DNA of 64,000 bases from Dasania marina DSM 21967 (GTDB lineage Bacteria; Pseudomonadota; Gammaproteobacteria; Pseudomonadales; Dasaniaceae). Under the pieces are notes generated by a model. The model worked only from the letters and a program-made list of their open reading frames with translations. It was not told where the DNA came from and did no database searches. A program made the position numbers and the translations under genes. Location of the stretch: positions 219,698-283,697 of the forward strand of contig NZ_KB891585.1 in NCBI RefSeq assembly GCF_000373485.1. Direction: 5' to 3'. Shown here one piece after another: positions 1-64,000 of the stretch (position 1 is its first letter; each line of letters starts with the position of its first letter).

Positions 1-298
1 CGCATTAGGTAGCGTATTCGCACCACCCGCACATGTTTCTTTTAATGAAGGCGGCCGCTTTTTTGGTGAGTTTGTGTTGCACCCAGACGCCAAGTTATCG
101 GAAATTGCTCAGGCTTATGGTTTCGAAGTGGATGCAGCTAATGCGGAGTTAACCGTTAAAGATTATCTACTCAAAAAGTTTCATGGCAAACCTGTGCTTG
201 GCGACAATGCCAAGCTGGGGCCGGTTAAACTTATTGTGAGGGAAATTAAAGGCAATAATATTGAGTCTGTTGGCTTGAAGTTAAGAACATCAAAATAG
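1..298 (+). CDS. K+/H+ antiporter, C-terminal regulatory domain (5' truncated by window edge)
   Basis: The frame is open from the first bases and ends at a TAA after about 98 residues. No start is visible, because the gene begins outside the window. The residues GKPVLGDNAKLGPVKLIVRE and VGLKL, preceded by a GRFFGEFVLHPDAKLSEIA stretch, resemble the CorC_HlyC-type (transporter-associated) domain at the C-terminus of NhaP2/CvrA-like potassium/proton antiporters. In that family the cytoplasmic domain follows the membrane exchanger and is thought to be regulatory. The GTG at 74 is internal and should not be taken as the start. Family assignment is from memory of the domain pattern. Confidence 0.6.
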   Translation, partial: ALGSVFAPPAHVSFNEGGRFFGEFVLHPDAKLSEIAQAYGFEVDAANAELTVKDYLLKKFHGKPVLGDNAKLGPVKLIVREIKGNNIESVGLKLRTSK

Positions 299-448
299 GA
301 CATGTATGGGCAATAGCTCAGGCTTGAACTGCCACCGCCTCATAATCGATTGCTAGCAAACATGTAATGAATAGTAGAATTTAACATCAGTATTTTTATA
401 GGGAATTAATGCCCTCGTGGCCGCGATAACACTAGGTAAAAAACGCTG

Positions 449-811
449 TTATAAAAGGCAAGATGGCGCTGCATTACTATCACATTGTGTAATCATGGTT
501 TTGAGCGTTCGCTCCATTTTTTTAAATCCTGAATCTTTTCTTGCACGTCGTTTAAGTGCGTTACTGTTAGCTCTTGAATTTGCTCACAGCTCTTCCCCCT
601 GCAGTTACTAGGCTTAATAAGCCACTAATTTCGCTTAAGGAAAAACCAAGCTCACGACAGCGACGAATAAACCTTATATTACCTACCTGATCTTCCAAAT
701 ACATACCAGGCCGCCAATACTTCTTAACGGCTCTGTCAATACCCCGCTCTTTTCATAATACCTAATGGTCTCACCTTGGGGTACTAGGGATTTTCCCTCG
801 TAAACGTCCAT
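449..811 (-). pseudogene. MerR-family regulator, frameshifted remnant
   Basis: Reading the minus strand gives MerR-type pieces in three successive frames. First comes GETIRYYEKSGVLTEP, the end of the winged helix. Next is MYLEDQVGNIRFIRRCRELG followed by FSLSEISGLL. Last is CEQIQELTVTHLNDVQEKIQ and an MERTLKTMITQCDSNAAPSC tail, ending at the TAA at 449-451. The Cys residues in the tail recall metal-sensing MerR proteins. The usual N-terminal helix-turn-helix is not recognisable. At least two or three frameshifts separate the pieces, so the gene is dead unless the sequence has errors here. Confidence 0.7.
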
Positions 812-1313
812 AAATCTCTACACCGTGGGCGTAAGTTTGATGAGCCCACCTGGAGAGCAAGCAATGAATAGACTGCGTATCCTACTAAATTCACGGTATT
901 TCTTTTGGATGGCTCTGACTTAACCATCGATCAGTATGATTAGCGCGACTCTGTCTCGCGGCAACTTGGAGCCACATCGGAATGTTCTACATGCAGCACA
1001 TCAGGCAGGAGTTACGAAGGTCGTCTATCCAAACGTGCAGGAGCAGAAAAGACGTGCGGATGGTCCCGTAGTTGTCCCATGCGCGCGGTGTTTCCCTTGA
1101 ATTCATCAGTTCAAAATGGCGCCAGCCGTGTCGCACTCCCGCCTACAAAGCTTGCGAACACATTCTCTCGCCGTGGTCTGGATTCTCGAATCACTGGAAC
1201 TCTGGTTGGCTAATTCTAATGCCAGATCATATAGCTCGAGTGCCTTTGCGCTAGCGAACCATTTGCCCTGTTCACCCGGTCTGGTCTAGATCATATCAGA
1301 TCAGCAAGAATTT

Positions 1314-1336
1314 CTGCCCCTGCCCCTGCCCCTGCC
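1314..1336. repeat. Short tandem repeat, CTGCCC x 3.8
   Basis: Three perfect CTGCCC units followed by a partial fourth. It lies in non-coding or decayed DNA. No function is apparent. Confidence 0.6.
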
Positions 1337-2017
1337 ATTGCGGCATAGCGCTTCGCCAAGGGCACGGTACCGCGCGAGATACATATTGCCCTGGGCCGCC
1401 CTCAGCCCATAGCGTCGAGGGGCCTCGTCAAACAGGCCGGACTAAATCTTAATTGTCACTTAATATCCGAAACCGCCATCAAAATTATTAACCATTATGT
1501 GTAAAATTAGGCGCTACAACAGGCCCTTAAAGTGATTATTGTTTAGCACGTTTATGCAAACGTCCATTCAGATAAGGCAATTGGATGTACTGCCCAACAG
1601 TTCCTTATGGCGTTACTGCCTAGTAGTCTGCCTACACAGGCAATACCAGCCCCACCAATACCTGTTTGCCATTTATTTGCCGTTAAAGGTACTTTAAAAA
1701 TTTATTACGCTCTCAGCATCAATAGCCGCCCGCTTGGCCTTGGTATTGGCGAGCTCCATCAGTTTAAAACCAGCAAGGTCTATGGCGATGGTAAAAGCGT
1801 GCTCCAGCACAGGGGGAACTTGCTCTACAAGAGTAACTGAGAGGCCCTGTGTTAGTTGCTCCCTACCCTGTCCCTAATTAAGAAATCACTATTTAGAACT
1901 TTTAGATATTACACGCTCTCAATTTGGCGAGGTTCAAACTCTATGTCCATACTGTGTATAGGCAGCAGTGTATTTGTGCGCCATGTGTTTTATTGAATTA
2001 GTAGTAAGGTGGCCCGA

Positions 2018-2866
2018 ATGAGTACAAACATGATGGTAGTGGCTGACCAGCCTCAAAATGCAACCTTCTCGCTGGAGCGGGCTAAACATATCGCAGGATT
2101 GCTTAGCGTCAATATTGAGGCAATTAAGTTCATCGAAGGACGAACCGACCACTCAACCCTACAAACAGAAACTAATAACTTTGATAATCTCCTGCGCCGC
2201 GTGTTTACGGATAAGGCACCGGTCTCCAGCCAAGTTGTGCCCACGGACAATATGGCCCAATGGATTATCCAGCATTGCAATGACGGCGAGACCGATATTG
2301 TTCTTAAAACAGGGCATCGCTCTGAAAACCTGTTTCACAGCCCTACTGATTGGGAGTTAATACGCAGCGTTCATTGCCCGGTCTTTATCGCTTCAGATAA
2401 CAAATGGAAAAGCCTGCCCAATGTGCTTGTCACCATTGGTTTACCCAGCGATGACCCAGAGCAGTTAGACAGAAACCAAGCTGAATTAAAGTGGGGAAAA
2501 ATTTGGGCCGATGCCAGTAACAGTCAAGTGCATGTTGTTTACTGTATTCCCATACCCGAGCCTTTACTTGAACTTGAAGTTATTGAACAGGCTAAATGGG
2601 AAAAGAAAAGAAAACCAGAGGCTGAAAAACAATTGCATGCACTGTTAGCAAAGCTTCACATGACTGACGTAATAACCCATGTTATCGCAGGCCCACCAAG
2701 AAAAACTATTCCACATTTGGCAAATGAACTGAAAGCCGACCTAGTAATTATGGGCTGTGCCGAAAGAGCTGGCCTAAGAAGTTTGTTACATGGGAATTTA
2801 GCAGAAAAAGTGCTGCATAATCTGCGCACCGATATTCTTGTCGTCAAACCCAGCGTGGAGAATTAA
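2018..2866 (+). CDS. Universal stress protein, two-domain UspA/UspE-like
   Basis: Predicted 282-residue cytoplasmic stress protein. The second half ends with DLVIMGCAERAGLRSLLHGN and then AEKVLHNLRTDILVVKP. This is the glycine-rich nucleotide-binding end typical of Usp domains. The length fits two tandem Usp domains as in UspE; the first is more divergent. I prefer the ATG at 2018, which has an AAGGTGG ribosome site just upstream. A GTG at 2009 is in frame and would add three residues. It stands alone upstream of the Mrp operon, and a hairpin follows it. Confidence 0.8.
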   Translation: MSTNMMVVADQPQNATFSLERAKHIAGLLSVNIEAIKFIEGRTDHSTLQTETNNFDNLLRRVFTDKAPVSSQVVPTDNMAQWIIQHCNDGETDIVLKTGHRSENLFHSPTDWELIRSVHCPVFIASDNKWKSLPNVLVTIGLPSDDPEQLDRNQAELKWGKIWADASNSQVHVVYCIPIPEPLLELEVIEQAKWEKKRKPEAEKQLHALLAKLHMTDVITHVIAGPPRKTIPHLANELKADLVIMGCAERAGLRSLLHGNLAEKVLHNLRTDILVVKPSVEN

Positions 2867-2884
2867 TTAACTCTCTATATCGTT

Positions 2885-2912
2885 ATAGAGGCAGCCTTGC
2901 GCCGGCCTCTAT
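2885..2912 (+). terminator. Hairpin after the Usp gene, possible terminator
   Basis: ATAGAGGC (2885-2892) pairs perfectly with GCCTCTAT (2905-2912) across a 12-base loop. It starts 18 bases after the Usp stop. No U-tract follows, so termination is uncertain. Confidence 0.4.
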
Positions 2913-3035
2913 GGTTCCCTAGGGGATAGCAATACAGCTTTAGTAAAAGTTAGCCGCTTTAACTGAAGATGGGGTTGGATTAGCCGTGTTAATCCATAAC
3001 TGTTCGTCAAGGTCTCTAGCATATAGGTTGGCGTT

Positions 3036-3584
3036 ATGAAAAGAAAACTGCCAGATACACCTCGATTTTATCGCCTGACACTAGGCTCAGGGCTATTCAT
3101 ATTCTGGCTATTATTATCTGGTCAGTATAACACCCTGCACCTAACCCTTGGCCTAGCCAGCAGTCTGCTTGTTGTATGGGCTGCCATTCGGTTAAACGTT
3201 TTGGACTGGGAGGGCCACCCTGCTCATTTAGGCCTGCGCGTATTCCCATTTTGGTTTTGGTTGTTAATAAAAATTGTGCAGGCAAGCTTTCATGTTGGCT
3301 GGTTAATCCTCAGGGATCTTTTTTATCGTAACGGTGCATCAACTGATAACGATTGCAATACTGATTCAATAATTACGCCTGCCGCAGGAAAATTAAAGAC
3401 CACGCAAAAAAGCCCCTTAGGGTTGGCCACCTACGCCAACTCCATCACGTTGACACCTGGCACCCTTAGCATTTCGGTAGGGAAAAATTATATCCATGTT
3501 CATACTTTAACTCGCGAAGCGCTTAATGAGCTACAGCAAGGTGAAATGGATAAACGGGTCACACGACTTGAAGGCTTAAGCTAA
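3036..3584 (+). CDS. mrpE: Na+/H+ antiporter subunit E (MrpE/MnhE)
   Basis: First gene of a nine-gene Mrp antiporter operon. The 182-residue membrane protein has hydrophobic segments at roughly 18-53 and 70-95. It carries the MnhE-type region AAGKLKTTQKSPLGLATYAN, then SITLTPGTLSISVG, followed by a YIHVHTLT motif near the C-terminus. MrpE is a small subunit needed for assembly and activity of the multi-subunit cation/proton antiporter in the inner membrane. Its stop overlaps the mrpF start as TAATG, implying translational coupling. Confidence 0.9.
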   Translation: MKRKLPDTPRFYRLTLGSGLFIFWLLLSGQYNTLHLTLGLASSLLVVWAAIRLNVLDWEGHPAHLGLRVFPFWFWLLIKIVQASFHVGWLILRDLFYRNGASTDNDCNTDSIITPAAGKLKTTQKSPLGLATYANSITLTPGTLSISVGKNYIHVHTLTREALNELQQGEMDKRVTRLEGLS

Positions 3585-3856
3585 TGCTTATCGCAGTTGT
3601 TTTAGTATTAATTTTGGCGATGCTATTGGTTCTTATTAGAGCAACACTCGGCCCTAGTCTCTATGACAGAATTTTGGCTGTTAATGTTTTTGGGAGCAAC
3701 GCTGTTCTGCTAATTGCTGCCTATACTTTTATATCGGGACGGCATGAATTATTGGATATAGCCTTAATCTATGCCCTAATAAATTTTGTTGGCAATATCG
3801 CATTACTTCGTTTTTTTAGTTTTGGTTCAGGTAGCCATAAAGAGGTAGACCTATGA
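3584..3856 (+). CDS. mrpF: Na+/H+ antiporter subunit F (MrpF/MnhF)
   Basis: The 90-residue protein has three hydrophobic helices. It contains the family signature RATLGPSLYDRILAVNVFGS and an ALIYALINFVGNIALLRFF helix, both typical of MrpF/PhaF. It is a structural subunit of the Mrp complex. It overlaps mrpE by one base (TAATG) and mrpG by four (ATGA). Confidence 0.92.
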   Translation: MLIAVVLVLILAMLLVLIRATLGPSLYDRILAVNVFGSNAVLLIAAYTFISGRHELLDIALIYALINFVGNIALLRFFSFGSGSHKEVDL

Positions 3857-4221
3857 CATCTATAGCCCTTTACCTAAGCGGTGGCTTTCTTATTCTGGGC
3901 AGTGTTTTGGTGCTGATTTCAGCCATTGGTATGCTGCGTTTCCCTGATTTATTTACTCGCATACACGCCAGCAGTGTTGCCACCACTTTCGGTGCTATTT
4001 GTATTATTGTCGGTCTTATTTTTTACAACGGTAGCGATGCTGTTTTTTTTAAACTAGCATTGATACTGCTATTTCTATTGTTCACAGGGCCTACATCGAT
4101 CTATGCACTAGCCCGCGCAGCTATAGAGGCTGGTATAAAGCCAAAAATATCTACGCATAACAATACTGAGCCCCTGCATCACTCCCAAAATAATAAAACC
4201 AAAAGGGAGGACGCCCCATAG
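3853..4221 (+). CDS. mrpG: Na+/H+ antiporter subunit G (MrpG/MnhG)
   Basis: The 122-residue protein has three helices and the family signature IGMLRFPDLFTRIHASSVAT. A second helix pair ends in a FTGPTSIYALARAAIEAG motif, as in MrpG/PhaG. A hydrophilic tail of about 30 residues follows. The start overlaps the mrpF stop as ATGA. The TAG stop at 4219-4221 overlaps the proposed ATA start of mrpB. A G at 4220 instead of A would have extended this protein by three residues. Confidence 0.92.
   Translation: MTSIALYLSGGFLILGSVLVLISAIGMLRFPDLFTRIHASSVATTFGAICIIVGLIFYNGSDAVFFKLALILLFLLFTGPTSIYALARAAIEAGIKPKISTHNNTEPLHHSQNNKTKREDAP
4204..4220 (+). promoter_or_regulatory. Ribosome site and apparent ATA start of mrpB
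   Basis: GGGAGG ends at 4210, seven bases before ATA (4218-4220). Every other junction in the operon is a tight TAATG or ATGA overlap. ATAG here has the same four-base geometry. The frame from 4218 begins IEYLITLCILVFLLLTVIFI, the expected first membrane helix of this subunit. The next possible start (TTG at 4254) has no good ribosome site and removes half of that helix. Confidence 0.65.
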
Positions 4222-5198
4222 AATATTTAATAACGCTATGCATTCTCGTCTTTTTGCTATTGACAGTGATTTTTATCGCGCAGCAGAATGATCTGCTGGC
4301 GGTGTCCATGCTGTTTGGGATTTATAGTTTGTTGTTGGCAACGCTATTTGTATTGATGGACGCCGCCGATGTGGCAATGACAGAAACCGTTATCGGTGCG
4401 GGGGTTTCCTCTGTGCTGTTAATTGCTGCTGTAGCAGCAACGACACGGAAAGAGCTCTGCTCTAAAGGCCGCCCGGTGCTGGCGTTGTTAGTGGTCTTTT
4501 TTGTAGGCGCAGCTATGCTCTATGGCACTATGGAGTTACCACTCTATGGCGATGTCACAGCAATGCCCCATCAGCACGTTGCCCCCCGCTACATAGCGGA
4601 CTCACCTAGCGAAATTGGTATCAGTAATATGGTGAGTTCTATTTTAGCGAGTTATCGCGGATACGACACCTTGGGAGAAATTACCGTGATATTTTGTGCG
4701 GCGGTAGGTGTACTACTGCTATTGGGCTACCATGGTGATGATGGTAAAAACTTAGAAGAACCCGGTGATGTAGCGCCGTTAAAATTTCATATGATCTTGC
4801 GTGTTATTGTTAAACTGATGACTCCCATCATTCTTATGTTTGGTTTTTATATTCAATTTCATGGCGAAATAAGCCCAGGTGGCGGGTTTCAGGCAGGCGC
4901 ATTAATCGCATCGGCTTTTTTCCTTCACGCGCTGGTATTCGGCTTAAAAAAAGCACGTGCCGTTACCCCCCCCATCTTCTTACAAATAACAGCAGCCACT
5001 GGTGTATTGGTTTTTGCCGGCACAGGCATTGTCTGCCAATTAATGGGGGGCGATTATTTGGATTATAACGCCCTGCATAGCAATGCTATAACGGGGCAGC
5101 ACATAGGTATATGGCTGATTGAACTTGGTGTATGCCTAACCGTTGTTTCTGTAATGCTTATACTATTTTTAAACTTTGCAAGACGGGTGGGCCCATGA
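4218..5198 (+). CDS. mrpB: Na+/H+ antiporter subunit B with N-terminal DUF4040 (MrpA-tail) domain
   Basis: The protein of about 326 residues has two parts. The first, roughly residues 1-85, is the DUF4040 type found at the MrpA C-terminus and in hydrogenase-linked antiporters (QQNDLLAVSMLFGIYSLLLA, then MTETVIGAGVSSVLLIAAV). The second, roughly 185-320, is the MnhB domain with FGFYIQFHGEISPGGGFQAG. It is part of the membrane antiporter. The start is set at the ATA at 4218 on ribosome-site spacing and overlap geometry. A conservative call would begin at the TTG at 4254. The stop overlaps mrpC as ATGA. Confidence 0.85.
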   Translation: MEYLITLCILVFLLLTVIFIAQQNDLLAVSMLFGIYSLLLATLFVLMDAADVAMTETVIGAGVSSVLLIAAVAATTRKELCSKGRPVLALLVVFFVGAAMLYGTMELPLYGDVTAMPHQHVAPRYIADSPSEIGISNMVSSILASYRGYDTLGEITVIFCAAVGVLLLLGYHGDDGKNLEEPGDVAPLKFHMILRVIVKLMTPIILMFGFYIQFHGEISPGGGFQAGALIASAFFLHALVFGLKKARAVTPPIFLQITAATGVLVFAGTGIVCQLMGGDYLDYNALHSNAITGQHIGIWLIELGVCLTVVSVMLILFLNFARRVGP

Positions 5199-5623
5199 GT
5201 GCACAGTTTTATTTATTTCACTATTGGGCCGTCATCCTACTGATGATGACGGGTCTCTATGTGGTAATCGCCTCGGGCAATATCATCAAGAAAGTGGCAG
5301 GGCTTTCTATTTTTCAAACCTCGGTATTTCTACTGTTTATCGCCATGGGGAAAGTAGAGGGTGGAACAATCCCTATTTTTCAAGAGGGCCTCACCCTCTA
5401 TTCAAACCCGCTGCCGCAAGTTATCGTTTTAACCGCGATTGTGGTAGCCGTTGCTACAATGGCTTTAGGGCTAGCAATTGCGGTACGCATCTTCGATGCC
5501 TATGGCAGCCTCGAAGAGGATTCTATTAATAAGGCTGAGCAAAGAGAGGAGCACACGCCCCAGGGTAATGACGCTGATGTTTGTGACCTGCCCCCTACCT
5601 CAGGCGAGCGCGAACCTAAATGA
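5195..5623 (+). CDS. mrpC: Na+/H+ antiporter subunit C (MrpC/NuoK-like)
   Basis: The 142-residue protein begins at the ATG at 5195, overlapping the mrpB stop as ATGA. A longer frame from 5132 is not needed. Three helices resemble NuoK: YWAVILLMMTGLYVVIASGN, FQTSVFLLFIAMGKVEGG, and NPLPQVIVLTAIVVAVATMA with the conserved PLPQ(V/A)(I/L)VLTAIV motif. A hydrophilic tail rich in Glu follows. It overlaps mrpD by four bases. Confidence 0.92.
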   Translation: MSAQFYLFHYWAVILLMMTGLYVVIASGNIIKKVAGLSIFQTSVFLLFIAMGKVEGGTIPIFQEGLTLYSNPLPQVIVLTAIVVAVATMALGLAIAVRIFDAYGSLEEDSINKAEQREEHTPQGNDADVCDLPPTSGEREPK

Positions 5624-7128
5624 GAGAGCAATTGATTCCTCTCTTGGTGATTGTTCCACTCTTCACCGCCCCGCTTTGCTTAATTGTAAGACAACCCGTT
5701 TGGGTGTGGCGAATCAGCGTCTTAGCCTGTCTCGTCACTGTAATTTGCAGCGGCTTATTATGGTCTTCATGTCAGCAGCTCGGGCCTATGTCCTACGCCT
5801 TCGGTGGATGGGAGCCACCCTGGGGCATTGAGTACCGTATTGATGCACTCAGCTCCTTACTACTAATCATTGTTTCCTTCGTCAGTTTAGCCACGGCCTG
5901 TTTTTCCCGAAACAATGTCGAAAGTGAAATTGCCCGCCATAAAATCCCCCAGTTTTATACCGCATTACTGCTGATGCTCACTGGCTTTTTGGGCATAGTT
6001 AGCACAGCTGATGTTTTCAATTTATTTGTGTTCTACGAAATTTCTGCTTTGTCATCCTATGCGCTTATAGCTAGCGGGCAACATCGTGCAGCGCTGCTAG
6101 CGGCTTTCCGATACTTTATTATGGGCTCGTTGGGTGCCACCTTTTTATTAATTGGCATAGGCTTGTTGTATCTACAAACGGGAACACTAAACATGTTGGA
6201 TCTTGCCAGCCGTTTGGCAGCGCTAGAAGAGAGTGCAGCCACCCAGATGGCGTTTGCTTTTATCATAGCGGGTATAGCTTTGAAAATGGCGCTATTCCCA
6301 TTGCATGTATGGCTACCCAATGCCTATCGTTTTGCGCCAACTACTATTACCGTCTTCCTCGCAGCCGTTTCCAGCAAGGTATCATTTTATGTGTTAATTC
6401 GTTTTTGCTTTGACATTTTCCCCTTCGAATTTTCATTTGAGTCAATGTCGGTTTCACATCTGCTAGTGCCACTAAGTTTGCTAGCCATACTGCTGGGCTC
6501 GATCGTGGCTATTTATCAAATCGAAGTTAAGTCGATAATGGTCTATGCCAGTGTTGCCAGTATTGGCTATATGGTTCTTGGCATATGCTTACTATCACCA
6601 CTGGGGCTGCAAGCGAGCTTGATTTATGCATTTAATCATGCCCTCACCGCAGCCACGCTGTTTATGGCTATTGGCTGCCTATCTCAGCAGCTGCGCGCTA
6701 TTAAAAAAACACCGCAAGCCAGCAGCGAAAACCTAAAGCTATCTGATCTTGGTGGTATTGGGCAGCGCATGCCCTATACCATGGCCGTTTTTATAATCTC
6801 TGGTTTGAGCTTAGTGGGCGCCCCTTTAACGGTTGGATTTATTTCAAAGTGGTATTTAATTTGGGCTGTTGTAGACGCGGGCTGGTGGTTTGTTTTACCG
6901 ATAGTGATTATTGCCACCCTGCTGGCATTAGCCTACGTATGGAAAGTGGTAGAAGCAGTTTATTTCCATGCTGCCAATAAAAACATGGCCCAAGTGCAGG
7001 AAGTGCCTTTGCCTCAATTACTACCTCTTTGCTTTCTGGCAGCCGCATGTATTTATTTCGGTATACATAGCGCAGTTATCACTGACACCAGTGCCCAAGC
7101 TGCGAAATTATTACTTGGAGGGGGTTAA
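5620..7128 (+). CDS. mrpD: Na+/H+ antiporter subunit D (MrpD, NuoM/N-like)
   Basis: Multi-helix proton-translocating subunit of 502 residues in the NuoL/M/N family. Visible hallmarks are the glutamate helix FVFYEISALSSYALIA, the lysine segment ALKMALFPLHVWLPNAY and the FNHALTAATLFMAIGCL helix. The ISGLSLVGAPLTVGFISKW stretch is typical of MrpD. It probably forms one ion channel of the antiporter. It starts in the mrpC stop (ATGA) and ends in the next start (TAATG). Confidence 0.92.
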   Translation: MREQLIPLLVIVPLFTAPLCLIVRQPVWVWRISVLACLVTVICSGLLWSSCQQLGPMSYAFGGWEPPWGIEYRIDALSSLLLIIVSFVSLATACFSRNNVESEIARHKIPQFYTALLLMLTGFLGIVSTADVFNLFVFYEISALSSYALIASGQHRAALLAAFRYFIMGSLGATFLLIGIGLLYLQTGTLNMLDLASRLAALEESAATQMAFAFIIAGIALKMALFPLHVWLPNAYRFAPTTITVFLAAVSSKVSFYVLIRFCFDIFPFEFSFESMSVSHLLVPLSLLAILLGSIVAIYQIEVKSIMVYASVASIGYMVLGICLLSPLGLQASLIYAFNHALTAATLFMAIGCLSQQLRAIKKTPQASSENLKLSDLGGIGQRMPYTMAVFIISGLSLVGAPLTVGFISKWYLIWAVVDAGWWFVLPIVIIATLLALAYVWKVVEAVYFHAANKNMAQVQEVPLPQLLPLCFLAAACIYFGIHSAVITDTSAQAAKLLLGGG

Positions 7129-8651
7129 TGAATTCGTACATAAGCCTCCACGCAATGCTTATCTCAATCGTAGCGCCGCAATATTTATTATTGTTACCCG
7201 TGATTGTGCCTGTGGCAGCGGCTTTGTTAATAGCAGCCAGTAATAAACAGGCCAATCTGCGAGAGGCCTGTACCGTAGTCTCTGCTATCGTATTAATATT
7301 CTGTGTCGCCTCTTTATACCCGCTGCTAGAGAACCACCGTGCCAATTCACTTAACTTGATTTTGGCAGAACCTATACCAGGCATTGCGCTGGCATTGAAT
7401 GTAGAGCCATTGGGGCTGCTATTTGCAGGCTTGGCGTCTTTTTTGTGGCTGGTAACGGCTTGCTACTCTATTGGTTATATGCGTGGCCTTAATGAACAGC
7501 ATCAAACCCGGTTTTATTTTTTTATCGCACTCGCTATTGCCAGCACTATGGGCATTGCCCTATCGGCAAATATGTTTTCCCTGTTTATTTTTTACGAACT
7601 ACTAACCCTAAGCACCTTCCCCCTAATTACCCATAAGGGCAATGCCAAGGCAAAACGGGCGGGACGACTTTATTTAGGCTTTTTAATGGGGGGATCTATT
7701 GCCTTGTTATTGCCGGCGATAATATGGACCTGGTCACTTGCGGGGACCCTGGATTTTAAGGCGGGGGGAATACTTACCGGCAAAGCATCATCGACAAGTT
7801 TGTGTGTGCTATTTGTGCTTTATATGTTTGGCGTCACTAAGGCCGCGCTCTTACCCTTACACCAATGGTTACCTGCTGCCATGGTAGCACCTACACCCGT
7901 AAGTGCATTGTTACATGCAGTAGCGGTGGTCAAAGCCGGTGTTTTTACTATTTTGAAAATATCCGTCTATATATTTGGTCCGGATTTATTAAACCAATTA
8001 AGCATCACCCAGTGGTTAATTTATATCGCAGCAGGCACGGTCTTCTGGGGCGCGCTAATGGCCTGTCGTCAAGACAATCTTAAATTGCGCTTAGCCTATT
8101 CAACGATAAGCCAACTCAGCTACATCATAGTGGGCGCACTGCTGGCCAATGCCTGGGGGATTGTCGGGGCAGGCCTACACTTAGTAACCCACGCCTTTGG
8201 AAAAATCACCTTATTTTTTTGTGCGGGCGCAATTCTAGTAGCCAGTGGCAAACAAAAAGTTAGCGAAATGCATGGGCTAGGTCGGCAGATGCCATTCACT
8301 ATGATGGCATTTTTCTTGGCCAGCCTGAGCATTATCGGCTTCCCCCCCTTTGGTGGGCTTTGGAGTAAGTGGCTATTACTGCAAGGCAGTTTAGCCTTCG
8401 AACAATGGCTTTTTGTTATTGTTTTAGCTATTGCTTCGCTACTGAGTGTCGCGTATTTATTGCCTATCTCTATTCACGCCTTCATTACGCCAGCAGCAAA
8501 AGAAATGCCTGCTCAAAAACCCGCGGTGAAAGAAGCACCTGTAAGCTGTTTAATTGCCATTGCCATAAGCGTAAGTGCGTGTTTTTATCTGTTTTTTTAC
8601 CCTGACAGCATTACCAACTTACTGACAGTACTAATAGGAAAGCCCCTATGA
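7128..8651 (+). CDS. Second MrpD/NuoM-like proton-conducting subunit
   Basis: The 507-residue paralogue of MrpD has the conserved IFYELLTLSTFPLI glutamate helix. It also has VTKAALLPLHQWLPAAMVAP, the lysine/histidine channel motif, and a THAFGKITLFFCAGAI helix with a buried Lys. It is a second antiporter-like channel in the complex rather than a true MrpA, because it is short and lacks the MrpA C-terminal part. That part (DUF4040) is fused to MrpB here. It is coupled to both neighbours by overlapping stop and start codons. Confidence 0.88.
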   Translation: MNSYISLHAMLISIVAPQYLLLLPVIVPVAAALLIAASNKQANLREACTVVSAIVLIFCVASLYPLLENHRANSLNLILAEPIPGIALALNVEPLGLLFAGLASFLWLVTACYSIGYMRGLNEQHQTRFYFFIALAIASTMGIALSANMFSLFIFYELLTLSTFPLITHKGNAKAKRAGRLYLGFLMGGSIALLLPAIIWTWSLAGTLDFKAGGILTGKASSTSLCVLFVLYMFGVTKAALLPLHQWLPAAMVAPTPVSALLHAVAVVKAGVFTILKISVYIFGPDLLNQLSITQWLIYIAAGTVFWGALMACRQDNLKLRLAYSTISQLSYIIVGALLANAWGIVGAGLHLVTHAFGKITLFFCAGAILVASGKQKVSEMHGLGRQMPFTMMAFFLASLSIIGFPPFGGLWSKWLLLQGSLAFEQWLFVIVLAIASLLSVAYLLPISIHAFITPAAKEMPAQKPAVKEAPVSCLIAIAISVSACFYLFFYPDSITNLLTVLIGKPL

Positions 8652-8905
8652 AAAATACAGATACGCCAAGCTTAGAAAAGTGGTTAAAGTTTTTTTATAT
8701 GATCTGTGCGCTGCTTATTTTGGCGGACTTTATCCCACTGCTCTTGCCATCAGAGGAAGCCGCAGACGATGGCAGTACATGGCAAAGCTCGTGGGGGTTT
8801 TATGGCATCTATGGTTTTACGGCCTGTGTGATTTTAGTAATAGCCGCCAAGGGCTTACGCAAGCTAGTGATGCGACCAGAAGATTACTACGATAAAAAGC
8901 TATGA
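8648..8905 (+). CDS. Small two-helix membrane protein of the Mrp operon
   Basis: The 85-residue protein has hydrophobic segments at about 14-32 and 52-68. An acidic loop (SEEAADDGST) lies between them, and the tail ends RPEDYYDKKL. It overlaps both neighbours by four bases (ATGA twice), so it is surely translated with the complex. I do not recognise a named family. Its position between two NuoL/M-like subunits suggests an accessory subunit or assembly factor. Confidence 0.8.
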   Translation: MKNTDTPSLEKWLKFFYMICALLILADFIPLLLPSEEAADDGSTWQSSWGFYGIYGFTACVILVIAAKGLRKLVMRPEDYYDKKL

Positions 8906-10635
8906 CAGACATTAACTGGCCACCTTTTATTCTATTCTATCTGGCAGCGCTGATCATCCCCTTCGCTGGAAAACACTTGCGCAGTGCGGTTTTGCTCGCC
9001 ACCCCGTTATTAGGTTTGCTGTTACTTTATTTTCAATCAGGTGAATTATTGCAAGATAATGCAGGCTTACAGCTAATCCTCTTGGGTCAGCCGCTATCGC
9101 TCTATCGCGTCGATAAACTAAGCCTGCTATTTTCTTATATATTTCATATAGCCGCTTTTATTTTTGCCTTTTTCTCACTGCATCTTAATGATAAATCTCA
9201 ACACTGTACGGCCATGATTTACGTAGGTAGTGCAATAGGGGCTATTTTTTCCGGTGACTTAATCAGCCTGTTTATCTTTTGGGAGATAATAGCCATTAGT
9301 TCCACCTACTTGGTAATGGCCAGCAGAACAGAAGCGGCTATAAGCTCAGGCATACGCTACCTTATTATTCAGCTATTATCCGGCGTATTGTTATTAATTG
9401 GAACGCTGCTTTTTATTAACGAAACCGGCTCTAGTGTATTCTCCGCCATGGCGCTGTTTGCCGTGGAGCATCCACATTCACCGCAAATAAGCGCTTGGTT
9501 AATTCTTGTTGCCTTCGGTATTAAATGTGGGTTCCCTCCCTTTCACAACGCCTTAACCGATGCCTACCCACAATCGACGGCTACAGGCACCGTATACATC
9601 AGTGCTTTTACCACTATCGTTGCCGTTTACACCTTGGCAAGAGCCTTTGCCGGTGCAGATCTGCTTATTTACGTAGGCGCTGCAATGGCTATATTCCCAA
9701 TTTTTTATGCTGTGATTGAAAATGATTTGCGGCGCGTACTGTCCTACAGCACTATCAATCAGCTGGGGTTTATGGTGTGCGGCATAGGCATAGGCACTGA
9801 ATTAGCCGTTAATGGTGCTGTGGCCCATGCCGTCAATAATGTGGTTTTTAAAAGCCTGTTAATGATGGCAATGGGCGCTGTGCTGTATCGCGTAGGTACA
9901 GTAAAAGGCTCCGAACTGGGCGGCCTTTATAAAACCATGCCTTACACCACTGTCTTTTGTATTATTGGTGCCGCCGCTATTTCTGCCTTCCCTTTGTTCA
10001 GCGGCTTTGTCAGTAAGGCGATGATATTAAGCGCGGTGCTTGCCGAGCAACAAACCATTATTTGGCTAATACTCTTGTTCGCCTCCGCCGGTGTATTCCA
10101 TCATGCCGGCATAAAAATTCCGTTCTTCGCCTTTTTTGGCCACGACAGCGGCATACGCACACAGGACCCGCCAAAAAGCATGCTAGTCGCCATGGCGCTA
10201 GCCGCCGCCATGTGCATAGGCATAGGCATTTTCCCACAAACCTTTTATGAGCTATTGCCTTTCAGCATGGAGTACAAGCCTTACACCAGCCACCATGTTT
10301 TAACCCAATTACAATTATTGTTTTTCTCTGCGCTGGCTTTTGTTTGGTTAAAACGCTTAGGTATATACCCACCAGAATTAGTCTCAAGCAATATCGATGT
10401 GGAGTGGCTGTATCGGCGCTTAGCCCCTAAGCTGTGGTTACAAATACAGCAAGGTTTACACAGGGCTGAAACCTCAGTACAAAGCATGGCCATGAAAGCA
10501 AGCGCGGAACTTATTGACGCTACCCGCAGTGCCGCCACAGAAAACGGTTGGCTAACCGGAAAATGGAAAACCAGCTCCATGGTTATGTTAATGGTCGTAC
10601 TATTTGGCGGCCTGCTAATTTATAACTACCTTTAA
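8902..10635 (+). CDS. Third NuoL/MrpA-D-like proton-conducting subunit
   Basis: The 577-residue member of the NuoL/M/N superfamily closes the operon. It has the glutamate helix IFWEIIAISSTYLVMAS and a channel motif changed to IKCGFPPFHNALTDAYP. The AHAVNNVVFKSLLMMAMGAV helix keeps a Lys. The C-terminal 130 residues run on as an amphipathic segment and a final helix, somewhat like the NuoL arm. With the two MrpD-like proteins this makes three channel-type subunits. The start overlaps the small gene upstream as ATGA. Confidence 0.88.
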   Translation: MTDINWPPFILFYLAALIIPFAGKHLRSAVLLATPLLGLLLLYFQSGELLQDNAGLQLILLGQPLSLYRVDKLSLLFSYIFHIAAFIFAFFSLHLNDKSQHCTAMIYVGSAIGAIFSGDLISLFIFWEIIAISSTYLVMASRTEAAISSGIRYLIIQLLSGVLLLIGTLLFINETGSSVFSAMALFAVEHPHSPQISAWLILVAFGIKCGFPPFHNALTDAYPQSTATGTVYISAFTTIVAVYTLARAFAGADLLIYVGAAMAIFPIFYAVIENDLRRVLSYSTINQLGFMVCGIGIGTELAVNGAVAHAVNNVVFKSLLMMAMGAVLYRVGTVKGSELGGLYKTMPYTTVFCIIGAAAISAFPLFSGFVSKAMILSAVLAEQQTIIWLILLFASAGVFHHAGIKIPFFAFFGHDSGIRTQDPPKSMLVAMALAAAMCIGIGIFPQTFYELLPFSMEYKPYTSHHVLTQLQLLFFSALAFVWLKRLGIYPPELVSSNIDVEWLYRRLAPKLWLQIQQGLHRAETSVQSMAMKASAELIDATRSAATENGWLTGKWKTSSMVMLMVVLFGGLLIYNYL

Positions 10636-10736
10636 AGTGACGTCCACTTTTAGTAAAGCGCATAGACAAGCGTTAGTCATGCTGATAAGCAGGCTGTGAT
10701 GAAGTTTCAAACCTTGTAAAAAGACCAATTACATTG

Positions 10737-10943
10737 CTATTGTACGGTTTCTAAGCGAGTTAGGTCCCGGCATGTGGCCTCTTCTACGGTTTTATCTGGC
10801 GATTTACCTTCTAGCGCAAACCTTTCTTTTAAGTAATTAATAGTAATATTAATTTCTTGGGTAGATTGCTGAGTGCGGCTAGAACTTCGTCGACTTGTCC
10901 TCTGCATAAGCAATAGCACTTTTTTTAATTGCCTATTAAGCAT
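10737..10943 (-). pseudogene. Chemoreceptor (MCP) signalling-domain scrap
   Basis: The minus-strand frame contains SSSRTQQSTQEINITINYLK. This closely matches the segment [20 protein letters not shown] of the intact chemoreceptor at 57273-58763. The following EEATCRD region recalls the receptor's EETVESA. Only about 45 residues of the cytoplasmic hairpin survive, without membrane or HAMP parts. A plus-strand frame at 10943-11143 has a hydrophobic stretch but starts at TTG without a clear ribosome site, and I do not call it a gene. Confidence 0.65.
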
Positions 10944-11226
10944 TGTTGGGCCCAGCTATCAGCCTGTTAAACCATTATTTAGCGAGCTCCTACGCCAAAT
11001 GGGCTTGCGCTTGGCTGTTGGTTTTTCTGGTGGCTATCTGCTTGGCAGTTATTAAAAAAATTGTCGCTGCCTTGATTATCATATCCACTGCTGGTATTAG
11101 CTGGCGCTATCAGCCTCTTTGGCTTAACAACCATGTGGGATAATAGTATTAAACCAATAAGGTCATCGGGCTACCGCCTCTCGCTACTTACTGTAACAAT
11201 CTTTTGGGCCGCGATGACCATGCTGT

Positions 11227-11514
11227 TTATTTGAATCTGGCGGTGGCCGACTTCAGCGCATTGCCTAGCGTGTTCCACGCACCATCCAAGCCTGCCTTGA
11301 GGTCCTCCCATGCGTCATCGCCGGCGTCCTTAAGTTCGGCTAATTTATTGCTGGCTGCTTCTTGCATGGATCGCAGTTCCTTGATTTCTTTGTGGTACTC
11401 AAGTTGTGCATCGGCTTCGGCGTTATCCGCTTTGGCCTTGAGCGTGTCGATCTCTGCGCTCAACTGGTCAAATTGTGCCTGTAGTTTCTGTTGGTAAATT
11501 TCTTTCTTACTCAT
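11227..11514 (-). CDS. Small coiled-coil protein
   Basis: The 95-residue soluble protein is almost entirely charged heptad-like helix (LDQLSAEID-type repeats from residue 5 to 65). The end resembles amphipathic stress proteins (WEDLKAGLDGAWNTLGNALK). The start has a good GAAAGGAAATTAACA leader with ribosome site. It lies 43 bases downstream of katG on the same strand and may be co-transcribed, which suggests a stress role. Its molecular function is unknown to me. Confidence 0.8.
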   Translation of the reverse strand: MSKKEIYQQKLQAQFDQLSAEIDTLKAKADNAEADAQLEYHKEIKELRSMQEAASNKLAELKDAGDDAWEDLKAGLDGAWNTLGNALKSATARFK

Positions 11515-11557
11515 TGTTAATTTCCTTTCTCGTTGTGGGCCTATCAGGGGCCAGAAA

Positions 11558-13819
<2,262 letters not shown>

Positions 13820-13969
13820 TTAGCACTATAGGCTTATATAGCGATAACCCGCATTACAGTGCCAGTGACAGCTACCACCTACCACCAATGGACCGCTGTT
13901 TATCTTTATTGAGACAAAACCAGACATAACTATCAGATCGAGGATGCTGATTTAGCGCTGGGGAAAATA

Positions 13970-15340
13970 TTAAGTTTTAACCGGACCTAGCCAAACCTGT
14001 TGGGTATTAACAAATTCCATTATGCCGTGCGGCCCTAACTCTTTGCCTAGGCCTGAGCGTTTGGTTCCGCCGCTGGGCAACCGCGGGTCTGTTTTAACTA
14101 TGCCATTGACTGCGACTTGCCCTGCCTCTAAACGCTTCGCAATTTGCTCGCCGCGTTCGGTTGACGTCCATACGGATGCAGCCAAGCCATATTCGCTATC
14201 ATTCGCGATTGTAATTGCCTGTTCAGCATCTGTCGCTTTCAGTACTACGGCTACCGGGCCAAAAGTTTCCTCCCGGCATGCCACCATGTCGTTGGTCACA
14301 TCCACCAGTAAGGTGGGTGGATAAAAATGCCCAGGTGTTGCTGGCGCTGCACCGCCTAGCAAGCATCGCGCACCGGCGGCAACGGTTTGCTCGACTTGCC
14401 TAGCTAGATTGTCGCGTAGATCAGCTCTAGCCAAGGGACCGATTTTAGTGGTTTCGTTTTTTGGATCACCCATGGTTAATGCTGCAAAGCGGGTTTTCAA
14501 TAGTCCAACAAAATCATCGTGCACACTATCCTCAACAATAAACCGCTTCGCAGCAATACAGGATTGCCCTGCATTAATGGTGCGCGATAAAGTTAATACA
14601 TCAGCCGCTTTCTCTAAATCGGCATCCGCTAATACAATCGCAGGATCGGAACCACCTAGTTCAAGCACTACAGGTTTAATTTCAGCGGCAGCCAACGCCG
14701 CCACTTTGGCACCGGCGGCACTGGAGCCGGTAAACGACACTGCACGGACGAAAGGATGTTGAATTGCTGCGGCAACATCGTTATTTATCAAGGGTAAATT
14801 CTGCATGACACCTGCAGCAGCACCTGCACTGGTAAATATATCGGCAATGGCCGCAGCAACCGCAGGTACATGCGGATCATGCTTCATCAGGCAGGTGTTA
14901 CCCGCCATTAAGGCCGGTGCACAAAAACGAAATGCCAACCACAACGGCGCATTCCAGGGCAAAATTCCCAGCACTGGGCCTAGCGGTAGATGCTGCACAT
15001 AACTACGGCTAGCATCCGATAATAGTTCGCGCTCTGCCAGATAGGCCTCTGCATGTTCAGCGTAATGCACTGCGCAGGACGCGGCTTTTTTAACTTCGCC
15101 ACGGCCTTCGGTAATAGGTTTACCCATTTCGTCGCACATCATAATCGCCAGTCGCTCTTCCTCTTCATGCATGATGCGCGCAACGGCAAGCAATACTTCT
15201 GCACGCGCGGCAAAGCTACGCTGCTTCCATTGCTGAAAAGCTGATTGGGCGCTCTCTATTGTTGCACGCATTTCGCCTTCGGTTAAGGCTGGATATTCGT
15301 GCAAGAACTTACCTGATGTTGGATTAATAATGTTAAACAT
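13970..15340 (-). CDS. doeC: Aldehyde dehydrogenase, probable DoeC of ectoine degradation
   Basis: NAD(P)-dependent aldehyde dehydrogenase of 456 residues. Catalytic Asn130 (LPWNAPLW), Glu227 (VLELGGSDP) and Cys261 (NAGQSCIAAKR) are all present. By sequence type it resembles short succinate-semialdehyde dehydrogenases (Sad/GabD-like). Its place seven bases after doeA makes DoeC, which oxidises aspartate semialdehyde to aspartate, the best guess. It is the last gene of the minus-strand operon. A succinate-semialdehyde role cannot be excluded. Confidence 0.8.
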   Translation of the reverse strand: MFNIINPTSGKFLHEYPALTEGEMRATIESAQSAFQQWKQRSFAARAEVLLAVARIMHEEEERLAIMMCDEMGKPITEGRGEVKKAASCAVHYAEHAEAYLAERELLSDASRSYVQHLPLGPVLGILPWNAPLWLAFRFCAPALMAGNTCLMKHDPHVPAVAAAIADIFTSAGAAAGVMQNLPLINNDVAAAIQHPFVRAVSFTGSSAAGAKVAALAAAEIKPVVLELGGSDPAIVLADADLEKAADVLTLSRTINAGQSCIAAKRFIVEDSVHDDFVGLLKTRFAALTMGDPKNETTKIGPLARADLRDNLARQVEQTVAAGARCLLGGAAPATPGHFYPPTLLVDVTNDMVACREETFGPVAVVLKATDAEQAITIANDSEYGLAASVWTSTERGEQIAKRLEAGQVAVNGIVKTDPRLPSGGTKRSGLGKELGPHGIMEFVNTQQVWLGPVKT

Positions 15341-15346
15341 AGAATG

Positions 15347-16612
15347 CTATACCTCGTGTTTTGATTTCTTTTCGTCCTTGCCTTTACTTTTATGGACTGT
15401 GGTTGTGGCCGCGGCTGCTGATAGTTGTGTGATGCTAGAGGGTGAATCTTTTTTAATGGTGAAGTCCTGCTCGACATCGGTAAAAAATGAATCGCAGCCG
15501 GTATCAGTAATGTAAAAAGTATCGGAAATGCCGCAGGTCTTGTCGCCTTCAACACCCCAAATCCACGGAATAATATGAAAGGTCATGCCTTTTTCTAATA
15601 CTCGCGAATCACCTTGTTTTAAACTGATGATATAGCCTTCATCCCAACTAGGGGGAAAGGCGATTCCTATCGAATAACCCGAGCGCGTAATCAATTTTCC
15701 ATCTACGTCACTGTCCATAATGATGGTGCGCACCATATTATCTGCATCGCTGACCGTCATTCCCGGGCGCAAATTTTCGCGTACGCATTTTAATGCGTGT
15801 TTCATTACCTGCTGCGCTTTATGCATCGCGTCGTTCATTTCACCGCAGATAACCGTACGCATTAATGCGGTGTGATAGCGCCGGTAACAGCCGCCCACTT
15901 CTAAAAAGACGTGTTCGCCTGGCTGCACAACCCTGCCCTCCCACGTGGCGTGGCCTATCATGGTGCGTGGCCCAGAAGTAACATAAGGCATTACCGCAGG
16001 CGGCTCACCACCTGCCCGGAACATTGCCTGGCTAATAGCCGCGCCGATTTCATTTTCGGTGACGCCCGGTAGCGTTGCTTCTATACCTGCTAACATGCCT
16101 GCTTTAGCTGCAATAGCAGATTTACGCATAATATTTAATTCCACCTCGGACTTACACGCACGCCCCTCTTCAACTATGCCGAAACAATCCATTAACCTAC
16201 CATCGGTAAAATTTGTGTGTATTTGATCTTGATGATAAGCCGGAAAAAAATAGCTATTGCGTTCATAACCCAGCACTTTTTTGGAAAAACCAAATTCGCG
16301 TAAGGATTCAATTAACATTTGCACCGCATCGCCTGTGTCGGGGTATGGCCTAGTCTCCTCCACCCACGTGCGGGCAATGACATTGGACTCCTCCAGCTTT
16401 CGGGTGATCATAAAGGGTTCATTTTCTAGCGGCACAACCAATGCCTGAAAAAATGAATAACCCGTAGTTTGGTAATCCGTTAAATACATTAGATTTTCGG
16501 GATCGGTAATAATTACCCCATCCAGTAGCCGTTGCTGCATACGTTGACGCAACTCTTCCAGCCGGCGCTGATATTCCGAAAATGGAAATGTCATGTCATC
16601 GCGCTCACGCAT
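15347..16612 (-). CDS. doeA: Ectoine hydrolase DoeA (M24 creatinase/Xaa-Pro peptidase fold)
   Basis: The 421-residue cytoplasmic enzyme has an N-terminal creatinase domain (about 10-160) and a C-terminal pita-bread M24 domain (about 175-390). Segments such as VIITDPENLMYLTDYQTTGY and LRPGMTVSDADNMVRTI fit the DoeA/EutD group, which opens the ectoine ring to N-acetyl-2,4-diaminobutyrate. The last 30 residues are a Ser/Lys-rich tail that looks dispensable. The ATG at 16612 is preceded by GGAG inside the end of doeD. A second ATG lies six codons in. Confidence 0.85.
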   Translation of the reverse strand: MRERDDMTFPFSEYQRRLEELRQRMQQRLLDGVIITDPENLMYLTDYQTTGYSFFQALVVPLENEPFMITRKLEESNVIARTWVEETRPYPDTGDAVQMLIESLREFGFSKKVLGYERNSYFFPAYHQDQIHTNFTDGRLMDCFGIVEEGRACKSEVELNIMRKSAIAAKAGMLAGIEATLPGVTENEIGAAISQAMFRAGGEPPAVMPYVTSGPRTMIGHATWEGRVVQPGEHVFLEVGGCYRRYHTALMRTVICGEMNDAMHKAQQVMKHALKCVRENLRPGMTVSDADNMVRTIIMDSDVDGKLITRSGYSIGIAFPPSWDEGYIISLKQGDSRVLEKGMTFHIIPWIWGVEGDKTCGISDTFYITDTGCDSFFTDVEQDFTIKKDSPSSITQLSAAAATTTVHKSKGKDEKKSKHEV

Positions 16613-16614
16613 AA

Positions 16615-17868
16615 TTAAGCTCCGGTTTTTTTGGCTACAGCGTGACTAAAAATATCGAAGCCTTGCGCTATATCTTCATCGGTTGAGGTGAGGGGTGGAA
16701 TAAATTTAATGACTCGGCTGGTGACACCACAGGGGCCGATAAGCAGACCATCATCAAAACATTGCCTAGCAATGCCTTTTGCTAAATCATTATCAGCAAC
16801 ATCAAGCCCGTGAATCATACCTTTGCCACGAACAACAAATTTACCATCGCCAAATTCATCAGCAATTTTCTCTAGGCGCTGGGTGATTCCGCCACAGCGC
16901 TCCTGGGTACGCTGCATTAATTCGTCGTTTTCAAAGTAGCGCAGCGCCTCTCTACCGGCGACAAACGAAATCCCTTGGCCACGAAAAGTCCCGGTATGCT
17001 CACCAGGCTTCCAATGAGAATCGTGTTCGGGTTTTATTAAATTCATTGCCAGGGGTGTTCCTAAACCACCTATACCTTTAGCCAAGCAAATAATATCTGG
17101 ATCAACGCCTAAATCTTCAAAGCTAAAATACTGCCCTGTACGACCACAACCGACTTGAATATCGTCAATGATAAATAGCGCGCCGAGATCGTGAGCTAGC
17201 GCTTGTACTCCTTGCAACCACTCTTTGCTGGCAATATTTACGCCACCTTCTGCTTGAATCGTTTCAACCAAAAATGCCGCAGGAAGATCAGTACCACTAG
17301 AGCCACTTTGATAGGCGACTCGCAAATCATGTAAGTTTTGCATACCACCACCAGGCCCAGATTCAAAGGGTATATGTGTGACATTATTTAATGGCACGCC
17401 TGCCGCGTTGCGAAAATAGGCATTGGCTGTACAGGCGAGAGCACCCAGTGTCATACCATGAAAGCCTTGGCCGCAAGCGACAACATCCGTTCGCCCCGTT
17501 ACTCGCCGCGCGAGCTTTAACGCTGCCTCCACGGCATTGCTGCCTGTAGGCCCCACAAACTGAAGCTTATAATCCATCTTACGCGGTAATAGAATGATCT
17601 CGACAAAGGCTTTTATAAAATCTCGTTTTACGCTAGTGGCCATATCAAGGCTATGGGTAACGCCATTGTTTTGTAAAAAGCTAATCACAGCCTCTTTCAT
17701 GTGTGGATTATTGTGGCCGAAATTTAACACCCCGGCACCAGCAAAAAAATCGATGTATTCTTTGCCCTGCTCGTCGAACTGCCGGGCATTAATTGCACGA
17801 GCAAATATCGTGGGATACGATCGGCAATATCCTCGAATTTCAGATTCCCATTGGTCAAATATTTGCAT
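16615..17868 (-). CDS. doeD: Diaminobutyrate aminotransferase (DoeD/EctB-like, class III)
   Basis: PLP-dependent class III aminotransferase of 417 residues. Asp236 (LFIIDDIQVGCGRTG) and the PLP lysine Lys264 (CLAKGIGG) are visible. The text GHNNPHMKEA and the QFVGPTGSNAVEAALKLARR region is strongly EctB-like. EctB makes diaminobutyrate for ectoine synthesis, whereas DoeD runs the reverse step in degradation. With doeA two bases downstream and no ectA or ectC nearby, the degradative role is favoured. Confidence 0.83.
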   Translation of the reverse strand: MQIFDQWESEIRGYCRSYPTIFARAINARQFDEQGKEYIDFFAGAGVLNFGHNNPHMKEAVISFLQNNGVTHSLDMATSVKRDFIKAFVEIILLPRKMDYKLQFVGPTGSNAVEAALKLARRVTGRTDVVACGQGFHGMTLGALACTANAYFRNAAGVPLNNVTHIPFESGPGGGMQNLHDLRVAYQSGSSGTDLPAAFLVETIQAEGGVNIASKEWLQGVQALAHDLGALFIIDDIQVGCGRTGQYFSFEDLGVDPDIICLAKGIGGLGTPLAMNLIKPEHDSHWKPGEHTGTFRGQGISFVAGREALRYFENDELMQRTQERCGGITQRLEKIADEFGDGKFVVRGKGMIHGLDVADNDLAKGIARQCFDDGLLIGPCGVTSRVIKFIPPLTSTDEDIAQGFDIFSHAVAKKTGA

Positions 17869-18223
17869 GCTATCCTCCAGCTAATTTTATATGGCCAGCA
17901 AATCATACGATTTTTGATAACGTCACAGTGTTGACGGTTTACTTTAGAACGATTTGCTATTGAACAGTTACTACTACTGTATGAGCGATTACTACGATGA
18001 AGAACGTCGATATAAACGACGAATATTGAAACGGCCCTGTCATATTGTGTTCTACGCAGCCTTTAAGGCGTTCACGTAAAGAATAACAAAACAAATAGAA
18101 CCGGCATTGATGGTGACGACTTGAGTATTAACACTACGCTACATTGACCTTAATAGCCACTTAGCTAAATTTCAAGTTTAGTAGAGGGATTTATTGAAAA
18201 TAATGACAGCTTTTCATCCCTGC
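17869..18223. other. Intergenic gap between doeB2 and doeD
   Basis: This AT-rich gap of 355 bases lies between two genes of the same strand. I see no open frame of note and no repeat. It may carry a separate promoter for doeD-doeA-doeC, but I could not fix -35 and -10 boxes. Confidence 0.4.
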
Positions 18224-19396
18224 TTAATTATCTATACACGCTGCATTTGGGGCTCCCGCGAGCGCCGCAAGCGTACGGACAACGGGTGAAATAAGTGCAT
18301 CATTAAATTCATAATGCGGGCTGTGACAGGGATGACTATAAGCCTCTTGGCTAGACATGCCAATTAGCGCAAAGGCACCGGGTATGTGTTGCAAATAATA
18401 ACTGAAGTCCTCTGACGCCATTATGGGTACTACAGTTGATGCACTTTGCCACTCTGGGCCATAAATATCCGCTAACACATTACGGAAACGTTGCGCGGGT
18501 TTAGAGTGATTTATGGTGGCTTGGTAGCGATCCTCTACTTGCACCTCAGCAGTAACGCCATAAGCCAAAGCTGTGGACGTTGTAATTTCTGTAATCAGCG
18601 CATTTAATTTTTCTCGTAACTCGGGCTTTGCCAAACGAATGCTTCCACCTAATCGCGCCATATTAGGGATGACGGTAGGCCCACTTGGCGCCTCAATGGA
18701 GGTAACACTGACAACGGCTGCATCTTGCGGCGCCATGCGTCGACTTATGATTTGCTGTAAATTTAAAACGACTGCCGACGCCGCCAATACCGGATCACGA
18801 CACAACTCCGGCTGGCTCGCATGACCACCAGCACCGTGTAATACGATTAAAAATGTGCCATTGCCAGACATAACTGCCCCGTCCGGGCATACGGCGTGAC
18901 CAAAAGGAATCGCCGGCCAATTATGCCAGCCAAATATTTCTTCGATGCCCTTTAATGCACCTGCGTTGATCATCTCTCTAGCGCCATGACCTCCCTCCTC
19001 GGCGGGCTGAAAGATAAAACTAACAGGGCCAGGAAGCTCACTTTCATGCGCTTTCAGCCAAGCAGCCGTCGCCCACAGCACCGCCGTGTGACCATCATGA
19101 CCGCAAGCATGCATTATGCCGCTAACGTTTGAGCAGTAATTATTTGTGGCTTGCTCTTGGATAGGAAGCGCATCCATGTCGCCGCGTAACGCAATATGTT
19201 TACCCGAGGCATGTGCGGCAATAGTTGCAACAGTGCCGTGTTCGGCACAGGCTCGCCAAGTGATTTTTAATTGGTCTAATCGTTGACGAATATTGGCTGC
19301 AGTATTGATTTCATTCCAAGCTAACTCTGGATTACGATGCAATACGTGACGAAAGGCCACCGCTTGTTGAATGATGGAGTCCCAGCTAGACGACAT
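18224..19396 (-). CDS. doeB2: M20-family amidohydrolase, probable N-acetyl-diaminobutyrate deacetylase (DoeB2-like)
   Basis: Metal-dependent hydrolase of 390 residues in the M20D family. It has RGDMDALPIQE near residue 75, HACGHDGHTA with Cys98 and His100, and PAEEGGHGARE with the Glu132/Glu133 pair. A later SEDFSYYLQHIPGAF motif supplies the last metal site. The family includes hippurate and IAA-amino-acid hydrolases. Next to doeA and doeD the likely substrate is N-acetyl-2,4-diaminobutyrate, the middle step of ectoine breakdown. It is a different fold from the M14-type DoeB, and the specificity is inferred from context. Confidence 0.75.
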   Translation of the reverse strand: MSSSWDSIIQQAVAFRHVLHRNPELAWNEINTAANIRQRLDQLKITWRACAEHGTVATIAAHASGKHIALRGDMDALPIQEQATNNYCSNVSGIMHACGHDGHTAVLWATAAWLKAHESELPGPVSFIFQPAEEGGHGAREMINAGALKGIEEIFGWHNWPAIPFGHAVCPDGAVMSGNGTFLIVLHGAGGHASQPELCRDPVLAASAVVLNLQQIISRRMAPQDAAVVSVTSIEAPSGPTVIPNMARLGGSIRLAKPELREKLNALITEITTSTALAYGVTAEVQVEDRYQATINHSKPAQRFRNVLADIYGPEWQSASTVVPIMASEDFSYYLQHIPGAFALIGMSSQEAYSHPCHSPHYEFNDALISPVVRTLAALAGAPNAACIDN

Positions 19397-19573
19397 ACTT
19401 AACTCCTATATATTTTCTATTGAATGAAAGTGTAGCACTTCCACGAAGAATTTTAAAAACAGCGTTTTATGTTAAAGCCACATTGCTGATTTGAAATAAT
19501 TTCACAGGCTAAACCATAAATAATTACCATAAAGAATTGTCTTGCCAAACATTCACCTAACGGAGAAATAGCG

Positions 19574-19967
19574 ATGTTAGGTAGCATGAGGAACTTGCAT
19601 AATGATGCCATCCACGCAACTGACGGTAATATGGGTCACGTGGTAAATTTCTACTTCGAAAGATACCTGGGCTATCCGTTACTTTGTTGTCGACACGGCC
19701 GCTTGGCTTACGACTCGCAACAGGGTGTTGTTCTCCCCGATTGCTATTGAGCGTCCGGACAGGGATGAAAAAGTATTGCCGGTTTCGATAACGAAACAGC
19801 AAGTGCAATATAGCCCTTCGGTAGACACGGAAAAACCGGCATCACGCCCGCAACAAATAATGCACCTTCGCTATTTCGCTTATCCATTGTATTGGGGTGG
19901 TTTGGGCTTGTGGGGAGAAGGCGCATCTGCGGGTTATTTGATGCCGGGGAATGGCGTCTGTTCATAA
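19574..19967 (+). pseudogene. PRC-barrel domain protein with a frameshift
   Basis: An ATG at 19574 with a GGAGAAA ribosome site starts MLGSMRNLHNDAIHATDGNM and GHVVNFYFE. It then loses the frame. One base later the text continues as DTWAIRYFVVDTAAWLTTRN and LFSPIAIERPDRDEKVLPVS. The protein ends with a WGGLGLWGEG segment and a stop at 19965-19967. The break lies in TTCGAAAGATACC at about 19656-19668, consistent with one extra A. The result would be about 130 residues, shorter than two-domain relatives. Either a real pseudogene or a single-base sequencing error explains it. Confidence 0.8.
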
Positions 19968-20252
19968 TACTGTGAACGATTATGGTTTATCACTGTTAAC
20001 CGCGTGCTCAACTCGAGAGTCTATATGATGATAATCAACGCTTTTTCACCGTGAGCTGTTGATGTTTGGCCTTGATGTTCTTCTTTCTAGACTACGTTAC
20101 TCGGTTCTGCGATTTTTAAACGGATAGAATGAAGCGTGTATACCTTCAACGCCCTGCCCTCAGCCACAGGCACCCAATTTAGTATTGCAAGCCCGAAACA
20201 GTGTCGGTTGATAATAGTGGCGACCAGCAAAGCTAGGCAGCGGATAAAACCA

Positions 20253-20280
20253 TTGAAAAAAAGGCCTGTCTGTGTATAAT
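20253..20280 (+). promoter_or_regulatory. Sigma-70-type promoter upstream of the SulP gene
   Basis: TTGAAA (20253-20258) and TATAAT (20275-20280) are separated by 16 bases. Transcription would start near 20287, giving a leader of about 185 bases before the SulP ATG. The leader has a small CAATG/CATTG hairpin close to the start. No other gene lies between. Confidence 0.65.
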
Positions 20281-20471
20281 TTCGCCTCTTTTAAAATGGT
20301 TGGAAGCTATTTTACTGAGCAGTCCACCCTAGCGCAGTTTTAGCAGCCGCTGTGATTGCACCCTCAATTTGTCGTTAGTGCGCAAGTCTCTGCGCGTTAG
20401 ATATAACATTTATTTTATTCGCCGCAATGTAACTGCATTGTGGGGACTCATTGTTAGTTCGTAGGTTATTA

Positions 20472-21959
20472 ATGATTAATACTATTAAGCAGGATTGGTT
20501 TTCCAATATTCGTGGGGATTTACTGGCGGGTATCGTTGTTGCGCTGGCGTTAATTCCAGAGGCTATTGCCTTCTCCATTATTGCTGGGGTAGACCCCAAA
20601 GTGGGCTTATATGCCTCTTTCTGTATAGCGGTGGTGATTGCCTTTGTCGGTGGCCGCCCGGGTATGATTAGTGCCGCTACCGGTGCCATGGCCCTGTTGA
20701 TGGTGACCTTGGTAAAAGAACACGGCTTGGAGTATTTGCTGGCCGCCACCCTGTTAACCGGTGTGTTTCAGATTGGTGCTGGGTTTCTTAAACTGGGCAG
20801 CTTGATGCGGTTTGTTTCTCGCTCGGTGGTGACTGGCTTTGTTAATGCCTTAGCGATACTTATTTTTATGGCGCAACTGCCTGAGCTTACCGGCGTGACT
20901 TGGCATGTTTATGCCATGACCGCAGCGGGCTTAGGGATTATTTATCTGTTCCCGTTACTGCCCGTGATTGGTAAAGCTATCCCTTCTCCGCTTATTTGTA
21001 TTGTTGCTATGACCATAGTCGCCATGCTGTTCAATATTGATATACGCACCGTTGGTGACATGGGGCAACTCCCTGACACCCTGCCCATCTTCCTTTGGCC
21101 TGATGTACCACTTAATCTTGAAACACTGCAAATCATCTTCCCCTACGCTATTGGCTTAGCGGTTGTTGGCTTACTTGAGTCTATGATGACGGCCACTATC
21201 GTTGATGATTTAACCGATACCCAAAGTGACAAAAACCGTGAATGTAAGGGCCAAGGCATCGCTAATATTGGTGCCGGCCTTATGGGCGGCATGGCGGGAT
21301 GCGCCATGATCGGTCAGTCAATTATTAATGTGAAATCTGGCGGCCGTGGCCGCTTATCCACGTTTACAGCGGGCGCTTTTTTATTGGTTATGGTTGTGTT
21401 TCTTGATGAATGGTTGAAGCAAATTCCTATGGCGGCGTTGGTTGCCGTTATGATTATGGTTTCAATTGGTACTTTTTCTTGGGACTCACTCATTAATCTC
21501 AAGAAACACCCTATCTCCACCAATGTCGTGATGATTACTACTGTTATTGTGGTTGTTGCAACACACAACCTCGCAATCGGTGTTTTTGTGGGTGTGTTGC
21601 TGGCATCGCTATTCTTTGCTAATAAAATTGGCCGCTTTATGGTGGTGAAGAATGAAAAAACCGCAGAGGACCATCGCCAATATACGGTAAAGGGTCAGAT
21701 TTTCTTTGCGTCGGCCGATCACTTTATAGCGTCCTTTGACTTTAAAGAGGTTATTGATCGCGTCACCATCGATTTAAACCAGGCACACTTTTGGGATATT
21801 ACCGCGGTAGGAGCATTAGACAAGGTCGTGATTAAGTTTCGTCGAGAAGGCTCTGAGGTGAATGTCATTGGCATGAATGAGGCAACCAGTACCGTGGTTG
21901 ATAAATTCGGTGTTTACGATAAACCAGAAGAAGTTGAAAAACTGATGGCTGGCCATTAA
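20472..21959 (+). CDS. SulP-family inorganic anion transporter with STAS domain
   Basis: About 495 residues, inner membrane. The sulfate-permease core ([20 protein letters not shown], then [12 protein letters not shown]) spans roughly residues 15-395. A cytoplasmic STAS domain follows (about 410-490; [20 protein letters not shown]). SulP proteins carry sulfate, bicarbonate or other anions, and the substrate cannot be read from sequence. The ATG at 20472 fits the family start. A TTG at 20451 with GGGGAC upstream is an alternative. The UspA-type gene 16 bases downstream suggests an operon in which the Usp protein may regulate transport. Confidence 0.9.
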
Positions 21960-21975
21960 TCCACGGAGAATAATT

Positions 21976-22833
21976 ATGACAAAGCAGCAAATTACTGCCT
22001 GTATAGATGGTTCTGCTATTTCAAACGCTGTTTGTGATACGGCAGCTTGGGCCAGCCGTACCCTAGACGCCCCGCTGACCTTTTTACGGGTGTTAGAAAA
22101 ATCCTATTCGCCAGCGAAAGAAGATCTATCTGGTGCCATAGGCTTGGGTAGCCGCGAGCATTTGCTGGACGAATTGACCGTACTGGACGAACAGCGCAAT
22201 AAACTAGCGGTAAAGCACGGTAAGCATTTGTTAGACGATGCCCAGCAAAGAGCTGAAGCCGCTGGTGCCGTTATGGTGACTGGTGAACAGCGCCATGGCG
22301 AGTTGCTGGACTCTCTATTGGCTTGGGAAGACAAAACGCGCTTGTATGTGGTTGGCCGCCTCGGTGATGACCACGAGCAGCAACAACAGACGGTAGGCTC
22401 ACAGGTTGAAAATATGGTGCGGGCTATTCATACACCGATATTGATGGCAACAGGTAAGTTCTCGGCCCCCAGCAACTATATGCTGGCTTATGATGGCAGT
22501 GAAACCGCGGACAAGGCGATCGACGACATTGCCAATAGCCCCTTGCTAGCGAATTTGCCCGGGCATGTGGTGATGGTAGCTAATGATAGCAGCGAGAATC
22601 AGGGTCGTCTCGAACACGCCTGTGAACTCTTAACCAATAAAGGCCATCAGGTGCAGCCTCATTTGCTGCAAGGCGATGTTATCGACCGCCTAATGGACTT
22701 TCAAAGCAGTTTCAATATCGAGCTAAAAGTTATGGGCGCCTATGGCCACTCACGGATTAGAGAGTTCATAGTCGGCAGCCATACCACTAAAATATTAGCC
22801 ACCAGTACTATTCCGGTTTTGATTTTGCGCTAG
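21976..22833 (+). CDS. Universal stress protein, tandem UspA domains, SulP partner
   Basis: 285 residues in two Usp-like halves. The first begins KQQITACIDGSAISNAVCDT. The second begins NYMLAYDGSETADKAIDDIA and ends VMGAYGHSRIREFIVGSHTT plus KILATSTIPVLIL, the canonical nucleotide-binding glycine pattern. It follows the SulP gene by 16 bases with a GGAG ribosome site. The two are almost certainly co-transcribed. SulP-Usp pairs occur in other proteobacteria, as I recall. Confidence 0.9.
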   Translation: MTKQQITACIDGSAISNAVCDTAAWASRTLDAPLTFLRVLEKSYSPAKEDLSGAIGLGSREHLLDELTVLDEQRNKLAVKHGKHLLDDAQQRAEAAGAVMVTGEQRHGELLDSLLAWEDKTRLYVVGRLGDDHEQQQQTVGSQVENMVRAIHTPILMATGKFSAPSNYMLAYDGSETADKAIDDIANSPLLANLPGHVVMVANDSSENQGRLEHACELLTNKGHQVQPHLLQGDVIDRLMDFQSSFNIELKVMGAYGHSRIREFIVGSHTTKILATSTIPVLILR

Positions 22834-22849
22834 CTAAATCAAGTCGAAA

Positions 22850-23490
22850 CGAATACGCAGGCATAAAAATGTTTGGCTCCCCTCGTGATTGCAATAATAA
22901 ATTGCGATGACGGGGCTGGTCTGCGCTAAGGTATTCGGAGTTTTGTTGAGGGGCTATCGCCTCCCGCTCCACGATGAGTATCCGCGCCAGATAGCCCTAA
23001 CCAGGCAGCCATCTCTCTACCATGGCGAATTTTGGCCATTGCCGACATACTCACCGGGTTCGCGGTTAAGTCACCCACACCGGGATACACTTTAATAACT
23101 CGCACCGCTCATACTGTTTCGACGATTTCGCGGTCTTGGCCGACAATCCGGTCATTTGGTATAACGTTTTCATTCGGCTATGGCCAACCCGGTAGCCACA
23201 GGCCGAACTCCAGTAAGATAGCCCTTGTACCTGGCATGCAAGCCCTACGCTCAGCCAAAACCCCTTCTCGCAATCGATGCATAACCGCTTGCACTTGTGC
23301 GCTTTCAGATTTAACCGGCACAACTCCATGTGCGGCCTGCCCGATACGCTGGCAATCGCTTCGGCATCAATAAAATCATGTTTGTTACCTTTGACATAAA
23401 GCTTTACGGACTGCGGCGGACCGTGCGGTCGGTACTACCTCGACCAATGACATGCAAATTAGACCTGCCTATATCGATATCAAAGACTTT
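22850..23490 (-). pseudogene. IS110-family transposase, decayed and internally deleted
   Basis: The minus strand reads, in several frames, as IS110-type pieces in the right order. VFDIDIGRSNLHVIGRG is the N-terminal DEDD strand. KLYVKGNKHDFIDAEAIASV with SGRPHMEL follows, then the KSESAQVQAVMHRLREGVL helix, and finally YPGVGDLTANPVSMSAMAKI with AAWLGLSG. Some 60 residues between the first two pieces are missing, and frames shift at least three times. It is dead as an enzyme. No clear inverted-repeat ends or target duplication are visible. Confidence 0.75.
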
Positions 23491-23523
23491 TATTAATATG
23501 ATGGCTCTCCCGTTTTTCGGGCT

Positions 23524-23555
23524 CTCAGCTTCCAGCATAGTCGCTGGAAGCTGAG
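23524..23555. repeat. Perfect 13-bp inverted repeat next to the IS110 remnant
   Basis: CTCAGCTTCCAGC (23524-23536) and GCTGGAAGCTGAG (23543-23555) are perfect complements around a six-base loop, ATAGTC. A small CCCG/CGGG hairpin (23509-23521) lies just left. It could be a terminator, an element-end structure or a recognition hairpin. No U-tract follows on either strand. Confidence 0.55.
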
Positions 23556-23924
23556 GGGGGACCATCTCATTAAGCCGGCTGGTTACTGGCAAAAGCTTTC
23601 ATGAGGATATTAAATATCACCGAGTCTCTTTAATCTAAAAATCTGAATCAGCGGGCATTGCTCCTACATGTCATGAGTTACGGGGTTTCCTATTTGTAAG
23701 AGGGATTCTAATCCTCTCGTTCGTCTTGTTAAAATGGCATTTAAAAGGTCTGGTGTTATGGGCGCACCAGAGCTGCTGCTATTAGCATCTCCCAAATATC
23801 CGGCTTATTTTCTATCATCAAACTTTAAATCTATTAAGGAGCCTCCGACTTATTGGAGGGTTCATAGTTCATTGCTCGACGTCTGTCGGCGTTCACTAAC
23901 AATAAAGAAAAGTAGGTTGTAGTT

Positions 23925-24860
23925 ATGCAGGTAGTCGTTCTCACTGTAATCACCAGTATCATGTTGGTTGGATGTGGTTTTAATCAGAAAACTGACATCC
24001 AGCCCAAGACTTCGGACGCGGAGGCTATCATTGTTTGTCCTGAAAAACGAAGCACTATAGCCTGTGATTTTTTTGGAGAAGATGCTATTCAACGTGCAGT
24101 AGATGCCGCTCAAATAGGCAGTGTCTTATTGCTTAAATCGGGTGTGTATAAACCACGTTCGTATCGAGAAACCCCTCTTCATGAGCTAATGATTCGCGGC
24201 TTTACAGTAATTGAAAACAAATCATTGACGATACTTGGTGAGAGTGATGTTGTGATCAATGGTAGTCTTGGTGCCGCAAGTGCTTTTGTGACAAAAAATA
24301 GCAAGGTTATATTTAAAAATATTCATCTTGATGATTTTCGCTGGGGTATTCAAGAGGATGATACCTACGATGGCCATGGTATCTTTATTATTGGTGGCGA
24401 GGTCACTATAGCCAATATTTCTATGGAGAAAATACAGAAAATGGCGCTGACTACATATGGCAACGCTAGAGTTGTTGCAACTGATCTTAAGGTTAGCAAT
24501 AGCCACCTGGGTGTTTGGGCTAATGAAACCTCTTCTATAAAACTTGAAGCTTCGTATTTCCATGGCAGTGAGTCAGCCGGTGTTAGTGCTTATGATAAAT
24601 CACGGGTAACCATTAGTAACTCCATCTTCGAGGCGAATCAGGATGATGGCATTTATGCTAGCGATGAGGCATCGATAATAATTACCGGATCGGTGATTAT
24701 TGATAACAAGCCATTTGGCATTAACGCTGATAAAAATGGTCGCGTTGAAATAGACGAAAGTTATGTGTCAGATAACGAGAAAGATATCAACACTACCGCT
24801 GATGGGCTGATTGTTGGAGACAATATGTTAAGTGCCAACCCTCGGTTATCAGTGAACTAA
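23925..24860 (+). CDS. Predicted lipoprotein with right-handed parallel beta-helix
   Basis: The 311-residue protein has a short signal and a lipobox, LVGC, with Cys at about residue 17. It is therefore probably lipid-anchored. From about residue 50 the text shows successive pectate-lyase-type coils of roughly 22 residues (KSLTILGESDVVINGSLGAA, SRVTISNSIFEANQDDGIYA, ASIIITGSVIIDNKPFGINA). These are typical of PbH1 repeats in polysaccharide lyases and surface proteins. No catalytic residues can be fixed. The gene sits beside an IS remnant and is alone in its operon. Confidence 0.75.
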   Translation: MQVVVLTVITSIMLVGCGFNQKTDIQPKTSDAEAIIVCPEKRSTIACDFFGEDAIQRAVDAAQIGSVLLLKSGVYKPRSYRETPLHELMIRGFTVIENKSLTILGESDVVINGSLGAASAFVTKNSKVIFKNIHLDDFRWGIQEDDTYDGHGIFIIGGEVTIANISMEKIQKMALTTYGNARVVATDLKVSNSHLGVWANETSSIKLEASYFHGSESAGVSAYDKSRVTISNSIFEANQDDGIYASDEASIIITGSVIIDNKPFGINADKNGRVEIDESYVSDNEKDINTTADGLIVGDNMLSANPRLSVN

Positions 24861-24967
24861 CCCTTAAGAAGTGATTCTGGCCGTCAATGTGGCAGCGCAT
24901 CTATTAGCAGTAGGCTTGCCACGTCAAGTAATATTCTATAATTCACACTACAGTAAAGGATAGCTTT

Positions 24968-25699
24968 ATGTCTGCATCAAAGATTGCTTCGGGTAAAATC
25001 CTAGCAAGATCACTCGATGACGTGGGTAAAAACATGTTTGTTCCACAACATTTCGATTTCTCTAAAGAGCATGAGTTAATTGACTACATAAAGGAAAACC
25101 CTTTCGCTCAGTTTTTCTCAAGCTTTGAAGATAAGTTACAGATAACCGCCACACCGCTTATTTGTGCAAATGTATCTAGTGCACTCCCCTCATCTAACGC
25201 TGAGCTGCAAGCTCAAGAGTTTGAGTTTTATGGCCATATTGCTAAACGTAATCCTCACTGTGCCGCCGTGCTAGCGGGAGTTCCGGCTATTGCGCTGCTG
25301 CAAGGGCCTGATGCCTATATCTCGCCTCGCTGGTATGTCGAAGAGCCTAAAATACCAACATGGAGCTATATCGCTGTGCAAATACAGGGTGAGTTTGTTC
25401 CTATAGAAAATCACGAAGAAACACTCAAGGTGTTAGCGTTAACCATTAGCCATATGGAACGTAATGAAGATAAGCCTTGGCGCATTGAAGATACTGACCC
25501 CAAACTGCTTGAGCAATTTAGCAAAGGGGTGTTGGCGTTTCGTTTTCGTGTTACAGAAATGCAGGGGATTAAACGCTTAGGGCAGAGTAGAGACCTAGAA
25601 GATATGAAAAAAGTGATGCAAGGCTTGAACAGTACAGAGAGCGCCAATGCCTTAAAAATTGCAGCAATGATGCAAGCTAATATCGATAACGTAATATAA
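24968..25699 (+). CDS. PaiB-like FMN-binding protein
   Basis: The 243-residue protein has an AAAGGA ribosome site. After a 20-residue leader it shows the PaiB split-barrel pattern. Seen are NMFVPQHFDFSKEHELIDYI, NPFAQFFSSF, FYGHIAKRNPHCAAVLAGVP, LLQGPDAYISPRWYVEEPKI and PTWSYIAVQIQGEF, then MERNEDKPWRIED. PaiB proteins are FMN-binding split-barrel proteins annotated as negative regulators, for example of protease and sporulation genes in Bacillus. Its target here is unknown. It is a single gene followed by a hairpin. Confidence 0.8.
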   Translation: MSASKIASGKILARSLDDVGKNMFVPQHFDFSKEHELIDYIKENPFAQFFSSFEDKLQITATPLICANVSSALPSSNAELQAQEFEFYGHIAKRNPHCAAVLAGVPAIALLQGPDAYISPRWYVEEPKIPTWSYIAVQIQGEFVPIENHEETLKVLALTISHMERNEDKPWRIEDTDPKLLEQFSKGVLAFRFRVTEMQGIKRLGQSRDLEDMKKVMQGLNSTESANALKIAAMMQANIDNVI

Positions 25700-25805
25700 A
25701 TCAGCTTCCTAGTCTCAAATTTGCCATGGACGGCTTTTATTTTACCCCGCACCCTACCCATCTGTTTATTACTGAAAAGTAACCCACATATTTGTTAACG
25801 CGCAT

Positions 25806-25838
25806 AAAAAAGCCCCTGCAGTATTGGCGGCAGGGGCT
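25806..25838 (-). terminator. Rho-independent terminator of the omega-aminotransferase gene
   Basis: AGCCCCTGC (25811-25819) pairs with GCAGGGGCT (25830-25838). Read on the minus strand the stem is followed by a run of T. It lies between the convergent PaiB-like gene and the aminotransferase and best serves the latter, about 60 bases past its stop. Confidence 0.75.
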
Positions 25839-25895
25839 AAAGCTCAGGGTAACTAGTCGCTATTTACCCTTTGACCGGCTCAGTATCGCTTTATT

Positions 25896-27191
25896 CTAGA
25901 GCACCTCATCGGCAGCGGCACGTAATTTTTCAACAAACTCATCAATATGCAGTTCTTCAATAATCAGCGGTGGTGAAAGGATAATGCTATCCCCCGCCCC
26001 GCGAACCATTAAGCCTTTCTCCATTGCTTTTTTGAACAGTCTAGACCCTACTGGCAAGCCCTCAGATTGTGGCGCAAATTCTATAGCGCCTAGCAAGCCG
26101 TAGTTACGTATATCAACTACTTGAGGAAGGTCACTTAAGCTATGTATCGCATTCTCAAAATAAGCCCCTATGCCTGAGTTAACACGAGTAAATAGTGACT
26201 CTTCTTCGTAAATATCTAAACAGGCATTCGCTGCAGCACATGCAATGGGATGAGCCGAATAGGTATAGCCGTGCCAGAGTTCAATGCCTTCAGCAGAGCC
26301 GACAACGGCGTCATAGATAAAGTCTTTGCAGAAGGTCGCCCCCATAGGCACAGCGCCACTGGTTAAGCCTTTTGCTGATGTATACATATCAGGAATTACA
26401 TCAAACTCTATAGAGGCGGTAAACGAACCCGTACGGCCAAAGCCTGTGACCACTTCATCAAAAATCAACAGAATATCGTGTTCATCACAAATTTTTCGCA
26501 ACTCTTTTAAATAGCCTTTGGGGGGCGGTAACACCCCGCCTGCGCCAGCAATAGGTTCAACCAGCACGGCAGCGATATTTTCAGCGCCGTGTAACGCGAC
26601 TAGGTCTTTGAGAGCGCTTGCTTTTTCCACGCCGGATTCAGGCAGTCCTCGAGAAAAAGCGTTATTGGCAAGATCGTGCGTATGCGGTAAATGGTCTATA
26701 GATCCCCAGCGATCAAAGTGGCGAGAATTATGAACGATACCACCTACCGAAGTGCCGCCCATATTAACGCCATGATAAGCCCGTTCACGAGCAATAAAAA
26801 TTTTACGGCCAGACTGCCCTTTGGCGCCATGATAGGCCATGGCTATCTTTAGTGCCGTATCAATTGCCTCGGAGCCAGAGTTGGTAAAAAATACATGGTT
26901 TATATCGCCTGGGGAGTGCTCTACGAGTCGCTCAGCAAGCTCAAACGAGGCTCTATGCCCAAGGTTGAATGAGGGTACATAGCTCAGCTTTTTAGCGGAT
27001 TCATACATAGCCTCGGCTACTTTATGCCGACTATGCCCCAAATTCGTACACCAAAGCCCCGCGGTCATATCGAGAAAGGATTGCCCCTGTTCGGTTTGCC
27101 AGCGCATACCACTGGACGATTCCATAAGTATAGGATTTTCTTTAAATGCTTTATTCGCCGTAAATGGCATCCAATGAGCATCGAGTTTCAT
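25896..27191 (-). CDS. Class III omega-amino acid:pyruvate-type aminotransferase
   Basis: PLP enzyme of 431 residues. Asp245 (LLIFDEVVTGFGRTG) and Lys274 (TSAKGLTSG) are the cofactor residues. The opening DAHWMPFTANKAFKENP and AGLWCTNLGHSRHKVAEAM match omega-amino acid:pyruvate (beta-alanine:pyruvate) aminotransferases. Such enzymes convert beta-alanine or other omega-amines with pyruvate to the semialdehyde and alanine. The exact substrate is inferred from the family. It is a single gene with its own terminator. The gap to the next gene holds a 50-codon tail-like remnant. Confidence 0.85.
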   Translation of the reverse strand: MKLDAHWMPFTANKAFKENPILMESSSGMRWQTEQGQSFLDMTAGLWCTNLGHSRHKVAEAMYESAKKLSYVPSFNLGHRASFELAERLVEHSPGDINHVFFTNSGSEAIDTALKIAMAYHGAKGQSGRKIFIARERAYHGVNMGGTSVGGIVHNSRHFDRWGSIDHLPHTHDLANNAFSRGLPESGVEKASALKDLVALHGAENIAAVLVEPIAGAGGVLPPPKGYLKELRKICDEHDILLIFDEVVTGFGRTGSFTASIEFDVIPDMYTSAKGLTSGAVPMGATFCKDFIYDAVVGSAEGIELWHGYTYSAHPIACAAANACLDIYEEESLFTRVNSGIGAYFENAIHSLSDLPQVVDIRNYGLLGAIEFAPQSEGLPVGSRLFKKAMEKGLMVRGAGDSIILSPPLIIEELHIDEFVEKLRAAADEVL

Positions 27192-27249
27192 AATGACGTC
27201 CTCTTGATAGTGTTTATTGAAATAACAATAGCACCACTATATTTCAGCT

Positions 27250-27402
27250 TATCCGCCGCAAGAAGATGCCAAACGCGATCTTGTTGGTGACTACCAAGCA
27301 ACGCTGTGCCATTTACAAAAAAAACGCCCCGCAGGCTATGGTGTGATTAGTGCACCGACACTGACATTGTTAGCAACTTCCATCGCCAAGATGGAGTAAA
27401 TA
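27250..27402 (+). pseudogene. Short C-terminal coding remnant, unrecognised
   Basis: Between the divergent aminotransferase and serine hydrolase a plus-strand frame reads SAYPPQEDAKRDLVGDYQAT, then LCHLQKKRPAGYGVISAPTL, and ends at TAA. It has no start codon, and a stop lies just upstream of the coding-like text. It looks like the 3' end of a lost gene, but I cannot name the family. Confidence 0.35.
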
Positions 27403-27464
27403 TACTTAATTATGTCTTTTGCATCTGTTGAGTAGTTATTTTGAAAGAAGAAGAGTGTACAAAT

Positions 27465-28664
27465 ATGCCACGCCAGAATATAAAGCCATCGAGCAAGACG
27501 TCAATACTCGAATACCAGAAGCGCTATGGGCTGGATAATAACGAGCTTATTCGCCGTGCCTACGCTGGTAAGCTACCCCCAGGCGTGCAAGTCGATGCCT
27601 TTAGTCATGCTGAGCATCTATTTCCCACGCGGCGTATTAGCAAAGGTCAATATACTCGCCCCCTACCCTTTAGTGATCAGCAACTGAGTAACTTTGTTTT
27701 TCAGGCTAAAGGCAATCAATACGATTTATACGACTATATATCCCGCAACCGAGTGGCGGGTTTAATGGTATTAAAACACAACGAAATAGTCTTAGAGCAC
27801 CATGAATTAGGCAACACTGAAGAAACACGCTGGATGTCTATGTCGATGGCAAAATCCATTAGCACAACAATGGTAGGTATTGCTATTAAGCAAGGTTATA
27901 TAAGCAGCATAGATGACGCCCTGACTGTCTATCTTCCAGAATTAGAGCAAAGCACGTACGGCGATGTTAGCATACGGCAACTTTTGCAAATGACCTCTGG
28001 CGCACAGTGGAATGAAGACCACACCAATCCGCACTCGGAACGTCGTGATGTCCTTGAGTTGCAAATTAGCCAGCAACCTGGAGCTATTTTGCGTTATATG
28101 GCGCAATTACCAAAAGTTGCTGAACCAGGTGCACGCTGGAACTACAGCACGGGTGAAACACAGGTTGTTGGTGCATTATTGTATGCAGCAACAGGTAAAT
28201 ATCTGGCTGACTACCTCAGTGAAACCGTTTGGTCAAAACTCGGTATGGAGTCAGATGCCTACTGGTGGCTAGAATCCCCGGAAGGACTGGAAGTAGCAGG
28301 TAGTGGTATCAGTGCAACACTACGGGATTACGCTAGATTCGGTCTTTTTATAATGAACAATGGCATTGTCAACGGTGAGCAATTACTCCCTGATAACTGG
28401 GTTAAAGAGGCCACAACCCCTTGTAGCGTTAATGGTGACTCAATACCCTACGGCTATATGTGGTGGGCAGTTCCGGATGCAAATAATAATTATAATAGCG
28501 GTGCCTTTAGTGCTAGAGGTATTTTTGGTCAGCGAATTTATATTAATCAGGCCAAGGGTATTGTCATCGTTGTCTGGAGTGCACGCTCCAAACCCATGGG
28601 TTCAGAAATCATTATCGACAACGACTTTTTTAACGCCGTTATAGACACACTAACTAGCGGGTAA
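27465..28664 (+). CDS. Serine hydrolase, beta-lactamase (class C/EstB-like) family
   Basis: About 399 residues from the ATG at 27465, with an AGAAGAAGAG site upstream. A TTG at 27441 would add eight residues. The Ser-x-x-Lys motif is Ser127-Met-Ala-Lys130 in WMSMSMAKSIST. A YSTGE motif near residue 218 provides the Tyr. There is no signal peptide, so it is probably cytoplasmic. The family includes esterases, D-aminopeptidases, nylon-oligomer hydrolases and class C beta-lactamases. It sits 54 bases before the peptide transporter, and both are probably one operon, which favours a peptide or amide substrate. Confidence 0.82.
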   Translation: MPRQNIKPSSKTSILEYQKRYGLDNNELIRRAYAGKLPPGVQVDAFSHAEHLFPTRRISKGQYTRPLPFSDQQLSNFVFQAKGNQYDLYDYISRNRVAGLMVLKHNEIVLEHHELGNTEETRWMSMSMAKSISTTMVGIAIKQGYISSIDDALTVYLPELEQSTYGDVSIRQLLQMTSGAQWNEDHTNPHSERRDVLELQISQQPGAILRYMAQLPKVAEPGARWNYSTGETQVVGALLYAATGKYLADYLSETVWSKLGMESDAYWWLESPEGLEVAGSGISATLRDYARFGLFIMNNGIVNGEQLLPDNWVKEATTPCSVNGDSIPYGYMWWAVPDANNNYNSGAFSARGIFGQRIYINQAKGIVIVVWSARSKPMGSEIIIDNDFFNAVIDTLTSG

Positions 28665-28718
28665 TACGCCTCAAAGCATCCCCTTACAATCAATTATGGC
28701 AATACCTCTGGAGTTAGA

Positions 28719-30095
28719 ATGAATGCTGAAAGCACTGCAACTATAACCAGCTTAGAAACGCCTACTCGAGACGACGAAGCATTTTTAGGCCACCCCAAAG
28801 GCCTAGGCTATATTATTTTCACAGAAGCCTGGGAGCGTTTTTCTTTTTACGGTATGCAAGCCTTACTGGTGCTTTACCTATCCAACTACCTACTACTTCC
28901 AGGGGCTATTGAGCAAGTCATCGGTTTTAGTGGCTTTAGATCGTTAATGGAAGCTGTCTTTGGCCCCCTTTCAATAAAGGCATTGGCAACCCAATTTTTT
29001 GGTTTGTATATCGGGCTTGTATATTTTATGCCGGTATTCGGTGGCCTTATTGGCGATCGTTATCTCGGTCGAACTCGGGCGGTCGTTATTGGCGCTATAC
29101 TCATGGCCATCGGTCATTTTCTTATGGCCATAGAAGCTGCATTTTTATTTGCGATAGCTTTTCTGATATTAGGCTCAGGCTTTCTAAAAGGTAACCTAGC
29201 TGCGCAAGTAGGCGGGCTATATAAAAAAGAAGATCAGCGGCTGGATGCCGGTTATGCACTCTATACTATTGCAATAGTCGTAGGGGCCTTTGCAGCACCG
29301 TTAGTCTGTGGAACCTTAGGCGAACTCTACGGATGGCATTATGGTTTTGGCGCAGCCGGCATAGGCATGATAGTCGGTATGATAATTTACCTGTGTGGTC
29401 GGCAACATTTACCCATAGACAAACCAGCAGTAAATAACAAAGATAAGGTCAAGCTTAAAAAAGCCGACATAAACCTAGTGTTATCAATTCTTCTTTTGCT
29501 GGCCATTACTGCGCTATTCTGGACGGCACAAAGCCAAGTATGGAATGCCTATCCCCTATGGGTACAAGCTCGTGTGGATCGTGAGCTTTTTGACATGATC
29601 ATACCGGTTACTTGGTTTCAGGCCATGGATACATTCGCGGTACTTTTATTTGCGCCAATTATTCTATGGCTTTGGAAGCGGCAGGCTGCTAAAAAAACAG
29701 AAACCGGAGACTTAAACAAAATTGCCATCGGTTGTGCTGCTTTTGGCATTGCTTGCCTGTGGCTGGGCAGCTCAGAATTGAACAGAGGTGATACCCAAAT
29801 CAACTTAATATACCCGGTTATTTTTCACTTGATCTGTTCGGTGGGTTTTTTGTATACCGGGCCAACAACTCTAGCGCTAGTATCACGCGCGTCACCACCG
29901 TCTGTCAACGCTGCCTTGGTGGGCTGTTATTATCTTGCCATCTTTATTGGCGGTATTTTTAGCGGTTGGTTGGGGCGTTTTTTTGAAATACTATCACCAG
30001 CTAACTTTTGGTTTATGCACGGCGCTATAGTGGCCTCAGGTGCAGTACTTATATTGATGTTGAAGGGGTCGTTGCTAAAAGTTCTGGTCAAGTAA
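28719..30095 (+). CDS. POT-family (proton-coupled) di/tripeptide transporter
   Basis: The 458-residue inner-membrane protein has about 12 hydrophobic helices. The POT signature EAWERFSFYGMQALLVLYLS and GRTRAVVIGAILMAIGHFLM are present. The segment after the fourth helix reads GFLKGNLAAQVGGLYKKEDQ, also typical (usually a GNxxPN-like motif; here GNLAAQ). The family imports di- and tripeptides with protons, as in DtpA. The serine hydrolase upstream may act on what it imports. A GGAG ribosome site precedes the ATG. Confidence 0.88.
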   Translation: MNAESTATITSLETPTRDDEAFLGHPKGLGYIIFTEAWERFSFYGMQALLVLYLSNYLLLPGAIEQVIGFSGFRSLMEAVFGPLSIKALATQFFGLYIGLVYFMPVFGGLIGDRYLGRTRAVVIGAILMAIGHFLMAIEAAFLFAIAFLILGSGFLKGNLAAQVGGLYKKEDQRLDAGYALYTIAIVVGAFAAPLVCGTLGELYGWHYGFGAAGIGMIVGMIIYLCGRQHLPIDKPAVNNKDKVKLKKADINLVLSILLLLAITALFWTAQSQVWNAYPLWVQARVDRELFDMIIPVTWFQAMDTFAVLLFAPIILWLWKRQAAKKTETGDLNKIAIGCAAFGIACLWLGSSELNRGDTQINLIYPVIFHLICSVGFLYTGPTTLALVSRASPPSVNAALVGCYYLAIFIGGIFSGWLGRFFEILSPANFWFMHGAIVASGAVLILMLKGSLLKVLVK

Positions 30096-30116
30096 TAGCT
30101 ATATGCTAATGGCTAT

Positions 30117-30146
30117 CGCCACCGGAAATGTCTTCAGTCGGTGGCG
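30117..30146. terminator. Hairpin between convergent genes, probable shared terminator
   Basis: CGCCACCG (30117-30124) pairs with CGGTGGCG (30139-30146) across a 14-base loop. It lies between the POT transporter and the LysR gene, which converge. A TTTTT run follows about 14 bases later on the plus strand. Confidence 0.5.
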
Positions 30147-30162
30147 TAGCTAGTGAACGTTT

Positions 30163-31212
30163 TTAAGGAGCTGAGTTATATCGATTTTTATGGTGACTAG
30201 GATGAACCATGAATTCATCGTCAGAGATATTTATGGCTTCAGGAAACTCTTCTTCTATCATTTTTAATAGCCAGTTTCGGAAACGGTCTATGGGTATGGC
30301 ATCCCACCGATCTACACGTGCAATAAATAAATAGGCACCTAATGCTAAATTCTTAAAGTTTTCATTGTTAGCACCTACGTCAAGCAAACGACCACTTTTC
30401 AAATCATCTGCAGCAACTAAATAATTAGTCAATGCCACGCCGCTGTGATGACGAGCGGCCTCCAGTGTCAAATGGCTTTGCCAAAGACGCGGACCAGAAA
30501 GCTCAATGTCTTCATCAATACCATTGGCGGCTAACCATGAGCGCCAGCGCTCAAATCCATCCTCATGTAATAAATGATGCTTAAGTAAATCTCGAGGGGT
30601 ATTAATAGCCTCTTCTCGCTGCAGGTATTCAGGGCTAGCCACAGCAATAATCGGTGGCCTAGCAATCTCTAAGGCACGTACATAAGCGGGTAGCTCTAAC
30701 GCGGGACGGTAATAGGGAGAAAAACGTATATCTACATCGGCTTCGCGCCTTTCGAAATCAGGCCCTTGGTTGGTAGGCCGTAGTTCAATATCCAGATTGG
30801 GATAAGATTTTTCAAATCTACCTAAACGAGCCATTAACCACTGCAAGGTAAAACCGGGCATGCTCCAGACTTGAACTTGATCCACATTATTGTGCTTCAT
30901 TAATTCCACCGTGGCATTGGCGATCGTATCAATGGCCAATGCAATTTCCTGGTGGTAACGGACGCCGTCTTCGGTTAGCACAGCACCCGCAGGTGTACGC
31001 TCTATCAGCTTGGCGCTGGTCCAATCCTCTATGCTTTTAAGGTGGCGGCTAACAACCGCATGATCACGGCACAAATGCTGCGCAGCCTTTCTCACACCGC
31101 CTAAGCGCGCAACGGCATCAAAAGCTCTCAGCGCTTCAAAGGGAGGTAAAGACTTACGAGCAGGCAGTTTTGATATTGAAGGCGTTAGATGATTAATTTT
31201 ATCGTCGGGCAT
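30163..31212 (-). CDS. LysR-family transcriptional regulator (GcvA-like)
   Basis: The 349-residue protein has an N-terminal winged helix at about residues 18-80 (LPPFEALRAFDAVARLGGVR, then KAAQHLCRDHAVVSRHLKSI) and a LysR substrate domain after it. The GcvA-type LRAFxAVARxGS start with RHLKxxE is clear. It lies 130 bases downstream of the aldehyde dehydrogenase on the same strand, so it may control that gene or the peptide transporter operon nearby. An AGGAG ribosome site is present. The effector is unknown. Confidence 0.9.
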   Translation of the reverse strand: MPDDKINHLTPSISKLPARKSLPPFEALRAFDAVARLGGVRKAAQHLCRDHAVVSRHLKSIEDWTSAKLIERTPAGAVLTEDGVRYHQEIALAIDTIANATVELMKHNNVDQVQVWSMPGFTLQWLMARLGRFEKSYPNLDIELRPTNQGPDFERREADVDIRFSPYYRPALELPAYVRALEIARPPIIAVASPEYLQREEAINTPRDLLKHHLLHEDGFERWRSWLAANGIDEDIELSGPRLWQSHLTLEAARHHSGVALTNYLVAADDLKSGRLLDVGANNENFKNLALGAYLFIARVDRWDAIPIDRFRNWLLKMIEEEFPEAINISDDEFMVHPSHHKNRYNSAP

Positions 31213-31342
31213 TTAAATACTCCTAGCACGAAGGTAACAATAAACGCCCCCTTCACAATTGTCCACAGCTATGTTTAAGGTTTTCCTTGGTATTTCGCAT
31301 GGTAACAAGTTAACCCGGCTTTCTGTCTGTTACGTCGCTTGC

Positions 31343-32767
31343 TTAGAAAAAAACCGCCTTTACTTCTAGATATTCCTCAATTCCCCAGGCGCCTCTTTCG
31401 CGACCGTTACCGGATTTTTTAAATCCACCAAAGGGTAAGTCTAGTGCGGCGGCAGCGCCATTTATATGTACCATACCCGCTTGTATTTTCGGGGCTACGT
31501 CACGTGCCTGCATACTGGATTTTGCAAAAATATACGCCGATAATCCAAATTCCGTATCGTTAGCCATTGTTACTGCATCGGATATATCATCGTAGCGTAA
31601 AACACACAAAACGGGGCCAAAAATTTCTTCTTTAGCAATACTCATACTACTGGTTACGTTGCCAAAAATTGTGGGCGCAACATAGTAGCCTTTAGAAAAC
31701 CCCTCGACCCTGCCTGCCTGACCGCCCACGATAATGTCGGCGCCCTCCTCTTTTCCTAGGGCAATGTAATGACAGACACGTTCAAATTGCTGCTCATTCA
31801 CCAAAGGCCCCAGTATGGTGCCTTCCTCAGCTGGGTCCCCTACTTTCATCTTGCCGGCAACCGATTTTGCAACGGCAATGGCTTCATCATAATCGTCGTT
31901 ATGCACCAACAGGCGAGTCGGTGCATTACAGGACTGCCCACTATTATAAAAACAGCGTTCCACACAATGGCTAACCGCGGAGACAATATCTGACCCAGGT
32001 AAAATCACAAAGGGCGACTTCCCTCCCAGCTCTTGTGATACACGCTTAACCGTTGGTGCAGCGGCGGTGGCAACTTCTACACCTGCTCGGGTGGAACCTG
32101 TAATGGAAACAATATCTACATCTGGATGACGTGATAAGGCAGCGCCGACTATATAATTACCCTGAACCAAATTAAATACACCGGCAGGTACACCCGCTTC
32201 ATCAAGAATTTCGGCAAATAAGGCTGCACTATATGGCGCATACTCACTTGGCTTCAGCACCATGCAGCAGCCTGCTGCCAAAGCAGCGCCCACTTTTGCA
32301 ACGATTTGATTCATGGGCCAGTTCCAAGGTGTAATGAGCCCTGCAACACCGATAGGTTCTTTACGAATCTCTGCTGAATCTCGTTGTGAGGAAAACTCAA
32401 ATGACTCCAGTGTCGCCCTAATACTCTTCAATAGGCCGCTACCAACCGCAACCTGGGCGTTTCTGGACATGCTGATCGGCGCCCCCATTTCACTTGAAAT
32501 CGCCTGCGCCATTTCTTCATAGCGGCGCGTATATACAGCTATAATCGCATCAAGCAAGTCAAGTCGGTAGGCCTTATCTGTTTGGCTAAAAGACGGAAAT
32601 GCCCTCTTGGCAGCAGCAACCGCTTGATTAACAACCTGTGCATTGCTGAGAGGTAAGCGGCCTATAGGCTGTTCATTCGCTGGCGAGACAATGGTAAACC
32701 ACTGTTCGATATTATCCGCATTCCAGCTGCCATCAATATAGTTGCTTTCTGTTAGACCTATTTCCAT
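31343..32767 (-). CDS. NAD(P)-dependent aldehyde dehydrogenase
   Basis: 474 residues. Catalytic residues are Asn149 (TPWNWPMNQ), Glu246 (QELGGKSPFVIL) and Cys280 (NSGQSCNAPTR). The Trp-Pro-Met-Asn segment and the SxELGGKSP block put it in the general aldehyde/betaine-aldehyde group and not the methylmalonate-semialdehyde group, which is CoA dependent. The substrate cannot be read. It precedes a LysR gene and is cytoplasmic, and it could serve the aldehyde formed by the nearby omega-aminotransferase. Confidence 0.88.
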   Translation of the reverse strand: MEIGLTESNYIDGSWNADNIEQWFTIVSPANEQPIGRLPLSNAQVVNQAVAAAKRAFPSFSQTDKAYRLDLLDAIIAVYTRRYEEMAQAISSEMGAPISMSRNAQVAVGSGLLKSIRATLESFEFSSQRDSAEIRKEPIGVAGLITPWNWPMNQIVAKVGAALAAGCCMVLKPSEYAPYSAALFAEILDEAGVPAGVFNLVQGNYIVGAALSRHPDVDIVSITGSTRAGVEVATAAAPTVKRVSQELGGKSPFVILPGSDIVSAVSHCVERCFYNSGQSCNAPTRLLVHNDDYDEAIAVAKSVAGKMKVGDPAEEGTILGPLVNEQQFERVCHYIALGKEEGADIIVGGQAGRVEGFSKGYYVAPTIFGNVTSSMSIAKEEIFGPVLCVLRYDDISDAVTMANDTEFGLSAYIFAKSSMQARDVAPKIQAGMVHINGAAAALDLPFGGFKKSGNGRERGAWGIEEYLEVKAVFF

Positions 32768-33052
32768 TATTCACCACGCTATAATTACTGTCTTAAAAAG
32801 ATGCTTTGCTACAAGAATCAAAGAATTCCCACAACCATATCAATAATTATAGATCATCAGGCTGTAGTTGAGCGGTGCCAATAACGACCTTGATGGTGCT
32901 AGTACTGTTCAGAATATATATCATGAGTTGCAAAGTGACTGGTGTGTAATGGACACCATCAATAAGTATTTAAGCAACTCCTTAATAAAACTATTACCTT
33001 TATAGTAATGGTGATCAAATTCGATTTTATTTCACATTAGCATGGAGTTTAT

Positions 33053-33883
33053 ATGTTTATTTTTAGACCAAAAAACTATCAAATTATGTTATCTCTTCTA
33101 TTATTTATAGCCTCACCAGCTATGGCCGATAAGAAAGATTACCGCATACTGCTTACCAATGACGATGGAATTCATGCGGCTGGATTAACAGCTCTTGTCA
33201 ATGCACTTAGCCAAGACTATAAGGTGATAGTTTCTGCTCCAGCAAAAAAGTGGGGAGGTAAAAGCCACGCCACCTTACTATGGGAAAAACCTATAACTGT
33301 TGAAGAAATAACGCTGTCAAATAAAGCAAAAGGCTATTCCGTTCACGCCTTACCCGCTGATGCCGCTAGATTTGGCATTATACATCAACGTGAACTTAAC
33401 CAGCCTGTGGATTTATTAATATCAGGTGTAAACCATGGTGAAAACCTGGGAACTCTCTCGCATTTATCAGGTACTGTTGGTGCCGCTATGGAAGGCACCT
33501 ACTATGGCATTCCAGCGATTGCTGTCTCTATAGAGAAGCGCGCGGCGACAGAAAATGATTTTGCAGCAACCACTGAAGCGATTAAAATACTGATTGAAAA
33601 GATTAGAGAAAACGGCTTGCCTGTAGGGACTATACTTAATGTTAATGTACCGGAAAATGCCAAAGGAATGCGTATAGCCCCTATGGACGGAGTAAATGTT
33701 AGTGTGGATAGATTCATTAAAACGAACAATGATTATAAACCGGTATTTTCCTATCCTAAGGCACAAATGGGCTATAGCGACATGACTGTTTATAGCAAAG
33801 GCTATATTGCTGTTACACCGATAAAAATTGACTGGACAGATCACCAATCTCTTCAAAAGATGCATGCATGGGATCTTAACTAA
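33053..33883 (+). CDS. SurE-family 5'/3'-nucleotidase with a signal peptide
   Basis: 276 residues. An N-terminal signal (about residues 1-25, LLLFIASPAMA before DKK) precedes a SurE domain. The metal motif is TNDDGIHAAG with Asp37 and Asp38. The other SurE motifs are SGVNHGENLG and HLSGTVGAAMEGTYYGIPAI. SurE normally acts in the cytoplasm on nucleoside monophosphates and is not exported. Here a GGAG site six bases before the ATG supports the start that includes the signal. It should therefore act in the periplasm as an acid phosphatase or nucleotidase. It stands alone, with hairpins downstream. Confidence 0.85.
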   Translation: MFIFRPKNYQIMLSLLLFIASPAMADKKDYRILLTNDDGIHAAGLTALVNALSQDYKVIVSAPAKKWGGKSHATLLWEKPITVEEITLSNKAKGYSVHALPADAARFGIIHQRELNQPVDLLISGVNHGENLGTLSHLSGTVGAAMEGTYYGIPAIAVSIEKRAATENDFAATTEAIKILIEKIRENGLPVGTILNVNVPENAKGMRIAPMDGVNVSVDRFIKTNNDYKPVFSYPKAQMGYSDMTVYSKGYIAVTPIKIDWTDHQSLQKMHAWDLN

Positions 33884-33898
33884 CTATAGAATACAAAA

Positions 33899-33927
33899 AG
33901 GCTATTGGAAATTATTTTTAATAGCCT
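33899..33927. terminator. Hairpin after the SurE gene
   Basis: AGGCTATT (33899-33906) pairs with AATAGCCT (33920-33927). The plus-strand trail is AATTTCTATTT. The minus-strand side has a T run. It is a plausible terminator for the SurE gene. Confidence 0.5.
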
Positions 33928-34231
33928 AATTTCTATTTAGCGGTAACCCCTATGAATTACTATATGATGGGTAATGTCTAAAAACATGCTGTTTTAAATG
34001 TTTTAAGAGCACTGAATTAGTATGCGATTTCTCACTAAAATTGATAAATAAATTCACAAAAAAGAAGATTCAGGGATGGTTGGTATTTTTATTCTGCGAT
34101 AACTAAGCTTGTCATCACACTGTGGCTATTTTTCCAGATATCATTATCTGGTTAGTATATGCTCTATACCTGAACACACAGGGTGTCTGCCTACTGAAAC
34201 ATTAGAGATTTATACGTATTAACTCACTGGA

Positions 34232-34265
34232 AAAGTGCAGCAGCCAATTTTGGCTATTGCACTTT
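34232..34265 (-). terminator. Hairpin downstream of the PepSY gene
   Basis: AGTGCA (with an inner AGCC) pairs with GGCT and TGCACT around AATTTT, with two mismatches in the stem. Read on the minus strand a TTTT run follows. It lies about 140 bases after the PepSY stop. The rest of the 33884-34405 gap shows no gene. Confidence 0.5.
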
Positions 34266-34405
34266 GCTAAACAGGAGTTAGATTTGAATATGCAGTCTCC
34301 CTAAGGGAGAAGTATTTAACAGATTTCTCTTAGACCTTTCGCCGCAGCGCTTAAGGTAATTATGCAGATTCTTGATAATTTATACCGTTAGAGTATCGCG
34401 TGAGA

Positions 34406-35548
34406 CTAAGGCGTAATACGCTTTCTTACCCACATACTAACGCCGAATATTGCTAGCAGTGCTGTCATTAGCCCAATTAATGAAACAACAAATGAACCCA
34501 CCGGCCCAGCTAAGTGTCCACTGTGTAGTGGTAACCTTAACGCTGATAAAAAATCACCGGCGCTACCCGCTCTAGGATTCTCTACACCTAGAACATCTCC
34601 ACTAGCACCGCCAATATAGATAGTATTTGGACCCAACCCCGTATTGCAATCACAGTCAAGGCTAACACTGTAGCTATTTTTCCCCATCGAATAAGATATT
34701 TTTTTCGGTATAGTCGGCAGACTATTACTGTCAGCATAAATTATTGCGGCTGTTAGGGCCGAAGTGAAATCTATCTTTTGAGAGGCTAATGCAGACTCAT
34801 CGATAACAAGCTTCTCGGTGTATGGGGAAATAGTGTCGACTATGGGGTCAAACAACTCGCTAGACAAGTTCATGGATACACCACTAATAGCGGTAGTCAG
34901 CATAAAAACCCAACACCATAAGCCAATGCTTTTATGCAGTTGCAAAAACTTTATTCGCCAGGGGTGTCGCCACTGAACAAGCCAAGACTTCTTCCACGCC
35001 TTAAAAAATGTGCCTCCACGAGGGAGGGTTAGGTAAATCCCCATCAGAGACAATACTATCCAAAAAAGCCCTACTATGCCCAGAATTCGACTTCCCCAGG
35101 GCTTTTGCAGTAATAAACGATTATGCAGCTTGTAGATGAACGGGATAATATTTTGAGACTCAAAACAACATTCGCCCCACATACGCCTACCTTTTACCTC
35201 ACCACTGACTGGATTGACAAAGACCTCATCATAGTCGATCTCATAAGGCTGGCTAGTAGTAGGGTTAACTCTTGGCTCAACATAGGCTATTAGGGCGTGT
35301 TCTGCTTCCTGGCTGATGGGTAGATAATTAACGAGAATACGCGGATCACTAGCTTCTATCTTTGCTACTAATTCAGATGCTGGTAAACTTCTTTCACCAG
35401 CCTCCGCAATGGTAAACAACTGAGGATTTAGCCATATTTCTAGTTGATCCTTAAAGGCAATAACACTACCTGTTAGGCCTGAGCATATAAGAAAGGCTGC
35501 TAGCATTAACCCAATATATCTGTGAAAAGTAACAACCTTCGCACGCAT
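34406..35548 (-). CDS. PepSY-domain inner-membrane protein (PepSY_TM/PiuB-like)
   Basis: The 380-residue protein has four membrane helices near residues 10-30, 155-175, 205-225 and 350-375, with a periplasmic loop between the first two. It is the paralogue of the protein at 38514-39623. Both share GRRMWGECCFESQNIIPFIY (here), LHNRLLL and the tail RAGSAGDFLSALRLPLHSGH. PepSY_TM proteins such as FoxB and PiuB are linked to ferric-siderophore reduction. The substrate here is unknown. An AAGGTGG site precedes the ATG. Confidence 0.85.
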   Translation of the reverse strand: MRAKVVTFHRYIGLMLAAFLICSGLTGSVIAFKDQLEIWLNPQLFTIAEAGERSLPASELVAKIEASDPRILVNYLPISQEAEHALIAYVEPRVNPTTSQPYEIDYDEVFVNPVSGEVKGRRMWGECCFESQNIIPFIYKLHNRLLLQKPWGSRILGIVGLFWIVLSLMGIYLTLPRGGTFFKAWKKSWLVQWRHPWRIKFLQLHKSIGLWCWVFMLTTAISGVSMNLSSELFDPIVDTISPYTEKLVIDESALASQKIDFTSALTAAIIYADSNSLPTIPKKISYSMGKNSYSVSLDCDCNTGLGPNTIYIGGASGDVLGVENPRAGSAGDFLSALRLPLHSGHLAGPVGSFVVSLIGLMTALLAIFGVSMWVRKRITP

Positions 35549-35570
35549 AAAACCACCTTTAAAATTGAAA

Positions 35571-36290
35571 TTATATTGCTATCGAAAAACCAAGGCTAAG
35601 CCAAAATTGATCACCTAAGCCTTCGCGCTGAACATCTTTCTGCGCCCAGCTTTGGTTAATATTGGCAAATATTGCCGTGCTACCGGAAAGTTGATAAGTG
35701 ATATCAACGCCCAGCTGTAAGTTATTAGGGCCATCATGCTTTTGGGTGGCAAAACCTAAATCAAAACCTTCGGTGACATAGGGCTCTATGCTTATACCCT
35801 GCTCTTTAAATTCAAAAATTGAGCGCAAACTTAACTCTACAAAAGCACCCGAGGCTTCGGTTGCATAGACATAATCCACTGATGGCACTATAGAAAATAT
35901 GTCTTCAAAAACGACTCCCACTGAAAACTCATTATCATTTTCATTACTGCCTAAAAATGTCAGCCTCGTGTAGCCCACGGTAAATTCCGTGCCCGCCCAG
36001 TCAAAGCCGTATTCAAGCCCCACTTTCAGCTCTTGGTAGGGGTCATGGCTACCCTGGCCATACCACAAGGTAGCCGTGAGCGATTGCCAATGTGCAAATG
36101 CTTCTAAGGAGTACAGATCCTTGCCATCGACATTATCGCGGCCTTCGGCGATATAACGGCTGTGCTTAGCTAAACGCCCTTCAAATGTCACTTGACTATC
36201 ATCGATAGCTGAGGCTTCAGCAATGGCTGGCATGGTACATAGAAACAACAAAGCCGAACTTTTTAATACTTTAAATTGATTTTTTAACAT
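35571..36290 (-). CDS. Predicted outer-membrane beta-barrel protein, function unknown
   Basis: The 239-residue protein has a signal peptide (LLFLCTMPAIAEA, cleavage near residue 25). A series of alternating amphipathic strands follows, ending with an aromatic-hydrophobic strand and a final Ile (WLSLGFSIAI). The AKHSRYIAEGRDNVDGKDLY strand recalls small porin-like families, but I cannot name one. It lies five bases after the OprO/P-like gene and 22 before the PepSY gene, in one operon. Confidence 0.7.
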   Translation of the reverse strand: MLKNQFKVLKSSALLFLCTMPAIAEASAIDDSQVTFEGRLAKHSRYIAEGRDNVDGKDLYSLEAFAHWQSLTATLWYGQGSHDPYQELKVGLEYGFDWAGTEFTVGYTRLTFLGSNENDNEFSVGVVFEDIFSIVPSVDYVYATEASGAFVELSLRSIFEFKEQGISIEPYVTEGFDLGFATQKHDGPNNLQLGVDITYQLSGSTAIFANINQSWAQKDVQREGLGDQFWLSLGFSIAI

Positions 36291-36295
36291 TGCTA

Positions 36296-37657
36296 TTACC
36301 AGCTTAACTGACTACGCAATACCAAAGAATTACCGCTATGGTCGGTAGATCCTTGGGGCTGTACCGCTATGCTTTCGCTGACATCAAAATGTATTAAATT
36401 CGCAGAAACTCGCAGCTGAGCCCGGGGGTACCAATTAAGGCCTAGTGTATAGACATGACCTTTCCCCCCATAAATATCACCGTCCACCAAATCCATATAA
36501 CTACCGCGCAAGGCCATTTCTAAAGCGCCTAAGCCGCCGGCCTCTACACCGTTGGTCGGTACTATGCCACCAAACTTACCACGCCCACGTTGATAGCTGC
36601 GCTGCTCGCCGGTAATAATCCAGGCGGCCTGCAGGTAGCCGCTAACAAAACTAGCATCTGGCAAATTCATATAATCTACCGTTTGTTGACCTAACTCTGC
36701 CTGCAATAACACATTATTATACTGATAAGCCGTTTCTAGGCCGGTATAGCTGATATCATTAGCGCTGTGAGTACCGGTATCAAACAACGCGGCTAGCTGG
36801 TGATTCTCTGGCTGGCTGCTTAATCGGTAATCGCCATCATCATCCAGCTCAACATAATAAGCAGCAACCCCCATATGCAGTGTTTGTTGATCATTTTGCC
36901 AAGGAGTCACTAATAACCGTGAGGCAAAACGCCAACCTTCGTTTTGACCTGCTGTAGTATCAGATTCTGGCTTACCAAACAAACCCGTGTTCAAAGACCA
37001 CCAAGTGCCCTGAGTTTCAAGCCCTATGCCTACAGAACGACCTAAACTCAAAGCATTGTGCAGCGAACGCTCAAGAAAACTATGGTTGGAATCACTGGTT
37101 TCGTCATCCAGTGACACTGAGGCTTCGTGATGACCTACCCTAATGGATGTCACTTCACTTAATTTATAGCGAATGAATATGTCTTCGAAGCCTACTTTTT
37201 TATTACTAAAATCTATTTCTGCTACGTAATCTGTAGAACCACTAATATCACCTTGCACGCCAAGGCGTACGCGCCTGATTTCAGTGCCACTACCATAATC
37301 GTCATCAGCATACATAGCATCAGCTTGCAGCTTACCCCGTGATTTAAAGGTAAAACCCTCGGGCTTTGCACTAAATTTCGGGGCTGGGTTGCCCCAACTT
37401 ATCGCCGTGTTGTTTGATGGCAAGATTAGCGTTTCCTCTATACGCCCATCAGCACGGCTGTTAGCAGTTTCAAGCCGCTCTAATCTAAGTTTTAATGAAT
37501 CAAGCTGACGTTCCTGTACAGTGATGGCCTCACGAATCGTTTTAAGCTCATCTGCCTGCACTGCCGCCACCGAGGTCATGGCAACAGAAAATACCAGCAA
37601 GCCACTGTTAATTGAGCTAATTTTTTTATAAATTTCCATAAGTTTTTTAGTTCTCAT
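36296..37657 (-). CDS. Outer-membrane porin, OprO/OprP (phosphate-selective) type
   Basis: 453 residues. A signal sequence (SVAMTSVAAVQA) is followed by a coiled-coil segment of about 40 residues (IREAITVQERQLDSLKLRLE). The porin barrel then starts KSRGKLQADAMYADDDYGSG and RRVRLGVQGDI. It closes with a C-terminal RSQLSW, the aromatic end seen in porins. The family makes anion-preferring trimers. The true substrate is not predictable, and neighbouring PepSY and hydrolase genes suggest a special nutrient. The ATG at 37657 has no strong ribosome site. A second ATG lies six codons in. Confidence 0.83.
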   Translation of the reverse strand: MRTKKLMEIYKKISSINSGLLVFSVAMTSVAAVQADELKTIREAITVQERQLDSLKLRLERLETANSRADGRIEETLILPSNNTAISWGNPAPKFSAKPEGFTFKSRGKLQADAMYADDDYGSGTEIRRVRLGVQGDISGSTDYVAEIDFSNKKVGFEDIFIRYKLSEVTSIRVGHHEASVSLDDETSDSNHSFLERSLHNALSLGRSVGIGLETQGTWWSLNTGLFGKPESDTTAGQNEGWRFASRLLVTPWQNDQQTLHMGVAAYYVELDDDGDYRLSSQPENHQLAALFDTGTHSANDISYTGLETAYQYNNVLLQAELGQQTVDYMNLPDASFVSGYLQAAWIITGEQRSYQRGRGKFGGIVPTNGVEAGGLGALEMALRGSYMDLVDGDIYGGKGHVYTLGLNWYPRAQLRVSANLIHFDVSESIAVQPQGSTDHSGNSLVLRSQLSW

Positions 37658-37691
37658 TGCATTAATTTAATTATCAATAAAGGCCATATTG

Positions 37692-38126
37692 CTAAGGCGA
37701 GTTAGCGATAGGCTTCAATAGCAACTCACCACTTATCGTTTTGTCTGCGAAGCGGGCCTGCCAATGCTCAGTAATATTGCCATCACCCAATTGCCACTGG
37801 CTGTTTAAAAGAAAGCGACGGCCCGTTTTATATTGCACGCCATGCCCTTGACATTGCGCACGGCTAGCATTTTCTGAAAGCAAACAAGTAGCGCGATAAA
37901 TTGAATAGTTATCTTTTCCATCTACCTCTAAAAACTGGCCATTTTTTTGCATGACTACCACGCCACCATCACCATCAGACCAAGACCCGCCAGCAGCAAA
38001 AACACGATTGCTCTCTGCAGCATTTAGCGATAGAGGCAATAAACACAATATCCATTTTGAAAATGGGCTAAATATAATTTTTTTGAGCCTATCTATAGGC
38101 TTGTTGATCATTGCAAACTCGTTCAT
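37692..38126 (-). CDS. Small exported protein, function unknown
   Basis: About 144 residues with a hydrophobic stretch (WILCLLPLSLNAA) in place of a signal. The mature part carries GGSWSDGDGGVVVMQKNGQF and two Cys residues (CLLSENASRAQC). The ATG at 38126 has GGGAG five bases upstream. An ATG four codons earlier (38138) has no such site. It is first in the minus-strand operon with the porin, barrel and PepSY genes. Read it as a periplasmic or outer-membrane accessory protein; the family is unknown to me. Confidence 0.6.
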   Translation of the reverse strand: MNEFAMINKPIDRLKKIIFSPFSKWILCLLPLSLNAAESNRVFAAGGSWSDGDGGVVVMQKNGQFLEVDGKDNYSIYRATCLLSENASRAQCQGHGVQYKTGRRFLLNSQWQLGDGNITEHWQARFADKTISGELLLKPIANSP

Positions 38127-38406
38127 CAGCTCTCCCATGCCTAGTTAGCGCTACGTTTTCGAGCCAGTATAAGAAAATCAAGACTATGAGGAAGTTGCCA
38201 ATTGCTGTAGCCATGGTGATAAATTGGCAACAGCCCTGTAGAAAGGCGCTACAGCTACATATCAGGGGGGAAAGCGGCATGAAAATAGAGTTATACCTAG
38301 AGTCTAGCGCCTTAATCGGGGTTGACTCTGTACGGAAAATATTCGGGTACAGCAGCACAACTACCAGCACACCGGCAGTTGCTAAATCAGAATAGCTTGG
38401 TGACAA
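38089..38406 (-). CDS. Possible small membrane protein overlapping the operon start
   Basis: This 105-residue frame has two hydrophobic stretches (GVLVVVLLYPNI, then MATAIGNFLIVLIFLYWL). It starts with TTG without a ribosome site and overlaps the start of the next gene on the same strand by about 40 bases. It may be a real leader gene, or chance in the divergent promoter region. I do not recognise a family. Confidence 0.3.
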   Translation of the reverse strand: MSPSYSDLATAGVLVVVLLYPNIFRTESTPIKALDSRYNSIFMPLSPLICSCSAFLQGCCQFITMATAIGNFLIVLIFLYWLENVALTRHGRADERVCNDQQAYR

Positions 38407-38513
38407 ATTGGCAACTGAAATAGCTTATAGCTAGCCGTATACTACTGGCTTAATAATGATGTATTAAGTCACTTTTATCAGTTATCCCCTATTTAAAAAC
38501 TTGGAACTGAGGC

Positions 38514-39623
38514 ATGAAAACTTTTATCCAAAGATCTTTTTTATTATGCACAGCGATAATGGCATTGTTACTGGCTATTGCAGCTTTCACCGGCGCCATC
38601 CACGCATTTTATTATGAGATTGATGAATGGCTAAACCCACAGTTTTACCAAACCAACAGTTCCGGCCCTGCACTACCTGCCTCAGAGTTAATTACTCGCC
38701 TGGAAAATAAAGTGCCTGGGGCGGAAGTGTGGTACCAACAAATACCTGCAGCCCCTGGTAGAAGCAGCATGCTAGCAGTTTCACCCAGCTGGGATGAAAG
38801 CAGCGGGCAATATGCACAACTTGAAAACAACTACTTTTATATGGATCCAGTAAACGGTGAAATTATTGGCGCTCGTATGTGGGGAAAATGTTGTTTTGAA
38901 GCTGAAAACTTACTTAATTACCTCTATGAGTTGCACCACTCATTAACTCTGCCTGGCTCTATAGGCTCTTCAATTATGGGCGTGGTGGCCTGTGTTTGGG
39001 GCTTGGCCTGCTTGTGGCTACTGTATACCGCTGTTGTTAGAAAAAAAGGCCTATCCATTCTTGGCTTATCACTACCCACTACGGTTTTACTGGCAATATT
39101 AATGCTGCCGGTTGCGCTTAGTAGTATCGCCATGAATTTTTCACAGCAACTATTTAAGCCCATTGTGTCGCTGTTTTCTCCCGTCACTGCCAGTATTTAT
39201 GAACAATACGCTGAGCGTAAGCAAACTAATTTTGGGGAACGACTGCTCAGCTATCAAGACGCTTATCAACAGGCTATTAAATTGGGCAAGCAGCGAGGCT
39301 GGACACAGCCTATAGGTGAGCTTTTTTATAGCCATAGCTATAATTTTTATGGCATGGCTTTTGGCTTTCGTGACCCCGCAGGTATGGGCAACAATTGGCT
39401 ATATCTTAGCGCAGAAAATGGTGAGCTAGTTGGCAAAAAAACACCACGAATTGGTTCCGCAGGTGACTTATTCTACTTTGGGCAATTGCCATTACACAGC
39501 GGTAGAAGTCATGGCTTCATCAGCCAATTATTCATTTTTATCATTGGGCTAACCACAGCTGGATTGTCGGTTTTGATAATGATAAAGACCATAAAAAAAG
39601 TAATTTGGATAAAACCCCTTTAA
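38514..39623 (+). CDS. PepSY-domain inner-membrane protein, paralogue of 34406-35548
   Basis: The 369-residue protein has four helices and the same arrangement as the minus-strand paralogue. Shared text is RMWGKCCFEAENLLNYLYEL with a CC pair, LPASELITRLE near residue 56, and RIGSAGDLFYFGQLPLHSGR at the C-terminus. It is divergent from the porin operon and followed 21 bases later by the P1 peptidase. Two PepSY paralogues on opposite sides of a shared promoter region suggest one regulated unit. The redox or siderophore-reductase role of PepSY_TM proteins is a family-level inference. Confidence 0.82.
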   Translation: MKTFIQRSFLLCTAIMALLLAIAAFTGAIHAFYYEIDEWLNPQFYQTNSSGPALPASELITRLENKVPGAEVWYQQIPAAPGRSSMLAVSPSWDESSGQYAQLENNYFYMDPVNGEIIGARMWGKCCFEAENLLNYLYELHHSLTLPGSIGSSIMGVVACVWGLACLWLLYTAVVRKKGLSILGLSLPTTVLLAILMLPVALSSIAMNFSQQLFKPIVSLFSPVTASIYEQYAERKQTNFGERLLSYQDAYQQAIKLGKQRGWTQPIGELFYSHSYNFYGMAFGFRDPAGMGNNWLYLSAENGELVGKKTPRIGSAGDLFYFGQLPLHSGRSHGFISQLFIFIIGLTTAGLSVLIMIKTIKKVIWIKPL

Positions 39624-39644
39624 ATCAACAAACAAGGCAAGAGC

Positions 39645-41024
39645 ATGGATTCTAGTAAAAAAATTAACCTTCCCATCATTTTTCTTATTAGCACACTTAC
39701 CGCCCCTCTATCTTGGGCAGCTGCAAATCAACAGGACAGCCTGAAGCCACGTATTAACAGCAAAAGTGAAAGAAGCCTAAATTATGACTGGCCTATAATA
39801 AAAGTCGGTACAGGCAGCTATGAAGAGGGGCCGACGGGAGTTACCGTTTTTCATTTCGATCGCAAGGTTAATGTTGCTGTTGATGTACGCGGTGGCGGTC
39901 CAGGCACTGTTAATGCGCCCTATATGGACCTAGGTTACGATATGGCAGAACTCGATACAGTCGTTTTTGCCGGCGGCTCGTGGTATGGGCTGGAAGCGAC
40001 TACGGCGGTGGCCACGGCACTAAAAGATGACGGCCTTCGCGATGGCGACGCCTTTTCCCTGACGCCTAATATAGCGATGTCGGTAGGCTCGATTATATTT
40101 GATTTTGGGGCGCGTAGGCTAAATGAAATATACCCCGACAAACGTCTTGCCCAAGCAAGCTATCGTGCGGCAAAAACAGGAAGCTTTCCGCTAGGCCCCC
40201 ATGGTGCAGGGCGTTCAGCTGTTTCCGGTGGCCTGTTTGGCTGCAACGCGTTTTCTGGACAAGGTGGTGCCTATAGAGAAATTGGCGACATAAAAATTGC
40301 CGCCTTTACCGTGGTCAATTCCCTAGGTGCTATTGTAGACCGCAAAGGAAAAATAGCCGCTTGCTATCAAGGTGAAGGCTGGCCAGAAAAGATAGACATC
40401 GCAGAGCTATTAGCCAAATTCCCTGATAACTTAACAGACTGGGGTGATGATCAACAACAGGCTAGCAGTAAAAACACAACCATTAGCTTAATAGTAACCA
40501 ATCAGAAAATGTCGCAAGCCGAGCTAAAACGTTTGGCCACCCAAGTCCATACATCTATGGGCAGAGGCATTCAGCCTTTTACCACTATCTTCGACGGCGA
40601 TGTACTCTATGCCGTTTCTACAGCTGAACTTGAGGAGAATACTATGTCCTCCGCAGTGCTAGGCACTGTCGCATCAGAAGTCATGTGGGATGCCATACTG
40701 TCCTCGGTGCCTGAGCAGCCAAAACACGCAGTAGCTAATAACCGATTAAGCTTAAATAAAAAGCACCTAAATAAGCTAACCGGTGAGTATACCTTTAGTG
40801 AGTTTGCTCAAATCACGATAAGCAGAGACAGTAGTAAATTATACGCACAGGCTACAGGGCTACGTGACGTATTTGCTATAGGGCGTACTACAGCAACCGA
40901 ATTAATCCCCGTTTCTAAGAATGTATTTATGGTGCCTGGTCGCTACCCGCTTACACTTAGCTTCGAAACGACAGATGAGCTAATTATCAACCCCGGTAAA
41001 TGGCAGCAAACAGCTCGTCGTTGA
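39645..41024 (+). CDS. P1-family (S58, DmpA/BapA-like) self-processing peptidase
   Basis: 459 residues. A signal peptide (ISTLTAPLSWAA) precedes a P1/ArgJ-type Ntn fold with GPTGVTVFHFDRKVNVAVDV and GAGRSAVSGGLFGCNAFSGQ. The self-cleavage site is probably before Thr in SKNTTISLIVTN (residue about 283). It is followed by VHTSMGRGIQPFTTIFDGDV. The family cuts amino-terminal residues, including beta-amino acids in BapA and D-residues in DmpA. An extra C-terminal tail of about 80 residues follows the Ntn domain. It lies directly behind a PepSY gene, with a strong terminator-like hairpin after it. Confidence 0.85.
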   Translation: MDSSKKINLPIIFLISTLTAPLSWAAANQQDSLKPRINSKSERSLNYDWPIIKVGTGSYEEGPTGVTVFHFDRKVNVAVDVRGGGPGTVNAPYMDLGYDMAELDTVVFAGGSWYGLEATTAVATALKDDGLRDGDAFSLTPNIAMSVGSIIFDFGARRLNEIYPDKRLAQASYRAAKTGSFPLGPHGAGRSAVSGGLFGCNAFSGQGGAYREIGDIKIAAFTVVNSLGAIVDRKGKIAACYQGEGWPEKIDIAELLAKFPDNLTDWGDDQQQASSKNTTISLIVTNQKMSQAELKRLATQVHTSMGRGIQPFTTIFDGDVLYAVSTAELEENTMSSAVLGTVASEVMWDAILSSVPEQPKHAVANNRLSLNKKHLNKLTGEYTFSEFAQITISRDSSKLYAQATGLRDVFAIGRTTATELIPVSKNVFMVPGRYPLTLSFETTDELIINPGKWQQTARR

Positions 41025-41043
41025 TACAGCCTTTTATTAAAGT

Positions 41044-41076
41044 TATGACCATTGGCTATTACAGCCAATGGTCATA
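41044..41076 (+). terminator. Strong hairpin after the P1 peptidase gene
   Basis: TATGACCATTGGCT (41044-41057) pairs perfectly with AGCCAATGGTCATA (41063-41076) over a five-base loop. It lies 20 bases after the stop. The U-tract is weak (TTCTATAGTCCTTT). Confidence 0.7.
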
Positions 41077-41426
41077 TTCTATAGTCCTTTTAATGCATCC
41101 CCTCTAAACCCCCTACCATTCATGATCGCTGCTCTGGCGTCTATATTGTAATTTCCATAGCCACTCCTGTACTAATCATTTGCCAAGCTATAGTTGGCAG
41201 CACAGGATCACAGCAGTAGTTCACCACATACTATATAAGATACAAAATTATGGTTTTTCAGAACGAGGAATGATGCTTTAATAAATTTATTCTAGCTTCA
41301 TCTACTTGATATATAACTGATGCAATGCTTCACAAGAACATAGATTTATGTAAGCAAAAAACCATAACATATTTACAAGGCGTTGTTTACGCAGCTAGTG
41401 CTTATATAAAGTTTCAATAAGATAAT

Positions 41427-41458
41427 AGCATGAAGGGTTTAGTTAAACCCTTCATGCT
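41427..41458 (-). terminator. Strong hairpin after the first TonB-dependent receptor gene
   Basis: AGCATGAAGGGTTT (41427-41440) pairs perfectly with AAACCCTTCATGCT (41445-41458) across AGTT. It lies 32 bases beyond the receptor stop. The minus-strand trail is ATTATCTTATTG. Confidence 0.75.
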
Positions 41459-41489
41459 AACAAAGCCCATAATACTACTAGTATTGTGA

Positions 41490-43928
41490 CTAATATCGAT
41501 AAGCCAAAGTAAACCCTACAGTCCTTGGACTGGCAATGCTATCGCGAGCGCCATTGCCTAACCAATTTTCAAACACCCCTGTATCTAAGCCATGATAAGC
41601 TTCAGGAAAAGACCCTGTCACAGCTTTCTCATCGCCAATATTTTTCACATACAAAGAGGCTGCCCAGTTAATAGACTCTAGCGTTATCGATGTATTCCAT
41701 AATGAAAAAGACTCTAGTTTTTTAGACAATGTACTATTTTCAGTAATATAATTTTTCATATTTGACTGATAGTAACCATTCAATCTTAGTACTAGATCCC
41801 AGCTTTCATTGACAGGCATTGTATAATCTAGTGCAACGTTAAGCAGCTGATCTGGGATTCCTGGCAGCTCTTCACCGTCTTCAGCAATGATATTATTAAA
41901 CTGGCGACCAATAAAATCATCTGTTAACTCAGCGTTGGTATAAGTATATCCAGCAGAGTAATGCAATCTATCAGTCAAATACCCTTCAACTTCCATTTCC
42001 AGGCCTTGAGTTCTTGCCGACTGGCCATTAGCAGCCATAAAGAAACCGAAAGCACCTGTTGTGGTATTAATTTGAGGGGTATCCCAATCCACATAAAACA
42101 AAGAGACAGTATATGAGGTGCTTTCTGTTTTCCCCTTTATGCCCACTTCGTAGTTTATTGCCGAGTCGCTTTCATAGGTCAAAATTGTTTCATGGTTAGG
42201 CTCACCAAAGGGCAATCCAAAAGGCACTATCGCATTGGATCCACCACGGCGATAACCTTCAGAAATGGTACTGTACAACATATTCTCATCATCTAAATCC
42301 CAGGATACATTCACCTTGAATAAAACATCATCATCCTCAAAACTGGGCTGAGTCACGGTTGGCACAGTTGGATCACAAACACATATAGGAAAGCCTAACT
42401 GTACAGTGTTCTCAAATGTCGTTTTAAACCAGCGCATGCCGCCTGTAATACGTAAATCATCGGTGATGTTATAAGAGGCCTCACCGTAAAGTGAAATATC
42501 GCTAATTTCTTCATCCCTTTGATAGATAGTATCAATCTCAGTTGTTTCAAAGCCCAAGGCCAAAGGTGCATATTCGGCAAGGCCTTTTTGTAGGCTAAAC
42601 TGCCCCACCTCTCTTTCCTGGTCCATATAAAATAATCCAGCTACCCAGTCAATAGAGCTATAACTCTCATTGGAGACAAATCTTAGCTCTTGTGTGATAG
42701 CTGAATCAGAAAATGAACGATCTGCAACCACCGCTGGACGCGGCATTCCTGGATAGTAGTTATTAAAAAACTGCCTTCCACCGCTCACCCAGATGGCTGT
42801 ATTATCGCTCTCAGCATTGCCTTCATGTGTATAATAAGAGCTATTTGATGTCATGGTGGCAAAGCCCATATCCCACTCAAGGTCAAGGCTGGTTAACTCT
42901 ACATCTCGGGAAGAAGGTTCTGCGAGTGTGGAGCCATTGTCAAACTCCCCATATTTGTTGCCAACATAATCCGAGCCTGGGGTAATAGCTCTACGCCCAC
43001 CCGTCTCGTCGGACTGTTTCTGATAACTGGCCTGAACGCTTAAATCATTATTAATATTCCAAAGTATAGAAGCGCGGGCATAGGATATTTCAACCCAATC
43101 CATATCGTCTTTATTTTGGTAGCACGAGCCATTATTTACTTTTTGGTCGTTTGTAGCTGTTTCAGGTGCTATGCAATCACCAGCACCAGTATCAATCAGT
43201 GGGTCACCTCCAGGGCTTAACTGATAAAGGTTTTTGTAATCAATCACGCCATCATTATCGACATTGCCGGCACCAACACGAACAGCAACATTGTCCGTAA
43301 TAGGTATGTTGACCATAACATCATTGCTTAAATTACTGCCGTCAGACCCTCGGGTTTGGCTATAATCAGTTTTTATACTGGCTTCAAATTGGCTAGGATC
43401 AGGCTTATTGATAATATACCGCACCGTGCCACCGAGCGAGCCCGACCCATACAAGGTACCCTGGGGCCCGCGCAGCACCTCAACACGCTGAAGGTCCTTG
43501 AGAAGAAAATTAGAAAAAATTGGTGTGGCATCGACATAAGTGGATACCGTAGGCACAGCAGACAAAGCCACATCACCTTGACTACCCCCATCAACATTCA
43601 AACCACGCACAATAATGCTATTAACGGTACCGGCATTTCTCTGGCCGCGATCAGCTACAACGATACCTGTCATTGATCTTAATAATTCGCTTTGATCTGT
43701 GATATGTTGTGCGTTTATAAGGTCACCCTGAACTGCTGATATATTATAAGGAATGTCCTGTATTGAGCTAGCCCGTGACGTAGCAGTTACTATAACCTCT
43801 TCTAGTTTTACACTGTTTTTTTCTTGTGCACTGGATACACTGGGTGACACAGTTAAGACAACGCTTGAAGCTAACGCTTTGGCCATTAAATTTTTTCTAA
43901 AAATTGAACGATTTAGATTAATCTGCAT
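41490..43928 (-). CDS. TonB-dependent outer-membrane receptor
   Basis: 812 residues. A signal segment is followed by a TonB-box region (VKLEEVIVTATSRASSIQDI) and a plug domain with RVEVLRGPQGTLYGSGSLGG. The 22-strand barrel that follows ends in the aromatic strand RTVGFTLAYRY. Such receptors import siderophores, vitamins or oligomers using TonB. No ligand motif can be read. It is the distal receptor of a minus-strand block with two propeller-amidohydrolases. The 450-base gap upstream and strong terminator suggest its own unit. Confidence 0.92.
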   Translation of the reverse strand: MQINLNRSIFRKNLMAKALASSVVLTVSPSVSSAQEKNSVKLEEVIVTATSRASSIQDIPYNISAVQGDLINAQHITDQSELLRSMTGIVVADRGQRNAGTVNSIIVRGLNVDGGSQGDVALSAVPTVSTYVDATPIFSNFLLKDLQRVEVLRGPQGTLYGSGSLGGTVRYIINKPDPSQFEASIKTDYSQTRGSDGSNLSNDVMVNIPITDNVAVRVGAGNVDNDGVIDYKNLYQLSPGGDPLIDTGAGDCIAPETATNDQKVNNGSCYQNKDDMDWVEISYARASILWNINNDLSVQASYQKQSDETGGRRAITPGSDYVGNKYGEFDNGSTLAEPSSRDVELTSLDLEWDMGFATMTSNSSYYTHEGNAESDNTAIWVSGGRQFFNNYYPGMPRPAVVADRSFSDSAITQELRFVSNESYSSIDWVAGLFYMDQEREVGQFSLQKGLAEYAPLALGFETTEIDTIYQRDEEISDISLYGEASYNITDDLRITGGMRWFKTTFENTVQLGFPICVCDPTVPTVTQPSFEDDDVLFKVNVSWDLDDENMLYSTISEGYRRGGSNAIVPFGLPFGEPNHETILTYESDSAINYEVGIKGKTESTSYTVSLFYVDWDTPQINTTTGAFGFFMAANGQSARTQGLEMEVEGYLTDRLHYSAGYTYTNAELTDDFIGRQFNNIIAEDGEELPGIPDQLLNVALDYTMPVNESWDLVLRLNGYYQSNMKNYITENSTLSKKLESFSLWNTSITLESINWAASLYVKNIGDEKAVTGSFPEAYHGLDTGVFENWLGNGARDSIASPRTVGFTLAYRY

Positions 43929-44380
43929 ATTTTATTATCCTAATTCCTTTTGATTTACAATTAGCTAGAATAATCTACATTCGATCTTGTTAACCATTGT
44001 CAATTCCTATTGGCCTGGTGACATACGATCACCAGCAATAAAAAGATGTGGATTAAATAGCCATAATTAGTATGTGTCAATTCTGACTGATACGACTGTG
44101 AGGTGTAGCGTATATTCGGAATGAAATTAACTTTCTCTGCAGCGCGTTAATCTTTCAGTTATTTTTTAGTGGGGTGGTAAATATTACCGTTACCTGGTCT
44201 ACAGATATAATATTTATTGAGCGCTTTATAGAAGCTTTGACATTAAAAAAATATGTTACAAAACCTATTTAGCATCAATTTTCACTGGTGTTAACTGAGG
44301 GGAAAAACAGTAGAAAATCCATCGCTACAGTCTACAAAAACTCTATGCAAACTGCAGCGCTGGACATTTAAGGTAGGAGC
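43929..44380. other. Gap between the two receptor genes
   Basis: About 450 AT-rich bases hold the promoter region of the downstream receptor (minus strand). A perfect seven-base palindrome arm pair, CTGGTGA (44015-44021) and TCACCAG (44029-44035), sits near 85 bases before the start and could be an operator. No gene is seen. Confidence 0.4.
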
Positions 44381-46501
44381 TTAAAAGTTGTAGCCAACTT
44401 TAATACCTATGGTACGAGGGCGTGTACGATTTGCGTTATTCCATGCGCTGTAGGGATCTATGTATTTATTCTCATCAGTCAGGTTCTGACCATAGAGTTC
44501 AAAATTCATATCACCCATGGTTAGGCCTAAGCGTGCATCCAACAAACCAATCTTGTCTGAAAACTGATCGACATATTCTTCAGGAAAGCTGGTTCTATCA
44601 ACATAGGGCATTTCATCTCTGTAGCTATAACCTACGCGCAAAAACCCAGGATTAGCCTCCGTCCACATAAAGTCATATGTGGCGCCTAAGGTAAAGCTGT
44701 AATCAGGAACATAATCTATAGGATCCCCAGGGATATTCGCCGTATCAGTAGCGCCTATAGCCTTAACCTCAGCATCGATAATAGCTAGCGATGCATCAAG
44801 AGTTAGTGCGTCGGTGGCTTTCCAGTTTATAGAGCCATCAAAGCCGGTGACCTCCACTTTACCGATATTACTGATTAGTGACTGGAAGCCACGGCCTTGA
44901 ATAAAGATCAAACCTCGACGCAGCATATCGTCATACTTAGTGTGATAAAGCGCCATATCTACATAGAGTTTACCGTCCAGCAAGCTGGCTTTATAACCTA
45001 TCTCATAACTCCAAAGCGACTCTGGGTCAAAGTCAGGTAATTCAGCACCGCCAAAATCGTAGCCATTAAAACCACCACTACGGAAACCTTTTGCCGCGCT
45101 GGCGTATATACTTTTATTGTCATCTACCGCATACGTTAAGTAGAAACGAGGATCAACCGAATCAAAAGTGCCGCTTTGCTCACCAGCAGAACCGGATACA
45201 AGATCAGTTTGCTCGTCTTCAAAATAGCGAACACCTAAGCCTACATTTAATTGCTCTGTTAATTGATATGAAACATCGGCAAATACAGAGTAAGATTCGG
45301 AGGTTTGCTCGGTGAAGTAATCCGATAGATAAACTATACCGAAATATTCTGTTGCGACTTCGGGTATGCTTAAATCCATCGTCATATCACTGTAAAAAAC
45401 ACCAGTCGTCCATTGCAATTGATTATCGCCAGTAGAGGCAAGTCGCAGCTCTTGTGTAAATTGATCACCCGAATTGTGTCGGTTGCTGTAACCTGAGAGA
45501 TCACCTGCGTAAACAGTTTCAGGGCCACCGAAGTACGAGAATGGGTATTTAACGTCCATTTCGACATAAGAGGATGAACTCAGTAACTCAGCAAAGCCTA
45601 AATCATAAGTTACCTCAAAATTATAAACGTCGTAATCCCACTCTTTAGGCTTTAATTTAGTTGATGGATCAACTGCGACGTACACAGTACGGTCAGGCTG
45701 TTCATAGCCCTGACCCAGTTCATATTCTGCGCTATAGGTCATTACTGTAGCAAGCACTTCTAGCTTATCTGTAGCTTTCCATAACGCTTTAAGACGTGCA
45801 GTTTTTAATTCTTCGCCATTGCCATCTTTAATGCCAGCTTCAGGCTGGTCTTGCCAACCACCACCATCTTTGAAATCTGCAGCTAATCTAACAGCAAATT
45901 TATCCTCTACTACAGGCGCATTAATAATTGCGGTGGCACCAAAACCAAGCTCACCTTCAGAAACTGAAAAAGCTTCACCTTCTAAACGTCCAGAAAATCC
46001 ATCCATATTCGGGCGAGCGGTAATATACCTAATAGCGCCACCCACAGCACCTTGGCCGTAAAGGGTTCCCTGCGGCCCTTTCAGAACCTCTACCCGCTCT
46101 AAATCAAGTGTCCGAACAGGCAATATTTCGGTCCCGGTTAATACCATAGGTATTTCATCTTGATATATGCTGGTTAATGCCCCGCCGCCATGAGCATTGG
46201 CAATACCCCGTAAAAATACTTGATAGCTACCAGGTCCATCCTCTCGCATAGTTAAACCGGGTACGGCAAAAGAAAGGTCCTGAATATTATCAATCCCTCT
46301 AACTTTTAATTCATCGCCTGTTAATGTCGATACCGCCATCGGCACATCAATTAGCCGTTGTTCGCGCTTTGATGCCGTTACAAGAACTTCCTCAAGGCGG
46401 GCTGTTTCATTAGCAACAGCTGTATTGGCTAAGGGCATTGCTATAGCCAGCATCATTCCACTTCCTAGAAATCTTTTTTTATTCGTATATATTTGCTTCA
46501 T
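44381..46501 (-). CDS. TonB-dependent outer-membrane receptor
   Basis: About 706 residues from the ATG at 46501, where GGAGG sits five bases upstream. A longer frame to 46579 is unlikely, since it lacks such a site. The signal (MMLAIAMPLANTAVA) is followed by the TonB-box region ARLEEVLVTASKREQRLIDV. The plug contains RVEVLKGPQGTLYGQGAVGG, and the C-terminus is RPRTIGIKVGYNF. It is similar in size class to many Alteromonad and Sphingomonad oligomer receptors. It is 116 bases downstream of the propeller-amidohydrolase gene and probably shares its transcript. Confidence 0.92.
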   Translation of the reverse strand: MKQIYTNKKRFLGSGMMLAIAMPLANTAVANETARLEEVLVTASKREQRLIDVPMAVSTLTGDELKVRGIDNIQDLSFAVPGLTMREDGPGSYQVFLRGIANAHGGGALTSIYQDEIPMVLTGTEILPVRTLDLERVEVLKGPQGTLYGQGAVGGAIRYITARPNMDGFSGRLEGEAFSVSEGELGFGATAIINAPVVEDKFAVRLAADFKDGGGWQDQPEAGIKDGNGEELKTARLKALWKATDKLEVLATVMTYSAEYELGQGYEQPDRTVYVAVDPSTKLKPKEWDYDVYNFEVTYDLGFAELLSSSSYVEMDVKYPFSYFGGPETVYAGDLSGYSNRHNSGDQFTQELRLASTGDNQLQWTTGVFYSDMTMDLSIPEVATEYFGIVYLSDYFTEQTSESYSVFADVSYQLTEQLNVGLGVRYFEDEQTDLVSGSAGEQSGTFDSVDPRFYLTYAVDDNKSIYASAAKGFRSGGFNGYDFGGAELPDFDPESLWSYEIGYKASLLDGKLYVDMALYHTKYDDMLRRGLIFIQGRGFQSLISNIGKVEVTGFDGSINWKATDALTLDASLAIIDAEVKAIGATDTANIPGDPIDYVPDYSFTLGATYDFMWTEANPGFLRVGYSYRDEMPYVDRTSFPEEYVDQFSDKIGLLDARLGLTMGDMNFELYGQNLTDENKYIDPYSAWNNANRTRPRTIGIKVGYNF

Positions 46502-46617
46502 AAGAACCTCCACCTTTAATAATTTCTGAATTTTAACAGTACCTTGATAGCATCGACTGCGGAAGGTGCCAAAGAACACCGCAGCGGTGCATCATTGTCA
46601 CCATAATGTTTATAGGC

Positions 46618-49600
46618 TTATTGCCCCTCTGCAGCCCTATTCCAACCGGTGTTCTTATCATCGCCAAGCTCCCAGTAAAAGCTGGTTCTAGGGCGGTTAT
46701 AATTACCTATTTCATTCATGCTATAGCTATCGTAAAGCCGACCACCAATCATGGTTTTAATAACCGTTTTACTGTTAAGAATATTTTCTAAGGGATTTTT
46801 ATCTAGAACGATCAAATCAGCAAGCTTACCCACTGCAAGGCTGCCTATATCCTTGTCCATTCCCAGGGTCTTTGCACCATTGAGCGTTGCCGCCCGGAGT
46901 ACCCGTTCATTACTCATGCCACCTTCGGCCATTAGCTGCATTTCCCAATGCATTGCCAAGCCCTGCACCTGCGAATGTGACCCAACATTAACCAGCGCGC
47001 CGGCGTCATCTAATTTCTTTGTCGATCTCGCTACGGCTTTAAACCCGATATCCCACAACTCATCGGCAGCATGTAAGCTGGTCATTGCTCTGGCATAGAG
47101 CGGTGCCGCGTATTGAATTCCCAGTGGGCTATAACCACTGGTAACCTCGGGTACAAAACTGTCTATACGCGGGTCTTCCCAAGGACGACTGTTTTGGTAA
47201 ATGAAATTTTCACCCATGATTTCACCAAAGGTAGCCACCAGTGTTGGCGTATTCGCTGTTTGACTATGGGCAAGAATCTGAATCACATCGTCGTAATAGT
47301 TCGCAACTGGCAAGTTATGCTCTATGGTGTTATGGCCATCTAACACAGCACTGATATTATTATAGAAATGGCTCTCTCCCTCTATGGATACCATGACCTC
47401 CGCTTCCCTAGCAGCTTTAACCAACTGTTGCCGTTGTTGGCGCAGGGGTTGGCGGTAACTTTTTATGGTGCCGCCACCTAGTGCTCGCTTACGCAGCATT
47501 ATATTTTGCGCGTCAGATAAGTTATCAACCGGTGTATAGACGGGGTCTGATTTACCTGGGCGTCCGTACACAACACTGCCTACCGTTACCGCACGGGGGC
47601 CAACCCTGTCGCCAGAACGTTGCATTTCACTGGCCGCATAGCTGGCCAACTCTGATGAATAAGGATCGAAATTGGTGGTAATACCAAACGCAAGTGATGC
47701 GTACAGGCTGGCTTGCTTTTGAGGGGTGCCGCCGGTCGATTCATAGTAACAACTGTCAACATGACCGTGCATATTAACCAGCCCTGGCATAATAGTTTTG
47801 CCACGGCTATCGATTATTTTTGCGCCCCTAGGTACGTTTATATCTTTACGTGGCCCAACCGCCACAATACGATTGCCGTTAACAATCAAAGTGCCGTCTT
47901 CAATTACACCATTACTTATTGTGATTAGTCGCGCACCAATAAATGCTACGCTACCTTCGGGAACATCGGCTTTTACTTTAAGATCCACCGACACAGGCGA
48001 GCTGTATTTCATTCCTTGAACCGTTAGGCCGTGCAGTGTTTCGCCCAACATCCAGTATAATTTTTCTGAATCAGTTGACCATGTCAGATTGTAACCGCCG
48101 ACATCTGAAAGCTGAACTACTGGAGTCACTCCATTAGCTGCAGCTATCATCATTGCTCCGCCAGCATCAGCAAGGGGCATCACATAGTAATTTTGTTTTT
48201 CTTTGAAGCCCAGCCATTTAGCGTTAGGGCTGAGGGTTAGATCTGAATGATCAGCAGACTGCATAAGCGCATGCACACGTGGCTCGTAGCCCTGCAAGTT
48301 CACACTGATAAGTTGCGTTGCGGCAGTATTGTCCACAGTTGTATTTAAGTGGTAGTAAAGCCGTTTGCTGTTCGGAGAGAACTGTGGCGTTGTACCTTCT
48401 TTTGAAAGTATAAAGGGTTGTCGTTTGCCTGTAAGTGACAGTGTGTATATGCCACTGGCATTACCAAATCCCCCCATGCATTTGCTGTCTTCTTGGATTT
48501 GATACGCCAGCATTTTCCCATTCGGCGCAAAGACGGGGCGGCGAATAACGCCGCTGTTTTTTAATAAGGTTTCTGACTTACCCCCCTTAAGGGTTAACCG
48601 CCGTAATGCACTGCCTTTTTCATCGTCCCACTCTACATACACCAGCGACTTGCCATCGGGAGAAAATGCGGGCTCAAACTCAAAGGCTAGTGTATCGGTT
48701 AGGCGTTTCGGCTCGCCATTGGATAACGATTTATACCACAGGCGACCTAGAGCATTGAAAACGATAGCTTGCTTATCTGGTGATACCACTAGGTGCCTTA
48801 TAGCTTTAACCGTTAAAGTTTCTGGCGCCACTACCTGTGGAAATCGGGTTGCCTCGGTAATACGGTGCTGTGTTCTAGCACGAAAAGGAATCTCTTCAGC
48901 GGTGGCAGTTTTCGTATCAACTTTATAAAGCTTGCCCTTACCCCAAATAGCAATATGACGGCCATCAGGAAACCAATCGTATTGTGGGTAATAGCTGCCT
49001 TGGGCAATCCACTCCCCTTGCATGTCACGATCTAAGTCGTCGTAAACAGGACGTTGTTCCCCGCTATCAAGATTGTAAACAAAGAGTACGGTTTTATCTT
49101 TTACTCGGCGCACAAAGGCGATTTTCCGACTGTCAGGTGAAACTTGCGCCGTTGTTGCACCACCAAAGCCTTTAAGTAATTCCCGAGTTTCAGCGGTCTC
49201 TAGATCACGCTGCATAATGGCGTGCACGGTATGGTTAGCATCAATAAAGACGCCAGTACCCTCTGGGCCACCGACTTTTTGGGTGTAATAGAAGTAGCGG
49301 CCATCGGGCGAAAACTGTGGCTGGCTTATATTTTGAAAAGTACTAGGAGACTCTAAAAGGGGCTGACCACTCCCGCCTTGAGTATTGTACAAGCGTATTT
49401 CAGAGGTGAATAAGTCACTGTATAAGGATGACAACTTTGTGGCTGCTATATATTGACCGCTAGCGTCCCAAACTGGATTGCTTACTACATCAGTGGATTC
49501 GTGAGTTACTTGCCTGGCCTGGGAGCCATCCACATTCGACATCCAGACATTATCTCCACCGCTTTCGTCGCTAATAAAGAGTAGTTTTTTTCCATCGGGG

Positions 49601-49884
49601 CTAAAGCGCGGCATACGCACCATGACGGGGCCGCCGTGTATTAATGCGGCTTCCCCCCCAGAGGTAGACATACGATAAATATCACCTAATAAATCAAATA
49701 CTAAAGACTGGCCATCTGGGTGTATATCAACACTCATCCAAGTACCCTCTTCTAGGGTAAAGGCAACCTCCTTATAGGGTTGGCCGGTATTACTTACATC
49801 CCAGCTATCTGCAACTACCGACTCTACAAACCCCAGCGCGGAAAATAAACACACAAAAATAATCGCACATCGATACTGCTGCAT
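46618..49884 (-). CDS. TolB-propeller/amidohydrolase fusion enzyme
   Basis: 1088 residues from the ATG at 49884 (GGGGTG upstream; the TTG at 49896 is less likely). A signal peptide is followed by a six-blade PD40/TolB-type propeller (about 40-600) with repeats such as FSPDGKKLLFISDESGGDNV. The amidohydrolase domain (about 680-1060) has MPGLVNMHGHVDS (metal His-x-His), KSYRQPLRQQRQQLVKAARE, IEHNLPVANYYDD and GSHSQVQGLAMHWEM. The latter domain belongs to the group holding imidazolonepropionase and Xaa-Pro dipeptidases. It should be exported. It is paralogous to the next gene. Confidence 0.87.
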   Translation of the reverse strand: MQQYRCAIIFVCLFSALGFVESVVADSWDVSNTGQPYKEVAFTLEEGTWMSVDIHPDGQSLVFDLLGDIYRMSTSGGEAALIHGGPVMVRMPRFSPDGKKLLFISDESGGDNVWMSNVDGSQARQVTHESTDVVSNPVWDASGQYIAATKLSSLYSDLFTSEIRLYNTQGGSGQPLLESPSTFQNISQPQFSPDGRYFYYTQKVGGPEGTGVFIDANHTVHAIMQRDLETAETRELLKGFGGATTAQVSPDSRKIAFVRRVKDKTVLFVYNLDSGEQRPVYDDLDRDMQGEWIAQGSYYPQYDWFPDGRHIAIWGKGKLYKVDTKTATAEEIPFRARTQHRITEATRFPQVVAPETLTVKAIRHLVVSPDKQAIVFNALGRLWYKSLSNGEPKRLTDTLAFEFEPAFSPDGKSLVYVEWDDEKGSALRRLTLKGGKSETLLKNSGVIRRPVFAPNGKMLAYQIQEDSKCMGGFGNASGIYTLSLTGKRQPFILSKEGTTPQFSPNSKRLYYHLNTTVDNTAATQLISVNLQGYEPRVHALMQSADHSDLTLSPNAKWLGFKEKQNYYVMPLADAGGAMMIAAANGVTPVVQLSDVGGYNLTWSTDSEKLYWMLGETLHGLTVQGMKYSSPVSVDLKVKADVPEGSVAFIGARLITISNGVIEDGTLIVNGNRIVAVGPRKDINVPRGAKIIDSRGKTIMPGLVNMHGHVDSCYYESTGGTPQKQASLYASLAFGITTNFDPYSSELASYAASEMQRSGDRVGPRAVTVGSVVYGRPGKSDPVYTPVDNLSDAQNIMLRKRALGGGTIKSYRQPLRQQRQQLVKAAREAEVMVSIEGESHFYNNISAVLDGHNTIEHNLPVANYYDDVIQILAHSQTANTPTLVATFGEIMGENFIYQNSRPWEDPRIDSFVPEVTSGYSPLGIQYAAPLYARAMTSLHAADELWDIGFKAVARSTKKLDDAGALVNVGSHSQVQGLAMHWEMQLMAEGGMSNERVLRAATLNGAKTLGMDKDIGSLAVGKLADLIVLDKNPLENILNSKTVIKTMIGGRLYDSYSMNEIGNYNRPRTSFYWELGDDKNTGWNRAAEGQ

Positions 49885-49934
49885 CGTACACCCCAATATT
49901 TAAAACAAGTGACTAAAACTATTAAACGAGTAGC

Positions 49935-52900
49935 CTATTGGCCAGACCACGCCTCGTTCCAATCGATGCCATGATAATCGGGTAACTCCCAGTAAAACTT
50001 GCTACGAGGACGATGATAATTACCCACTTCATTCATGCTAACGCTATCGTATAGACGTCCATTTATCATGGTGTAAAGGGCGCTATTGGTGTTGCGTATA
50101 TCTTCTAGTGGGTTTTTATCCAAGACAATGATGTCAGCGAGTTTGCCGACTTCCAGAGAACCTATCTGCTCTTCTACGCCCAGAGTTTTGGCTCCGTTGA
50201 TAGTGGCTGTACGTAGAATTCGATGATTCGCCATACCACCCTGCGCCATAGATTGCATCTCCCAATGCAAGGCAAGACCATAAACCTGACCATGAGATCC
50301 GGCATTGATAATCACACCGGCGTCATCCAGTTTTTTAACAGAACGGCTGGCCGCACGAAAACCGATATCCCATATCTCTTCAGCGGCGTGTAAGCTAGTC
50401 ATACTACGCACATGTAATGGCGCAGCATACGGTGTACCTACGGGGCTATAACTTGAGGTGGTATCTTGCACATAAGCTTTAATTTTGGGGTCAGTCCAAG
50501 CGCGGGTGGTCTGATAGAAGTAATTTTCCCCCATGATTTCTCCAAAAGTAACATTGAGCGTTGGTGTGTTGGCGATATCACTATGGGCCATTAATTGCAC
50601 GATATCATCGTAATAATTAGCGACAGGAATAACATGCTCCAGCGCCATGTGACCATCAATAATCATACTAATATCAAAGTAAAAATGACTCTCGCCTTCA
50701 GCATCAACCATAATACCCGCCTCGCGCCCAGCTTTAACTAATTGCTGACGGGCACGGCGTGAAGGTTGCTTGTAACTCTTGATGACTCTGCCGCCTAAAG
50801 CACGCTTTCGCACCATGACATTTTCAGCATCGGCGTAGCTGTGTAATGGTTGGTAAGTGGTATCGCCCTTACCTGGGCGACCATAAATAACTCTACCCGA
50901 AGAAATAAATCGTGGCCCAACTAAAACCCCTGCCTGTTGCATCTCTGTTGCTGCGTAAGCAGGTATTTCGGAAGTATAAGGGTCGTAGTTAGTTGTTATG
51001 CCATAGGCTGCAGCGGCATAATGGCTAGCATGTTTTTGCGGCATTAATCCGCCGTAATAACAGCAGTCTATATGGCCATGCATATCTACCAAGCCCGGCA
51101 TGACTGTTTTACCTGTGGTGTCGATCACATGGGCATTTTTGGGTATCTGTACATCATCGGTATTACCTACCGCAATAATACGGTTACCCTCAACAACCAC
51201 AGTCCCCTGCGCTATAACTTCATCACCTTGCATGGTAACAACTCGACCGCCAGTAAAAGCTACAACGCCTTTAGGCTTGTCACCTTCCACCGTCAAACCG
51301 ATTGCGGTGAAGGGGCTAGGTATTTTGGCCAGACTTGCAAATTCATTGCTAGATACCCGGTATACATCTTTACCTAGAGTCCAATACAATGTGCTTGAAT
51401 CCGCTGACCACGTGATGTTATGACCGCTGGATACTGTTAATGTCGTAACAGGCACAGCGCCGTCTAGGGCTGAGATCTCGGTTAATGCGCCTGTTTCTTT
51501 ATATGGCAGCACATAGTATTGCTGATCTTCTTTGAAAGCGATCCACTTGCCATCGGGGCTACGTTGTACATCATGGCGATCAGCGCCTTTGGCTATCGCA
51601 TGGTCTCGGTGATTAAAACCATCGGTAGTCACACTGGATAACAAGGTGTTTTTAATTTCTTTGCGAGTGTAATACACACGCTTGCCATCTTTAGAAAACC
51701 TAGGCGATTCGGCCACATCACCGATTAATTTTGGCTCACCCCCTTTCACTGCAATAGTGTACAAACCAGGCCTTGCCCGGTAACCGCCTAGGGTTTTACT
51801 ATTTTCATCAATGCTAAACACAATGGTTTTGCCATCAGGTGAAAATGCAGGTTGACGGATAACGCCACGGCTTGTCATTAATGTTTTTTTACGTTTTCCG
51901 CTTGGCGACATCAGGGTTAACGCACTACCTTTCTCGTCATCCCATGTTACGTAAGCAAGTTGGCGATTATTTGGCGAAAAGGTGGGGTCGAATTCAAAGG
52001 CTTTTGAAGTGGTGATGCGCTCGGGAATGCCGTCGGGCAATGTTTTTTTCCATAGATAGCCCAGCGCATGAAAAACAAGCTCTGACTGCTTATTAGCAAT
52101 AGCTAATTGTTGAGCGGTTTTTACCGACAGCTTATCTGGCGCTAAGTCATCCGCAAAGCGAGGGGTTTTAATAATTTTGTGCTTGCTGTGCGCAACAAAT
52201 GGAATTTCCTGCGTTTCACCGCTGTCCATATTCACTTTAAAAAGTTTACCTTTTCCCCAAATCGCAACGTGTTTGTTATCTGGAAACCAATCGAACTGAG
52301 GGTAATAAACTCCTTGTAGATAAAAATCGGCCTGTTGATCACGATCTAAATCAGCATAAACAGGATGCTGCTCGCCGGTATTAAGGTCATAAACAAATAA
52401 AACCGTTTTATCTTTTACACGACGTACAAATGCAAGCCGTTGATTATTTGGCGAGACTTGGGGAGACAGCGCTCCGCCAAAGCCTTTGATCAAGGCTGTT
52501 GTTTCTCCAGTTTGCAGATCGCGCCGCATAATACCGTAGTTAACATGATTGGCATCCACATAGATATGATGATCGACTAGACGTTGGGTGTAGTAAATAT
52601 ACCGGCCATCACTTGATAAATTAGGCTCTTGTACATCGCGTTGATTTTCCGGTGTTTCGACTAGTGTCCGGCCACTGCCGCCATTGATATGAAACAGTTC
52701 TAAGGTAGACATCTTCTGATTTGCAAAGGTATTACCGACACGCGACGCCACTACATATTGGCCATCCGCACTCCAAGCCGGGTTAGTCAGCATATTAATT
52801 GTTTCTTGGGTTATCATACGGGCACCCGTTCCGTCCGTATTTGCCATCCAGAGATTATCCTCACCGCTGAGGTCACTTACATAGAGTATTTTAGAGCCAT

Positions 52901-53198
52901 CGGGACTAAAGCTGGGGATACGTTCAAGGGCTGCACCACCACTAATCAGCTTAGCTTCACCACCACTTGCCGGTATCCTGTAGAGGTCACCAAGCAGGTC
53001 AAACACTATGGTTTTTCCATCGGGGCTAACATCTACGCTCATCCAGGTGCCTTCGCTAACTGAAAACTCGGCATCATCGTAAGGTTGCCCCGTGTTGGTG
53101 ATATCCCAGCTCTCCGCTTGAACGCTGACAGCGGCAGCGCTTAGCAGTGTAACTCCGACACATATTGATGATTTTAGACCTCTGACAATGTGTAACAT
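49935..53198 (-). CDS. TolB-propeller/amidohydrolase fusion enzyme, tandem paralogue
   Basis: 1087 residues with the same plan as 46618-49884. The signal peptide ends near AVSVQAES. The propeller starts SWDITNTGQPYDDAEFSVSE (versus SWDVSNTGQPYKEVAFTLEE in its twin). The hydrolase domain has GLVDMHGHIDCCYYGG, VIKSYKQPSRRARQQLVKAG and INAGSHGQVYGLALHWEM. Tandem duplication with divergence suggests two substrates. It is first in the minus-strand block, upstream of the twin gene (50 bases) and the receptor. Specificity is not readable. Confidence 0.87.
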   Translation of the reverse strand: MLHIVRGLKSSICVGVTLLSAAAVSVQAESWDITNTGQPYDDAEFSVSEGTWMSVDVSPDGKTIVFDLLGDLYRIPASGGEAKLISGGAALERIPSFSPDGSKILYVSDLSGEDNLWMANTDGTGARMITQETINMLTNPAWSADGQYVVASRVGNTFANQKMSTLELFHINGGSGRTLVETPENQRDVQEPNLSSDGRYIYYTQRLVDHHIYVDANHVNYGIMRRDLQTGETTALIKGFGGALSPQVSPNNQRLAFVRRVKDKTVLFVYDLNTGEQHPVYADLDRDQQADFYLQGVYYPQFDWFPDNKHVAIWGKGKLFKVNMDSGETQEIPFVAHSKHKIIKTPRFADDLAPDKLSVKTAQQLAIANKQSELVFHALGYLWKKTLPDGIPERITTSKAFEFDPTFSPNNRQLAYVTWDDEKGSALTLMSPSGKRKKTLMTSRGVIRQPAFSPDGKTIVFSIDENSKTLGGYRARPGLYTIAVKGGEPKLIGDVAESPRFSKDGKRVYYTRKEIKNTLLSSVTTDGFNHRDHAIAKGADRHDVQRSPDGKWIAFKEDQQYYVLPYKETGALTEISALDGAVPVTTLTVSSGHNITWSADSSTLYWTLGKDVYRVSSNEFASLAKIPSPFTAIGLTVEGDKPKGVVAFTGGRVVTMQGDEVIAQGTVVVEGNRIIAVGNTDDVQIPKNAHVIDTTGKTVMPGLVDMHGHIDCCYYGGLMPQKHASHYAAAAYGITTNYDPYTSEIPAYAATEMQQAGVLVGPRFISSGRVIYGRPGKGDTTYQPLHSYADAENVMVRKRALGGRVIKSYKQPSRRARQQLVKAGREAGIMVDAEGESHFYFDISMIIDGHMALEHVIPVANYYDDIVQLMAHSDIANTPTLNVTFGEIMGENYFYQTTRAWTDPKIKAYVQDTTSSYSPVGTPYAAPLHVRSMTSLHAAEEIWDIGFRAASRSVKKLDDAGVIINAGSHGQVYGLALHWEMQSMAQGGMANHRILRTATINGAKTLGVEEQIGSLEVGKLADIIVLDKNPLEDIRNTNSALYTMINGRLYDSVSMNEVGNYHRPRSKFYWELPDYHGIDWNEAWSGQ

Positions 53199-53609
53199 AT
53201 CGACTCTCTAAGGGTTATTTTTGTTGATTATGCAGTTACCAAGTGTTGACACCTATACTAATACTACACACTGCCCCCTTCATTGAGGAGATGCTAAACA
53301 CATCTAATTTGGTGCTTTACGAACACCAGAGGTAAGTGCAGTGCTAATCCACTGCCAATAGCAGTGAATTCGCCATACACCGTCCATTCCAGCAGTATAG
53401 AGTCAGGATATACGTAAGGCATATTGTTGATGAGCTGCAGCTTTGGCAGTCGCAGACGCTTGCCTAACTGAAGGCGTAGATGCAGTAAAAATCCTACGAC
53501 GTTAGGCTGGGATCAAAATATTATTGATTTGCCTCAGATAAAAATTAAAATTTAGTCAGAAAGATTTATCAAAACACTAGAATCATTTATTGAGCGCCGC
53601 CCTGTATAT

Positions 53610-53953
53610 TTATTTTTCAGCCAAAAACAGACTTTAGTACCTCCTATGATTTAAAAGACATCTTATGCGATCACCTAAAACAAGGATTTCCAAACTTAGA
53701 TACAGCAGCTGAGTTATTACATATGACCAAGTGGACGATGATAAGGAAATTAAAAGAGCAAGGTAGCTACTAACCACTGAAAGATTTAGTTCGCAGAGAT
53801 AGAGCCATAGCGTTATTCACAAAATACTCATTGCCACTGAGTAAAATTGCCGAGGCCGTAGGCTACTCAGCCCCTGCAGTATTCGCCAGAGCTTTTAAAG
53901 CATGGACAGAGCTTTCACCCAAAAACTATCGTGCAGAGACTGTTAAGTTATAA
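53610..53953 (+). pseudogene. AraC-family regulator remnant with an in-frame stop
   Basis: The plus-strand frame gives the DNA-binding part of an AraC protein. DLKDILCDHLKQGFPNLDTA, then AAELLHMTKWTMIRKLKEQG is followed by a TAA (53771-53773). The frame then goes on as PLKDLVRRDRAIALFTKYSL, KIAEAVGYSAPAVFARAFKA and WTELSPKNYRAE to a normal stop. CAA to TAA at one codon would explain the break. The ligand-binding half is missing upstream. It faces the two amidohydrolase genes and may once have controlled them. Confidence 0.7.
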
Positions 53954-54127
53954 CCCATACTATCGCCCCTCCTAATATATCCCCTCTATACGTGGTTGCG
54001 GGCTTAGCAGATCAAAGATGCGCAAACCTGCGTTCTGATGTCAGCTACTCCATTTAGCAGCCTGCGTTAGAACTCGGTATGCAGTACATTATAGGTAGAA
54101 GTGCGGGTGACATAAAAGCCGGGGAAG

Positions 54128-54349
54128 TTATTGCCGATGCTCGGCGTCTAGACCTAGGGCGGCTACAGCAACAAACGCACGAAGGCTTGCTTGCAGGTAA
54201 GGATCGGCTTCATGTATGGCCTGTTCAGCCAGAACCGCTGTAAACAAGTACATGGCTTGCAACCAAATAACCCCAATCTTTAGCCAGTAAGCACACAACT
54301 CGCTTGACTCACTATAGGCTACACGGACTATAATAGGAATCATTCTCAC
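54128..54349 (-). CDS. Possible small protein divergent from the FTR1 gene
   Basis: A 73-residue frame with protein-like composition (YWLKIGVIWLQAMYLFTAVL, then AEQAIHEADPYLQASLRAFV). The start would be GTG or the ATG two codons in, placed inside the Fur-box-like site, which is awkward. No family is recognised. It may be an iron-regulated small membrane protein or chance. Confidence 0.3.
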   Translation of the reverse strand: MRMIPIIVRVAYSESSELCAYWLKIGVIWLQAMYLFTAVLAEQAIHEADPYLQASLRAFVAVAALGLDAEHRQ

Positions 54350-54350
54350 T
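54332..54350. promoter_or_regulatory. Fur-box-like site upstream of the FTR1/cytochrome gene
   Basis: On the minus strand the site reads AGTGAGAATGATTCCTATT, close to the Fur consensus (GATAATGATAATCATTATC and the GAGAATGATT variant). It lies 22-40 bases before the FTR1 start. Iron-repressed expression of an iron permease is expected. Confidence 0.55.
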
Positions 54351-54372
54351 TGTATTAAGGTTTAGCCTACAC

Positions 54373-56313
54373 ATGTCCATCTACAGCTATTCTTCCCGCC
54401 TCACTATGTCTTTTAGCGCGCTATTCCTTTTTATTGCCATTAGTGTATCGGGCTACGCAACGGCGGCACCCGCTGATCAGCTACGCCAATTGCTGCAGCT
54501 GGCCGAATATGTAGGGGTAGATTACAGCGCTGCGGTTAGTGAGGGGGAGATAGCTGACCCTGCGGAATATCAGGAGATGGTAGAGTTCTCTGCCCTTATT
54601 CTTGAAAAAAGCCAGCGCCTGCTAGAGGATAAGCCCGAGATAATAGGCCTAGCGAAATCATTACAGACGGCGGTTACTGATAAGCGGGATATTGCGGTTA
54701 TTCAAAGCTTATCCAGCCAGCTGCGTAGCAAAATGCTGGCGTTATCGCCACAACTATCCCTACCCAGAGCCTTGGCAGCTAAAGCAACCACGCAACAATT
54801 TTTTGAAAACAATTGTGCCAGCTGTCACGGCTTAACAGGCAAAGGTGATGGCATACTCGCCCAGCAGCTTGAACCCACACCCACGGACTTTACCGATAAA
54901 GAACGAGCGTTAAACCGATCACTGTTAGGGCTTTACGATGCTATCTCCGAAGGTATAGAGGGCACAGCTATGCCCTCCTTTAAGCAGTTGTCAGAGCAAC
55001 AACGCTGGTCGCTGGCCTTTTATGCTGGCAGCCTAGCATTTACGGCTAGTGATAACGCTGCCAACAATAAGCCTGCGTTAGCGCTACAGGATCTGGTTTT
55101 GTATAGCCCCGCTGATCTCAACCGCCAAGACGACGCTGGCCTGTGGTTAGAGCTTGAGCAGGCGCGCGGCAACCCTGCCGTACTGTTTCAGCAAAAACAA
55201 TCTCCCTTAGCCATTGCCAGGCAACGCCTTAATGAAGCCGTCCTTGCCCACCACCAAGGTGAATACGATAAGGCTACCCATTTAGCAGTTAGTGCCTATT
55301 TAGATGGATTTGAGTTGTTGGAAAACAATTTGGATGCGCGCGATAAAGTTTTGCGCCGGTCTATAGAGCTGAAGCTTTTAGCTTTACGCCAACAACTCAA
55401 TAGCCAGCATACTATTCAGCAAGTTGATCAGGCCATTGAGACGGTTTTGCTTGAATTGCAACAGGCCGAAGCCTTATTAACAGAACATGCTATGTCTAAT
55501 AGCGCCCTATTCAGCGCCAGTTTTCTTATTTTATTACGTGAAGGCTTAGAGGCTCTGCTGGTTATTATTGCGCTATCGACCTTACTGCTACGCGCACAGA
55601 AGAAAGAAGCGCTTAGATACCTGCATATTGGCTGGGTAACTGCCTTGGTGGCCGGCGGCGTAACCTGGTGGGTAGCGCAGTATTTAATTACTATCAGTGG
55701 TGCCAGCCGTGAGATTATGGAAGGTGTTGCGGCGTTAATCGCTGCCATAGTCTTGTTTTATGTGGGCTTTTGGATGCATAGCAAAACTAATGCTGAGCAA
55801 TGGCAAAGCTATATACAAAAAAATATTGATCGCAATTTAAAGGCGGGGACACTCTGGGGTATTTCGGGGCTGGCCTTTATTACTGTTTACCGTGAAGTTT
55901 TTGAAACCGTGTTATTTTACCAGTCGCTATTAACGCAAGCGGCAGCGTCACAGCAAGTGCACCTCATTAGCGGCTTTGGCTTAGCGGTTTTAGTGTTATT
56001 TGTGATTGCCTGGGCCATGGTGAAATACTCAGTCAAACTGCCTATCGCGAAGTTTTTTTCAACCACGACTTATCTGCTGCTGGCGCTGTCTTTTGTATTG
56101 GCTGGAAAAGCGATTACCGCCCTGCAAGAGGCCGCTATTATTACTATTAGCCCACTGCCCTTTACCCTACATATAGAGTGGCTAGGTATTAATTCGACCT
56201 GGCAAGGGATGCTAGTACAGCTTTCTATTTTGCTGCTATCCATTCTGCTTTTGACTAAGCGATGGCTAAAAGCAAAATGGCAGGCGTCACATATAACCGT
56301 GAGAAAGCCCTAG
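54373..56313 (+). CDS. Cytochrome c / FTR1-family iron permease fusion
   Basis: 646 residues. A signal peptide is followed by a periplasmic helical region and a haem c site CASCHGLTGKGDG (Cys148, Cys151, His152). After a long helical linker, six or seven membrane helices carry the FTR1 motifs LLREGLEALLVI (Arg389 to Glu393) and YREVFETVLFYQ (about 506, normally REGxE). The design resembles EfeU-type ferrous-iron permeases with a fused periplasmic cytochrome that could oxidise Fe2+ during uptake. It is alone, and a Fur-box-like site lies upstream. Confidence 0.87.
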   Translation: MSIYSYSSRLTMSFSALFLFIAISVSGYATAAPADQLRQLLQLAEYVGVDYSAAVSEGEIADPAEYQEMVEFSALILEKSQRLLEDKPEIIGLAKSLQTAVTDKRDIAVIQSLSSQLRSKMLALSPQLSLPRALAAKATTQQFFENNCASCHGLTGKGDGILAQQLEPTPTDFTDKERALNRSLLGLYDAISEGIEGTAMPSFKQLSEQQRWSLAFYAGSLAFTASDNAANNKPALALQDLVLYSPADLNRQDDAGLWLELEQARGNPAVLFQQKQSPLAIARQRLNEAVLAHHQGEYDKATHLAVSAYLDGFELLENNLDARDKVLRRSIELKLLALRQQLNSQHTIQQVDQAIETVLLELQQAEALLTEHAMSNSALFSASFLILLREGLEALLVIIALSTLLLRAQKKEALRYLHIGWVTALVAGGVTWWVAQYLITISGASREIMEGVAALIAAIVLFYVGFWMHSKTNAEQWQSYIQKNIDRNLKAGTLWGISGLAFITVYREVFETVLFYQSLLTQAAASQQVHLISGFGLAVLVLFVIAWAMVKYSVKLPIAKFFSTTTYLLLALSFVLAGKAITALQEAAIITISPLPFTLHIEWLGINSTWQGMLVQLSILLLSILLLTKRWLKAKWQASHITVRKP

Positions 56314-56360
56314 CTAGTAGCAGCTTATAACGAATGCATATGGTTTAGCTGTTACGGTTT

Positions 56361-57152
56361 TTAAGCTTGAGGGAAATATTTATCTACTATTTTTTTCAGC
56401 TGGCCTGTAGCCTGTAAACGCTCATAGCCCTGCTGTAATAACATAGCATAGTGTTGGGACTCAGGGTTGGTAGGCGAAAACGCAATATACAAATCCTCTT
56501 CGTCAGCAACCCCGGCCAACCGTAACTGCACACCCATGTTTTTGTGAAAGTGGTAATAGTCCATCACAAACTGATCTTCTACCAACACATCAATTCTACC
56601 CGAGGCGAGTTTTTTTAGGTTTCTAGCTAGGCCGTTGTAGCCGCGTATAACTTGTACCCGATCAGGCTGTTGCATATTAGGCACTATGTAGCGATAGTAA
56701 AAAGTACCGTAGGAATAGTCCTGTATAGCACCCAAGCGAACGCCGTGTAAAGACTCCTCGCCGGTATACTGCCAAGTGCTATTGGCTAAAGTGTAAAAAC
56801 TATGCCTAGCATGGCCCATTGTTGAGCTTGGAAAAACAAAGCCTAGCGCTTCGGCTCGCCCCACACTCACTACGGCATCAAATTCCCCATAGCGTGCGCC
56901 ATGCAAGGCTCTAGACCAAGGCATAATATTATAGCTAACGGTATACCCTGCTTGCTTAAAAATTAGTTGTGCGATTTCAATAAGATAGCCAGGTTTAGTT
57001 GAATCAGGCTGGCAATTATGCGGGCAATATTCTTCGCCAACCAAAGAGATTTCTTTGCCATGGCTTAGCACCGGGCTCAAATAAGTAACAAAGCTATACA
57101 TCAAAAAACAAGCCCACGGCAGCTTAAGGCTATTTTTTATACGTTTGATCAC
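56361..57152 (-). CDS. Periplasmic solute-binding protein, family 3 type
   Basis: 263 residues. A signal segment is followed by the bacterial SBP_bac_3 fold. GYLIEIAQLIFKQAGYTVSY and NIMPWSRALHGARYGEFDAV are typical, with LKKLASGRIDVLVEDQFVMD later. Such lone binding proteins without a permease often turn up as sensors or orphan receptors in marine gammaproteobacteria. It is 120 bases downstream of the chemoreceptor on the same strand, so a sensory link is possible. The ligand is unknown. Confidence 0.82.
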   Translation of the reverse strand: MIKRIKNSLKLPWACFLMYSFVTYLSPVLSHGKEISLVGEEYCPHNCQPDSTKPGYLIEIAQLIFKQAGYTVSYNIMPWSRALHGARYGEFDAVVSVGRAEALGFVFPSSTMGHARHSFYTLANSTWQYTGEESLHGVRLGAIQDYSYGTFYYRYIVPNMQQPDRVQVIRGYNGLARNLKKLASGRIDVLVEDQFVMDYYHFHKNMGVQLRLAGVADEEDLYIAFSPTNPESQHYAMLLQQGYERLQATGQLKKIVDKYFPQA

Positions 57153-57272
57153 TTTTGTCCTTGCTTATTAAAAGGCTATTAACGCCCAATTAATTCTGGC
57201 GTTGAGGGAGTGCCGGTTATTATGCTTTATAGCAAGCCCATAAAGCCACTGCTGCCCTTAATCTTTTATCAG

Positions 57273-58763
57273 TTACTCAACCTTAAAGCGGTGTATTAGT
57301 AAATCTAACTCTTTCGATAGAGCGGCCAACTGCGTTGCCTGGTCGGCAATGTGCTTGACGATATGGCTGCTTTCTTCACCGGTAGTCACTATGCGAGTTA
57401 TATTTCTATCAATGTCATTGGAAACCAAGCTCTGCTCTTCTACCGCTGTGGCGATTTGATTGGACATATTCATGATTTGATTAGTGGATTCCACAATCGC
57501 AATAATAGATTCTCCACTCTTTTTCGCACTCTCTACGGTTTCTTCACCAATGGAGCGACTTTCTTTCAGTACTTGCACCGCCAAGGATGATCCTTCTTTC
57601 AGCCTATTGATATTGGTGTTAATTTCTGTGGTTGATTGTTGGGTGCGGCTAGCCAAGGCTCGTACTTCGTCAGCCACCACCGCAAAGCCCCTGCCTTGCT
57701 CACCTGCTCGGGCCGACTCTATTGCGGCGTTCAGCGCTAATAAATTGGTTTGTTCAGCTATGCCACTAATCACCTCAAGAATGGTAACTATACCTTGCAC
57801 TTCGTTTTCGAGGTCATCTATTACTTGACTGGTTTTTTCTAACTGACCCGACAGTGACTGCACAGACTCTATAGAATGGGTAACTATGGCGTGTACATTC
57901 TCAGCGTCCGCTTTAACATGGTTAGCGGCTTCGGCGGTATTTTGAGCGTTCTCGGCCACCTCTTTAGCGCTGGCACTCATTTCGGTAATAGCTGTAGCGA
58001 CTAAAGTTGTTTCATTTTGTTGTTGCGACAACAAGCCGGTAACTTGTTCAGAAGAGGATTGCACATTACCGGCAAACTGATTGAGTTTTACGATAGATTG
58101 CATCGTCGATGACACTAAGGTTTGTATTTGGGTAACAAATAAGTTGAACTGTTCTGATAGCACGGCCATTTCATCATGGCCTCGCACTGGCATGCGCTGG
58201 GTTAAATCGCCATCACCATGGGCGATATCAGTAATCCCTTCACACACTAAATTGATAGGCCTAGTGACCATGCTACGCACTAATATAATCAGTAAGGCTG
58301 ACAGTACGACAACGATAATAATAATTTGGGTAATGGCATTTTGCAGTGCGCCGTTGAGCTCTTTGTCGATTTTTTTGTGATCCAGCGTCAAGATGATGTT
58401 ACCCACCACGCTGACATCATCACCGTCGTTATGGCTTAGCTGTTGACTAAATTTCTTGCCGGTTTTTTCACCACCGGAAAACAGCTCGTCACCGCTATCC
58501 GATACAATAGTAATGGAATTAACAAAGTGGCTTTTAAGCTCAGAGCGGGCTACACGTTGTAGCTGTTCTTCTTCGAAGTTCCAGATTAAGGCAGGAAGGT
58601 TTAGCTGTAAGCGTTCCAATGCAAGTTGTATGCTTTCTTCAGCATCGGCAATAACGTTTTTTTCTGTCGTTTTATAGGTATAGGCCCCCGACAAAGCCAT
58701 CACTATAGTAACTGTTAAAATAGTAATGCAAAGCAATCGAATTGCTAGGTGTTTTTTTAACAT
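57273..58763 (-). CDS. Methyl-accepting chemotaxis protein
   Basis: 496 residues. Transmembrane helices at about 12-30 and 141-163 bracket a small periplasmic sensor of about 110 residues. A HAMP domain follows (about 165-215; [20 protein letters not shown]), then the signalling hairpin with the tip [20 protein letters not shown]. The 10737-10943 scrap is a relative of this protein. It should couple an external signal to CheA through CheW. The ligand is unknown, and no Che genes lie nearby. Confidence 0.92.
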
Positions 58764-59217
58764 TGTTAAGACCTATATCCAGTTTGTTATGCGACATCTA
58801 TTTATGATTTTTACAAGCTCTATGCGTAATACTTCTTAATAAGACTTCTTACCACTAAGATATCTAGCACCACGAAGATCTGCCTACACACAAATATAGT
58901 GTTTATATCGCTTAAAGCGCATAAAACTTTAATATAAAAGATCGTTAATCTTGCTTAGGCAACCATTTAACTAGCCGCTAGGCCCTTAGGCTTACGCTAT
59001 AGACTATATAGCTGGGGCCTATAGATAGACTAAACCTAGTTCAAGATTTGATTTAATACCGATATATACGACTAAATAATGTTAAATCACCACTCTATCT
59101 TATTGTTTTATAAAGAGTATGGGGAAATGAATGACAGTATTAAAACATAGATGATGCACACCAGCAATGTCTATGGAATAATGCCTGTCGTCTATAAATT
59201 ACTACTGGAATATTGTT
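58764..59217. other. Divergent intergenic region, chemoreceptor/Prc
   Basis: About 450 AT-rich bases between divergent genes. I see no gene or strong hairpin. It must hold both promoters, but I could not fix boxes with confidence. Confidence 0.4.
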
Positions 59218-61359
59218 TTGAGCTTAGTTAGCCGTATACATACTCGTTTTACCAGCCTGAATACATTAGCCTTTTTGCTATGCCTCAGCGGGTCCTCAGT
59301 ACTGGCCGAAGAAGCCAATATTCCTACCCTAGCCCCCACTGCTGAGCAGGCTAAAACGACCAAAGAGATCACCTTGAAACTGGCCTATATGCACTATGCC
59401 AGTAAGCCCTTGGATGACCATATCTCTTCACAATTCTTTGATAACTATCTTCAGCGCTTAGATGGCGCCAAAACCTTTTTCCTAACTAGCGATATAGCCG
59501 AGTTTGAACCCAAGCGTTTACAGCTAGACGACGAGCTTAAGCGAGGTGAATTAACCACCGGTTACTCCATCTACAACCGTTTCCAACAACGGGTGCTGGA
59601 ACGTATTAATACCATACAACAGCAACTCCCCTCGCTTATTGATAGCTTAGATCTCAACCGCGAAGAAACTCTACTGATAGATCGCTCAGAGCAGCCTTGG
59701 CCCGACAGCACCGCCGCCGCCGACGACCTGTGGCGCAAGCTGCTTAAAAGTCGCATTGTAAGCATGCAGCTAGACGATAAAACCAACCCCGAAATCATCA
59801 AGCTGCTCAGCAAGCGCTACCAAAACCAATACAACCGTATACAGCAGTCCAATGCCGAAGATGTATTTCAAATTTATATTAATTCGCTTACCGAACTTTA
59901 CGATCCGCACACTAACTACCTGTCACCGCGCAGCTCGGAAAACTTTAATATTAATATGAGCCTGTCACTACAGGGCATAGGTGCGGTGCTACAGCAAGAA
60001 GATGAGTACACCAAAGTGATGCGCCTAGTACCTGCCGGCCCGGCATTTAAGCAAGGGGCGCTGCAGCCCTCTGACCGCATAGTCGGCGTAGCACAAGGTG
60101 ATGAAGAGCTAGTAGATGTAATAGGCATGCGTTTAGATGAGGTGGTAGACCTAATTCGCGGCCCCAAAGACAGCATAGTGCATTTAGAAGTCATCCCGGT
60201 GACGGCCAAAACCGATGATGAGCGCAAGCTGATTAAGATACGTCGCGATACCGTTAAGCTTGAAGAGCAAAGCGCCCAGCGTAAAATGCTTAACCTAATG
60301 CATGAGGGCAAAATGCATAAACTGGGGGTAGTAGACTTGCCCACGTTTTACCGCAATTTTGCTGTAAGAGATGTTAACCACCCTGATTTTCGCAGCACCA
60401 GCTACGATGTAATGAAGCATGTTACCGCACTGCAAGCTGAAGGAGCCGAAGGCATCATCATAGACTTAAGAGATAATGGTGGCGGCTCTTTAGATGAGGC
60501 CAACGCGCTAACTAGCTTGTTTATAGAAGCGGGTGCCACGGTGCAAATTCGCCACTCCAATGGCAAGGTAGACCGCGCCGGTAAAAATTATCGCTCCAAG
60601 TATTTTGATATGCCCGTGGTGGTACTGATTAATCGCCTCAGCGCTTCGGCTTCAGAAATCTTTGCCGGCGCCATGCAGGACTATAAACGCGCCCTGATCA
60701 TAGGCTCCCCCTCCTTTGGTAAAGGCACGGTACAGTCGATTAATGACCTCACCCAGGGCCAGCTAAAAATAACTGAGTCTAAGTTTTACCGCGTTTCTGG
60801 TGAAAGCACTCAGCACCGCGGTGTAGTCCCCGATATTTTGTTCCCGGAGCTGTACGACAGCGAAAAAGTGGGTGAAAGTTCGTTGGAGCATGCCCTGCCC
60901 TGGGACTCTATCGCCGCTATGAAGCTGCGCCACTATTATAATTTTGAGCAGGCCATGCCCGTGCTTAAAACACAGCACCAGCAGCGCATAGCCAATGACC
61001 CTGATTTTGTTTTTATGAACGATCGGCGCAAACTGGCTGAGGACGCTAAACAACTCACCCATTTGCCGCTGAACAAAGCCGCCAGAAAAGCCTTGGAAGA
61101 TGATGAAAGCGACAAACTGCTAGCTATAGAAAACAAACGTAGAAAGTTTAAAGGCTTAACGCTGATAACTGATCTTGATGAATTAAAAGAAGAAGACAGT
61201 AAAGAGCAAGCTGAGAAAACAGCCGCTAATGAGCCGGCTAATGCTATCGATGAAAACGATCCGCTACTCAATGAAGCAGGCAAGATTTTACTAGATGCCA
61301 TGCCCTATCAAAAAAGCCAACAAGTGGCGAAACGCCCAGGCTATGCACCCAGTATTTAA
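59218..61359 (+). CDS. prc: Tail-specific protease Prc (carboxy-terminal processing peptidase)
   Basis: Periplasmic serine protease of 713 residues. It starts at a TTG, since no ATG occurs before the conserved part; GGA lies about nine bases upstream. A signal peptide (LLCLSGSSVLAEE) is followed by the N-terminal helical region and a PDZ domain (about 245-335). The S41 catalytic core has Ser477 in RLSASASEIFAG and Lys502 in SFGKGTVQS, spaced as in E. coli Prc. The C-terminal DUF3340-type part is present. It trims proteins such as FtsI and lipoproteins in relatives. Confidence 0.93.
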   Translation: MSLVSRIHTRFTSLNTLAFLLCLSGSSVLAEEANIPTLAPTAEQAKTTKEITLKLAYMHYASKPLDDHISSQFFDNYLQRLDGAKTFFLTSDIAEFEPKRLQLDDELKRGELTTGYSIYNRFQQRVLERINTIQQQLPSLIDSLDLNREETLLIDRSEQPWPDSTAAADDLWRKLLKSRIVSMQLDDKTNPEIIKLLSKRYQNQYNRIQQSNAEDVFQIYINSLTELYDPHTNYLSPRSSENFNINMSLSLQGIGAVLQQEDEYTKVMRLVPAGPAFKQGALQPSDRIVGVAQGDEELVDVIGMRLDEVVDLIRGPKDSIVHLEVIPVTAKTDDERKLIKIRRDTVKLEEQSAQRKMLNLMHEGKMHKLGVVDLPTFYRNFAVRDVNHPDFRSTSYDVMKHVTALQAEGAEGIIIDLRDNGGGSLDEANALTSLFIEAGATVQIRHSNGKVDRAGKNYRSKYFDMPVVVLINRLSASASEIFAGAMQDYKRALIIGSPSFGKGTVQSINDLTQGQLKITESKFYRVSGESTQHRGVVPDILFPELYDSEKVGESSLEHALPWDSIAAMKLRHYYNFEQAMPVLKTQHQQRIANDPDFVFMNDRRKLAEDAKQLTHLPLNKAARKALEDDESDKLLAIENKRRKFKGLTLITDLDELKEEDSKEQAEKTAANEPANAIDENDPLLNEAGKILLDAMPYQKSQQVAKRPGYAPSI

Positions 61360-61362
61360 TGC

Positions 61363-61590
61363 TTAAATCATCAGATTGACCCGGCCTTTACGCCTGTCGG
61401 AGCTCATCCGGCGGTTAACAACGCGTTGGCCGCCCACAGTATTACGGCGGTTGCGCTGGCCGCGTCGTTCATGGGTAATGGGCTTTTGCTCTTCACGCTC
61501 AGCCTCCACGGCATAGGCGCGGCGCTGGTTTTTTTTAGTCGACCCTGTGCCTTTATAAGGTTGGGTGTTGATAGGCGGGATATTGATCAT
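61363..61590 (-). CDS. Small basic protein, function unknown
   Basis: A 75-residue, Arg/Lys-rich protein (ERRGQRNRRNTVGGQRVVNR) with a good AGGAG ribosome site before the ATG. It may bind nucleic acid by charge alone, but no family is recognised. It converges with prc, four bases away, and lies 130 bases upstream of the serS stop. Confidence 0.65.
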   Translation of the reverse strand: MINIPPINTQPYKGTGSTKKNQRRAYAVEAEREEQKPITHERRGQRNRRNTVGGQRVVNRRMSSDRRKGRVNLMI

Positions 61591-61721
61591 TAATTAAGCT
61601 CCTAGGCTTAATATCGACCAAATTGCTTATTTCTTTAACAACTTATACGTGGCGTGGCAGGTGCTCTGAGTAGCGCCAAGGGACGCTCCCAGCCTGCGGG
61701 GCGCCCTTGGGCAAGGTAAGC

Positions 61722-63014
61722 TTAAGAAAGCTCGCTAATACCCCCCATATAAGGGCGCAGCACTTCTGGCACAATAACTGTGCCCTGCTCAGTTTGGTAG
61801 TTTTCTAAGATAGCCACCAAGGTACGGCCTACCGCCAAGCCGGAACCATTAAGCGTATGTAATAACTCAGGCTTATTGGTTTCGGGATTGCGCCATCTGG
61901 CCATCATGCGCCTAGCTTGGTAATCACCAAAGTTACTGCAGGATGAAATCTCGCGGTATTTTTGCTGACCCGGTAACCACACTTCCAAGTCATAGGTTTT
62001 TAGTGCTGAGAAACCTAAGTCGCCGCCACATAAAATCACTTTGCGGTAAGCCAAGCCCAGTTTTTGCAAAACAGCTTCGGCATGGCCGGTTAAGGATTCT
62101 AAAGCCTGGGTTGATTCTGAGGGCTTAACCAGCTGCACCATCTCAACTTTTTCAAACTGGTGCTGGCGTATCATGCCGCGGGTATCGCGGCCATAACTGC
62201 CCGCTTCGCTGCGAAAACAGGGAGTGTGGCAGGTGAAGCGCAGTCCATATTCCATTTGCTTGGCATCGACTATCTTATCGCGCAACATATTGGTTACGGG
62301 CACTTCCGCGGTGGGGATTAAATAATAACCCTGCTCGCCACTGACTTTAAATAAGTCTTCTTCAAACTTGGGTAGCTGGCCGGTGCCTTTTAACGATTCA
62401 GCATTCACCATATAAGGCACGTAAACCTCTTGGTAATCGTGCTCGTTAATATGAGTATCCAGCATAAATTGAATTAACGCTCGGTGCAGGCGTGCCATAG
62501 AGCCTTGCATTACTACAAAACGTGAGCCGGTGATTTTGCTGGCAGTATCAAAGTCTAAGCCACCTAGCGCCTCACCTATATCAACATGGTCTTTAGGCTC
62601 AAAATTAAATTCTGGCTTAGTACCCCAGATGCACACTTCTATATTGGCATCTTCATCGTTGCCTACCGGTACTTCGTCATCTGGGATATTGGGGATGGAT
62701 AGCAGCAGCTCATCCATCGCTTCCTGCGCTAGACGCGCGCGTTCTTTTAAGGACTCTAACTGCTCACCAATTTTTGCTAGGGTTTCATTAACCGTTTGCT
62801 TTGCTTCATCAACACTGATGCCAGACTGCACCAGCTCGCCAATTTTTTTAGACGCAGATTTGCGCTCTGCCAATAAAGCCTGGCTTTCGCTGTCAGCGAC
62901 TTTGCGCTCATTATCCAGCGCCTCGAAGGCAGCAATATCGAGTATGTATTTTTTCTTGCTTAACTTTTCTGCCACTGCCGTAGGGTCTTGGCGAATAATT
63001 TTAATATCTAGCAT
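61722..63014 (-). CDS. serS: Seryl-tRNA synthetase
   Basis: Class II synthetase of 430 residues, which charges tRNA-Ser and tRNA-Sec. An N-terminal coiled-coil arm (about residues 28-105) is followed by the catalytic core. [13 protein letters not shown], the motif 2 text [20 protein letters not shown] and the motif 3 text [20 protein letters not shown] are all present. Length is normal. With crcB and rarA it forms a familiar gammaproteobacterial order. Confidence 0.97.
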
Positions 63015-63107
63015 GGAGCTTAAAACCTATATAAAGCTGATGAATATGTGGGAGTGATTCAGTGTTTATCTATTTAATCGTTAGTTAATATCTGTCGCTA
63101 TGCGTCA

Positions 63108-63485
63108 TTAAAAAACGGCGCGTGTTAACAGCATGGCCAGCCAGACCATTAACAGGCAAACCAGTAAGCTACTGACTATGTATAAAGCTGCATTGGCAGC
63201 GTGGCCGTTTTCTAGCAGGGTGATAGCTTCCAGTGAGAAGGTTGAAAAAGTGGTAAATGCACCTAAAAACCCCACAATTATAATGCTACGCCAATCGGGC
63301 GATAAGCTTAAGCGCTCAGCAATCAACACATACATGACACCTATCACAAAGGAGCCAATCACGTTGACGCTGAATGTTCCCAAGGGAAACTTGCTGTGGT
63401 GCAACTGGTTGACTAGGTTCACCAAGCCGTAGCGGCATACGGCCCCTCCTGCCCCACCTAACGCGATAAATAGCAGTTGTTTCAT
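63108..63485 (-). CDS. crcB: Fluoride channel/exporter CrcB (Fluc)
   Basis: The 125-residue protein has four helices. The dual-topology Fluc signature is clear: GGAGGAVCRYGLVN, TFSVNVIGSFVIG with Asn41, and GFLGAFTTFSTFSLEA with the phenylalanine box. It exports F- across the inner membrane. It lies between rarA (49 bases) and serS. There is too little space upstream for a fluoride riboswitch. Confidence 0.95.
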   Translation of the reverse strand: MKQLLFIALGGAGGAVCRYGLVNLVNQLHHSKFPLGTFSVNVIGSFVIGVMYVLIAERLSLSPDWRSIIIVGFLGAFTTFSTFSLEAITLLENGHAANAALYIVSSLLVCLLMVWLAMLLTRAVF

Positions 63486-63534
63486 AGTGACATCTTTAGT
63501 AACGGCTTATTCATAACAGTGTACTTATATCCGA

Positions 63535-64000
63535 TTACAGTTCCGAATAGCGGCGTATTCTACTGGTTTTATCCAGCTCGCGCAGGTTATTTAGTTTTTC
63601 GCCTATTTTCAATTCCAGCCCTCGCGGTACTGGCTGATAATAACGCTGGTCTTTAAGTGCTTCGGGTAAATAGTTTTCACCCGCGGCATAGCCATTGGGC
63701 TCATCGTGGGCATAGCGATACTCGGCACCATAATCCATATCTTTCATCAAGCTGGTGGGGGCATTACGTAAATGTACCGGCACCTCATGGCTGGGCTGGC
63801 TTTTTATATCGGCCATTACCTGATTATAGGCGCTGTAAACGGCATTACTTTTGGCGGCGCTGGCCAAATATATTACCGCTTGAGCTATGGCCAGCTCACC
63901 TTCGGGGCTGCCTAAGCGCTGCTGCACATCCCAGGCGCTAAGAGCTATGTCTAAGGCTCTGGGGTCGGCATTACCAATATCTTCGCTGGCCATGCGCACT
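63535..64000 (-). CDS. rarA: Replication-associated recombination protein RarA, 3' part
   Basis: The C-terminal ~155 residues of RarA/MgsA, cut by the window edge. [20 protein letters not shown] and [20 protein letters not shown], then [20 protein letters not shown] with [20 protein letters not shown], match the family's tetramerisation tail. The protein is a clamp-loader-like AAA+ ATPase acting at stalled forks. The Walker motifs lie outside the window. The GTG near 63998 is internal, not the start. Confidence 0.93.

Follow-up and report, generated by a model that had tools for sequence, protein, structure and literature searches.

The closest described systems to the locus reported here are the heme siderophore reductase FoxB of Pseudomonas aeruginosa (PDB ID: 7abw; FoxA ferrioxamine system) and the nylon hydrolases NylA, NylB, NylC and Nyl12; the natural role of nylon-oligomer hydrolases is, to our knowledge, an open question. 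In the accessible part of PMC13038864, FoxB is described with two bis-His hemes as redox cofactors and with an unknown electron donor. Two further systems require PepSY_TM proteins for hydroxamate siderophores, according to the portions of the papers available to us: in HiuABC of Caulobacter (PMC13001220), a PepSY reductase requires a second protein, the small membrane protein HiuC, for some of these compounds, and FhuB of Burkholderia cenocepacia (PMC10866019), required for hydroxamate xenosiderophores, is encoded by a single PepSY gene beside a TonB receptor gene, with no catabolic genes described there. The available portions of the nylon-hydrolase papers PMC10858056 and PMC13269358 give no natural substrate for NylC-type enzymes, and our literature search, in which few subscription journals were covered, retrieved no paper naming nylonase and siderophore together.

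Here, we report a locus of Dasania marina DSM 21967, located in a window (the whole stretch of DNA that was analysed) of 64,000 nucleotides, in which two PepSY_TM proteins, PepA and PepB, are encoded on the two sides of a divergent region (Table 1). The initial annotation had placed a porin, a barrel protein, a small exported protein and a P1 peptidase around this shared region, and the ORFs and Pfam agree with it: all six ORFs lie where they were first placed, and Pfam assigns PepSY_TM to PepA (3.3e-55) and PepB (8.7e-29), Porin_O_P to the porin (4.8e-53) and Peptidase_S58 to P1 (1.6e-20), with no Pfam family matched by the barrel and the small protein. Gene gaps of 5-34 bp on either side of the divergent gap are consistent with two divergent operons; SurE and the barrel adjoin PepA, and the small protein and P1 adjoin PepB. 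When the divergent region was scanned for promoters, promoter-like matches in the wider region were at chance level. Relatives of the barrel and of the small protein were detected only in the island described below (two of 194 genomes of the window's order), and the fold prediction for the small protein is of low confidence (pLDDT 51).

Table 1. Features of the locus and the surrounding island (positions in the window)
Feature	Position	Strand	Remarks
Right-handed beta-helix protein	23925..24860	+	edge of conserved island
FMN_bind_2 protein	24968..25699	+	in island
Class III omega-aminotransferase, AptA equivalog	25896..27191	-	in island
Beta-lactamase-fold serine hydrolase (8rlj-related, distantly NylB)	27441..28664	+	in island
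POT oligopeptide:H+ symporter	28719..30095	+	in island
LysR-type regulator	30163..31212	-	in island
Aldehyde dehydrogenase (ALDH)	31343..32767	-	in island
SurE-like protein, signal-peptide-like N-terminus	33053..33883	+	in island
PepA, FoxB-like PepSY_TM protein	34406..35548	-	380 aa; H9, H142, H205, H342; CC at 127-128
PepA CC codons (C127, C128)	35165..35170	-	coordinates derived from ORF
Barrel, outer-membrane-barrel-like exported protein (judged by eye)	35571..36290	-	239 aa, no Pfam family
Porin_O_P type porin	36296..37657	-	453 aa
Small exported protein	37692..38138	-	148 aa, invariant Cys C85 and C96, no family
Divergent intergenic region	38139..38513		375 bp
PepB, FoxB-clade PepSY_TM protein	38514..39623	+	369 aa; H141, H328; CC at 126-127
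PepB CC codons (C126, C127)	38889..38894	+	coordinates derived from ORF
P1/S58 family Ntn hydrolase	39645..41024	+	459 aa, export by N-terminus (predicted)
TonB-dependent receptor	41490..43928	-	of four genomes compared, only in two of window's genus
TonB-dependent receptor	44381..46579	-	conserved in island (71-72%)
PD40 beta-propeller amidohydrolase 1, exported (predicted)	46618..49896	-	in island
PD40 beta-propeller amidohydrolase 2, exported (predicted)	49935..53198	-	in island

The six genes are part of an island of ~29 kb, about four times larger than the region first annotated, and a rearranged version of it occurs in two genomes from a different order (G447 and G542). The order PepA-barrel-porin-small protein-PepB is kept in both, with P1 within the same island; the earlier view of these genes as one unit holds, as does the co-occurrence with the porin and P1. 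In G447 and G542, an amidase and an acetyltransferase sit between the small protein and PepB, and PepB is directly followed by a receptor ORF that runs on the other strand. The island of this other lineage has an added Acetyltransf_8 (PF13523) enzyme, the usual role of which we take to be in hydroxamate siderophore synthesis. The distribution of the island is patchy and its components travel as a set, with PepB found in two of the 109 genomes of the other order.

Both PepSY_TM proteins carry the motif RMWGxCCFExxN (PepA, RRMWGECCFESQN; PepB, ARMWGKCCFEAEN), as first annotated and as seen again in the ORFs with Pfam PepSY_TM matches. The CC columns are cysteine in 8/8 aligned PepA and PepB proteins from four genomes despite only about 30% identity between PepA and PepB, which argues against a chance motif. 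The CC pair had also been thought unusual and the key to a redox link; this is not supported, as FoxB itself carries the pair (as WAACCF) and so do 15 full-length family members, the window's own pair among them, out of 68 examined, which rules out CC as a special feature. Since the pair is nevertheless not common to all PepSY_TM proteins and the genes co-occur, the idea of a linked set survives. There are four PepSY_TM matches in the genome itself, two of them beyond the window: L001, without CC in the alignment, and L004, with no motif match. A strict pattern search at the DNA level in contigs of one genome per species, a set that may lack records of the genome studied here, returned three stretches: the two Dasania genes and a stretch of Shewanella, in which the motif lies in a frame with a nearby stop and for which there was no PepSY match. 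The more telling difference between PepA and PepB is in the histidines, not the cysteines.

For both proteins, the crystallised FoxB is the nearest solved relative and the only strong one by sequence (PepA, 4.3e-69 over residues 1-377; PepB, 3.9e-75), and a predicted model of PepB (mean pLDDT 65) matches the FoxB fold at 2.7e-22 with a TM of about 0.7. With a heme siderophore reductase as the nearest solved relative, the initial annotation was right to call the set redox-linked. Its word "paralogues" has to be qualified: the tree puts PepB as sister to FoxB-like proteins of another family (f21; support 100/99) and PepA elsewhere, so the two belong to different lineages and are not sister duplicates, and the tree lends no support to a tandem duplication. 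PepA has all four family histidines. In PepB and its three orthologues, exactly the two cytosolic-side histidines (TM1, TM3) are absent (4/4) and the periplasmic-side ones (TM2, TM4; H141 and H328) are retained (4/4); the heme-ligand role of the histidines comes from the accessible part of PMC13038864, and the membrane faces are inferred from topology. PepB also has 18 residues fewer than PepA between the TM2 histidine and the TM3 end. The four histidines are kept in 64 of the 68 full-length proteins, and the sole exceptions are the four PepB orthologues. Briefly, this family count covers search matches with fetched loci; in a first set, seven duplicates and six rows outside 300-520 aa were dropped and 11 loci lacked a called ORF, five long rows and 10 loci of these were checked later, and L015 (a fragment) and L004 (no match) stand outside the 68. 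Some per-genome tallies are lower bounds, with the best 4-5 candidates per genome scored, and the order, class and phylum samples overlap in their genomes. PepB is under purifying selection (dN/dS 0.11 and 0.18). Judged by sequence, PepA is very probably a FoxB-type reductase (putative activity), and PepB quite likely lacks the cytosolic heme. The locus thus has in common with the FoxB system the fold, the sequence family, the four-histidine plan (PepA) and the CC pair; it differs in that a pair of FoxB-like proteins of separate lineages is encoded, one without the cytosolic-side histidines, and in that porin, barrel and amide hydrolases, but no FoxA-type receptor, are found alongside. Unlike HiuC, the second protein would here be an altered FoxB homologue.

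The best solved relatives of P1 are Nyl12 (9z0a, 2.7e-55) and NylC (5xys, 4.2e-55), and the first match without a nylon hydrolase name comes at 5e-19. A DmpA/BapA-type peptidase is ruled out by this comparison: no chain named DmpA or BapA is among the 17 solved-structure matches, and an L-aminopeptidase/D-esterase chain appears only at 3e-13. The Asn-Thr site (NTT), DGD and VVN (Asn219 equivalent) are kept in 4/4 island members. The equivalent of NylC Lys189 (Lys of 'VGK'), presumably catalytic in NylC, is Gly in 4/4 island P1 proteins and Lys in 3/3 outgroup rows; we likewise assume the residue roles in P1 (Asn-Thr autocleavage site, Asp-x-Asp, Asn219 and Lys189 equivalents). P1 further differs from the nylon systems in its predicted export, NylC being, as we take it, a cytosolic enzyme, and in a C-terminal extension that is absent from the outgroups. 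Four loci with P1 relatives off the island (two in G105, one each in G157 and G133) gave no PepSY match, and none of the ten Pfam-named neighbours in three of these four loci recalls the island. The closest solved relative of the serine hydrolase, 8rlj, is not a nylonase by name, and the NylB-type enzyme (1wyb) is a more distant relative; of 31 chosen genomes, the four that carry PepB, and no others, have this hydrolase at >=65% identity, and some match at E<=1e-20 was found in 26/31, the non-PepB ones being at most 43% identical. The amidase of the other lineage has NylA (3a2p, 1.5e-75) as its best solved relative, and no such amidase was found in the genome of the window, where the best matches reach 28-37% identity, i.e., it is in one lineage only. 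The nearest solved relatives of the AptA-type aminotransferase are beta-alanine/omega-amino acid transaminases, and together with the aldehyde dehydrogenase it presumably matches later steps of the nylon-oligomer pathway. A further difference from the nylon systems is the siderophore-reductase relatives alongside.

Two members of PepB's sister clade are encoded in ECF sigma-FecR-TonB receptor-PepSY operons. For the receptors of both operons, the best-scoring model is that of FoxA, the ferrioxamine receptor (1.5e-256 and 9.7e-222, both below its cut-off). Receptors near the window's genes fit the FoxA/FhuA models weakly or not at all, the conserved one reaching 137 bits against a siderophore-receptor cut-off of 223.5. 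Neither PepSY gene of the window adjoins a receptor; a receptor-like ORF stands beside the PepSY gene in 14 of 19 other loci (L039-L057). No Fur box was found in the divergent region of four genomes, with best matches of 10 to 12 of 19 positions, not above shuffles (10/19 in the window; shuffle mean, 11.1). Our Fur scan of 12 regions gave 14/19 matches upstream of the 41490-43928 receptor (reached by 1.3% of the region's single-base shuffles) and upstream of the FTR1 gene (3.0% of shuffles), which we consider weak because the window holds two further 14/19 matches in other places, one of them within PepB. The conserved island genes include no recognisable iron transporter. The hydroxamate-synthesis monooxygenase family PF13434 matched over about 60-130 of 339 positions (best 7.7e-10), above the Pfam cut-off in 7/8 genomes, and the family also gave matches in 12/14 control genomes; these partial matches are read as ordinary flavoproteins and, on that reading, own synthesis of a hydroxamate siderophore is rejected, so the substrate compound would be foreign.

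Tentatively, we read the locus as serving to take up a metal-binding oligoamide, to reduce it by means of heme and to break it down by hydrolysis; the putative substrate is perhaps a hydroxamate siderophore. Beside the observed family relations, histidine pattern, synteny and purifying selection, we infer an electron flow, a substrate and a step order as follows. Most likely, the substrate would be a ferric hydroxamate-type siderophore from other bacteria, which would reach the periplasm via the TonB receptor and/or the O/P porin. PepA, as a FoxB-type two-heme reductase, would move electrons across the membrane, leading to Fe(II) release. In PepB, the CC pair has survived along with the substrate domain and the heme site on the periplasmic side; given the loss of the cytosolic heme site with the periplasmic parts kept, it is probably a partner that either is fed with electrons, by PepA or by a different donor in the periplasm, or binds the substrate. 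Periplasmic cleavage of the ligand would fall to the NylC-like hydrolase and the two amidohydrolases; the resulting fragments would enter the cell through the POT symporter and be converted to carbon and nitrogen by the serine hydrolase, the omega-aminotransferase and the aldehyde dehydrogenase. Desferrioxamines are chains of amide-linked diamine and succinate units. According to the accessible part of PMC11800396, desferrioxamines free of iron are degraded by bacterial amidases as a source of carbon and nitrogen, with which iron reduction before hydrolysis would fit; the same part states that a marine amphibactin degrader did not degrade desferrioxamine and that a peptidic hydroxamate siderophore is degraded enzymatically by marine bacteria, with no candidate gene. 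A more specific form of this reading, which we consider unlikely, is a siderophore-eating island in which the full and the one-heme FoxB-lineage proteins would be a split reductase pair stripping iron from a nylon-like hydroxamate polyamide, e.g., ferrioxamine or bisucaberin, and nylonase-family enzymes would digest the ligand. Against the siderophore reading stand the missing divergent Fur box, the weak receptor fits, the position of the window's PepSY genes away from any receptor, the missing Lys189 equivalent, the missing NylA-like amidase in the window's genome, a serine hydrolase closest to 8rlj, the lack of a recognised iron transporter, the PF13434 matches above the Pfam cut-off and the amphibactin degrader that left desferrioxamine intact.

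The missing Fur box and the conserved receptor below the cut-off favor a locus for the utilisation of peptides or omega-amino-acid amides, with the FoxB-like pair in a side function (iron or copper supply, or reduction of peptide-bound metal), as do the transaminase relatives of AptA and the conservation of the exported amidohydrolases, P1, POT, LysR, AptA and ALDH. We regard it as somewhat less likely, however, since two separate FoxB lineages were acquired and are maintained under selection, two members of PepB's sister clade stand beside FoxA-like receptors, and the other lineage's island holds the Acetyltransf_8 enzyme with its presumed siderophore-synthesis role.

It is improbable that the pair handles copper instead of iron, with CC binding Cu(I). 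The pair is in all eight proteins, the neighbour is an O/P-type porin and not a siderophore receptor, and PepSY_TM proteins with a copper role, e.g., CrpH, support heme-copper oxidases (accessible part of PMC13038864); yet the same part puts CrpH in a cluster distinct from FoxB, both proteins match the CC-bearing FoxB, described as a ferrioxamine reductase in what is available of PMC13038864 and PMC13001220, and the island shows no recognisable copper gene, save a weak NosD-like match of the beta-helix protein at its edge (1.7e-8). Having lost half of its four heme ligands and some residues of a loop, PepB might also be a decaying, non-functional copy, with CC and neighbourhood as inherited baggage. 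This is highly implausible: the identical loss with full-length frames is seen in four species of two orders, the periplasmic-side histidines and CC are kept, and a pseudogene is ruled out by the dN/dS values.

Returning to the oligoamide reading, a PepB that keeps only the periplasmic heme site would be a natural test of the electron route to the substrate in the FoxB family. The island, with relatives of NylC, NylB and, in one lineage, NylA together with relatives of a siderophore reductase, suggests a testable natural role for nylonases. If true, the split reductase pair would mean a natural substrate for nylonase-type enzymes and a heterodimeric form of PepSY_TM proteins.

Open reading frame calls and Pfam assignments agree throughout with the coordinates, reading frames and motif of the initial annotation. 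The leftward run holds the genes of a small exported protein, an O/P porin, a barrel protein and PepSY A (PepA), with gaps of 34, 5 and 22 bp, and the rightward run holds PepSY B (PepB) followed, after a 21-bp gap, by a P1/S58 family protein (P1); signal peptides and the barrel were assigned by eye. Both promoters would be expected in the 375-bp space between the divergent runs, but the promoter scan of the wider region was at chance level (16 found vs 16.4 expected) and no Fur-box-like site was present. A 15-pair hairpin lying between P1 and the TonB receptor gene that converges on it is likely a terminator.

Coordinates of the genes and elements discussed (nucleotides of the sequence named)
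Feature	Sequence	Position	Strand
PepA	window	34406-35548	-
PepB	window	38514-39623	+
P1	window	39645-41024	+
Hairpin	window	41426-41459	
FTR1 iron permease fused to cytochrome c domain	window	54373-56313	+
Run of peroxidase, ALDH, M24 peptidase, class III aminotransferase, M20 peptidase	window	11558-19396	
Acetyltransf_8 enzyme (PF13523)	locus L092	11685-12314	-
Acetyltransf_8 enzyme	locus L093	7524-8156	+
Two tandem PepSY_TM proteins	locus L097 (genome G440)	3888-6511	

The island recurs in two genomes of another order (G447 and G542). SurE, PepA, barrel, porin, small protein, an amidase, an Acetyltransf_8 enzyme, PepB, the TonB receptor and two PD40 amidohydrolases form one side, and a POT symporter, serine hydrolase, omega-aminotransferase, FMN_bind_2 protein, LysR, P1 and ALDH the other; P1 is retained, at a different position. 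Identities are 61-62% for PepA, 37-38% for the barrel, 53-55% for the porin, 43-47% over part of the length for the small protein, 58-60% for PepB, 71-72% for the receptor, 69-75% for the two PD40 amidohydrolases, 84% for the aminotransferase, 57-60% for P1 and 54% for ALDH. Among 109 genomes of that other order, PepB was found in two. In the window's own order, two of 194 genomes carry the barrel and small protein. At E<=1e-30, P1 was found in at least two of the 293 genomes of the class, each of which has the island, when the best 4-5 candidates per genome were scored; at E<=1e-20 it matched in eight of the 194 order genomes, with more distant relatives (29-44% identity) in six, and the four loci inspected among such relatives had no PepSY neighbours. 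A serine hydrolase of >=65% identity is carried by exactly the PepB carriers (4/31 chosen genomes), 22 others having only paralogues of <=43% and five no match. At L092 and L093, the Acetyltransf_8 enzyme adjoins the NylA-like amidase, a pair absent from the window's island; PF13434 matches in those genomes are partial only.

PepA and PepB both match FoxB, the P. aeruginosa siderophore reductase (4.3e-69 and 3.9e-75), whose redox cofactors are described in PMC13038864 as two bis-His hemes. PepA has all four heme-ligand histidines (H9, H142, H205 and H342). All aligned PepSY_TM proteins other than the four PepBs (49 of 53) have the full set, and so do 5 + 10 further full-length ones (64/68). 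The four PepBs (window, the same-genus genome G099, G447 and G542) retain the TM2 and TM4 histidines but not the TM1 and TM3 pair, which the topology places on the cytosolic face; no histidine occurs in their first 28 residues or in TM3. From the TM2 histidine to the end of TM3 there are 67 residues in all four, 85 in PepA and 74-107 across the 49 other rows. PepB is under purifying selection (dN/dS 0.11 and 0.18; PepA, 0.075 and 0.088), dS between Dasania species being high (1.1-2.0 for these genes). The sole strong fold match of the PepB model, of modest confidence (pLDDT 65), is FoxB (2.7e-22). Cys160 in TM2 is present in all four PepBs and none of the 49 other proteins. Another paired case, at L097, adjoins a receptor-like ORF and keeps four histidines in both proteins.

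The cysteine pair of RMWGxCCFExxN had been considered atypical of the family. It is indeed not general, being found in 15 of the 53 aligned proteins (eight of them PepA and PepB from the four genomes with the island) and absent from the 15 further ones, but neither is it unique, since FoxB reads RLWAACCFQ there. The sample joined the window to overlapping order, class and phylum searches (194, 369 and 398 genomes, one per species; best 4-5 candidates per genome scored for class and phylum). The pair needs four changes on the tree, and a single origin may still account for it. In that tree PepB falls with four FoxB-like proteins from family f21 (support 100/99), and PepA is placed elsewhere. 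Two f21 members examined lie in operons of ECF sigma, FecR, TonB receptor and PepSY; their receptors score highest, but under the cut-off, with the ferrioxamine receptor FoxA model, and therefore the relatives of PepB are likely ferrioxamine-type reductases.

On the hydrolytic side, among solved structures, P1 is closest to the nylon hydrolases Nyl12 and NylC, the amidase of the other order (no orthologue in the window's genome) to NylA, and the serine hydrolase to 8rlj, NylB-type enzymes ranking behind. With 591 bits against a cut-off of 500, the aminotransferase qualifies as an AptA equivalog. The 'VGK' lysine, Lys189 of NylC, which we take to be catalytic, is glycine in all four island P1 members and lysine in three of three outgroups, which argues against full NylC function; the island members also have a C-terminal extension, absent from the three outgroups. 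Elsewhere in the window, the second run, of peroxidase, ALDH, aminotransferase and peptidase genes, may be a further set for peptide or amine catabolism. The FTR1-cytochrome c gene, with a 14/19 Fur-like match ~45 bp upstream, has no match in the compared stretches of the sister genome, G447 and G542.

Because the Fur box is missing, the receptors are unspecific and the P1 lysine is lost, we offer the simplest account joining both halves tentatively, as rather short of probable. Hydroxamate siderophores would fit it as substrate: they are described as substrates of FoxB-type proteins in PMC13038864, PMC10866019 and PMC13001220, and PMC11800396 states that iron-free desferrioxamines serve as carbon and nitrogen source via bacterial amidases. 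It also describes a marine bacterium that degrades a peptidic hydroxamate siderophore, no gene being identified there, and leaves desferrioxamine intact. In this organism, a metal-binding oligoamide would be taken up, lose its metal through reduction, possibly with PepB as partner of PepA, and then be consumed.
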